From NCBI GenBank assembly GCA_013140455.1, contig JABFSU010000086.1:1-41567 (forward strand): a DNA stretch of 41,567 bases, read 5' to 3'. The notes under the pieces were generated by a model. The model searched no databases. It was not told the origin of the DNA and saw only the letters and a list, made by a program, of their open reading frames with translations. Positions within the stretch are counted from its first letter, which is position 1; each line of letters opens with the position of its first letter. Positions 1-41,567 of the stretch are shown in pieces. The position numbers and the translations under genes are program-made. Source of the stretch: Nitrospira sp. GTDB taxonomy: Bacteria; Nitrospirota; Nitrospiria; Nitrospirales; Nitrospiraceae.

Positions 1-171
1 ATAAGCCAACCCGAATCGGGGGGCCTGGCGGACCGTTCGTTGGTAAAAGCGCTCGATGTCCTCAAAGAGATGAAAGCCGCCGGGCGAACCTGGCAGGAGA
101 TGGCCGAACGAGTCGAACGGGAATTCGGGACGCGATTGGATAAGGATCAGCTGAAGGCGCTCGTTCGATAA
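1..171 (+). CDS. Hypothetical protein, C-terminal fragment
   Basis: An open frame enters from the left edge and ends at a TAA at 169-171, giving 56 residues of C-terminus. The fragment is highly charged and helical, with a stretch reading LKEMKAAGRTWQEMAERV followed by a segment rich in Glu, Arg and Lys. This resembles small helix-turn-helix or coiled DNA-binding tails, but I do not recognise a family. It precedes the recombinase gene on the same strand and may belong to the same integrated element. The upstream part lies outside the window, so domain structure and true length are unknown. Confidence 0.55.
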   Translation: MSQPESGGLADRSLVKALDVLKEMKAAGRTWQEMAERVEREFGTRLDKDQLKALVR

Positions 172-180
172 ACATACAGT

Positions 181-211
181 TCCCTGCCCCCACCCCAAAC
201 CAGGGCAGGGA
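181..211 (+). terminator. Hairpin after the leftmost gene
   Basis: Perfect 9-bp arms TCCCTGCCC (181-189) and GGGCAGGGA (203-211) flank a 13-nt loop, starting 9 nt after the stop codon of the partial gene. There is no clear U-run after it, so it is either a weak intrinsic terminator or an RNA-stabilising hairpin. Confidence 0.35.
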
Positions 212-523
212 CAATTCTGAGGTGCTGGACGGCACTTCGTGCAGCGGGCGGGCCTGAAGGGCCGCAGGAAGGCCAGGCCGATGCTCTGAGGGCCGCCTAG
301 CCCCACTTCCGGCGCCGGCGGACACGCGGGCGCATCTGGGGGGGTCCGGGGGTGTCGCAAGACTCCCCCGATTAGATCATTCGATGATGTGAGCATGGAT
401 ACGAAACTGATCGTCACTGACAAGGCCCAAGAGTCTCCGACACGGCTTGACGGCTGGCTGGTGCCTCCGCATACTTCCTCCCGGCGAAGTCGTAGTTGTG
501 GCGGGGACCGGAAAGGCACTGTC
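212..523. other. Non-coding region ahead of the recombinase, with a GCAA-loop hairpin
   Basis: No convincing gene is seen here. At 347-370 the sequence can fold into CGGGGG / T·T mismatch / GTC, a GCAA tetraloop, then GAC / CCCCCG, a stable stem capped by a GNRA-type loop. The recombinase frame stays open upstream to a GTG at 389, but residues 1-45 of that longer version look non-protein-like (Ser/Arg-rich) and the better start is at 524. The stretch is G-rich and may hold the recombinase promoter or element-end structure. Confidence 0.4.
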
Positions 524-1540
524 ATGACACGACCCTTAGTAGAATTGGTGGAGCAGTTTTGTCAGTACCAACTCAAACAGCGAGGGAAGACGGAAGGAGG
601 GGTGCAGGCCTATCGCTGGGTGTTAGAGCAGTTCTTAGTGTTCGGGCGCGGGCGCTTCGGACGAGTGGCGCGACTTTCAGACTTGTCCAAGGCGGTGATT
701 CAGGACTGGATGGATGAGATGGCCGCACGTGATCTCACACTGGGCACGATCAGGAGTCGCCAGTCGGCGCTCTCCAGCTTTTGTAATTGGCTGGTGAAGC
801 GGGAAGCGTTGCTGGCGAATCCCATTGCCGGAATGGATCGGCCTCCGCATCGGATCGAGCCTCCCAAACAGGTGCCGACACCGGCCCTGATGGATGCGCT
901 GATTGAAGCGGCCAGAAGCCGACAGCGGCCTCGTGATGTGGCTGTCTTCCTGATCCTGCGCTTCACCGGCATGCGTCGAGAGTCCGTGGCCACTCTTCAA
1001 GCGAGACACTTGGATGCGCTATGGGGATTGCGCCGTGTCCGGGTCAAGGGCGGTCATACGAGAGACATTCCGCTGCCCGAACCCGTCATGCGGTATCTGC
1101 ATGCCTATGTCGCGCAAGTGGTCACGCCGTCAGTCACGACGGTCACACCGGAGACGCCGCTCTTCTGGTCTGTGTGGGGACGACGGTCACTCGGAAAGCA
1201 GCGAGCGCCGATGACCGGGAAAAACATCTGGCGGTTGTGCAAACTCTATGGACGGATGATCGGCTATCCCATGTTGAAGCCGCATGATCTCCGCCATGGC
1301 GTTGCTATGGAAGTGCTGGAACAACGGCACGACCTGGAGCAGGTGCGCGCGCTGCTTGGACATGCGCGCATCGATACCACGCAGATCTATACGATGATTC
1401 GTCCGGCACAGCTGAAACAAGCCGTGTCGTTTTACGAGGAATCGGCGCGGCAGATGATGGCGGGTTTTCGGAGCGACAAGAATTCCATGTTCGAGGAACA
1501 TTCGTATGTTCCTCAAACACGGAGTCTAAAACTTCAATAA
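524..1540 (+). CDS. Tyrosine recombinase / integrase, tRNA-adjacent
   Basis: A 338-residue phage-type integrase that would catalyse site-specific strand exchange through a phosphotyrosine intermediate. The N-terminal half (about residues 1-110) is the SAM-like core-binding domain. The C-terminal catalytic domain shows the first Arg in FTGMRRESV, a HDLRH box (H-x-x-R), the second His in LLGHARIDTT and the nucleophile in TQIYTMI. The ATG at 524 is preferred because AAAGG lies 7 nt upstream and the conserved domain begins right after it; a GTG at 389 would add 45 unlikely residues. The gene ends 8 bp before the 3' end of a tRNA-Glu gene on the opposite strand, the classic position for an integrase whose attachment site is the tRNA. 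The rest of the element must lie leftward, outside the window. Confidence 0.9.
   Translation: MTRPLVELVEQFCQYQLKQRGKTEGGVQAYRWVLEQFLVFGRGRFGRVARLSDLSKAVIQDWMDEMAARDLTLGTIRSRQSALSSFCNWLVKREALLANPIAGMDRPPHRIEPPKQVPTPALMDALIEAARSRQRPRDVAVFLILRFTGMRRESVATLQARHLDALWGLRRVRVKGGHTRDIPLPEPVMRYLHAYVAQVVTPSVTTVTPETPLFWSVWGRRSLGKQRAPMTGKNIWRLCKLYGRMIGYPMLKPHDLRHGVAMEVLEQRHDLEQVRALLGHARIDTTQIYTMIRPAQLKQAVSFYEESARQMMAGFRSDKNSMFEEHSYVPQTRSLKLQ
1487..1514. repeat. Alternating ATGTTC/GAACAT half-sites in the 3' end of the recombinase
   Basis: ATGTTC (1487-1492), GAACAT (1496-1501) and ATGTTC (1506-1511) alternate in orientation. They make a perfect 9-bp inverted repeat GAGGAACAT / ATGTTCCTC around a 4-nt loop (1493-1514). 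The position, 35 bp from the tRNA end, suits a recombinase or accessory-factor site, or a hairpin ending the recombinase transcript. Confidence 0.5.
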
Positions 1541-1548
1541 AATCAAGG

Positions 1549-1625
1549 TGGTGGTCCCAACGGGATTTGAACCCGTGTTTAAGCCTTGAGAGGGCTCCGT
1601 CCTGACCGGGCTAGACGATGGGACC
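1549..1625 (-). tRNA. tRNA-Glu (anticodon CTC)
   Basis: A full cloverleaf reads on the minus strand from 1625 to 1549. The acceptor stem is GGTCCCA/TGGGACC, the anticodon loop is CTCTCAA with CTC at positions 34-36, the T arm is ACGGG-TTCAAAT-CCCGT, and the CCA end is encoded. All stems pair, including one G·U in the anticodon stem. The CTC anticodon reads GAG codons. Its 3' end lies 8 bp from the recombinase stop codon, which marks it as the likely attachment site of the element to the left; the gene itself is intact. Confidence 0.95.
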
Positions 1626-1965
1626 ATCCGGGACATATCAAGCCCTCCTGCACGTTCCTGATACAGAACAAGCCTGCAGGATGCCAAATCGAGGGAGGAA
1701 CGGTATCACAGAGACTTTCTGGTTTGCAAACGTACCCAGCGCATCCACGCTCACATGCCGCCCGATGAAAGTGTCCTGCCAAGGGGAAATGGCTATCTCC
1801 TTCGGAGCCAGCTCAGGCATCACCCGATTCGAGCCGCGCCGCCCCTATTCCTCTCATTTTCCTATGGAAAGTCTTGACAGAGAGGGCGCCCAAAGCCTAG
1901 CCTCTGACCTTCCGAATCAGGATACATGTACGTCCGCCAGAGGACAGACCCGAACGAGGATCACG
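1626..1965. other. Non-coding region between tRNA-Glu and the next gene
   Basis: This stretch stays open in the frame of the downstream gene, but the frame would run through the tRNA and its composition is not protein-like, so I treat it as non-coding. TTGACA at 1874-1879, with a weak TAGCCT at 1898-1903, could be the promoter of the gene starting at 1966. No other structure is obvious. Confidence 0.35.
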
Positions 1966-2502
1966 ATGTCAGAATCTCTTGCCCCACAACGCACAATCGG
2001 CGCCGCCACGCCCGATCCAATCGAGACAGAATCCTCGAAGCAGGGCCTCGAACTGCTCATCGGTTCCAATAAGTTTCGCAACACCAACGGGGTGGTTCGG
2101 ATCCAGGGGAAAGAACAGCTGTTTCTGGAATCGAAACCGGAGCAGGGCTTACTCCTCGTCACCATCGATCTCTATGGTGAAACGGGCACACACATCGGCC
2201 ATCTTCGCCGCAATGTCCTGGTGTTGAATCCGACCGATCAGTTCAGCGTCGACGTGCATCGTGCGGACGACAGCGCGACCGCCGACCTTCCCTGGGTCCG
2301 CGTGACCGATCAATCCACCGGCCAAACGGTGCTGGAAGCCTGCGTCGTGGCTCACAAGAAAATCCAGGTGGCGCTGGGGAAGTTCTATTCGCATAAAGGA
2401 ATGCTCGTGGACATCACGCCCCATTACTGCCGCATCGGCTCCGGCACGACCCTCTTCGGTGACGTCAGTGAAAACAAAGGCGGGACCGTGGTGCTCGGCT
2501 GA
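1966..2502 (+). CDS. Hypothetical protein, 178 aa
   Basis: I do not recognise a family. The ATG at 1966 is chosen because GAGGA lies 5 nt upstream; the frame is open further upstream but overlaps the tRNA. There is no signal peptide or membrane segment. After a low-complexity start, residues about 28-178 look like a beta-rich domain with alternating hydrophobics (for example LLLVTIDLYGETGTHIGHLRR). It ends in a small Gly/Thr/Val segment. Right-handed beta-helix or jelly-roll-like folds are possible but unproven. It stands alone between tRNA-Glu and a DUF6941-like gene on the same strand. Confidence 0.7.
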   Translation: MSESLAPQRTIGAATPDPIETESSKQGLELLIGSNKFRNTNGVVRIQGKEQLFLESKPEQGLLLVTIDLYGETGTHIGHLRRNVLVLNPTDQFSVDVHRADDSATADLPWVRVTDQSTGQTVLEACVVAHKKIQVALGKFYSHKGMLVDITPHYCRIGSGTTLFGDVSENKGGTVVLG

Positions 2503-2645
2503 CGTTGCACCGATTCAACCCCACACACGTTCCTTCCCCCATCGATTCGAAACAGCGCACATCTCAACATCTGGCCCCACAACGCCCCCTCCGCAATTTG
2601 GAAGAGTCCTTTGAGAATCGCCCCTCATCTCGTAGAATGACGTTT

Positions 2646-3080
2646 ATGCCGGACATCCCCACACCCAGCGTGCAGGCTTTCTTGGTGTGCGACCAAGTCA
2701 TCGAAGACAGTCAGACCAAGAAGAAAAGCCTCATCGGCATCTTCACCCATTTACAGGCCGCCGCCTTCCCGTTTCAGCACAATCAGATGGGCCTGTATTT
2801 CTGCCTCACCGACGCAGAAGGCACGTACCATTTCGATATCGATCTGGCATACATCAATACGGAGCAGCTGGTCTGTCGCGCCACCCTCCCCAATATCGTC
2901 ATCGCCGACCGGTTGCAGATCTCCGACTTCGGCATCAATATTCCTTCGCTGATGTTTCCCGCTCCCGGCCGCTACGAATTCCGGCTTCGAATGGAGGGGC
3001 ACCTCATCGCACAAAAAGATTTCAACGTCATTCAGATGTCCTCCCGTGAGGCCTCGGAACCCTCCGGACCGCTCTCCTAA
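2646..3080 (+). CDS. DUF6941-like conserved protein
   Basis: A 144-residue cytosolic protein whose N-terminus (PSVQAFLVCDQVIED followed by TKKKSLIGIF) matches what I recall of the uncharacterised DUF6941 family. The role is unknown. The rest is a compact alpha/beta or beta-sandwich-like domain with a motif GRYEFRLRMEGHLI near the C-terminus. The start at 2646 gives the typical family N-terminus; an ATG three codons earlier (2637) is an alternative, and neither has a strong ribosome site. It lies about 100 bp ahead of glnS on the same strand. Confidence 0.7.
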   Translation: MPDIPTPSVQAFLVCDQVIEDSQTKKKSLIGIFTHLQAAAFPFQHNQMGLYFCLTDAEGTYHFDIDLAYINTEQLVCRATLPNIVIADRLQISDFGINIPSLMFPAPGRYEFRLRMEGHLIAQKDFNVIQMSSREASEPSGPLS

Positions 3081-3185
3081 TCAACTCCTGCCCTCCCCGT
3101 TTCTCGTACGCACCGGACTGTGGTACAACTACGCCGCAATCCAACTGCCCTACGCATAACTGTTTGAACCACGAGCGACAAGCCA

Positions 3186-4886
3186 ATGACTGACCCAGCA
3201 TCCACAGGTCCTTCCGATTTCATTCGTGAAATCGTGGCAGCCGATCAAGCCACCGGGAAACACGGCGGCCGCGTCGTGACCCGCTTTCCGCCGGAACCGA
3301 ACGGCTATCTCCATATCGGCCATGCGAAATCCATTTGCCTCAATTTCGGCATCGCCAACGAAAATCCCGGCGGAATCTGCCATCTGCGCTTCGACGACAC
3401 GAACCCCACCACGGAAGATCCGGAATTCGTCGAGTCCATTCAGGACGACGTGCGCTGGCTGGGATTCGACTGGCACGGCAAGAAATTTTACGCCTCAGAC
3501 TATTTCGAGCGACTCTACGAATTTGCCGTGGTCCTCATTCAAAAGGGCAAAGCCTATGTCGATAGCCTGACGGCCGATCAGATGCGCGAGTATCGGGGCA
3601 CGCTCACCGAACCCGGCAAAGATAGCCCGTACCGAACCAGACCGGTCGATGAAAATCTGGATCTCTTTCGCCGGATGCGGGCAGGCGAATTCCCCGACGG
3701 CACGCATGTCCTGCGGGCCAAGATCGACATGGCTTCGCCGAACATCAATCTGCGCGACCCCGTGCTCTATCGCATCCGCCATGCCGCCCACTACCGGACC
3801 GGCACCGCGTGGAGCATGTATCCGGCCTACGACTACGCCCACCCGCTCTCGGATGCCATTGAAGGCATCACCCATTCGATCTGTACTTTAGAATTTGAAG
3901 ATCACCGCCCGCTGTACGACTGGGTCGTCGCAGAGTCGGAGGCGGCTCACCGGCCCAGACAGATCGAGTTCGCCCGGCTGAACCTGACCTTCGCCGTCAT
4001 GAGCAAACGCAAGCTGCTGGAACTGGTGACCAAAAAATTGGTCGCGGGCTGGGACGATCCCCGCATTCCCACGATCAAGGGATTACGGCGGCGCGGCTAT
4101 ACGGCCGAAGCTATTCGCGCCTTTTGCGACCACATCGGCGTGGCCAAACGCGATGCGATCGTGGAGATGCAACTGCTGGAATTCTTCATTCGCGAAGATT
4201 TGAACAAGCGGTCGCCGCGCGTGATGGCCGTCCTGAACCCACTCAAGGTCGTCATCGAAAATTATCCCGAGGGAACGGCCGAGGACATGGAGGCCGTCAA
4301 CAATCCGGAAGATCCGGCAGCGGGGACCCGTCGCGTGCCTTTTTCACGCGTGCTGTATATCGAACAAGATGATTTCCGCGAAGATCCGCCCAAGCAATTC
4401 TTTCGCCTGGCACCCGGGCGTGAAGTCCGCCTGCGCTACGCCTACATTGTGAAATGTACCGGCGTCGTGAAAGACCCGCAGACCGGCGCCATCACCGAGT
4501 TGCGCTGCACCTATGACCCCGATACCAAGAGCGGGTCGTCTCAGGAACAGCGAAAGGTCAAAGCGACCATTCATTGGGTATCAGCCGCGCACGCCGTCCC
4601 GGCTGAAGTGCGCCTGTACAATCCATTATTGACGACCGACCCGACGAAGGTTTCCCCGGACCAGGACTGGACACAGTCACTCAACCCGCAGTCACTCGAA
4701 CGATTGACCGGATGCCTGGTCGAGCCCAGCCTGAAGCAGGCTTCAGCAGGCGCGCGCTTTCAGTTCGAACGAACCGGCTACTTCTGCGTCGATCCGGACA
4801 CCTCACCAAACGGCCTCGTCTTTAACCGGACCGTGTCATTGAAGGATGCCTGGTCCAAGATCGAAAAAACGCAGAAGCCCAGCTAA
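3186..4886 (+). CDS. glnS: Glutaminyl-tRNA synthetase
   Basis: GlnRS charges tRNA-Gln with glutamine directly, using ATP. The 566-residue protein is of normal length for the bacterial enzyme. The class I signature [16 protein letters not shown] (HIGH motif) is at about residues 36-51 and the KMSKS equivalent is VMSKR. GlnRS-type features such as RFDDTNP and a long C-terminal two-barrel anticodon-binding region are present. GlnRS is absent from many bacteria, which instead use mischarging by GluRS and GatCAB; its presence here, with gltX and two tRNA-Gln genes in the same 20 kb, supports direct glutaminylation. It appears monocistronic. Confidence 0.97.
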
Positions 4887-5052
4887 GTCCACGCCGAGCG
4901 TTCCTTCCCCGCCGCTTCACACCCATAGGGGCGCCGCAGGTCGGTTTTCAATTATTCCTTCAATCAGACGAGTTGCCGGTCTACGATGAGATCCTGAATG
5001 GGCCCCGTGTCGTACGCCGGGGCCGCGCGCGAATCCGCTTCAGGAGGCCGTC

Positions 5053-5382
5053 ATGATCGAGTGCCGCGAGCATCATCGCATTCCGGTCGAACTCCAAGTC
5101 TTCTTCTCCACGACCAATCAGACTGAGATTCGCGAAGGCACCATGTTCGACATTTCAGCCGGAGGCTGCGCCGTCACCAGTACGGCTCCGGTCAGTCCCG
5201 GATCAGGGGTGCGGCTCCTCATTCGTGCGACCGACCTGGGCTCACCGATCACCGTCCACTCGGCCGCCGTCCGCTGGGCCAATCATGGTGAATTCGGTGT
5301 CGAGTTTTTGAATCTGTCCGACCTGGATCGCAGCCGCCTGCAACGTTTTCTGCACGTCGCCAAGCCGCAGACGAATTCCTAG
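5053..5382 (+). CDS. PilZ-domain protein, probable cyclic-di-GMP receptor
   Basis: A 109-residue protein made of a single PilZ domain. The RxxxR element is REHHR (residues 5-9) and the second motif is DISAGGC (D33, S35, G37), together the usual cyclic-di-GMP binding signature. It ends soon after the last beta strand. A strong AGGAGG (5042-5047) lies 5 nt before the ATG. Stand-alone PilZ proteins act as second-messenger effectors on motility, secretion or polysaccharide export. The partner is not evident from its immediate neighbours; the polysaccharide locus at the right end of the window is one speculative target. Confidence 0.9.
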   Translation: MIECREHHRIPVELQVFFSTTNQTEIREGTMFDISAGGCAVTSTAPVSPGSGVRLLIRATDLGSPITVHSAAVRWANHGEFGVEFLNLSDLDRSRLQRFLHVAKPQTNS

Positions 5383-5436
5383 CGAAGCGCTCGCCCCTCT
5401 TGCCTAACCGAACCGGGAGAATGGTAGACTTCCGGC

Positions 5437-5646
5437 ATGAAATGTCCCGTCTGCCGCACACCCACCGAGTGGAAAGGCAATCACTGGCGTCCGTTCTGTT
5501 CAGAACGCTGTCAGCTCACGGACCTGGGCACCTGGGCCACCGGAGGCTATCGCATTCCTGGCACTCCTCTGACGATCGATCCGGACAGCCCGACAGACGA
5601 GGACCCGGACTCATCACAAACCGGATCCATCACGCCAGACAATTGA
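5437..5646 (+). CDS. yacG: YacG-type zinc-binding protein (DNA gyrase inhibitor family)
   Basis: A 69-residue protein with four cysteines, CPVC at residues 3-6 and CSERC at about 21-25, in the spacing of YacG. The following LTDLGTWATGGYRIPG is the typical conserved segment, and the tail is acidic and disordered. In Escherichia coli YacG binds GyrB and inhibits gyrase; the same role here is inferred from the family. Its last 17 bp overlap the end of the convergent DUF1501 gene. Confidence 0.9.
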   Translation: MKCPVCRTPTEWKGNHWRPFCSERCQLTDLGTWATGGYRIPGTPLTIDPDSPTDEDPDSSQTGSITPDN

Positions 5647-6814
5647 TCGCCTGGTACTCCGGCCCCACGATCGTGGTTCCTGGAATCCCCCACCACGATC
5701 GCATCACCGTGGCATACAGGCTCCGGTAGTCGACCCGATATTTCAGATCCCCTTCCTGAAGATCGTTCAGCAACGGCGCGCTTCCATACAATCCGCCTTT
5801 CACAGATCCGCCCAGGAACAGATGCGGAGCCGCAGTTCCATGATCCGTGCCCCCACTGGCGTTCTCACCGACCCGCCGGCCGAATTCTGAATAGGTCATC
5901 AGTAACACGCGGTCCCAGAGCCCGGCTTGAACCATTGTCTGACGAAACGCGGCCAGCCCCTCGGCCAGCTCCTTCAACAACCGCTCATGATGCCCCAGTT
6001 GACCGGCATGGGTATCGAAACCCGTCTGCGAGACTTTGATGACTGCCACCGGCACCTTAGCGGTCAACAGCTGTGCCGCCGTTTCGAGCTGACGGCCGAT
6101 CGGCGACGGAGGAAAAGTCGTCTGCAGCGGCGGGACTTGCTGCAAGCGTGCAGCCAGATCAGCCGCGGCATGGGTGAGTTCGCGCTGAACCTGGAGGATA
6201 TGCGCCAGGGCTCGATTCGCACTCGATTGTTCCACCGCCTTCACGTGACTGGCCTGCTGGAGAAACTGTTGCGGATCGTGCAGCGCGATCGTCCGGACCG
6301 TCTTTCCACTCAACGGTCCGCCATCCCGCTGACCGAGGAGAATCCCGTCGGCGGCAAACTCTGCCGGCAACGGATGGGTCTCAAACAAACGGGCAAGCCA
6401 ACCCTCATCCAATACTTGCTGGCTGGCCGACGCCGTGTCCCAGATTTCGATCGACCGGAAATGCGACCGGTTCGGATCGGGATAGCCGACACCCTGGATA
6501 ATCGCCAACTGCTGCTTCTCCCACAAAGGCATCAGCGGCTCCAGCGCATAGTGCAAGCCGACCGACGGCGAGAGCTGCAGCACTCGCTCGCGGGAAATCG
6601 CCAGATGAGGGCGGGCCTGGTAATACCGTTCGTCGGAATAGGGCACGAGCGTATTGAGGCCGTCATTGCCTCCATGCAGCTCGACCAGAATCAGGATACG
6701 ATCCCAGCGGCCCCGGGCCGGCGCAGACGAAGCTGCGAGAAGATCGCACGGCCGTGGAGCCAGCCACAGTAGTGGCAATGTCGCGGCAAATTTCAACAAG
6801 TCTCGACGAAGCAT
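5630..6814 (-). CDS. DUF1501 protein with twin-arginine signal
   Basis: A 394-residue protein of the DUF1501 family, which has a sulfatase/alkaline-phosphatase-like fold and unknown biological role. The N-terminus MLRRDLLKF followed by a hydrophobic run is a twin-arginine export signal, so the protein is probably folded before leaving the cytoplasm. Diagnostic segments include VELHGGNDGLNTLVP, SQTGFDTHAGQ, YSEFGRRV and GTDHGTAAP. It follows the DUF1800 gene by 10 bp with a good ribosome site (GAGGGGTGAG), so the two form an operon. Such DUF1800-DUF1501 pairs recur in many bacteria. Confidence 0.92.
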   Translation of the reverse strand: MLRRDLLKFAATLPLLWLAPRPCDLLAASSAPARGRWDRILILVELHGGNDGLNTLVPYSDERYYQARPHLAISRERVLQLSPSVGLHYALEPLMPLWEKQQLAIIQGVGYPDPNRSHFRSIEIWDTASASQQVLDEGWLARLFETHPLPAEFAADGILLGQRDGGPLSGKTVRTIALHDPQQFLQQASHVKAVEQSSANRALAHILQVQRELTHAAADLAARLQQVPPLQTTFPPSPIGRQLETAAQLLTAKVPVAVIKVSQTGFDTHAGQLGHHERLLKELAEGLAAFRQTMVQAGLWDRVLLMTYSEFGRRVGENASGGTDHGTAAPHLFLGGSVKGGLYGSAPLLNDLQEGDLKYRVDYRSLYATVMRSWWGIPGTTIVGPEYQAINCLA

Positions 6815-6824
6815 AGCTCACCCC

Positions 6825-8159
6825 TCACTTCAGCTGGAAGACCGGATCCATCACCAAGTGATGGACCATCTGCCACCGATCGGCTCCGATCGGAATCGGA
6901 TTGACCGGCGGCACCGGCGCCAAGACCGCCTGCACAGTCTCCGCCTCTTCCTCCACAATCCAGGTGGCACCGTGCATCGCTCCCAGACCTGCATGGGTAT
7001 GCATGGGTCCGCCCATGTCACCACCCCGCAGGCCCCGCTGTAAGAGTTGCCAACGATTCAGCAGGGTCGCGCTGGTAATCCAGCGAGTTCCCCCTGGCCA
7101 GCCCTTCACGTTGGGCGGATCGAAGAGATCCTGCCCTAGGCGTTTCCCATATTTCGCCAGCATGGTGGGGTCTTTGATCGGTAGATTCAGGAGGCGGATA
7201 GCACCCACCAGTAATTCGACCGGCGACTTCACGAGCGCCCCGCGCGCCTCGGGTGTCCAGAACTGGGGCAGCGTCAGCAACCCGCGCAGGAGCGGCGCGA
7301 TCTGATATCCAGTATTTCGAAAATCCGCCGCGAGCCGTTCGACCTCCCGCGCATCCGGCTCATCCGAAACAAACTCCCGCCACAGCTTTGCCGTGATGTA
7401 TCTGGCACAGGCCGGTTGGTCCAACGCGATAGCGAGAATATCCTCACCACCGAACGCACCGGTCTTCCCCAACACATGCTTCACTCCGCTATCATGCTGG
7501 CGCCGGTTGAACGCGAACCCGCCGCCGTGATGGAGTGCAACGTGCCAGCCGGTAAAGGCCCGCGCGGCTTCCTTAATGTCGGTTTCGGTGTAGTAGCCTT
7601 CTCCGAGGGTGAACAGCTCGAACAGCTCACGGGCGAAGTTTTCGTTCGGGTGGTCGCGATGGTTAGACTGCGTGTCCAAATACAGCACCATCGCCGGATC
7701 TTTCGCAATCTGAAACAGCAGATCCCGGAACGAGCCCAGCGCATGGTGGCGAAACAGTACGTTCTGGTGGTAGAGCAGCGCCGGCCATTTCACCTTGTGG
7801 AAGCTGGAGGTGAAGTGATTGTGCCAGAACAGCGTCATTCGCTCGGTCAAAAGAGACGGCGTGGTAAGCAATTCCTGATACCACCATCCCTTCAGCTCGA
7901 AGGCTTCCTCGCGCCGCTCCTGCCTAAACGCCTGCTTCTGCTCAACGCTCAATCCCTTCGCCTTCATCCCCTCGGCAGGCGGCAAGGCATTGAGCACTTG
8001 GGAGGGAGGGCTCGTCCTGGCTGTCCTGCCGACTCCGGCGAGAAGTCGATCGATGGCGGCCTCACGATCCATCCTGGCCAATTCGCGAATGTCTGCGGGA
8101 GTCCCGCCGAATCCCGTGCGGGACAAAAGATGCCGCGCGTCCTGAAAGTTCATGGGCAT
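6825..8159 (-). CDS. DUF1800 protein
   Basis: A 444-residue protein of the DUF1800 family. Supporting segments are HLLSRTGFGGTPADI near the N-terminus, MTLFWHNHFTSS, NENFARELFELFTLGEG and DPPNVKGWPGG, all typical of the family. The function is unknown; the genes usually travel with a DUF1501 partner, as here. The ATG at 8159 is chosen because AAGGAG lies 8 nt upstream; an earlier ATG at 8186 has no such site. No clear signal peptide is seen with this start. The gene is first in a two-gene operon with the DUF1501 protein. Confidence 0.92.
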   Translation of the reverse strand: MPMNFQDARHLLSRTGFGGTPADIRELARMDREAAIDRLLAGVGRTARTSPPSQVLNALPPAEGMKAKGLSVEQKQAFRQERREEAFELKGWWYQELLTTPSLLTERMTLFWHNHFTSSFHKVKWPALLYHQNVLFRHHALGSFRDLLFQIAKDPAMVLYLDTQSNHRDHPNENFARELFELFTLGEGYYTETDIKEAARAFTGWHVALHHGGGFAFNRRQHDSGVKHVLGKTGAFGGEDILAIALDQPACARYITAKLWREFVSDEPDAREVERLAADFRNTGYQIAPLLRGLLTLPQFWTPEARGALVKSPVELLVGAIRLLNLPIKDPTMLAKYGKRLGQDLFDPPNVKGWPGGTRWITSATLLNRWQLLQRGLRGGDMGGPMHTHAGLGAMHGATWIVEEEAETVQAVLAPVPPVNPIPIGADRWQMVHHLVMDPVFQLK

Positions 8160-8325
8160 CGCATACGCTCCTTCGACGTGGGTCAACTCACTGCATCATA
8201 CAACGAAGGATGCTCTGCGCGGTTGACGACTCACTCCGTCGCGACATGTTCCCAGTTGGCATCCGGACGCCGTCTTGCTAAGGTCTCAGCACCTTCGCTT
8301 ACATTTCAGACCAGGAGCACCTACC

Positions 8326-9369
8326 ATGCTACAGACCAAAGGCTATGCGGCGATGACCGCCAAGGCCATGTTGACGCCTTTCTCATTCGAACGGCGTGAG
8401 GTCGGCCCTCGCGACATCTTGATCACCATCACCCATTGCGGCATCTGCCATTCCGACATCCACCAAGCCCGGGACGAATGGGGCGGCTCGATTTTCCCCA
8501 TGGTGCCGGGGCATGAAATCGTCGGGACCGTGGCGCGCATCGGAGCAGAGGTCAAGACGTTCAAGATAGGCGCCCGTGCCGGAGTAGGCTGCTTCGTCGA
8601 TTCCTGCCGAAACTGTGACGCCTGCAAGGAAGGGCAGGAGCAATATTGCGAAGCCGGCATGCTGCTCACCTACAGCGGACGCGATCAGGCCGGCCACATC
8701 ACCCAGGGCGGATACTCCAACCAGATCGTGGTCGACGAGCAATATGCGCTCCGGATTCCTGCCGCATTGTCGGCGGCCGGCGCCGCGCCGCTTTTGTGTG
8801 CGGGCATTACGACCTACTCCCCGCTCCGTCACTGGGGCGTCGGGAAATATCACAAGCTTGCGGTGGTGGGATTGGGCGGCCTGGGTCACATGGCCGTGAA
8901 AATTGCGCGGGCGCTCGGCACCGAAGTCACGGTCTTGAGCACCTCGGAAAAGAAGCGGCAGGATGCCATACGACTGGGGGCTAATCACTTCGAGATTACG
9001 TCACAGCCCGGCACGTTTGCGAAGCTGCATCGGCACTTTGATTTCATTCTCGATACCGCCTCAGCGCCGCATGACTACAACGCCTTAGTCCACTTGCTGA
9101 AGACCGACGGCACCCTGATTCTCGTCGGCGCGCCGGAGAAGCCGGCGCCGCTCGAACCGTTCCCGTTGATTCTGCATCGGCGAAGCATCGCGGGCTCCGT
9201 TATCGGTGGGATCAGGGAGACTCAAGAGATGCTCGATTTCTGTGCCGAACACAAAATCGAGTCCGACGTCGAAGTGATTCCGATCCAGCAGGTGAACGAA
9301 GCCTACGAGCGGGTTCTCAAGGGCGACGTGCGGTTTCGATTCGTGGTTGACCTGGCTTCGCTGCGCTAG
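8326..9369 (+). CDS. Zinc-dependent alcohol dehydrogenase, YahK/CAD-like
   Basis: A 347-residue medium-chain dehydrogenase/reductase that would interconvert alcohols and aldehydes with NAD(P)H. Catalytic zinc ligands appear in CGICHSD (C38) and PGHE (H63). The structural zinc site has four cysteines, C94, C97, C100 and C108. The cofactor motif is GLGGLGHMAVK, in the middle of the protein. The motif spacing matches the YahK/cinnamyl-alcohol-dehydrogenase branch, often a broad aldehyde reductase. The start at 8326 has AGGAG 8 nt upstream. It is divergent from the DUF1800 operon and seems to stand alone. Substrate cannot be told from sequence. Confidence 0.92.
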   Translation: MLQTKGYAAMTAKAMLTPFSFERREVGPRDILITITHCGICHSDIHQARDEWGGSIFPMVPGHEIVGTVARIGAEVKTFKIGARAGVGCFVDSCRNCDACKEGQEQYCEAGMLLTYSGRDQAGHITQGGYSNQIVVDEQYALRIPAALSAAGAAPLLCAGITTYSPLRHWGVGKYHKLAVVGLGGLGHMAVKIARALGTEVTVLSTSEKKRQDAIRLGANHFEITSQPGTFAKLHRHFDFILDTASAPHDYNALVHLLKTDGTLILVGAPEKPAPLEPFPLILHRRSIAGSVIGGIRETQEMLDFCAEHKIESDVEVIPIQQVNEAYERVLKGDVRFRFVVDLASLR

Positions 9370-9441
9370 GCGAGCCGCTCGGACGGCAAGGCGATCAAGG
9401 TTCAACTGTGACAGTGATCTCGTGCAGCCCGGCTGGCACAC

Positions 9442-9723
9442 TCATGTCTTCGATGGTGGCGGAGCCTGCCGGGTGAAGAAGGCCTGCCGCAAGCGGTCCC
9501 GCTGTGCCGGACTTGCACATGCTCTGGGCAGTAGCCCGAGCATGTCCCGGACGGACGCAATCTGCTTCACATAGGTTTCACAGCCGGCGCAAGCAGCGAG
9601 ATGGAGCACCATGCGAACGTGTGTCGCGTCGTCCGCATGCGCATCAAGATAGGCCGAGGTCCATTCGGCAACCTCGCGGCAGGTGATGTCCGGTACAGAC
9701 TGTTCGGCTGGATTCAGTGCCAT
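9442..9723 (-). CDS. Soluble zinc-finger anti-sigma factor (zf-HC2)
   Basis: A 93-residue protein with the zinc-binding anti-sigma signature C15 ... H41-x3-C45-x2-C48 (HLAACAGC). This fold holds an ECF sigma factor inactive until the zinc site is disturbed. There is no transmembrane helix, so it would be a cytoplasmic sensor of the RsrA/ChrR kind, and its tail after the finger is short. It is last in an operon, 54 bp after the ECF sigma gene, which is its likely partner. Redox or metal sensing is inferred from the family, not shown. Confidence 0.85.
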   Translation of the reverse strand: MALNPAEQSVPDITCREVAEWTSAYLDAHADDATHVRMVLHLAACAGCETYVKQIASVRDMLGLLPRACASPAQRDRLRQAFFTRQAPPPSKT

Positions 9724-9777
9724 GAGGGGCGCCTCCGGTGGTTCTTCTATCCCTGAGTCTCCCCATTCCTGAAATCC

Positions 9778-10506
9778 TTACACCGTGAGGGCTGGTCCCT
9801 CCAGGTGCACCTCAACTGCCCGGCGCACGCGTTCCCGTGCACGATGCAACCGTACATACAGATTGGTTTCCGTAATCTTCAGCAACTCGCAGACTTCCTT
9901 GGACTCGACCCCCTCGACATCGCGGAGGATCAACACGTCCTTGAGCGTCTGAGGCAACGATTCAATCGCCTTGTTCATGGCATTCACCGCTTGTCGGCTG
10001 GCCAGCAATTTTTCCGGCGTCTGCTTGTCCCAGGGCTGCGGAGGAAAGGCCCAATGGCCGGCCCACTCGCCGCTCTGTTGGAAGCGGGAAGGATCGACGG
10101 CTTCATCGTGCTCGTCACCCTTGGATTCGAAATCCGAGAACGTGATGTGCCGCTTTTCCCGCACGCCGCGATCCTTGGCCTTGTGAATCAGAATCCCGAA
10201 GATCCAGGTCCGCAGCGACGACCGTCCCTCAAAGCGGGCAAGCCCTTCGATCACGGCCATCCAAGTATCCTGCACCACTTCCTCGGCCACCTCCCGGTCC
10301 GCCACATGCCCCAGCGCCATGCGAATCAGCGCGCCGTGGTGCTTGGTAACCAACTCATCGAACGCCCCTTCGTCGCCGTTGCGCAGGCGGATGATCAGCG
10401 ACTGTTCTTCATACGAGAGGGACAAGCCTGCCGAGGCAATCTGCGACGCTCTGACCGGCAAAGCCTGCAGCGACGATTCGTGACAGGTAATGACAACTGC
10501 ATTCAT
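9778..10506 (-). CDS. ECF-type RNA polymerase sigma factor
   Basis: A 242-residue sigma-70 family factor with only regions 2 and 4. Region 2 spans about residues 45-120 (AEEVVQDTWMAVIEGL, then RTWIFGILIHKAKD). Region 4 spans about 170-235 (LPQTLKDVLILRDVEG, then TNLYVRLHRARERVRRA). A linker of about 45 residues, rich in Asp, Glu and Trp, separates them, and the N-terminus is extended by about 30 residues. The start at 10506 has GGAGG 6 nt upstream and forms an ATGA overlap with the STAS gene. The downstream zinc-finger protein is the presumed anti-sigma factor. Confidence 0.93.
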   Translation of the reverse strand: MNAVVITCHESSLQALPVRASQIASAGLSLSYEEQSLIIRLRNGDEGAFDELVTKHHGALIRMALGHVADREVAEEVVQDTWMAVIEGLARFEGRSSLRTWIFGILIHKAKDRGVREKRHITFSDFESKGDEHDEAVDPSRFQQSGEWAGHWAFPPQPWDKQTPEKLLASRQAVNAMNKAIESLPQTLKDVLILRDVEGVESKEVCELLKITETNLYVRLHRARERVRRAVEVHLEGPALTV

Positions 10507-10772
10507 GACTGGCCTCCGATCTGCAGCAGCTCCGTCACAAAGCCGGGAGCGCTGATAAGAGTGACTCGTGCGGGAGGGAAATTTTTCACCACCTCCACTC
10601 CCCGTTGATCGATAAAATCCACCTGCGAACAATCCAGGTAGACGAGCTTCTTCTGTCGAAGGAACGAGCGACACTCCCCGTCGAGCAGCGCAGCCCACTG
10701 TGCCGTGATCTTTCCTTCCAGCTTGAGCAGTACATCCTTCCCACTTTCTTGAATTGTGGTGATCTTCAACAT
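10503..10772 (-). CDS. STAS-domain protein lacking the usual phospho-serine
   Basis: An 89-residue single STAS domain, the fold of anti-anti-sigma factors. The core LVYLDCSQVDFIDQRGVEVV sits at about residues 43-62. In SpoIIAA-like proteins the residue after the conserved Asp is a phosphorylated Ser or Thr; here it is Gln56 (I54-D55-Q56-R57-G58), so serine-kinase switching looks impossible. The start at 10772 is preferred over the longer frame. It is the first gene of the operon and its stop overlaps the ECF sigma start by 4 bp, implying coupled translation. A sigma-54-type promoter lies 45 bp upstream. Confidence 0.85.
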   Translation of the reverse strand: MLKITTIQESGKDVLLKLEGKITAQWAALLDGECRSFLRQKKLVYLDCSQVDFIDQRGVEVVKNFPPARVTLISAPGFVTELLQIGGQS

Positions 10773-10816
10773 CGCCTTGCGGTCTCCTTTGCTGTCGTCC
10801 ACTGGGCAGACCATTC

Positions 10817-10832
10817 AGCAACAGCAGTGCCA
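10817..10832 (-). promoter_or_regulatory. Sigma-54 (-24/-12) promoter of the STAS-ECF-anti-sigma operon
   Basis: Read on the minus strand the site is TGGCACTGCTGTTGCT. It matches the sigma-54 consensus TGGCACRNNNNTTGCW at every defined position except the R, with the required spacing between GG and GC. The start of transcription would fall near 10806, leaving a leader of about 34 nt before the STAS start codon. The gene immediately upstream encodes a sigma-54 activator. Confidence 0.75.
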
Positions 10833-10930
10833 CTGCGTACGGTTGTGCGGTGCGATGCGCTAAGTGATTGATGCACCGATGGGAAAGCGAAGATTGGCGG
10901 ACGAAACCGGCATACGATTGAGCCGGAGAA

Positions 10931-10982
10931 ATTCCCAACATTGTGGGACCGTCACGATATATTGGGGAAATTTATTGGGAAT
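10931..10982. promoter_or_regulatory. Repeated TTGGGAA-type elements, candidate enhancer sites
   Basis: A perfect 8-bp inverted pair ATTCCCAA (10931-10938) and TTGGGAAT (10975-10982) is separated by 36 bp. The spacer contains TTGTGGGA and ATTGGGGAA. The four related half-sites lie about 100-150 bp upstream of the -24 element, the usual distance for sites bound by a sigma-54 activator. The protein-binding role is inference. Confidence 0.5.
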
Positions 10983-11007
10983 GCAGGAGACTGCAGGAGA
11001 GAAGGGA

Positions 11008-13332
<2,325 letters not shown>

Positions 13333-13756
13333 CGCGCTCACCTGCCGATGGGTCGTGGAGGGGGAAAATCGCGCCGAAGTCTAACACCGGTCGAAAAGGG
13401 CTGCAACGGAGGGAGTACCGACAAGAGCGATCGACGAACTGTCACCGCCGAGGCCGATAAGGATAAAGTCATATTGAGGGAAAACGGACATGGCAGATAA
13501 TCGAAAGAAAAGTGACAATATTACAGGATAGGTGTGTGTATAAATGAAATAACTATATCTGATCGGGTGCGCCGGCTCAGCTACACTACTCCGCTAGCAC
13601 ACTGCTACGAACCTCTGTCCGTTACCCCTATGGCCAACGGACCTTCGGACAGCTTTCGCTGTCATCTCTGTACAAGACGCCGGAGAAGCCACCGTATCGC
13701 AATTCCTAACGAGCGAGAGTAGCACAGGCAAGCTTGCAAACCGTCCGCCTGAAAGA
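13333..13756. other. AT-richer intergenic region with nested inverted repeats
   Basis: No supported gene is seen. Base composition falls sharply from about 13490 rightward. At 13615-13663 three overlapping inverted repeats occur: GTCCGTT/AACGGAC (13617-13623, 13636-13642), CTGTCCG/CGGACAG (13615-13621, 13646-13652) and GACAGC-TTTC-GCTGTC (13648-13663). They could form alternative hairpins. The left part probably holds the promoter of the sigma-54 activator gene. Confidence 0.4.
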
Positions 13757-14506
13757 ATGGTGTTCAAGGGTTTGAATACCGTGTCCCTTGAAGGTTGCTA
13801 TGTCACACTCTATGCTTGGCGTCAGTCTGAAGAAGCTTTTAGAATCATTTATAGTTCAGGCTCCATGATTACACGGCACATCCGACACATCTCCTTCTGG
13901 AAGTGGTTTCCAAGTAACGATCCAATCGCTGTATCCGTTGCAAGGCTTTGCATTTTGAGAGAGGACCTATTCCTGGAGACAGCATCCTTTCTCGAAGATA
14001 GCATTTCTTCACTAGACAGGAACGGAGAGCCGTGGAGGACGATGTATTTCTGGAGAAGTTCGGTGCGGACGTTATTGGAGATTAGGAGTGCCCTTCAGGC
14101 ATTGAAAGCTAATAAGGAATTTATTGAATCTCTATCAACTCAGCCGGAGCAATTTCGCAAGGCCTTCGAGGATCTAGATAAAAAAATAAGAACGGCGCAT
14201 GACTTCCTCAAAGATATTCTCAACGAAGTTGGTGGTCACGTAAAACGTGAAGCTGTAAAAATGGCGCTCGAAAATATGGATATGGATCGGAAAGCGCTCA
14301 TAGAACTTGGGCCTACAATTGCGGACTCTCACTACAAATTTGCTGGTGAGCTTATCGCTGAGATCATACTGCGGAAGGTTCCTACTGAGAGACGAGAGGC
14401 CTACTTGGAGGAGAAAATAAGAATGACCGCCGAGCTAACAGGTGCTCTCCATGCCATTGACATAGTTTTACTTGCCTATGTTGATAGCAGAGGATTGATG
14501 AAGTGA
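13757..14506 (+). CDS. Hypothetical protein in AT-richer accessory DNA
   Basis: A frame of 249 codons that I do not recognise. It has no signal peptide. From about residue 37 it is strongly helical, with a striking aromatic start (HIRHISFWKWFPSNDP), then AVSVARLCILREDL, a segment with YFWRSSVRTLLEI, and long amphipathic helices through the middle. The ATG at 13757 has no good ribosome site; an internal ATG at 13865, just before the aromatic segment, may be the true start. Codon use and base composition are visibly more AT-rich than both neighbours, which points to recent acquisition. No partner gene is adjacent. Confidence 0.6.
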   Translation: MVFKGLNTVSLEGCYVTLYAWRQSEEAFRIIYSSGSMITRHIRHISFWKWFPSNDPIAVSVARLCILREDLFLETASFLEDSISSLDRNGEPWRTMYFWRSSVRTLLEIRSALQALKANKEFIESLSTQPEQFRKAFEDLDKKIRTAHDFLKDILNEVGGHVKREAVKMALENMDMDRKALIELGPTIADSHYKFAGELIAEIILRKVPTERREAYLEEKIRMTAELTGALHAIDIVLLAYVDSRGLMK

Positions 14507-14596
14507 TTTGTCTTGTCAGATGAAAGACCGAGACGTTCTCCATTTCGCAACCTACCACATCGACTCTTTCTCATCGGCATCCCTTCGTAGAGTCCC

Positions 14597-14812
14597 ATGA
14601 AAACTTTTGGCGTAGCTCTGCTGGCAGCGATTCTCGGTTATGTCGTCGGGTTATTCGGGACGATGGTCGGGATTGAACTCTTCTCTTCCAATCAGCACGA
14701 CAAATCCCTTGAAGCCGCGATGACCGGCGCGTTTGTCGGCGGCCCGTTGATCGCCGTGATCTCTATGATTGCGATCCTTGCGCTCAGAAGAAAACGGAGT
14801 TCGGAGAAGTAG
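14597..14812 (+). CDS. Small membrane protein with two predicted helices
   Basis: A 71-residue protein with hydrophobic segments at about residues 4-28 and 41-64, separated by a polar loop, and a basic tail (RRKRSSEK) that by the positive-inside rule would lie in the cytoplasm. Glycines are frequent in both helices. No family is recognised and the ribosome site is weak. It lies between the AT-richer hypothetical gene and the convergent VapC gene. Confidence 0.6.
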   Translation: MKTFGVALLAAILGYVVGLFGTMVGIELFSSNQHDKSLEAAMTGAFVGGPLIAVISMIAILALRRKRSSEK

Positions 14813-14859
14813 CAAACGGCGTCAGGACAATTTCACGGCGCGCGGCGGCCTTTTCAGTA

Positions 14860-15267
14860 TTAGGCGGGCAGGGTGACGAGATCGCAATGCTTGGCGATTC
14901 GCGAGAAGTCCTTGTCGGCTGTGAGCAGAGGAAATCCATGTTGGCAACATGCGGCGGCGATCAGGAAATCGATTGGGCCGGCGTTGACTCCTTTAACGCG
15001 ACAGACCGATCGCAGGCGAGCCGCGGCCGCATAGGTTTCTCGGTCCAGCTCAAGGAGAGGGTAAGGGTCCAGGAGAGTGAGCAAGCGGTCGAACTGTTTC
15101 GTAGAACGGAGTCCGTCGAGGAGTTCCTGGAGAATATTGCCGATCAGAAAGAGCCCGTCACCTGACTCAAGATGCCAGCGAAAGGCGCGGACATAGAGGT
15201 CGTCTTCATTGACCCGCGGTCGTCGCAGCACTAATGACCACACAGACGTGTCAACGACCAGATTCAC
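14860..15267 (-). CDS. vapC: VapC-type PIN-domain toxin
   Basis: A 135-residue PIN-domain ribonuclease, the toxin of a type II pair. The acidic metal-binding residues are D6 (LVVDTSVW), E48 (ILQELLDGL), D100 (GPIDFLIA) and D118 (TADKDF), all in the expected order. The GTG at 15267 is chosen as start: it falls just before the first beta strand and overlaps the end of vapB by 17 bp, as usual for coupled pairs. VapC toxins cleave tRNA or rRNA; the target here is unknown. The pair is likely autoregulated through the palindrome upstream of vapB. Confidence 0.92.
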   Translation of the reverse strand: MNLVVDTSVWSLVLRRPRVNEDDLYVRAFRWHLESGDGLFLIGNILQELLDGLRSTKQFDRLLTLLDPYPLLELDRETYAAAARLRSVCRVKGVNAGPIDFLIAAACCQHGFPLLTADKDFSRIAKHCDLVTLPA

Positions 15268-15463
15268 GGTCGCGACGATCCTTCTTATAATCCCAGCCCT
15301 TCCGGAATTCGATCGTGCCAAGCGCCTTCAGAATATTCCGCTGCCGACGGCGCTGGATGAATTCGGTCAACGCTTGCGTGACTGTTTCCTTCTTGGTGCG
15401 AAGCTTCCCGACCCGGCGGGCGCGCTCCAGCAACACATCATCAATCGCAAGATTCGTGGCCAT
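15251..15463 (-). CDS. vapB: VapB-type antitoxin
   Basis: A 70-residue antitoxin. The N-terminus MATNLAIDDVLLERARRVG, then RTKKETVTQALTEFIQRRRQ, is typical of the VapB family with an arginine-rich ribbon-helix-helix-like DNA-binding part. The C-terminus with a WDYKKDRR segment would wrap the toxin active site. The ATG at 15463 has GGAGG four nt upstream. The frame stays open further upstream but only the part from 15463 looks like protein. It precedes and overlaps vapC. Confidence 0.92.
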   Translation of the reverse strand: MATNLAIDDVLLERARRVGKLRTKKETVTQALTEFIQRRRQRNILKALGTIEFRKGWDYKKDRRDRESGR

Positions 15464-15473
15464 ACCTCCTCCA

Positions 15474-15490
15474 TGTGTAGCGGCTACACA
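15474..15490. promoter_or_regulatory. Palindromic operator of vapBC
   Basis: TGTGTAGC-G-GCTACACA is a perfect inverted repeat with 8-bp arms and one central base. It lies 10 bp upstream of the vapB start codon. VapBC complexes repress their own operon by binding palindromes in this position, so this is the probable operator; binding itself is inferred. Confidence 0.7.
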
Positions 15491-15693
15491 GAGCCTACGC
15501 CAGGGCAACGCCGCTGTCAAACCCTCGCACAGGATGCTTTGCTCCGACGAGGCTGAAGGCGGAGCTCGTGACTGGCTCGCGGGCGCTCCTAACCTCGTCA
15601 CCATCTTCCTGCGACCTGTAAGATCTTCTCGGCTTCTCCGACTCCTGCGTAGAGAGTGGAATAATCCACTTCACCTACTTGAGGAGGATGGTC

Positions 15694-16734
15694 ATGAAGA
15701 AGCAGATGCGGCATGTGACAAGGTGGGGATTGATGGCGGCGGTGGGTGTAGCGACGATGTCATTCACCGTGGCGGCCCATGCGGAAGGAATGAAGAAAAA
15801 CCATCGGCTGTTGCTAAAGAGCGCGATTGAGAATGCGGACTATACGGAAGTCACGCTGCCGATTTTCGAAGGCCAGCGGAGCAGCGAGACGGTGTGGTTC
15901 GTGGTCACGGAGTCATCGGATAAGGCTGATGCCGCAACTCGCGGCGTCCACTATAGCCCGAAGATGGCCAACGGCAAAGGCACGCTCGCAGTGCAATCTG
16001 TGGGCATGGTGAACAGGAAGGTGCAGTTCCTCGGCAGTGTGGATTTTTCCCCGGAGCGTGTGGTGGTGCCGAGCGAGACCGGTTTCCCGCCGAAGGAAGC
16101 GAAGCCCGGCGCCATCGGCGAGGCGCTCTACACGCCGTTGATCCAGCTGCCCAACGGCATCGTGTTGAACGCGCCGCAGATCAAGAACAACAGCGGCAAT
16201 CACGATCGCCTCATTCGCATCGATCTTGAGAAACATGTCGCCACATTTAAGATGACGGACGGGTTCTTCGAGGGCCGCCGCGTGCACTACACGTCGTTCA
16301 ACGCGTCCGATCCGGCGATCGCCGCGCTGGAGGCGGCGAACTACACTCCGAATCTCAAGGCACTGCCGAGCAAGGGCGCGAACGGTCCGAGCTCAGCCTT
16401 GACCGGCTTGGCTCCCGTCGTGAACGGACCGACGGGAAAAATGAATCCGCATCGTCAGGGCCTCAGCTCCGCGCTCATGGGTGAAGGCGATCCTCTGAAC
16501 ATCGTGCAGGAGATTCCGTTCGGTGCACGCGCGCTGGCCTACAGCCCGATGTGGGATGTCCATGCGACGGTCTGGGCGCAGGTGCCCATGCAGGCCTCCA
16601 GCTCCGTCACCCTGACGGATTTCAATGACGTCGAGAAGAAAGCGTTCGCCGGTCAGATCACCGGTCCGGAAGGGAAGTCCTGGGGACCGATCGGTGTGGT
16701 GGTGAATTGCCCGATCATCAGCATCGAAGAATAG
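15694..16734 (+). CDS. Exported hypothetical protein, 346 aa
   Basis: The N-terminus MKKQMRHVTRWGLMAAVGVA, followed by a short polar region, is a Sec signal peptide with likely cleavage after AHA (residue 30). The mature part has no recognised domain; it is beta-rich, with a stretch ETVWFVVTESSDKADAA, many Asn/Gly turns, and a C-terminus PIGVVVNCPIISIEE. The ATG at 15694 has GAGGAGG 6 nt upstream and is preferred over the ATG at 15688. A short inverted repeat AGTGGA/TCCACT (15655-15670) precedes it. It stands alone, followed by a strong hairpin. A periplasmic or surface location is inferred. Confidence 0.8.
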   Translation: MKKQMRHVTRWGLMAAVGVATMSFTVAAHAEGMKKNHRLLLKSAIENADYTEVTLPIFEGQRSSETVWFVVTESSDKADAATRGVHYSPKMANGKGTLAVQSVGMVNRKVQFLGSVDFSPERVVVPSETGFPPKEAKPGAIGEALYTPLIQLPNGIVLNAPQIKNNSGNHDRLIRIDLEKHVATFKMTDGFFEGRRVHYTSFNASDPAIAALEAANYTPNLKALPSKGANGPSSALTGLAPVVNGPTGKMNPHRQGLSSALMGEGDPLNIVQEIPFGARALAYSPMWDVHATVWAQVPMQASSSVTLTDFNDVEKKAFAGQITGPEGKSWGPIGVVVNCPIISIEE

Positions 16735-16755
16735 TCCGCTGACTTCTTGCTCATA

Positions 16756-16781
16756 GGGGTACGGCCTTACCGCCGTACCCC
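16756..16781 (+). terminator. Hairpin after the exported protein gene
   Basis: Perfect 10-bp arms GGGGTACGGC (16756-16765) and GCCGTACCCC (16772-16781) enclose a 6-nt loop, 22 bp after the stop codon. The following GCATTCCTT is only a poor U-tract, so termination may be weak or factor-assisted. Confidence 0.55.
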
Positions 16782-16953
16782 GCATTCCTTCGGCCCCGGC
16801 AATCTGAGATACCCCCCTACTCAATCCTCTTTGTCCCGATTCACCCATAGCACTCACTCACCCGCCACCCTCCTTCTGCGTCTTTTTCCCGAATACTCCG
16901 TCTCTAGAGATAGGTAGGTGAATTCTCTCCTGCCGCTTATCCAGGAGGCTCCC

Positions 16954-17400
16954 ATGAGACCGCATATTTCTCTCGATGTTCGCCATGTCCCGGCATCGGT
17001 CGGCTTCTACCGGAAGGTGTTCGGGGTGGCGCCGCAGAAACAAACGGACGACTATGCGAAATTCGACCTGACGGCCCCGCCGCTGAACCTGTCGCTGGTG
17101 TCGTCAACGGGCAGGATCAGTGCGGTCGACCATCTCGGCATTGAAGTGGATTCGCTTGAAGAGATCGCGCAGTGGAAATCGCGGCTGCAGGCCGCCGGCG
17201 TGCTGGAGCGAGTCGAAGAAAACACAGCCTGCTGCTTTGCCCGGCAGGACAAACTCTGGTTCACGGATCCCGACGGAAATGCCTGGGAAGTCTTCCTCGT
17301 GCACGAGCAACTGGCGGTCGACGGCCCGCTGAGCCTGACAGGCTGTTGCGTCCCCGCCCATCCCGGCGCAACCCGAGCGGCAACTTGCGCATCGTCCTGA
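16954..17400 (+). CDS. arsI: ArsI/CadI-type extradiol dioxygenase (VOC family)
   Basis: A 148-residue vicinal-oxygen-chelate protein. Family members include ArsI, an iron-dependent lyase that breaks the carbon-arsenic bond of trivalent organoarsenicals, and the cadmium-induced CadI. Iron ligands fit H4, H60 (VDHLGIEV) and E112 (AWEVF). The adjacent cysteines C93-C94 in TACCFARQDKLW match the organoarsenical-binding pair of ArsI. The tail has another CC pair (131-132) and a third Cys near the end. AGGAGG lies 6 nt before the ATG. No arsR or arsM is adjacent; instead a SigZ-like sigma gene follows 40 bp later. Function as ArsI rather than CadI is not certain. Confidence 0.82.
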   Translation: MRPHISLDVRHVPASVGFYRKVFGVAPQKQTDDYAKFDLTAPPLNLSLVSSTGRISAVDHLGIEVDSLEEIAQWKSRLQAAGVLERVEENTACCFARQDKLWFTDPDGNAWEVFLVHEQLAVDGPLSLTGCCVPAHPGATRAATCASS

Positions 17401-17440
17401 GGAGCGGTACCGTAGAAGGGCTTCATTCGGAGACGTGACT

Positions 17441-18076
17441 ATGGCGCAGAACGTAGTGGTACAGGACGTCTGGATGGAGGTGCGCGGGCGACTGCGCGCC
17501 TTCATCGCCAAACGGGTCTCGGCTGAGGCGGCGGTGGAGGATCTGCTCCAAGAGGTCTTTCTCAAGATCCATGACAAGATCGACCAGGTGCAAGATCCCC
17601 GCCGGTTGGTTTCCTGGATCTTCACCGTCACGCGCCATGTGATTATCGATTATTACCGAACGCCACATCGGCATCGTGAACTCCCGGCCGGACTGGCGAC
17701 GGACGTTGAAGCACTGATGGCAGCAGGTGAGCCGGAGGATGAGTCGGACGAGCCTCGCATGCAACTCGCTGGTTGCCTCCGCCCCATGGTGGATCAGCTG
17801 GCGCCAGAATACCGGGACGCCCTGAGGCTCGTCGAACTGGACGGGTTGACACAACAGGCCGCCGCTTCGAAACTGGGCCTGTCGCTTTCCGGCATGAAAT
17901 CCCGCGTACAACGGGGCCGTCGACAGTTGAAAGCCATGCTGCATGACTGCTGCCTGATTCAGCTCGATGCGCGGCGCGGAGTCGCCGACGTAACCCTCCA
18001 CAATCCTATAGCCACCCCCTGCGCGCCACCAGCCCTGATGATGCCGGAGCGGCGACCGGCACGGAGACCAGCCTGA
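17441..18076 (+). CDS. SigZ-like ECF sigma factor
   Basis: A 211-residue ECF sigma factor with region 2 (EDLLQEVFLKIHDKI, about 33-47) and region 4 (LTQQAAASKLGLSLSGMKSRVQ, about 136-157). After region 4 comes a Cys-Cys pair (160-161) and a short LDARRG segment, the tail that marks SigZ-type factors, and then a Pro/Arg-rich extension of about 35 residues. The ATG at 17441 has GGAGA upstream. No anti-sigma gene is adjacent. The cysteine tail could sense thiol-reactive metals or oxidants, which would fit its neighbour, the ArsI/CadI-type gene, but this is inference. Confidence 0.9.
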   Translation: MAQNVVVQDVWMEVRGRLRAFIAKRVSAEAAVEDLLQEVFLKIHDKIDQVQDPRRLVSWIFTVTRHVIIDYYRTPHRHRELPAGLATDVEALMAAGEPEDESDEPRMQLAGCLRPMVDQLAPEYRDALRLVELDGLTQQAAASKLGLSLSGMKSRVQRGRRQLKAMLHDCCLIQLDARRGVADVTLHNPIATPCAPPALMMPERRPARRPA

Positions 18077-18149
18077 TGCCCATTGCACCGGACCGGCCTA
18101 GCTTGATAAAGATGAGTCTGACAATTCACTACCGGAGCACTTGACGACC

Positions 18150-18812
18150 ATGTCATTCCGATCGACCCTTCACATCGACCACCGTTTCCTGACTCACACA
18201 CTGTTGAGCCTGCTGCTCCTGAGCCTGCTTCCTGCCTCGTTGCATGCCGCGCGCGGCGCGAATAGCGGCAAGATGGAAGTGTTACCGTCCCAGAAAGCGG
18301 CCCCGGCCGCCGTGTTTCTGGATGCGCAAGGGACTGAGGCGGATTTGCGCCGGCAACTGCGGCTCAAAACAGGTGTCACCGAACTAAGCGCCGATCTTGC
18401 GCAGACCCGTTTTTCCGTGGCGCCTGTCTCGACCTTTGGCTTCGCCCCTCAGCAAGGGCTCGGGCTGGCCCTGGTCTCGCAGAGTCCGGACATGCTGTTG
18501 GAACGGACCGCGCCGGCTCCCAATGCCTACGAGATCCATAAACTGGCCGATGGCAGCGCCTTGGTGGTGGGCTTCGTCAGCGCAGACCTGAAGCCGCAGC
18601 TGACGCCTCAGCTGCGCCCCAAGAACATCCGGCTGGCGCTCTACTCCAATCCATCGGAAAAGGCCCCACACATTGTCGCCGTGCCGCTCAGCAAACTGGC
18701 AGTCGATCAGATGCCGCATCGGCTGGATCCGAAGAATCCGAACAGCCCGGTCGTATTGGAAATGGATCTGCAGAGCAGCAGCAACCGGCAATCGCCCCAC
18801 GGCGGGCAATAA
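18150..18812 (+). CDS. Exported hypothetical protein, 220 aa
   Basis: The N-terminus carries a long hydrophobic run of leucines (THTLLSLLLLSLLPASLHA, about residues 15-33), a Sec signal peptide with likely cleavage after LHA. The mature part has no recognised domain; it is Ala/Leu/Pro-rich with a segment reading HKLADGSALVVGFVSADL and ends in a disordered Ser/Gln tail. The ATG at 18150 is used; a TTG at 18141 is possible because GGAG lies close to it. It lies 73 bp after the SigZ-like gene on the same strand and may be in its regulon. Confidence 0.7.
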   Translation: MSFRSTLHIDHRFLTHTLLSLLLLSLLPASLHAARGANSGKMEVLPSQKAAPAAVFLDAQGTEADLRRQLRLKTGVTELSADLAQTRFSVAPVSTFGFAPQQGLGLALVSQSPDMLLERTAPAPNAYEIHKLADGSALVVGFVSADLKPQLTPQLRPKNIRLALYSNPSEKAPHIVAVPLSKLAVDQMPHRLDPKNPNSPVVLEMDLQSSSNRQSPHGGQ

Positions 18813-18892
18813 TCCGCCGATCGGCCCACCAGCCTCTTTAACAGTCCATCGACTGCACATTCCTGATTTGGTCGAGAGATAGAAAGAGAAAA

Positions 18893-18966
18893 TGGCTGGG
18901 GGACTAGGAATCGAACCTAGGTAGCCGGCTCCAAAGGCCGGCGTCCTACCGCTAGACGATCCCCCA
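18893..18966 (-). tRNA. tRNA-Gln (anticodon TTG)
   Basis: The cloverleaf reads from 18966 to 18893: acceptor TGGGGGA/TCCCCCA, D arm GTCT/GGAC, anticodon stem CCGGC/GCCGG with loop CTTTGGA (TTG at 34-36), T arm CTAGG-TTCGATT-CCTAG, discriminator G and encoded CCA. All stems pair. A T-rich stretch follows the 3' end. It reads CAA codons. Confidence 0.96.
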
Positions 18967-19012
18967 GCGCGGTACGAAAGCGAATGGTAGATCTGCAAAC
19001 AGGATGGATTTT

Positions 19013-19086
19013 TGGCTGGGGGACTAGGAATCGAACCTAGGTAGTCAGATCCAGAGACTGACGTCCTACCGCTAGACGATCCCCCA
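19013..19086 (-). tRNA. tRNA-Gln (anticodon CTG)
   Basis: The cloverleaf reads from 19086 to 19013 and is identical to the TTG gene 46 bp downstream except in the 17-nt anticodon arm. The loop is CTCTGGA with CTG at 34-36. The anticodon stem TCAGT/TCTGA has a U·U mismatch at pair 31-39. CCA is encoded. It reads CAG codons. It is 71 bp downstream of gltX on the same strand. Confidence 0.93.
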
Positions 19087-19099
19087 ACCGACGCACACA

Positions 19100-19126
19100 G
19101 TAATATACGGATCGTGATTCCGTCAA
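19100..19126 (-). promoter_or_regulatory. Possible sigma-70 promoter of the tRNA-Gln pair
   Basis: On the minus strand TTGACG (19126-19121) is followed after 15 bp by TATTAC (19105-19100) and then a G/C-rich discriminator before the tRNA start at 19086. The spacer is shorter than usual, so this is tentative; read-through from gltX is the alternative. Confidence 0.35.
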
Positions 19127-19157
19127 GATCGACGCGAATTTATTGACAGAATTCGGC

Positions 19158-20573
19158 TTATGAGGCCGTGGCCCGCTCAAGCCCCAGCCGGAGCCGAAGG
19201 AGGGTCCGGTCACGGCCCAGGACCTCCATGACCTCAAACAGCCCTGGGCTGGCAGTCCTGCCGGTCAAGGCAACGCGGACCGGCTGAGCGATCTGGCCCA
19301 TCTTGATGCCTTCTTCTTCCACAAACTTCTTGAACGATTCTTCCCAGACCTGCTTCGAAAATGTGGGAAGCGCCTCAAACCGTGCGAGCAACTTGCCGAA
19401 CACCGGCGCGATGGACGGCGTGAGAAATTTCTTGGCAGCCTCTTCTTCAAGGACGACCGACTCGCCAAAGTAGGGCCGCACCCAGTCCACCATCTCGACC
19501 AGGGTCTTCGCCCGTTCCTTGACCAATACCACCAGCTGCGCCAGCCACTCCAACGACACCGCCCTGACCTGTTCCTGCAACCCGGCCCCTTCCAGGAGCG
19601 GGATCAAGGCCTGTGCAACCCCGGCCGGCGGACTGGCCTTAATGTATTCGGCGTTGATCCAGAGCAACTTGTCGGCATTGAAAACAGCCGCTGACGTTTG
19701 CACGTGCTTCCACGAAAACTTGTCGATCAACTCCTGCCGGGAGAAGACCTCTTGATCCCCATGCGACCAGCCCAGCCGCACGAGATAATTCACCATCGCC
19801 TCGGGCAGATAGCCCATGTCTTTGTAGGCCATGATCGAGGTGGCACCGTGCCGCTTGGAAAGCCGGGACTTATCCGACCCCAGAATCATCGGCAAGTGGC
19901 CGAACTGCGGGGCGGGAAACCCCAAGGCCTGAAAGATCGGGATTTGGCGCGGTGTGTTGGTCAAATGGTCGTCCCCGCGGATGACGTGGGTAATGTGCAT
20001 GAGCGCATCGTCGACCACGACTGAGAAATTGTAGGTCGGATAGCCGTTCGAGCGGAGAATGATGAGATCGTCTGCCGCACTATTGTCGAAGGTGATCTTC
20101 CCTTTGATCAAATCATCGACCACGATCTGGCCTTCTTGCGGCGCCTTGAACCGCAACGCGGCATCGCCAGGCGGATTCGTGATCCCGAGAGTCCGGCAGC
20201 GCCCGTCGTATCGGGGCGACAGCCCTTTCGCCTCCGCCTCTTTGCGGCGTGCTTCGAGTTCCTCAGCCTTGCACACACACCAGTACGCCTGCCCCTGTTC
20301 CAATAGCTGCATGGCGTGGCTGCGATAGAGCTCCATGCGCTCGGTTTGCCGAAACGGTCCTTCGTCCCAATCGAGCCCCACCCATTTCATGCCTTCAATG
20401 ATGGCCTGAATGGATTCATCGGTCGAACGGTCCTGGTCGGTATCTTCAATGCGCAGCACGAAGATCCCGTGCTGCTGTCGTGCAAATAGCCAATTGAACA
20501 GGGCGGTCCGGACTCCGCCAATGTGAAGGAACCCGGTCGGACTGGGCGCGAAGCGGACACGTACTTGGGTCAT
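19158..20573 (-). CDS. gltX: Glutamyl-tRNA synthetase
   Basis: A 471-residue class I synthetase that charges tRNA-Glu with glutamate. The HIGH-type motif is FAPSPTGFLHIGGVRTALFN at residues 8-27 and the KMSKS-type motif is SRLSKRHG. A zinc-ligand region has C-x-C (CVC) and YDGRC. The C-terminal all-helical anticodon-binding domain is complete. Whether it is discriminating or also charges tRNA-Gln cannot be settled by eye, but the presence of glnS argues it only needs to serve tRNA-Glu. It is followed on the same strand by two tRNA-Gln genes. Confidence 0.96.
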   Translation of the reverse strand: MTQVRVRFAPSPTGFLHIGGVRTALFNWLFARQQHGIFVLRIEDTDQDRSTDESIQAIIEGMKWVGLDWDEGPFRQTERMELYRSHAMQLLEQGQAYWCVCKAEELEARRKEAEAKGLSPRYDGRCRTLGITNPPGDAALRFKAPQEGQIVVDDLIKGKITFDNSAADDLIILRSNGYPTYNFSVVVDDALMHITHVIRGDDHLTNTPRQIPIFQALGFPAPQFGHLPMILGSDKSRLSKRHGATSIMAYKDMGYLPEAMVNYLVRLGWSHGDQEVFSRQELIDKFSWKHVQTSAAVFNADKLLWINAEYIKASPPAGVAQALIPLLEGAGLQEQVRAVSLEWLAQLVVLVKERAKTLVEMVDWVRPYFGESVVLEEEAAKKFLTPSIAPVFGKLLARFEALPTFSKQVWEESFKKFVEEEGIKMGQIAQPVRVALTGRTASPGLFEVMEVLGRDRTLLRLRLGLERATAS

Positions 20574-20678
20574 GCGTTCATCTCATTTTTAGTAGGGAAA
20601 GGCCGGTATCTATAACACGCACGGAAAAGTGTTGTACAGAATCAGACCGGTTCTGCTATGAGGATAGATATCGGTTGT

Positions 20679-21383
20679 ATGGCAGAACTTACCCAACCAG
20701 CGGTCGTGCTTTCCACACTCGATCTGACACCCCATGTGCGGCAACTGGTCCTTCGCCCTCTCCAGCAGAAAATTTTATTTCAACCGGGGCAATGGGTCTC
20801 GCTGAAGCTGCCGGTCGGGGACAAACCGCCGCTCAATCGCGCCTACTCGATGGCCGATCCTTCTTCTCCCTACGGCGAGCTGACGCTGGTGTTTGACCGG
20901 GTACCCGGAGGGCTCGGCTCAAACTATCTCTATCAGTTGAAATCAGGCGACGAGGTTCCGCTCTCCGGCCCCTATGGGAACTTTGTGCTGCCGATGCCCC
21001 TGGATCGGGAACTTCTCTTTATCGCCCGCTATACCGGCCTAGTCCCGATACGCTGCCTTCTGAAACAACTGGTCGAAGCCCACGCGATCCGCTCAGTCCT
21101 CCTCATTGCCGTTGCCCCGTCCGAAGAAGAATTACTGTTTCACCAGGAACTGCTCACCATGGCCGTCCAATCCCCCTCATTCCGATACTTGCCCTTGGTC
21201 ATACCGGGCGGAGAAGCAGAAGCGGTTGAGCGAACGCTGGCCATGCTGCGTCCCCTCGTAGAGGGGCAACCGAAAGTCATCCCGATGATCAGCGGCACAA
21301 AGGGATTTGTCCGGCCAATACGGGCGGCGTTGATGGAATACGGATATGACCGGAAAGAAGTGAAGACGGAAACCTTTGATTAG
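20679..21383 (+). CDS. Ferredoxin-NAD(P)+ reductase-like flavoprotein
   Basis: A 234-residue FAD/NAD(P)-binding oxidoreductase of the ferredoxin reductase family. The FAD motif is RAYS (54-57), followed by GGLGSNYL and LSGPYGNF. The nucleotide-binding start is IARYTGLVPIR, close to the usual GxGxxP pattern but with Thr-Gly-Leu. The usual C-terminal aromatic residue is not seen; the protein ends KTETFD. The ATG at 20679 is preferred, but one at 20658 would add seven residues. It converges on, and overlaps by 4 bp, the [2Fe-2S] ferredoxin gene of the isc locus, so it may supply electrons to that ferredoxin for cluster assembly. Confidence 0.85.
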   Translation: MAELTQPAVVLSTLDLTPHVRQLVLRPLQQKILFQPGQWVSLKLPVGDKPPLNRAYSMADPSSPYGELTLVFDRVPGGLGSNYLYQLKSGDEVPLSGPYGNFVLPMPLDRELLFIARYTGLVPIRCLLKQLVEAHAIRSVLLIAVAPSEEELLFHQELLTMAVQSPSFRYLPLVIPGGEAEAVERTLAMLRPLVEGQPKVIPMISGTKGFVRPIRAALMEYGYDRKEVKTETFD

Positions 21384-21796
21384 TGCCCTTCCCTGACGAG
21401 ATTCTTGTTTACCGCAGGAATCTCCACCACAATGTCCTGCGTGCCGTTCGGGACACATTGACAGCCGAGGCGAGACTGCAATGTCGTGATCGGAGCCTCG
21501 TCCAACTGATCGAATTCATCGTCGGTCCCCTCACTACAGCTCCCAAGCCCTTGCTTGACGATCACATGGCAGGTCGAACAGGCGCACACGCCGCCACACA
21601 CATGTTCTAAATCCACCCCGTTCGCCATCGCTACGTCAAGAATGCTTCCCGGCAAACCGGTTGGCCCATAGGGGATTTTCGTGGGGTCGACGGCCACTTT
21701 GGTTACCGTGCCATCCGGCTCAATATAGGTAATGGTATAGGGGGCTTGAGGAAGCTCATAGTCTGTCTTTTCGATATACGGATTAGTGCCTCCCAT
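21380..21796 (-). CDS. fdx: [2Fe-2S] ferredoxin of the ISC system
   Basis: A 138-residue adrenodoxin-type ferredoxin. Cluster ligands are C67, C73 and C76 in CGGVCACSTC and C112 in LGCQC, exactly the spacing of Escherichia coli Fdx, with further cysteines at 71 and 114. It supplies electrons to IscS/IscU for sulfur reduction during cluster assembly. The N-terminus is about 20 residues longer than usual. AAAGGA precedes the ATG. Unlike in proteobacteria, where fdx lies inside the isc operon, here it is transcribed divergently from iscR, sharing the 132-bp control region. Confidence 0.93.
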   Translation of the reverse strand: MGGTNPYIEKTDYELPQAPYTITYIEPDGTVTKVAVDPTKIPYGPTGLPGSILDVAMANGVDLEHVCGGVCACSTCHVIVKQGLGSCSEGTDDEFDQLDEAPITTLQSRLGCQCVPNGTQDIVVEIPAVNKNLVREGH

Positions 21797-21837
21797 GTGC
21801 TTGGTCCTTTCTCTACAGAAAACCCCAGATTCCTGTG

Positions 21838-21867
21838 TTGACAGCTCTAAAAGCTGCGTGGTATCTT
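21838..21867 (+). promoter_or_regulatory. Promoter of the isc operon
   Basis: TTGACA (21838-21843), an 18-bp spacer and TATCTT (21862-21867) form a good sigma-70-type promoter. Transcription would start near 21874, just ahead of the inverted repeat at 21883-21909. Confidence 0.6.
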
Positions 21868-21882
21868 TAGTCCGACCTTATT

Positions 21883-21909
21883 GATCGGAGATCATTATAG
21901 TCTCCGATC
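21883..21909. promoter_or_regulatory. Inverted repeat upstream of iscR, candidate IscR operator
   Basis: GATCGGAGA (21883-21891) and TCTCCGATC (21901-21909) are perfect 9-bp arms around TCATTATAG. A second ATTGATCGG follows at 21912-21920. Lying between the promoter and the iscR start codon, it suits repression by IscR or a leader hairpin. It does not clearly match the Escherichia coli type 1 or type 2 site. Confidence 0.5.
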
Positions 21910-21928
21910 CCATTGATCGGCAATAGCC

Positions 21929-22402
21929 ATGTTGAAGATTTCAAAAAAAGCTGATTACGCCCTGATGGCGCTCCAACACATCGCCTTGGTGCAATTCGGA
22001 GATGTGACACCGGGCCGTGTCGTCAACACCAAAGAGATCGCGGAGGAATATAACATCCCTCTCGAACTCCTGGCGAAAGTGCTGCAGACGCTGGCTAAGA
22101 ACGGGTTAATTGAAAGCCACAATGGTCCCAAGGGCGGCTACCTCCTGGCCCGCAGCACCAGGCAGATTACGATCGCGCAGATTCTCGAAGGTATCGAAGG
22201 GCCGCTGGGCATTACGGATTGCTCGCATGAAAAAGAAGGCGAACTCTGCCTCCAGCGGGAACACTGCAATATCCGCACACCGCTGCTCAAGGTTCAAGAT
22301 AGTATCTATCAGCTTCTCAATAATATGACGCTGCAAGACATGATGGGCGGCACGCCCCTCATCACGATTCAGTCTCCCACGGCACAAGGAGTCGCACAAT
22401 GA
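21929..22402 (+). CDS. iscR: Rrf2-family Fe-S cluster regulator IscR
   Basis: A 157-residue Rrf2-family transcription factor. The winged helix-turn-helix occupies about residues 1-80 ([14 protein letters not shown], then [17 protein letters not shown]). Three cysteines, C98, C107 and C113, stand where IscR binds its [2Fe-2S] cluster, with eight residues between the first two instead of five. IscR with cluster represses the isc operon and so matches supply to demand. The stop overlaps the iscS start (ATGA), so the two are coupled. The inverted repeat 20 bp upstream of the ATG is the likely autoregulatory site. Confidence 0.94.
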
Positions 22403-23616
22403 AGCTCCCTATTTTCCTGGATAATCACTCAACCTCCCCGATGGATCCCCGGGTGCTAGAGGCCATGCTGCCCTACTTCATCGAGAAGTTCGGCAACGCC
22501 GCCAGCCGCAACCATGCCTTCGGCTGGGCAGCAGAAGAAGCGGTTGAAAATGCCCGCAAGCAGATCGCGAAGCTGATCAAGGCCGATTCCAAGGAGATCG
22601 TCTTCACCAGCGGCGCCACCGAGTCGGACAATCTGGCGATCAAGGGCGTCTTGGAAATGTACAAGGAGAAGGGCGATCACATTATTACGTCGTCGACGGA
22701 ACACCGCGCAGTGATCGACACCGCCAAGGCCCTCGAAGCGAAGGGCAAGGCCACGGCGACCTATCTCCCTGTGGATAAATTCGGGATGGTGAATCCGGAA
22801 GACGTGCGGAAGGCGATTACGGACAAGACGGTTTTGATTTCCGTAATGCTCGCCAACAATGAAATCGGCACGATCAACCCGGTGAAGGAAATCGGCAAGA
22901 TCGCCAAGGAAAAGGGCATCCTCTTCCATTGCGACGCGACGCAAGGAGTCGGCAAGATCCCCGTCGATGTGCAGGATATGGGGATCGACCTGATGTCTTT
23001 CTCGGCCCATAAGATCTATGGCCCGAAGGGTGTCGGCGCCCTCTATGTCAGAAAGAAGAACCCCCGCGTGCGGATCGCCGCCCAAATGGACGGCGGCGGA
23101 CACGAACGCGGCATGCGGTCCGGCACCCTGCCGGTTCCGCTGATCGTCGGCTTCGGCAAGGCCTGCGAGTTGTGCGAACAGGAACTGGCTACGGAATCCG
23201 TACGCCTTGCCGCGATGCGCGATCGCCTGCAGGCCGGCATCATGAAGGAGATCGATGAAGCCTATCTTAACGGCCATGCGACTCAGCGCTTGCCGCATAA
23301 TCTGAATATTTCCTTCGCCTATGTCGAAGGCGAATCGCTCTTGATGGGCATGAAAGACATTGCGCTCTCATCCGGTTCTGCCTGCACCTCGGCGACGTTG
23401 GAACCGTCCTATGTCCTGCGGGCTCTGGGCGTCGGCGTGGAACTCGCCCACTCGTCCATCCGCTTCGGCCTGGGCCGCTTCAATACGGACGAAGAGATTG
23501 ACTACACGATCAAGAAGGTTATTGAGATCGTGACGAAGCTGCGTGAAATGTCGCCGTTGTATGAAATGGCGAAAGAAGGGGTCGATTTGAAATCCGTTCA
23601 GTGGGCGGCACACTGA
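22399..23616 (+). CDS. iscS: Cysteine desulfurase IscS
   Basis: A 405-residue pyridoxal-phosphate enzyme that takes sulfur from cysteine and passes it as persulfide to IscU. The PLP lysine is K205 in [10 protein letters not shown]. The persulfide cysteine is C329 in [14 protein letters not shown], with the long mobile loop typical of IscS rather than SufS. Conserved segments [13 protein letters not shown] and SGATESDN are present. It is the second gene of the isc operon and should also supply sulfur for tRNA thiolation and cofactors. Confidence 0.97.
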
Positions 23617-23656
23617 TCCAGCCCACTGACTCAGATAGTCACGAGGAGGACGCACC

Positions 23657-24040
23657 ATGGCATACAGTGACAAAGTCGTTGATCATTTCAATAATCCCCG
23701 GAACATGGGGAGCTTCAAGAAAGACGAAGAGGGCGTGGGGACCGGTATGGTCGGTGCGCCCGAGTGCGGCGACGTCATGAAGCTGCAGATCAAGGTCCAG
23801 AACGATACGATCGTCGATGCCAAGTTTAAGACCTTCGGCTGCGGCTCCGCCATTGCCAGCTCCAGCCTGGCCACCGAATGGCTTAAGGGCAAGACCATCG
23901 AAGAGGCGCAGAAGATCAAGAACACCGACATCGTTCAGGAACTGAACCTGCCGCCGGTTAAGATTCACTGTTCGGTTCTGGCCGAGGATGCGATCAAGGC
24001 GGCGCTGGCCGACTATCAGAAGAAAGCCGACACCAAGTAA
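23657..24040 (+). CDS. iscU: Fe-S cluster scaffold IscU
   Basis: A 127-residue scaffold on which [2Fe-2S] clusters are built. The three ligands C37 (PECGDV), C62 (GCGSAIA) and C105 (HCSVLAEDA) and the adjacent D39 are present. The chaperone recognition motif LPPVK is at 98-102, exactly what HscA binds, and hscA is in the same operon. A strong GAGGAGG precedes the ATG. Confidence 0.97.
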   Translation: MAYSDKVVDHFNNPRNMGSFKKDEEGVGTGMVGAPECGDVMKLQIKVQNDTIVDAKFKTFGCGSAIASSSLATEWLKGKTIEEAQKIKNTDIVQELNLPPVKIHCSVLAEDAIKAALADYQKKADTK

Positions 24041-24059
24041 CGGGAGGAGGGAGCGCACT

Positions 24060-24416
24060 ATGGACGCCACGAATACGGAAACCCAGGCCCCGGTCATTTC
24101 GCTCACCGATGCAGCCATCAAGGAAGTGAAGCGCCTGATCAACGTCCAAGGCATTGAAGAAGGCGGTCTGCGCCTCGGCGTGAAGGGCGGCGGCTGCTCA
24201 GGCCTGAGCTACACCATCAATTTCGACGAGAAGATCGGCCAGTACGACCAGGTCTACGACTTTGACGGGGTGAAGATCATTGTGGATGCCAAGAGCGCCA
24301 TTTATCTGCAAGGCACCCAGCTGGATTTTCACAAAGATCTGATGGGCGGGAATTTCAAATTCGTGAATCCGAATGCCAACAAGACCTGCGGCTGCGGAGA
24401 ATCGTTCTCCGCTTAA
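24060..24416 (+). CDS. iscA: A-type Fe-S carrier IscA
   Basis: A 118-residue A-type carrier that accepts clusters from IscU and passes them to apoproteins, especially [4Fe-4S] targets. The three conserved cysteines are C46 (GGGCSG) and C110 and C112 (TCGCGES). The ATG at 24060 lies 20 bp after iscU and follows GGAGGAGGGAG; an earlier in-frame start at 23988 would overlap iscU and is not used. It has a short N-terminal extension of about 12 residues relative to E. coli IscA. Confidence 0.95.
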   Translation: MDATNTETQAPVISLTDAAIKEVKRLINVQGIEEGGLRLGVKGGGCSGLSYTINFDEKIGQYDQVYDFDGVKIIVDAKSAIYLQGTQLDFHKDLMGGNFKFVNPNANKTCGCGESFSA

Positions 24417-24428
24417 ACAAGTACGCGC

Positions 24429-25148
24429 ATGGATGGACACACGCATCAGCACACCAGCGGTCGACGCGAGCTGCAGATGGCCCGCAGCATGTGCTGGCAC
24501 TGCCAATCCGAGGTGTCGGGAGAATATTTCTGTGACCGTTGCGTGAAAGTCCAACCGGTGTCGAAGGAGCTGGACTACTTCACCTGCTTCGGCTTTCCCC
24601 GCCGCCTGTCCATCGACCAACAGAAGCTCGAAGCAAAGTTCTATGAATTGAGCCGGGCGTTCCATCCCGACTTCTACCAGAACAAGAGCGATGCGGAGCA
24701 GACCATCAGCCTCGGCAACTCGGCCATGCTGAATACCGCCTATCGCACGCTGCGGGACCCGATTCAGCGAGCCGAATACCTGCTGGATCTCGAAGCAGGT
24801 TCGGTGAAAGACATTCGCACGACGCCGCCCGCCGATCTGTTCGAAGAAATCCTCGAACTGCAGGACACGCTCGATGAATTCCGCGCCAGCGACCGGACGT
24901 CGGACACTGCCGCGGCACTCCGGACCCAGCTGCAAACCGAACGCGCCGCACTCGAACAACGGCAACGGGACATGGAATCCCAGCTTCAGCAGCTCTTCGG
25001 CCGGTGGGATGCGCTGCAGGATCGGGGCGAGGCGACCGACCAGGCGCGCGCCGAACGCGACCGCATCCTGAAAGACATGCGGGACATCCTGTCCAACCGC
25101 ACCTACGTGAAGAACATCGTCAACGACCTCGTCGCGACCATCGCGTAA
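24429..25148 (+). CDS. hscB: HscB J-protein with N-terminal tetracysteine finger
   Basis: A 239-residue co-chaperone that brings IscU to HscA and stimulates its ATPase. The J domain has HPD at residues 79-81 (AFHPDFYQ), followed by a C-terminal helical IscU-binding domain with a long coiled region (about 150-215). Ahead of the J domain lies a two-knuckle motif CWHC (22-25) and CDRC (35-38). Escherichia coli HscB lacks it, but mitochondrial HSCB of animals has a similar zinc-binding CxxC pair. The start at 24429 is uncertain; an ATG at 24477 would still keep all four cysteines. Confidence 0.93.
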   Translation: MDGHTHQHTSGRRELQMARSMCWHCQSEVSGEYFCDRCVKVQPVSKELDYFTCFGFPRRLSIDQQKLEAKFYELSRAFHPDFYQNKSDAEQTISLGNSAMLNTAYRTLRDPIQRAEYLLDLEAGSVKDIRTTPPADLFEEILELQDTLDEFRASDRTSDTAAALRTQLQTERAALEQRQRDMESQLQQLFGRWDALQDRGEATDQARAERDRILKDMRDILSNRTYVKNIVNDLVATIA

Positions 25149-25153
25149 TCACC

Positions 25154-26974
25154 ATGGCACGCATCGTCGGCATAGACCTCGGAACAACGAACTCCCTTGT
25201 CGCCTATATGGACAAGGGGACGCCACGTGTCATTGCAGGGCGCCATGAGCGGGCGATGGTTCCCTCCGTCGTTGCGCTGACCGATAACGGGCTCATCGTC
25301 GGTGATCCGGCCAAAGAGCACCTGACCAGAAATCCCGAACGCACGGTTTATTCCGTAAAACGGTTTATGGGAAAAGGCCTGGCCGATGTTCAAGACGAAC
25401 TCGCCTACTTCCCCTACACCCTGACCGAGAAGGGCGGGGTCATCCGGATCAAGCTCGGCGAGAAGACCTATTCGCCTCCACAAATCTCGGCCATGATCCT
25501 CAAAGAGCTCAAGCTCCGAGCGGAAGCCTTTCTCGGAGAGAGCATCACCAAAGCCGTCATCACCGTCCCCGCCTATTTCAACGACAGCCAACGGCAGGCG
25601 ACCAAAGACGCCGGCATGATCGCCGGACTTGAAGTCTTGCGCATCATCAACGAACCGACCGCTGCGTCGCTGGCCTATGGTCTGCAAGAAAAGACACAGG
25701 GCACCATCGCCGTCTACGATCTCGGCGGCGGCACCTTCGACATCTCGATCCTCAAACTGAAAAATGGCATCTTCGAAGTGCTCGCCACGAACGGCGATAC
25801 CCACCTGGGCGGCGATGATTTTGACCGATTGATTGCGGATCTTTTCCTCGCAGATATTCAGCAGCAGTTCGGACTCGATCTCAATGCCCATCCGGATCAC
25901 ATGCAAGGGATCAGGCTCGAAGCCGAACGGGCGAAGATACGCCTTTCGGAAGAACTCAAGACCATAGCCACTCTCGACCTGCCGGAAGGCAAGGGCCGGT
26001 TTACACGAGAACTCACCCGCGATCAGATGGAGTCGCTGTGTACCGCCTTGGTGGAGCGTACGCTCGGTCCCTGCCGTATAGCTCTGAAGGATGCCGGATT
26101 GACTCCGACTGACATTGACGAAGTCGTCCTTGTCGGCGGCTCGACAAGAATGCCGCTGGTGCGCCAACGCGTCCAGGCCCTCTTCGGCAAACAACCCCAC
26201 TGCGAGCTCAATCCGGATGAAGTGGTTGCCCTCGGCGCCGCAGTGCAGGCAGACATTCTGAGCGGCGGCACAACCGACATGCTTCTCCTCGACGTCACGC
26301 CTCTTTCGCTGGGCATCGAAACAATGGGCGGGGTCATGAGCAGCCTCATCCGCCGCAACACGACGATTCCCGCCAGCGCCAAGGAGATGTTCACGACCTA
26401 TGTGGACGGACAGACCGGCGTAGACATTCATATTCTTCAGGGCGAACGGGAACTGGCGAAAGACAACCGCAGCCTGGCCCGTTTTCGGCTGAAAGTTCCA
26501 CCGTTGCCCGCAGGAGTTCCCCGCATTGAAGTCACCTTCCTGATCGATGCCAACGGCATCCTCAATGTGATGGCCAAAGACATGCGAACGGGAGACACCC
26601 AATCCATTGAGGTCAAGCCGTCCTATGGATTGTCGGATCAGGAAGTCGAGCGGATGATCGAAGATTCGTTCAAGTTTGCCGCGGACGACGTCAGTGCGAG
26701 AAAATTGATTGAAGCCCGGCTCGACGCCGGAGCGCTGATCATCACCACGGAAAAATCTTTAACCGACGGCGGACAACTCATCTCCGGCGACGAGGTCACC
26801 GCCATTCGCCAGGTACTCTCGGCACTGGCCTCCGCCAAGGATGGGAACGACCCCCGCACTATCCGGGCACGGATGGCTGATCTTGAACAGGCCGCAAAAA
26901 GCCTGACTGTGGCCATGTTGGACGATTCCCTCAAGCGAGGGTTGCAAGGCAAAAAGGTCTCTGAGGTTACATAA
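25154..26974 (+). CDS. hscA: Hsp70-family Fe-S chaperone HscA
   Basis: A 606-residue DnaK-type ATPase specialised for IscU. The nucleotide-binding domain starts VGIDLGTTNS and has NEPTAASLAYG and DLGGGTFDIS; the substrate-binding domain begins about residue 385 with LLDVTPLSLGIE. It helps release the cluster from IscU to acceptors. The ATG lies 5 bp after the hscB stop without a clear ribosome site, so translation is probably coupled. The length and lack of a long disordered acidic C-terminal tail fit HscA rather than DnaK. Confidence 0.95.
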   Translation: MARIVGIDLGTTNSLVAYMDKGTPRVIAGRHERAMVPSVVALTDNGLIVGDPAKEHLTRNPERTVYSVKRFMGKGLADVQDELAYFPYTLTEKGGVIRIKLGEKTYSPPQISAMILKELKLRAEAFLGESITKAVITVPAYFNDSQRQATKDAGMIAGLEVLRIINEPTAASLAYGLQEKTQGTIAVYDLGGGTFDISILKLKNGIFEVLATNGDTHLGGDDFDRLIADLFLADIQQQFGLDLNAHPDHMQGIRLEAERAKIRLSEELKTIATLDLPEGKGRFTRELTRDQMESLCTALVERTLGPCRIALKDAGLTPTDIDEVVLVGGSTRMPLVRQRVQALFGKQPHCELNPDEVVALGAAVQADILSGGTTDMLLLDVTPLSLGIETMGGVMSSLIRRNTTIPASAKEMFTTYVDGQTGVDIHILQGERELAKDNRSLARFRLKVPPLPAGVPRIEVTFLIDANGILNVMAKDMRTGDTQSIEVKPSYGLSDQEVERMIEDSFKFAADDVSARKLIEARLDAGALIITTEKSLTDGGQLISGDEVTAIRQVLSALASAKDGNDPRTIRARMADLEQAAKSLTVAMLDDSLKRGLQGKKVSEVT

Positions 26975-26996
26975 ATCCTGGAAGCGAGGACGAGCG

Positions 26997-27209
26997 ATGG
27001 ATTTGAAGTGGCAGAATACAGAAGATATCGCGATTCGACTGGTCGAGGAACACCCGGGTGCGGATCCGCTGACTGTTCGATTCACGGACATGCACGCCTG
27101 GATCGTAGCGCTGTCTGACTTTAAGGATGACCCGAAGAAATCGAACGAGAAGATCCTCGAAGCGATTCAGATGGCCTGGCATGAGGAATACCAGGACTCA
27201 CAATCCTAA
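26997..27209 (+). CDS. iscX: IscX, Fe-S assembly accessory protein
   Basis: A 70-residue acidic protein of the IscX/YfhJ family, which binds IscS and iron and modulates cluster assembly. The typical pattern is present: W5, then EDPLTVRFTD-like HPGADPLTVRFTDMH, and a C-terminal ILEAIQMAWHEE helix. GAGGA lies 8 nt before the ATG. It is the last gene of the isc operon, ending 4 bp from the convergent penicillin-binding protein gene, so no room for a long terminator. Confidence 0.94.
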   Translation: MDLKWQNTEDIAIRLVEEHPGADPLTVRFTDMHAWIVALSDFKDDPKKSNEKILEAIQMAWHEEYQDSQS

Positions 27210-27213
27210 CAAC

Positions 27214-29622
27214 TCACGGCGAAGCGATACCCTCCCCGACGGGCCCCCCTTCAGGAATCTGATCCAGCTTATAGAAATCGGTCGGTCCAAGACGGCGCGC
27301 AGCCGATTGCGTCGGTTCGCTTCCTTTGGCAAACAGCTCGACGGAGCCTTTTTCTCCATCCCCTTCTTGTTCTGACTCCAGCAGCCCGGTCGTGGGGTCG
27401 ACCTTCACATAGGTGATGCCTTCCGGAATTTCGAATGGAACAACCGGCAGCTGAAGCAGCGCGTCCTTCATGAACTGAATCCAAATCGGCAATGCCGAAC
27501 GGGCGCCGGTCTCGCTCTCTCCCAAGGGACGGCGATCGTCAAATCCGACATACACGCCGGTCACCAGGTTCGGAGCCCCACCGATAAACCAGGCATTGAT
27601 GTACTCATTCGTCGTGCCGGTCTTCCCGGCGACCGGCCGGTCGATCACCTTCGCCGCCTGCCCGGTCCCTTTCTGAATCACGTCTTCCATCATGTTGGTG
27701 ATGAGGTATGCCGTCTCTTTCGCGATGATTTCGTGCGGCTGATCCTCCATGGCTTCAAGTGTCTTGCCGGTACTGTCCTTGGCCACCTTGATCGCAAAGG
27801 GCTCGGCTCTCGTCCCTTTGTTCAGAAACACGCCGTAGACCGAGGTCAGTTCCAACAGCCCGATAGAAGACGATCCCAACCCCAGGGATAAATCCGCGGG
27901 GAGCGGACTCGTGACGCCGACGGTTCGCGCAAACTCGATGACATTCTTGATCCCCACTTTGTCCAGCAATCGCACGGTGGCCAGATTGTGCGAATGCGCC
28001 AGCGCATCGCGCAACGTCACCATCCCGTGGAATTTCCTTCCGTAGTTCTCCGGCTTCCAGATCTTGTCGTCGGCTTCCTGCTCGTACACCACCGGCGCAT
28101 CGAGAATCTGCGTCGCAGGACTCATCCCCTGCGCCATCGCCGTCGCATAGATGACGGGCTTAAACGCAGAACCCGGCTGCCGATGAGCCTGCACCGCTCG
28201 GTTATATTCACTGCGTGAAAAATCGTAGCCGCCGACCATCGCACGAATCGCCCCCGTCCGGGGATCCACCGCGACCAACCCGCCTTCGACAATCGGCGTC
28301 TGCTCCAAGGTCAATTGCATCCCGTCCTTAGCAAGCTTCTTGACGCTGACCTCAATCACATCGCCCGGCTTCAAGGTCTTCTTGACATCAGGCATCAGCA
28401 CCGCATCCTGCGTCGGATCGGTCCCTTTCAATACGCGTTTGACCCAGGCCATGTCATCGAACAGGAGTTTCGCCGTCTGATCCCCGAGTTGGACCACATA
28501 GTGATCCTTGGCCTGCTTCAGCACGATGCCTTCAAGAAAATCTCCGGCCTTGATCGGTTGATCCGAGAGCGGAGCCCCGGGGATTTGCACCGTCGCAAGA
28601 TCGACTGTCTTCTTAGGCCCACGCCACCCCTGGCGTTTGTCGAGATCCCGCACACCCGCAAGAAACGCACGCTCTGCAGCTCGCTGCATTTCGAGGTTCA
28701 GCGTGGTGAAGATCTGCAACCCGCCCTTGTACACCATGGATTCGCCGTACTTTGCGACCAGTTGCTGCCGCACATGCTCCACAAAATACGGCGCAATGTG
28801 CTCACTCCCAGGCCGGCGGAACTTCAACTCCTCTGCAATCGCGGCATCGCGCTCAGCGACGGGAATGAACCCCGCCTCTTCCATACGCGCGAGCACATGC
28901 TCCTGACGCTTTTTGGCCCGCTCGTAGTTCGTGAACGGGGAGAACCGGCTCGGCGACTTCGGCAGTCCTCCGAGAAACGCAGACTCGGCGAGCGTGAGCT
29001 TTTCGATCTCTTTCCCGAAATACGATTGGGCCGCAGACGCCACGCCGTAGGACCCCTGACCGAAATAGATCTGGTTCAAATAGGTTTCAAGAATCTGCTC
29101 TTTCGTGGATACCGCTTCCATCTTATAGGCCAGAATCAACTCCCGCAGCTTCCGATCATACGATCGCTCCGCGGACAAGAAGAGTGACCGCGCCAGTTGC
29201 TGCGTAATCGTGCTCGCCCCTTCCACCTTCTTCCCGCCGTGACGAAGATTGGTCCAGGCCGCTCGCAGAATACCGATATAGTCCAGCCCCGGATGTTCGA
29301 AGAACCGCACGTCTTCCGTCGCAATCACGGCTTGCGTCAATGTCTTCGGAATACGGTCCAGAGGAGTCAGCGTCCGCCGCTCGATAAAGAACTGGCCGAT
29401 CGGCTGCCGATCGTCGGCATACACCGTCGTGACCAAACTCGGTTGATAGCCCTGCAAGAGATCCAAGGGGGGAAGATCCTGCGCCAAATGCCAGATCACG
29501 CCGGCCGCAGCCGTAACACCCACAATGCCGAGAGCACACAGCGTCAACAGGGTGATCTGCCACCAACGCCAGGGACGACGCGAAGACTGCTGTGTTTCAA
29601 CGAACCGGTCGTCACCAGGCAT
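27214..29622 (-). CDS. mrcA: Class A penicillin-binding protein 1A
   Basis: An 802-residue bifunctional peptidoglycan synthase anchored in the inner membrane by one helix at about residues 22-44. The glycosyltransferase (GT51) domain has the catalytic E103 in [12 protein letters not shown] and the [11 protein letters not shown] motif (135-145). A beta-rich OB-like insert at about 355-440 separates it from the transpeptidase, as in PBP1A. The transpeptidase nucleophile is S485 in PGSAFKP, with SHN at 544-546 and KTGTT at 667-671. It polymerises and crosslinks glycan strands. It stands alone between the isc operon and the kinase gene. Confidence 0.96.
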
Positions 29623-29913
29623 TCAGGCACGCTCCAAAGGGAAAAAGAATCCGGCAGGGTCGCCTCGTCACCTTACAATGCATCCCCCCAAAACTCAAGC
29701 AGACCAGTCAATCAGACCCGGCACACCATAGGCCTTCCTCCCGGAATGCGTGGAGCAGAGTCACGCGGGCCACTCCACTCATCAACCACTCAAGATTGCA
29801 CAGGAATTTACCGAGAAGATAGCCGGAGATGTGGCACTGTTCTGCGCTCCGGCGATCCATCCTTGGTTAAGGGTTATCGCCTAATTAATTTAACCCTTTC
29901 ATTTCGTGACCGG

Positions 29914-32900
29914 ATGCCACCGAGCGTGATGAAGCCTTTCCTGCAGCCGCAAGATGAATACCGACGCCACGACGCCCTGCTGCGCTATGGCATCCTGGAC
30001 TCCGAAGCCGAACAGGCTTTCGATGACCTGTGCCAGCTTGCGACACAGATCTGCGGAGCACCCATGGCCTACATCGGCTTCATGGATCGAACGCGCCTCT
30101 GGTTCAAAGTCCGCATCGGAATCCCCCACACCGAACTACCGCGAGATCGCTCTCTCTGCGCCCATACCATCTTACAATCGCACCCTATCGTGCTTCCCAA
30201 TGCCTTGGCCGATCTTCGATTTGCGGATCATCCCATGGTCACGGGAGAGCCGTTCATTCGTTTCTATGCAGGGATTCCACTACTCACTGCCAACGGCGAT
30301 GCGATCGGCACCCTCTGCGTGCTCGACCGTCATCCCCGCCATGTCAGCCAGAAGCAGGAGCAGGCACTTACAGCCTTAGCCCGGCAAGTCATGAGCCAGT
30401 TGGACCTCCGTCAACGCACGAAGCAGCTCGCCCAGAGCGCGCAAGCCCAACGGCAAACCGAAGCGATGCATGAGCGACTGCTCCTGGCATTGGGACACAG
30501 CACCGAGGGCGTCGCTCTCCTGACCAAGGAAGGCCGCTATACGTTCGTCAACGACGCCTTTGCCGCCATGCATGGTTTTCGTCCCATCGATCTCATCGGG
30601 CGGTCCTGGACGACGTTGTATCCGCCCGAATGGGTCACCAAACTCGAAGACATATTTTTCCCTCTCCTGCGCCAGCACGGCATCTGGCGGGGAGACCTGA
30701 TCGGCCGCACCAAATCCGGCGAATCCATCTGGGTCGAAACCTCCTTGAAGACGCTTCCGGAACGGCACCATGAAGAACAGTGGCTGATCTGGACCTGCAG
30801 CAACATCACAGGACAAAAACAGGCGCTGGAGGAAATCGCCGATACCCGGGCGCGCCTGCAAACAGTCCTCGATTCCGCCACAGAAATCGGCATCATCGCC
30901 ACCAATCCGCAGGGCATCATTACGCTCTTTAACTTTGGCGCCGAGCGTTTGCTGGGCTACCAGGCCGATGAAGTGATCGGACAGCGCACCCTCGACTCTT
31001 TCCATCTCCCGTCTGAAATAGCCGTTCGCGGGCAGCAGCTGTCTGAACGATTCGGGCGCCCGCTGGCCGGTGCCGATGTCCTGGTTGAAGCCGCACGCAT
31101 GGGAGGATACGAAGAGCGGGAATGGACCTACCTTCGCAAAGACGGCGACTGCATCACCGTCAACCTGGTCGTCACGGCCGTACGCGGGTCCAACGGTACA
31201 CTGACGGGATTCCTTGGTATTGCGAAAGATGTCACCGCCTTGAAACAGGCGACACTCCAGACCGAGGCTCAGCAGGCGCTGTTATCCGCGATCTCTGAAG
31301 TGCAAGAAGCCTTTATCGAGGAATCCAGCACCCAGAACGTATTCGCAGGCCTGCTCAATCGGTTTTGCACGCTCACCCGCAGCGCAGGGGGTATGATCGG
31401 AGAGCTTCTGCCTCGGCAAGGTCTCCCGCCGACGGCGCATCTTCTCGCGTCGACGTCGTCCCTACAGCCGAACCCGCAGGGACCCGCCGAGCTGGAACGC
31501 GCCAGCGTCATACAAGACCCTCGCCTTAAATGCCACATCGATCAGGTCCTCGCGAAAGGCGAGCCACTGCTCGTCAACGAAACCGCACACCCTCTGAATC
31601 CTACCAGCCCAACGGTGAGCGACCACACGCGCCACACCTTTCTCGGCCTTCCGCTGCTTCAAGGAAACCGTGTGATCGGTTTTATCGGTCTGGCCGGTCG
31701 ACCGGATGGATATCCGCCGCCCTTGATCGAGTATTTAGACCCGTTGGTCCAGACCTGCGCCAACATCCTCCAGTCGTACCGAAACACGCTCCAGCGAAAA
31801 GAAGCAGAAGGCGCGTTACGCATCGCGGCGCAGAATCTGGAAGCGCAAAACCATGAACTCCAGCGGGCTCGCGATCAGGCCTTGGCGGCGACACAGGCCA
31901 AAAGCGCCTTCCTCGCCACGATGAGTCACGAAATCCGCACGCCTATGAATGCCATCATCGGCATGGCCGATCTGTTATTGGAAACCACGCTCACCGACGA
32001 GCAAAAGAATTTTGTGAATCGGTTCAGTCGGGCGGCAAACTCCTTGCTGGGACTGATCAACGACATTTTGGATTTGTCCAAGATCGAATCCGGCCATATG
32101 AAACTGGAGGAGATTCCCTTCGACCTTCGGGAACTCGTCGAAACCAGCGGCGAACTCATGGCCGTGCGGGCGCACGCCAAGAGCCTTGAGCTTATCATCC
32201 ACGTGGCACCTGATGCCCCTCAGTTCGTGATGGGAGATCCCACACGTCTGAGGCAGATCCTGATCAATCTCCTCGGCAATGCCATTAAATTCACCGAGCG
32301 GGGAGACATCATTCTGCGGGTGCAGCAACACGCCGCGCCCCCAGAAAGCCTGCTGCATTTCAGCGTGACGGACAGCGGCATCGGCATTCCCGAAGACAAG
32401 CTGAATACGATCTTCGAAAACTTCACACAAGTTGATTCTTCCACGACAAGAAAATACGGCGGCACCGGGCTCGGCCTGAGCATCTGCCGACACCTCGCCG
32501 AACTGATGGGCGGACACGTCTGGGCTGAAAGCACGCTCGGAGCAGGCTGCACCATGCATGTCACCGTACGTCTGCCGCAGACCGCCTCCGAGCCTCCTGC
32601 CAGCGATGAGACCGGCCCGCGCCTGACCGGCACACGCATGCTGATCGTCGATGACCATGAAACCAATCGCCTGGTCTGCCACGACATCCTCGCTCGGACA
32701 GGCGCCAGTATTGTCGAAACCGGTGACGGTCCGGCCGCGTTGGCTGCGATGCAGAAGGCCCACACCGACGGCCTACCATTTCATCTTGTCATCCTCGATT
32801 GTCGCATGCCGGAGATGGACGGTTTCTCCGTCGCCGAGGCGATGCGCGCATCCCCGGAATTATCCAAAACGCCAACCATCATGCTGACATCTGATGTGAG

Positions 32901-33492
32901 CAGCGGAAACGCAATGAACGCTCACACCTTGGGCATTCGCCAGCATCTCAGCAAACCCATTCGAAGCATGGCGCTGCTCAACGTCGTCCACAATATCTTG
33001 ACCGAAATACCACGGATCCTCCTCGACCAGACTCCGGCACCAGCTCCGCTCGCAGTATCCTCCGAAGTACCGCCCCCCTCGGCCCGAACGTTTGCGACAG
33101 GCCGGATCCTCCTCGCCGAGGATCTGGAGGACAACCGCGACGTCGTCGCGCTCTTTCTGAAGTCCACGGCCTACGAACTCGACATGGCAGAAAACGGGGC
33201 GATCGCATTAGAGAAATTCAAAACGAGCCTCTACGATCTCGTATTCATGGACATGCAAATGCCCATCATGGACGGGTATGTCGCCACTCATCGGATTCGG
33301 GAATGGGAGAAGGAACACCGGCGCACGCCGACCCCGATCCTGGCGCTCACGGCCAACGCATTTCCCGAAGAACTCGAGAAAAGTCTCGCGGCCGGCTGTA
33401 CCGCGCATCTCACGAAACCGATTAAGAAAAAGACGCTGCTGGAGGCTATCGGCCACTATGCCCGACATTCCGATCACCAGGAGGCTGCTTGA
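29914..33492 (+). CDS. Hybrid sensor histidine kinase, GAF-PAS-PAS-GAF-HK-REC-REC
   Basis: A 1192-residue soluble kinase with no membrane segment. Order: GAF (about 20-165), PAS (185-300), PAS (310-445), GAF (450-625), coiled coil, dimerisation/phosphoacceptor domain with H682 in [10 protein letters not shown], ATPase domain (about 770-890) with N789-type LLGNAIKF and GTGLGLSI boxes, then two receiver domains with D962 ([10 protein letters not shown]) and D1113 ([10 protein letters not shown]). The start at 29914 is chosen because the GAF domain begins within 20 residues; the frame is open far upstream, but that part overlaps the divergent PBP gene. The next gene encodes an Hpt protein whose ATG overlaps the stop codon by one base, so a His-Asp-His-Asp relay is likely. 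The 291-bp upstream region has no other gene. Confidence 0.93.
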
Positions 33493-33827
33493 TGCACACC
33501 ACCCCCCCGCTCCATCCGGCATCGACAGACGACGCGATGATTGTCCGCGTGGAAGCGGATTTTGAAGACCTGCTGCCGAAATTTATGACCAATCGCAAGA
33601 AAGAGGTCGTGACCATGCGGGAGGCGCTGACGCAACAGGATTTTGAGACCATCCGCAAGATTGCTCATGGCATGAAAGGAGCCGGCGGCAGCTATGGCTT
33701 CGATCGTATCACCGCAATGGCCGCCACAATTGAACAAGCCGCGAAGGCAGGATCAGCGGCTTCGATTGCTGCAGAGCTTGCGCTGCTCGCAACATATCTG
33801 GAGCAGGTCCAGGTGGTGTTCGACTAG
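33492..33827 (+). CDS. Hpt-domain phosphotransfer protein
   Basis: A 111-residue histidine phosphotransfer protein. The phosphorylatable residue is H59 in IAHGMKGAGGSYGF, followed by the usual glycine-rich turn and helix. It would take the phosphoryl group from a receiver domain of the upstream hybrid kinase and pass it to a response regulator, probably the one encoded 30 bp downstream. The start overlaps the kinase stop (TGATG). It lacks any output domain. Confidence 0.93.
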   Translation: MHTTPPLHPASTDDAMIVRVEADFEDLLPKFMTNRKKEVVTMREALTQQDFETIRKIAHGMKGAGGSYGFDRITAMAATIEQAAKAGSAASIAAELALLATYLEQVQVVFD

Positions 33828-33857
33828 CGACGACGGCAGACAGAGAAAGGGGATTCC

Positions 33858-34256
33858 ATGACAGAAACAACACCTTCAGGCAAACCTACATTGCTGATGG
33901 CGGAAGACGAGGAAGATACCGCCAGCTTGATCAGATTTCTCCTGGAGCGCGCCGGGTACCACGTCGTCCATGCACCCGACGGCCAGCAGGCGCAGCAGTT
34001 GATCGACACCATGGCGCCGCCGAGCCTGGTCTTGCTCGACATCATGTTGCCGCACATGAGCGGCCTGCAGTTACTGCCGTATATTCGGAAGAAGACTGAA
34101 TGGCAGCGGGTTCCCATCATCATGCTTACCGCAGATTCAAGCGAACATGACATTCAACAGGCCCTGGCCGCAGGCGCCAATGACTACATGGTGAAACCCT
34201 TCAACCCGCGGGAACTCACCGCACGGCTGAGCCGCTTCCTCAAAGTCGCGGCCTAG
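33858..34256 (+). CDS. Single-domain response regulator (CheY-like)
   Basis: A 132-residue receiver domain with no output domain. Phospho-acceptor D61 (VLLDIMLPHMSG), the acidic pocket EDEED (16-20), T91 (MLTAD) and K113 (MVKPF) are all present. AAAGGGG lies 5 nt before the ATG. It is the likely end of a phosphorelay from the hybrid kinase through the Hpt protein. As it cannot bind DNA, it must act on a partner protein; the HEAT-repeat membrane protein encoded 13 bp downstream is a good candidate. Confidence 0.94.
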   Translation: MTETTPSGKPTLLMAEDEEDTASLIRFLLERAGYHVVHAPDGQQAQQLIDTMAPPSLVLLDIMLPHMSGLQLLPYIRKKTEWQRVPIIMLTADSSEHDIQQALAAGANDYMVKPFNPRELTARLSRFLKVAA

Positions 34257-34269
34257 TCGGGGATGGCGG

Positions 34270-35379
34270 GTGACAGGCGTGACTGACACTACTCTCTCCC
34301 TGTCGATTGTCGACGTTGGATGGCTGACCACCTTCACCATTCATGGTCTGATTCTGTTCCTCCTCGGATGGACTCTCGTCATCCGCCGGCTCCGTGTCTC
34401 GACCGACCGACGGCGGCGGCGGATGGTGACCGTCTGGCGTCCGATCCTAGCCCAGAGCTTGATCGAAGCGCCTGAAACCCTTCCACCGATCCACCCGCGC
34501 GACCGGGTGCTATTTCTCTACTTATGGAATCATCTGCAGGAGTCCATCAAAGGAGAATCATCAGACGAGCTGTGCGCGGTGATACGGCGGACTGGCATGG
34601 ATCACGTCGTGCACCACTACTTGGCCAAAGGGACGTTGCGGCAGCAACTACTGGCGATCGTCACGCTCGGCCACTTGAAAGATCCCTCAGCTTGGCTGCG
34701 CCTCGTCGAACTGGCGCATGACACGAATGCGTTTCGCTCCCTAGAGGCCGCCCGCGCCCTGGTGCGCATCGATGCCCCGCGGGCCATTCCTGTGTTGGTC
34801 CCCTTGATGTCCCAACGCGTCGATTGGTCTCCGCTCAAAGTGCTGGCCATCCTACAGGGCGCAGGGGATGAACTCGTCGCCCGTGCCCTCGGGGAAGCCG
34901 CGGTCAAGGCGCCGCCGCTCATTGCCGCTCGCTTACTCCGCTTCCTCGCCTCGATCAGGATTCATCGCGCGTTGCCGCTGATTCGTCCCCTGCTGGCCCG
35001 GCGCCCTCTGCATGAAGACGTGCTGGCCGGGTGCCTGTCACTGTTTGGGCAATGCTCCGACCCGCAGGACCTCTCCACTGTGCGACAGTACCTCACCCAC
35101 CCGACTTGGTTCATTCGAGTCCAAGCTGCGACTGCCCTCGGAAAGATGGGAGTCGAGGAAGATGAGGGTCACTTGATCGGATTATTGGGCGACTCACACT
35201 GGTGGGTACGCTACAGAGCTGCGGAGGCCCTCTCCATTCTGCCGTCAATGACAGAAGATAAACTATCGATCCTTGTGCAAACACTGCCGACGACGGAATC
35301 GCGGAAGGTGCTCACACCCTTTGTCGCCAAGCGGTTTGAAGAATCCCTGGCTCACACGTCCGGTCTGTCCGCGGCCTGA
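34270..35379 (+). CDS. Membrane-anchored HEAT-repeat protein
   Basis: A 369-residue protein with one predicted N-terminal membrane helix (about residues 17-38), a basic stretch RRLRVSTDRRRRRM after it, and then alpha-helical HEAT-like repeats from about 105 to the end (for example LEAARALVRIDAPRAIPVLV and VQAATALGKMGVEEDEGHLI). The basic segment suggests the repeats face the cytoplasm. HEAT arrays bind other proteins. It starts at a GTG 13 bp after the response regulator, in the same plus-strand series, and lies convergent with the deacetylase of the polysaccharide locus. A scaffold or receiver partner role is inferred. Confidence 0.85.
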   Translation: MTGVTDTTLSLSIVDVGWLTTFTIHGLILFLLGWTLVIRRLRVSTDRRRRRMVTVWRPILAQSLIEAPETLPPIHPRDRVLFLYLWNHLQESIKGESSDELCAVIRRTGMDHVVHHYLAKGTLRQQLLAIVTLGHLKDPSAWLRLVELAHDTNAFRSLEAARALVRIDAPRAIPVLVPLMSQRVDWSPLKVLAILQGAGDELVARALGEAAVKAPPLIAARLLRFLASIRIHRALPLIRPLLARRPLHEDVLAGCLSLFGQCSDPQDLSTVRQYLTHPTWFIRVQAATALGKMGVEEDEGHLIGLLGDSHWWVRYRAAEALSILPSMTEDKLSILVQTLPTTESRKVLTPFVAKRFEESLAHTSGLSAA

Positions 35380-35392
35380 TCGCGCGGTCGCT

Positions 35393-37291
35393 TTACCGGG
35401 AGCCGGTGGCAAACGTGAGCACGTGAACCCCCTTCAGCTCAGGAAGCGTCACGAAGGTCCCGCGTTGTTCAATTCCTTTCATAGACGAGCGTGATGGATC
35501 GAATCGCCAACCGCCGGGCACTTCAAGCGTCAAGCCAGCCACAGACTCCGGAGTCGTGATCGTGACAGTCCCGCCCCGCACGCCTTGCGCGACATCCAGC
35601 TGCACCTGGTTGCGTGCCGCCCACCAGCGGCCGAATTCTCCTACTGAGCCGAACCAGGCATAGGACCGCACACCTTCGACAAACCCTTTCTCAAACGCAA
35701 GCTTATGATCGAGGATGTTGGGATGGATGAGGACGACCATTACACCACCGTACCGACTGATCTGGCGCGCGACCTCCAGGGCTTCCGGCAGCCGGTCGCC
35801 CATCTTCGGCAGCTCTTCGTCTTCAATCGTGACGGGAAACTCGAACAGCTCGACTTCACTGTCCGTCAATCGGTCGTAGTTCAGTTGATACGGCAGATGG
35901 GTGAGCGAATTGTTCGCGGTGGCTGTTGAGCTGTACTGATACCCGGTGGCCAGCAAGGCCTGCGGAAGGCTGAACGGATTGGAGAGTTCGCCCGGCCTGA
36001 ACGACACGATGGACTGGCCTGAAAAATGATCGATCAAGAATTTGCTGACCCGTAATTCGCCGAGGATGCTCGCGTTCAATGCCGTCGTGCGATCCTTCAC
36101 GAACGGCGCGTAGGCGGGATAGGCCTCGCGCCCCGTCCCCATCGGAAACCGGTTGAAAACCTTCGAATGGGCAATCGTGTGGCTCCCCAGCTCCATGCCG
36201 AGCGCCGCAAGACGCGTGAGATACCCCACCCCCTCCTCGTTAAAGAAAATATCATCGTTGTAGTCGCGAATATATTTCACTTGAATGAAGTAGGTGCCAA
36301 CCACCCCCTGGCTTTGTTCATACTCCGCATAGTCCACCGCATTTTTGATGGACTGCGTAAAATCCACATCGTGCGTGAGCATGACCGACAGCGACTTGCC
36401 AAACGGGACCGTTCCCAGCGTCACCGCACCGGCCTGGGCGGTGCGATAGATCGACTTCAGCAGCCGCAGCCAAACATCGAGGGTCGGATCAAACTGATTG
36501 TCGTAGGTCTGAACGAGTTCCTCTCCACGATTGTTGTACCCTTTGAGCAGCAGGAATCCGAGATCGAGCCCGATCGCATAAGCCCGGCCTTGACCATAGA
36601 TCTTCTGCGTGATAGCCGCCGTGCCGTCATCGAATCGGGCGAGCGGGGCAACACTCTCGGTATAGCCATAGGTCCCCATCACCTCGATGCCCTTGTCTCG
36701 AATCCCGACACGCACGTGTCGCTCACGCGGATCGGTCAACTCCGCCAGCAGCGGATCGGACTCCGCCAGGTGCAGGTCATAGCGCTGCCGCGAAACCTCC
36801 GCAGCCCGAAAACCGAACACATCATTCAACCCGCCGCCCAATACCTGCACCCCGATCAATGTCCCGCCGGATTCGGGAAACTCGGCCAGCGCCTGAAGCG
36901 CTTCGGAGCTGAGCAGCTTCCCCGAGATCATCGGATAGACCAACACCACCTGATGCGTCAGCGCTTCACGAACATCGCGCGTGATACGAAAGGGAACACC
37001 GATGGATTTGAGCCCATGCGCCAATCCCAGCCAGGAGGAATCCGGATCGGTCAATAAGATCGCGAGGTGGCTCTTCGATCCTTCTCCATAGGCCGTCCAC
37101 GCCGTCGGCACCCGCGGAGGCACGACGGTGGCATGATCGGGGCCCGACAGGCCGGGGAACCGATGGATGTCTTGATCGGGGATCCCAACGTGCTGGACAA
37201 GCCTCGAACCAAACAATATCCAGGATCCAAGCACGATCGAGAGAAAGAGGGTGGCAATTCCGGTCAAACGGATGAGCGTTGATCGTTCCAT
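35393..37291 (-). CDS. Polysaccharide deacetylase with N-terminal alpha/beta domain
   Basis: A 632-residue protein with one N-terminal membrane helix or signal anchor (about 7-28). Residues about 70-290 form an alpha/beta domain resembling amidotransferase-like or PelA-like Rossmann regions. The NodB-type deacetylase domain (about 300-550) has THDVD (306-310, base D308 and metal D310), the metal histidines in HTIAH (371-375), FRPGE (431-435) and IHPN (522-525). A small beta domain (about 560-632) ends the protein. It would remove acetyl groups from a periplasmic polymer during export. Its stop lies 13 bp from the end of the convergent HEAT gene. It is third in a minus-strand operon. Confidence 0.9.
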   Translation of the reverse strand: MERSTLIRLTGIATLFLSIVLGSWILFGSRLVQHVGIPDQDIHRFPGLSGPDHATVVPPRVPTAWTAYGEGSKSHLAILLTDPDSSWLGLAHGLKSIGVPFRITRDVREALTHQVVLVYPMISGKLLSSEALQALAEFPESGGTLIGVQVLGGGLNDVFGFRAAEVSRQRYDLHLAESDPLLAELTDPRERHVRVGIRDKGIEVMGTYGYTESVAPLARFDDGTAAITQKIYGQGRAYAIGLDLGFLLLKGYNNRGEELVQTYDNQFDPTLDVWLRLLKSIYRTAQAGAVTLGTVPFGKSLSVMLTHDVDFTQSIKNAVDYAEYEQSQGVVGTYFIQVKYIRDYNDDIFFNEEGVGYLTRLAALGMELGSHTIAHSKVFNRFPMGTGREAYPAYAPFVKDRTTALNASILGELRVSKFLIDHFSGQSIVSFRPGELSNPFSLPQALLATGYQYSSTATANNSLTHLPYQLNYDRLTDSEVELFEFPVTIEDEELPKMGDRLPEALEVARQISRYGGVMVVLIHPNILDHKLAFEKGFVEGVRSYAWFGSVGEFGRWWAARNQVQLDVAQGVRGGTVTITTPESVAGLTLEVPGGWRFDPSRSSMKGIEQRGTFVTLPELKGVHVLTFATGSR

Positions 37292-37294
37292 ACC

Positions 37295-39142
37295 CTACCA
37301 GTGATACAGCAAACTCAGGTTGCCACCACGACGGACGTAGAGAAATCCGCGGTCTTCGTAATAGCCCGATGCCTCAGCCGAGAATCGATCATTCACGGGA
37401 AACGTCACACCCCCCTGGAGCGTCCGGCTCTGCACCCGGGTAAAATCCTGCGCAGCCACGATCCGTTCACCCGACGTTCCGAACGACCCCGACGCAAAGA
37501 CCTGCACCCGCTCCGTCGGCCGCCAGGTCAATTGTGAGGAGAGTGTGACCGCCCCGGTAGTAGGAATCAGATACACCTTCTCGGTCAGCCACAGATTGAA
37601 CGGCAGGAAGATGGTCAATCCCGGCATCAGCAGATCAATATCGTCCTGCTTATAGTTCAGACGGCGATACCCCAACGACACCTCGAACGGAGCCAGGGCG
37701 GCATGCACGCCCCCCAGCCCTTGGGCCATCTCGCCGACGAACGAGTAGTTGGGGGCGAAGTGCGGATTGACGGTTCCTTGTGCCGCAACATAGCCCCAGG
37801 CCCGCTTCCAGAGGGGGCTGTACAGTTCGGCCGACAGCGGCGTGTCGTGGGATCCGAACCGATTGATCGGTTCAGCCCGCACCACCAATGTCTGATCGCC
37901 GATCGGCTTAGCCACTTCGAACAAGAGATCCCGTTCATCGGGTATCCCCTTGGTATAGGAATAGTGGCCGTAGCCGAGCTTGGCGTAGTCCCGATAGGGC
38001 AGACGGAGCCCGGTCAACCCCTGCCCCACGGCCGCCCGCGGCGAGACCAGCAGTTCGGATTGCACGTTGTGCAACTGCTGTTCGATGTCCGGATCGTGCG
38101 TCTCGGCCACCAGCGCCTCGTAGCGCGCCAAGGCCTCTGACCGATTCCCCTGCCAATGCGCCAGCGCCGCAAGCCCGCGGCGCGCCTCTATGTGGCGCGG
38201 CTCCTCCCGAACCACCTGTTCATACAAGGCCTGCGCTTCGGGAAATTGTTTCTGCCACGAGAGCACTTGCGCCAGCGCCACACGAATGTCCTGATCCTTC
38301 GGATGGCGCGCCAACACCTCACGATACAACGAGGTCGCCTCGGAGTGGGCCCCCTGCCACGATAAGACGCGCGCCAATGCACTCCGCACCTCGTCGTTTT
38401 CTGGATACCGGCGCAGTCCTCCACGGTAGAGAGCGACCGCATCGACGTACTGCCGTGCCAACTCAAGTTGATGCCCACTTTCCGATATCTGCCTCGCATC
38501 GGCAGAGACAGACTCGGCCTCCCGGACAATAGTTGACTCAGGTGTCGGAGGTTGAACCGGCGGGGCGATTTTCGGCGATGACTCGGCCTTCAGCGAATGG
38601 AGGCGTGCAGCGAGTTCCGGATCGCCCGTGGCCTCCACGACGCGCTGATAGTAGGGGATCGCCTGATCCGGATGACCACTCCACAGCAGCACATCGGCGA
38701 GCCCGGTCAGCGCATCAGGATGCTGTAGGTGATCGAGCAACACCCGCTCATACTCTTGCGTGGCCTCATCATAGCGACGTTGCCACGAGAGAACCCGTCC
38801 AAGAGCGACGCGGCTTTCATTATCCAGGGGATGGCGGGATAGCACATCCCGATACAACGCACTCGCTTCGTCCCATTGCTGTTGCCAGGAGAGCAGCTTC
38901 GCCAATGTGGCACGGACTTCGTCATTCTCCGGGCGTGTCGCTAAGTATTGGCGATAGACCGCGATGGCTTCCGGAAACTGTTTCTGTTGCTCCAGAAACT
39001 TCCCCTGCTCCAGAAGACGGCGTGGAGATGCCTCGGCGGTAATCGCCTGCACAGATATGACAAGCCCATCAACTCCGGCAGTCACAAGGAGTGCCGAGCA
39101 AGCAAAGCACACAATGCGTATGATCTGACCTGTCCGCAACAT
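37295..39142 (-). CDS. TPR protein with C-terminal outer-membrane beta-barrel
   Basis: A 615-residue exported protein. After a signal peptide (about 1-37) come two blocks of TPR repeats (about 40-175 and 225-370) with a recurrent LSWQ element, joined by a Pro/Glu-rich linker. The last 230 residues are alternating beta strands ending in a terminal aromatic (LSLLYHW), the signature of an outer-membrane barrel. This is the layout of YaiO-, PgaA- and BcsC-type export porins, whose periplasmic TPRs bind the polymer or the deacetylase. The start at 39142 is favoured; a GTG at 39157 is possible. It ends 3 bp before the deacetylase gene, so the two are co-transcribed. Confidence 0.88.
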   Translation of the reverse strand: MLRTGQIIRIVCFACSALLVTAGVDGLVISVQAITAEASPRRLLEQGKFLEQQKQFPEAIAVYRQYLATRPENDEVRATLAKLLSWQQQWDEASALYRDVLSRHPLDNESRVALGRVLSWQRRYDEATQEYERVLLDHLQHPDALTGLADVLLWSGHPDQAIPYYQRVVEATGDPELAARLHSLKAESSPKIAPPVQPPTPESTIVREAESVSADARQISESGHQLELARQYVDAVALYRGGLRRYPENDEVRSALARVLSWQGAHSEATSLYREVLARHPKDQDIRVALAQVLSWQKQFPEAQALYEQVVREEPRHIEARRGLAALAHWQGNRSEALARYEALVAETHDPDIEQQLHNVQSELLVSPRAAVGQGLTGLRLPYRDYAKLGYGHYSYTKGIPDERDLLFEVAKPIGDQTLVVRAEPINRFGSHDTPLSAELYSPLWKRAWGYVAAQGTVNPHFAPNYSFVGEMAQGLGGVHAALAPFEVSLGYRRLNYKQDDIDLLMPGLTIFLPFNLWLTEKVYLIPTTGAVTLSSQLTWRPTERVQVFASGSFGTSGERIVAAQDFTRVQSRTLQGGVTFPVNDRFSAEASGYYEDRGFLYVRRGGNLSLLYHW

Positions 39143-39183
39143 GCAATCGCTCGTCACTGCTTTCTTGAGTCATCCTTGCCGCC

Positions 39184-40752
39184 TTACTCCGCAAGGGCTC
39201 GAAATCCATCAAGGTCGTGAATGATCACTCCTGAAAAACTGTGATGCGAGGTCATCTCCGCAATCCGCTTCACCGAGGCAGACACCTCAGCTCGTGAACG
39301 GCCGGCAAAGGTGAGCCGCTCCGGCCTGACTGTGAAACGGTGATGAATACGGAACCACTCCCGCCGGGTCGAGAGGCTCAATCCTCCTACCGGCGGCATC
39401 CACTGCAGCAGACGCCGATCATAGTCCAGCATCGCGTCAGCCCGGGCAGGGTCCAACTCACGACGCAGCACCACATGCTGCTCAACCGGCAGCGGAGTCG
39501 TCTCTACCGCCAGCCACACCCGCGTCCCGGCGAGATCGCCATAGCGCAGGATGTCTTCGGCAATGTCCTGCACTTCGTCCAGGTCAGTGCGATAACTCAT
39601 CACCGCCACTTCGTCGACCCGATCCATCACGGCATAGGCCAACGGCCGGCCGGCAAGGGTCTGCGACGCCAGCCAAAAGGGAATCACCATCGAGAGGCGA
39701 ACCCGTCCACCGATGACTTCCTTCAGCGTATCAATCGTCTCGACATAGCGACGGAGTTGAGCTTCGTCCTGCAAAAATCCCGGCAAGAGATAGGGCTCAA
39801 TATCAAGCTGAACCCCGGACATCCCACCAGGTTTCACCAGGGCCAGGAGCCTCTGTATCTTATCGGCGAGTCTGTGGGGTTCCTGAATCGCTTCGGGATA
39901 TCCGTCCAGTGCAAATGCCGTAACGCCAGCCTCCTGCAGCGTCATCAGCAACCTGGCATAGCTACGCCACATCTCGTCGTCGTCCGTCTGGGACGGCATT
40001 TGAATGAGCACTCTGGAACAGCTCTGGACCCGACAGGTGGCCAGCAGGGCGTCCGGGGCACGGATCGCCTCATGATACTTCCACACCCAGAATCCGATCC
40101 CGGCAGGCCCTGCGGGCACGAATGACGGCTGCGCGGCTTCAATCTGTTCAAACTCAATGTGCGCGCTGGCCGCCTCCGTCGACACCACCAGCGCCATCAG
40201 CGACCGAAGATCCAGCTTCCGACCGATCTCCTTGAGCGAGAGCGTGAGATCGAATGGGCCCGTCACCGTGACAAGCGGAAGATTGTCTTCTCGTTGTCCT
40301 GCAGCCCGATCTTCCAATGCCACAACGACCCGGCCCGACGCGCGGCCACGAATCCGCAGCGTCTCGTAGGACAAGAGGTCCACGGCAATTTCTGCCTGGT
40401 GCAGAGGAATGCGCTGACCGCACCGCATCCCGTTTCCGGAAGCCCGCTGTAGATCGATACCCTCCTGCGTCCGAGTCTGCTGTCTTTGGCAGGAGCCGAA
40501 CACACGGGCTTCGCCGAACATGCCGAGAAGGTCAAGAATAGGTACAAACGGTCGATAAGGAAGAGAGGGCACGGCAGCAGGCGGACCACTGAGCGTCACG
40601 GCAGGAGTGGTGCGTTCACCGACATACGACAACTCGATCTCAAAAACAGCGGGTGGGATGGGAATGGAGAGAGGCACCGAAATATCTTCTGAGTGTCCGA
40701 GTGCCGGCAGGGCCACGACCGATACGGCCGCGAAGACCCAGTTCCACCGCAT
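39184..40752 (-). CDS. Exported glycosidase-like TIM-barrel protein
   Basis: A 522-residue protein with a signal peptide (cleavage likely after ALG, residue 19). An N-terminal beta-rich domain (about 35-190) may bind carbohydrate. The C-terminal part (about 215-520) reads like a glycoside-hydrolase TIM barrel, with ALDGYP (281-286), GVQLDIEPYLLP (313-324, DIE at 317-319, as in family 18 enzymes), VMSYRTD (384-390) and a C-terminal IIHDLDGFR. In PNAG systems such a barrel is the second half of PgaB. The start at 40752 is chosen because it gives a clean signal peptide; the frame is open to 40827, which would overlap the divergent gene. First gene of the minus-strand operon. Confidence 0.75.
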   Translation of the reverse strand: MRWNWVFAAVSVVALPALGHSEDISVPLSIPIPPAVFEIELSYVGERTTPAVTLSGPPAAVPSLPYRPFVPILDLLGMFGEARVFGSCQRQQTRTQEGIDLQRASGNGMRCGQRIPLHQAEIAVDLLSYETLRIRGRASGRVVVALEDRAAGQREDNLPLVTVTGPFDLTLSLKEIGRKLDLRSLMALVVSTEAASAHIEFEQIEAAQPSFVPAGPAGIGFWVWKYHEAIRAPDALLATCRVQSCSRVLIQMPSQTDDDEMWRSYARLLMTLQEAGVTAFALDGYPEAIQEPHRLADKIQRLLALVKPGGMSGVQLDIEPYLLPGFLQDEAQLRRYVETIDTLKEVIGGRVRLSMVIPFWLASQTLAGRPLAYAVMDRVDEVAVMSYRTDLDEVQDIAEDILRYGDLAGTRVWLAVETTPLPVEQHVVLRRELDPARADAMLDYDRRLLQWMPPVGGLSLSTRREWFRIHHRFTVRPERLTFAGRSRAEVSASVKRIAEMTSHHSFSGVIIHDLDGFRALAE

Positions 40753-40807
40753 GGCAGAGGAACCACTCCATCGGCAGACTCGACGGCGGATGGAGACACG
40801 CTGACCG

Positions 40808-41567
40808 ATGTGGGTAGATACGCTCATCTCGATTTCCGAATGGCTGTTCCTGCTCTACCTTCTCGGCCTGACCGCAGGATACTTGATGCTGGATGTCGTC
40901 GCCGCGATTCATCTGCGGCGTTACATGGAAGAGCGCTCGCTCAACAGCCTCCCGCATGGCTACACCGGATTCGAGCCGCAGATCACGCTGCTCGTTCCCG
41001 CCTTCAATGAGGAAGCCACCATCGCGACCACGGTCAAATCCCTCCTCCAGCTGAGCTATTCGGAATTTGAAATTGTGGTCATCAACGACGGGTCGAAGGA
41101 CAAGACGTTGGACGTCCTGATCAAGGAATTCGGCCTGATTCCGTTTCCCGAAGCCTATGACGCCCGGCTGGCTACGAAACCGATCCGAACGATCTACCAT
41201 GCCCCGGCACAACCCAATCTACGAGTCGTCGATAAAGACAACGGCGGCAAAGCGGACTCGCTCAACGCAGGAATCAACATTTCGCGGTATCCGTTATTTT
41301 GCTGTATCGATGCCGATTCCATCCTCCAACGTGACAGCCTTCGGCTGGCCGCGCAGCCCTTTCTGGACGACCCCCACACCATCGCCTGCGGCGGCACCGT
41401 TCGTGTCGCCAACGGCTGCGAAGTGAAGAACGGCTTCTTAACGAAGGTGGGACTCCCGACCAATATGCTCGCGCTGTTTCAAATCGTCGAATACCTGCGC
41501 GCCTTCCTGTTCGGCCGGCTCGGCTGGTCTCCGATCAATGCGCTGCTCATCATTTCCGGCGCCTTCG
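40808..41567 (+). CDS. Family-2 glycosyltransferase, N-terminal part (cut by window end)
   Basis: An open frame of 253 codons runs off the right edge. A membrane helix (about residues 12-33) precedes a GT-A domain with LLVPAFNEEATIATTV (about 60-75), VVINDGSKDKT (90s), a KDNGGKADSLNAG segment (about 142-154) and the DAD metal motif in CCIDADSI. This is the layout of processive synthases such as PgaC and other poly-N-acetylglucosamine or hyaluronan-type enzymes; the QxxRW motif and later helices lie beyond the window. It is divergent from the glycosidase-like gene, with 55 bp between start codons, and is likely the synthase of the locus. Confidence 0.9.
   Translation, partial: MWVDTLISISEWLFLLYLLGLTAGYLMLDVVAAIHLRRYMEERSLNSLPHGYTGFEPQITLLVPAFNEEATIATTVKSLLQLSYSEFEIVVINDGSKDKTLDVLIKEFGLIPFPEAYDARLATKPIRTIYHAPAQPNLRVVDKDNGGKADSLNAGINISRYPLFCCIDADSILQRDSLRLAAQPFLDDPHTIACGGTVRVANGCEVKNGFLTKVGLPTNMLALFQIVEYLRAFLFGRLGWSPINALLIISGAF

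Follow-up and report, generated by a model that had tools for sequence, protein, structure and literature searches.

Organization of the locus

The window analysed here, that is, the whole stretch of DNA under study, is a complete contig (C73), 41,567 bp long, from a draft Nitrospira genome of 3.79 Mb. The four proteins described by an earlier sequence-only reading are all present at its right end. Three of them are encoded on the minus strand, namely the deacetylase-like protein of 632 aa, the TPR protein of 620 aa and the exported barrel protein of 547 aa; the gene for the fourth, a family 2 glycosyltransferase (GT2, hereafter GT), diverges rightward from that of the barrel until the contig end cuts it. 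Four plus-strand genes converge on that of the deacetylase; in order, they encode a histidine kinase of the hybrid type, an Hpt protein, a response regulator (RR) consisting of a single domain, and a HEAT-repeat protein (Table 1). The sequence-only reading overlooked the HEAT-repeat membrane protein, which falls within the very segment it described, together with the adjoining kinase, Hpt and RR genes. The true start of the exported barrel gene may be at 40752, which would remove its overlap with the GT gene.

Table 1. Coordinates of the genes of the locus in the window, and of a complete GT orthologue.
Feature	Position	Strand	Basis
Hybrid sensor histidine kinase, GAF-PAS-PAS-HisKA-HATPase-REC-REC	29197..33492	+	Pfam; ORF start uncertain; kept upstream of Hpt/RR/HEAT in Nitrospira relatives
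Hpt phosphotransfer protein	33489..33827	+	Pfam Hpt E 3e-13
Single-domain response regulator, without output domain	33858..34256	+	Response_reg E 6e-29, residues 13-124 of 132
HEAT-repeat membrane protein, proposed synthase partner	34270..35379	+	HEAT_2 E 3.1e-19
Membrane-anchored deacetylase-like protein	35393..37291	-	Polysacc_deac_1 and Glyco_hydro_42M in relatives; alignment
Exported TPR protein with C-terminal YaiO-family barrel	37295..39157	-	TPR_19 E 3e-40; TIGR04390 85 bits
Exported beta-sandwich and TIM-barrel glycosidase-like protein	39184..40827	-	AF2 model, fold and profile matches
GT2 synthase, N-terminal 253 residues (contig end cuts gene)	40808..41567	+	Glycos_transf_2 E 1e-23
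Complete GT orthologue with QRIRW	L033:9849-11255

Conservation and variation in the Nitrospirota

The close relatives used for comparison were Nitrospira MAGs from a public collection. Gene order is kept in many Nitrospira-type contigs, from at least 20 genomes, with protein identities of roughly 40-97%. Such synteny across many contigs argues that the arrangement is not due to chance. A second Nitrospira subtype (L039-L042, L044, L046) has the HEAT, TPR-barrel, TIM-barrel and GT genes without a deacetylase in the locus; four of its six genomes have no relative of the deacetylase at all and two carry one elsewhere. A distant member (G291) also holds TPR-barrel, HEAT, GT and TIM-barrel genes together, and in another relative (L043) the GT and the TIM-barrel protein form a single open frame of 1070 codons. 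Since these variant loci keep the GT, HEAT, TPR-barrel and TIM-barrel genes and some of them lack the deacetylase, the former four can be regarded as the core in the Nitrospirota and the deacetylase as an optional component. Relatives of the TIM-barrel protein occur in 37 of the 295 Nitrospirota genomes sampled, nearly all of them in the family of the window.

The synthase and its HEAT-repeat neighbour

The right flank, which the sequence-only reading had proposed to complete, is supplied by orthologues and by a second contig of the same genome (C28), at the end of which the last 43 codons of the GT gene are found, followed by typA/bipA; between them the two contigs lack no more than the central part of the gene. 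In a relative (G022) the GT is complete, with 468 aa; it is 96% identical over the shared part and bears the motifs DGS, DAD, GED and QRIRW. The window gene stops before QxxRW, and the full series of processive GT2 motifs (D, DxD, [TG]ED, QxxRW) is present in all complete orthologues. The sequence-only reading had named a missing QxxRW motif as grounds for refuting its view, and on this point the outcome speaks in its favour. No PgaD- or PilZ-like gene was found after the GT in L033, L034, L035, L048, L049 or contig C28, where the next gene is typA/bipA in every case. A profile based on the GT picks up membrane hyaluronan and cellulose synthases as well. Among NCBIfam models, the complete orthologue comes nearest to PgaC/IcaA (TIGR03937), with 139 bits against a cut-off of 422, and it reaches 33 bits against a cut-off of 699 with the cellulose synthase BcsA/CelA model (TIGR03030); membership in pga or bcs was rejected on these scores.

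The HEAT protein has one N-terminal transmembrane segment, at about 13-38, followed by the Arg-rich stretch RRLRVSTDRRRRR, and its repeats are therefore predicted to face the cytoplasm. As the neighbouring RR lacks an output domain, we propose that the phosphorelay would reach the synthase through the HEAT protein, a possible link suggested by the genomic neighbourhood of the HEAT and RR genes.

The exported and membrane-anchored proteins

The deacetylase-like protein comprises a GATase-like domain (about 75-290), a CE4-like domain (about 293-560) and a C-terminal extension. The extra alpha/beta domain noticed in the sequence-only reading thus has its counterpart in the GATase-like domain, as in PelA and Agd3 (PMC12022489, PMC7229062). 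Family matches are weak: Polysacc_deac_1 is found in all 13 relatives examined (best E 5.7e-5) and Glyco_hydro_42M, a GATase-like beta-galactosidase trimerisation domain, in 12 of the 13, and the window protein itself scores 21.0 bits with the CE4 model PF01522, for a gathering score of 23.1, with conserved Asp/His/Arg motifs. In the 13-row alignment D308, D310, H371, H375 and R432 are invariant; H523 is likewise conserved, but in a stretch absent from one broken relative. Read by motif, without structural alignment, MT1 is THDVD and MT3 is RPG. Bacterial relatives of Agd3 have been reported in uncharacterised exopolysaccharide operons (PMC7229062).

The TPR protein ends in a barrel of the YaiO family (TIGR04390; 85 bits, cut-off 32, positions 4-230 of 230). 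This is the sole YaiO barrel of the genome, and among 14 control genomes only that of E. coli has one. Family and context together suggest that the barrel serves as an exporter. With the PgaA model (TIGR03939, PGA_TPR_OMP) the protein scores 65.8 bits against a cut-off of 366.65, and the best stretch is in the TPR part.

No credible family was found for the exported barrel protein in scans of Pfam and NCBIfam. An AF2 model built on the single sequence was poor (pLDDT 44.6) and was superseded by one from a 20-row alignment (pLDDT 82.9, pTM 0.78), in which a beta-sandwich (about 55-232) precedes a TIM barrel (243-547). Compared with PDB folds (VIA), the predicted TIM barrel matches glycosidases with Z of 16-19, Cwp19 ranking first and the C-terminal domain of PgaB (PgaB-C) third (Z 17.3), with most rows in ties, and the search on this model singles out no one glycosidase family. 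The PelA hydrolase is not among the fold matches listed, an observation that carries no weight either way. Among solved structures the TIM domain has a single sequence relative, PDB 10yv, described as a putative glycoside hydrolase of Cellulomonas fimi (profile E 1.5e-12, LDxEP motif), the match spanning 159 residues of its 275-residue chain. Retaining glycosidases of clan GH-A keep their glutamates after strands 4 and 7, and the exported barrel has an invariant glutamate at each of these places, E344 and E442 respectively. The modelled fold is consistent with glycosidase activity for this protein.

The GT-HEAT pair beyond the Nitrospirota

Outside the Nitrospirota, a protein search of plasmid records with the GT as query (E <= 1e-45) yielded 14 records from 12 genera, and each of the 12 has a HEAT gene immediately upstream of that for the GT. 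The genera are Mesorhizobium, Erythrobacter and Devosia (Alphaproteobacteria), Legionella, Deinococcus, Emticicia, Bacteroides (Bacteroidota), Paenibacillus and Planococcus (Bacillota), and the haloarchaea Halosolutus, Salinirubellus and Haloarcula; the HEAT match of Emticicia is weak (E 2e-5). In other phyla, too, the HEAT protein constantly accompanies the GT. It was not a key in this search, although Mesorhizobium had been met earlier through HEAT, and Devosia and Paenibacillus through the TIM-barrel protein. HEAT_2 matches occur at about a dozen places in the 3.8-Mb genome, and we put the chance of a fortuitous GT-HEAT adjacency at around 1% for each locus. Searches of plasmids with the deacetylase, or at the nucleotide level, gave no matches.

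The HEAT-linked GTs form one clade with support of 96/95, which is to be taken as supported rather than proved because outgroup branches are long and the outgroup small. Against their own HMM they score 582-717 bits, compared with 137 for E. coli PgaC and 66 for YaiP, a gap to PgaC that is somewhat flattered because the model was built from those same sequences.

The surroundings of the pair are more variable. A single-domain RR lies near it in seven of the 12 genera (Mesorhizobium, Erythrobacter, Devosia, Emticicia and the three haloarchaea), and no RR adjoining it was found in the deacetylase-less Nitrospira subtype or in Deinococcus, Legionella, Planococcus, Paenibacillus and Bacteroides. 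Of the seven genera with an outer membrane, four have a YaiO barrel nearby (Mesorhizobium, Legionella, Emticicia, Bacteroides) and three a TPR protein alone (Erythrobacter, Deinococcus, Devosia); no TPR or YaiO proteins were found near the pair in the plasmid records of archaea or Bacillota. In Halosolutus a sugar nucleotidyltransferase gene and glmS come after the GT. The neighbours of the pair in Legionella include a nucleotide-sugar dehydrogenase and epimerases, and different hosts may therefore use different sugars.

Relationship to known exopolysaccharide systems

The reading that we favour, with a probability of roughly 70%, is that the locus encodes a distinct synthase-dependent exopolysaccharide system that works along the lines proposed below. 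Profiles place none of its proteins in pga, pel or bcs, in agreement with the claim of the sequence-only reading that the set stands apart from these systems; for alg, which that reading also named, the comparison consisted of the family scans.

The foremost alternative, which we consider unlikely, is a divergent PNAG (pga) system with PgaB split into deacetylase and glycosidase genes. Like PgaABCD of E. coli, the locus gathers a processive GT2, a TPR-barrel exporter, a CE4-like deacetylase and a TIM glycosidase fold, and the proximity of the GT to PgaC/IcaA, the likeness of the TIM barrel to PgaB-C and the PgaA-like combination of TPR and barrel all speak for it. The GT score, however, is a third of the PgaC cut-off and the GT belongs to a separate clade; the barrel is that of YaiO, not of PgaA (66 of 367 bits); and instead of a pgaD adjoining the GT there is a HEAT partner, with phosphorelay genes alongside. 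This partner is constant, moreover, whereas the deacetylase is optional. The sequence-only reading had described PgaB-like functions as split between the deacetylase and the barrel, but comparison of each with E. coli PgaB, by HMM and by hhalign, gave no match, so that homology is not supported, and no PgaB family appears in the Pfam and NCBIfam scans. With PgaB-C (GH153), as with many other glycosidases, the barrel shows a match in fold but none in profile, so "split PgaB" should be understood as functional analogy.

A Pel-like system with a split PelA, in which the barrel would be the hydrolase domain and the deacetylase protein would hold the alpha/beta, deacetylase and beta domains, appears improbable. 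The succession of GATase-like domain, CE4-like domain and C-terminal extension, with a glycosidase partner, does recall PelA (CE21 plus hydrolase) and fungal Agd3 (CE18 plus CBM87) (PMC12022489, PMC7229062). Nonetheless, the hydrolase barrel is here a separate protein for which no profile match was detected, and the profiles gave no match to solved PelA or Agd3. In PelA-type CE21 enzymes the MT1 motif contains a histidine (HxDxD) and the MT3 arginine is lacking (PMC12022489), whereas on motif reading that histidine appears not to be at its place here and an MT3 arginine to be present; the catalytic motifs look more CE4-like. Nothing in the locus resembles pelD/E/G. The synthase of the Pel system is a GT4 enzyme, PelF, while that of the locus is GT2 by Pfam. 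Finally, the idea that the GT-HEAT pair makes a surface glycan or glycolipid (a capsule or a glycosylated lipid) not exported by the YaiO barrel, with barrel, deacetylase and TIM-barrel protein serving other glycans, would suit the archaea and Bacillota, which have the pair without outer-membrane genes, but it is hardly probable given the TPR/YaiO proteins that repeatedly accompany the pair in outer-membrane bacteria, the GT-TIM fusion and the QxxRW motif of the GT.

The E. coli yaiO-yaiX-yaiP-yaiS cluster resembles the locus in that a YaiO barrel adjoins a GT2 and a deacetylase gene. It differs in having no HEAT or TPR gene, a YaiP without QxxRW, whose kinship with the GT was rejected by score (66 bits), and a short YaiS of another kind.

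Proposed mechanism and implications

For the distinct synthase-dependent system favoured here, the gene set, its conservation, the motifs, the protein families and the GT-HEAT linkage across phyla are direct observations; polymer identity, enzyme activities, export route and phospho-control are inferred. In the inner membrane, a processive GT2 that forms a subfamily of its own would polymerise a nucleotide sugar and extrude the chain, working with the HEAT-repeat membrane protein as its constant partner, the repeats of which would be cytoplasmic. In the periplasm, the membrane-anchored CE4-like enzyme would deacetylate the chain and the TIM-barrel glycosidase-like protein would bind or trim it, and the TPR protein with its YaiO-type barrel would take it across the outer membrane. 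The target of the kinase, Hpt and single-domain RR is probably the synthase, reached by way of the HEAT protein, and not transcription. As to the polymer, our guess is that it contains N-acetylhexosamine, as suggested by the glmS and sugar nucleotidyltransferase of Halosolutus and by the deacetylase.

A description of the HEAT-GT2-YaiO combination was not found in the open-access papers searched, a coverage that omits many journals, and HEAT and YaiO are also absent from a survey of synthase-dependent operons published in 2020. If our reading is right, it brings to light a whole unnamed class of synthase-dependent exopolysaccharide systems in Nitrospira, rhizobia, Bacteroides and haloarchaea, provides a likely function for the YaiO barrel family and gives HEAT proteins a directly testable role as synthase partners. 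Nitrospira nitrifiers inhabit water-treatment biofilms. More generally, and more tentatively, one might envisage a synthase class widespread in bacteria and archaea, with an obligate HEAT partner that is signalled by a single-domain RR in replacement of c-di-GMP/PilZ-type control, and with YaiO as the outer-membrane exit; we regard this broader view as possible, though the odds are somewhat against it. In one relative (L043), an RR-GGDEF protein is encoded beside HEAT, and c-di-GMP may therefore act there.

Contig junction and gene start

The synthase (GT) gene, cut by the end of contig C73, has its second end on contig C28 of the same genome (G000), where it is followed by typA/bipA, and the two contigs are therefore neighbours in this genome. 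The later ATG at 40752, which precedes a better signal peptide, is the likelier start of the divergent gene for the exported glycosidase-like (TIM) protein; the residues conserved upstream of this ATG are antisense to GT coding sequence. In this region (window 40752-40827), the annotated start entails a 20-base overlap with the GT gene.

Variant forms of the locus

Features in other contigs and genomes
Feature	Location	Strand
Second end of GT gene	G000, C28 (L115), 61965-62098	
GT-TIM, single open frame, 1070 codons	L043:8266-11478	-
TolC-like outer-membrane efflux (OEP) domain plus TIM domain, 794 aa	L089:8710-11094	-
Lone TIM gene at syntenic place	L038:9747-11429 (genome G017)	-
Bacillota version of locus	L099 (Paenibacillus cellulosilyticus), 7698-16789	

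The GT-TIM frame has a HEAT-like gene as neighbour, along with one that encodes an RR-GGDEF protein. The OEP-TIM protein possibly represents a separate exporter-glycosidase fusion system; its neighbour is a different GT2, with QxxRW. GT, barrel and deacetylase are all gone from the syntenic place in G017, and the lone TIM gene, flanked by typA and a gene for an 805-aa protein, is apparently a relic. In the Bacillota version, TIM, two large exported proteins with no clear Pfam family, HEAT and GT lie consecutively. Putative multicopper-oxidase genes, as well as a predicted anti-sigma-like gene with a CBM48-like domain, lie near the deacetylase-less loci (L039-L046).
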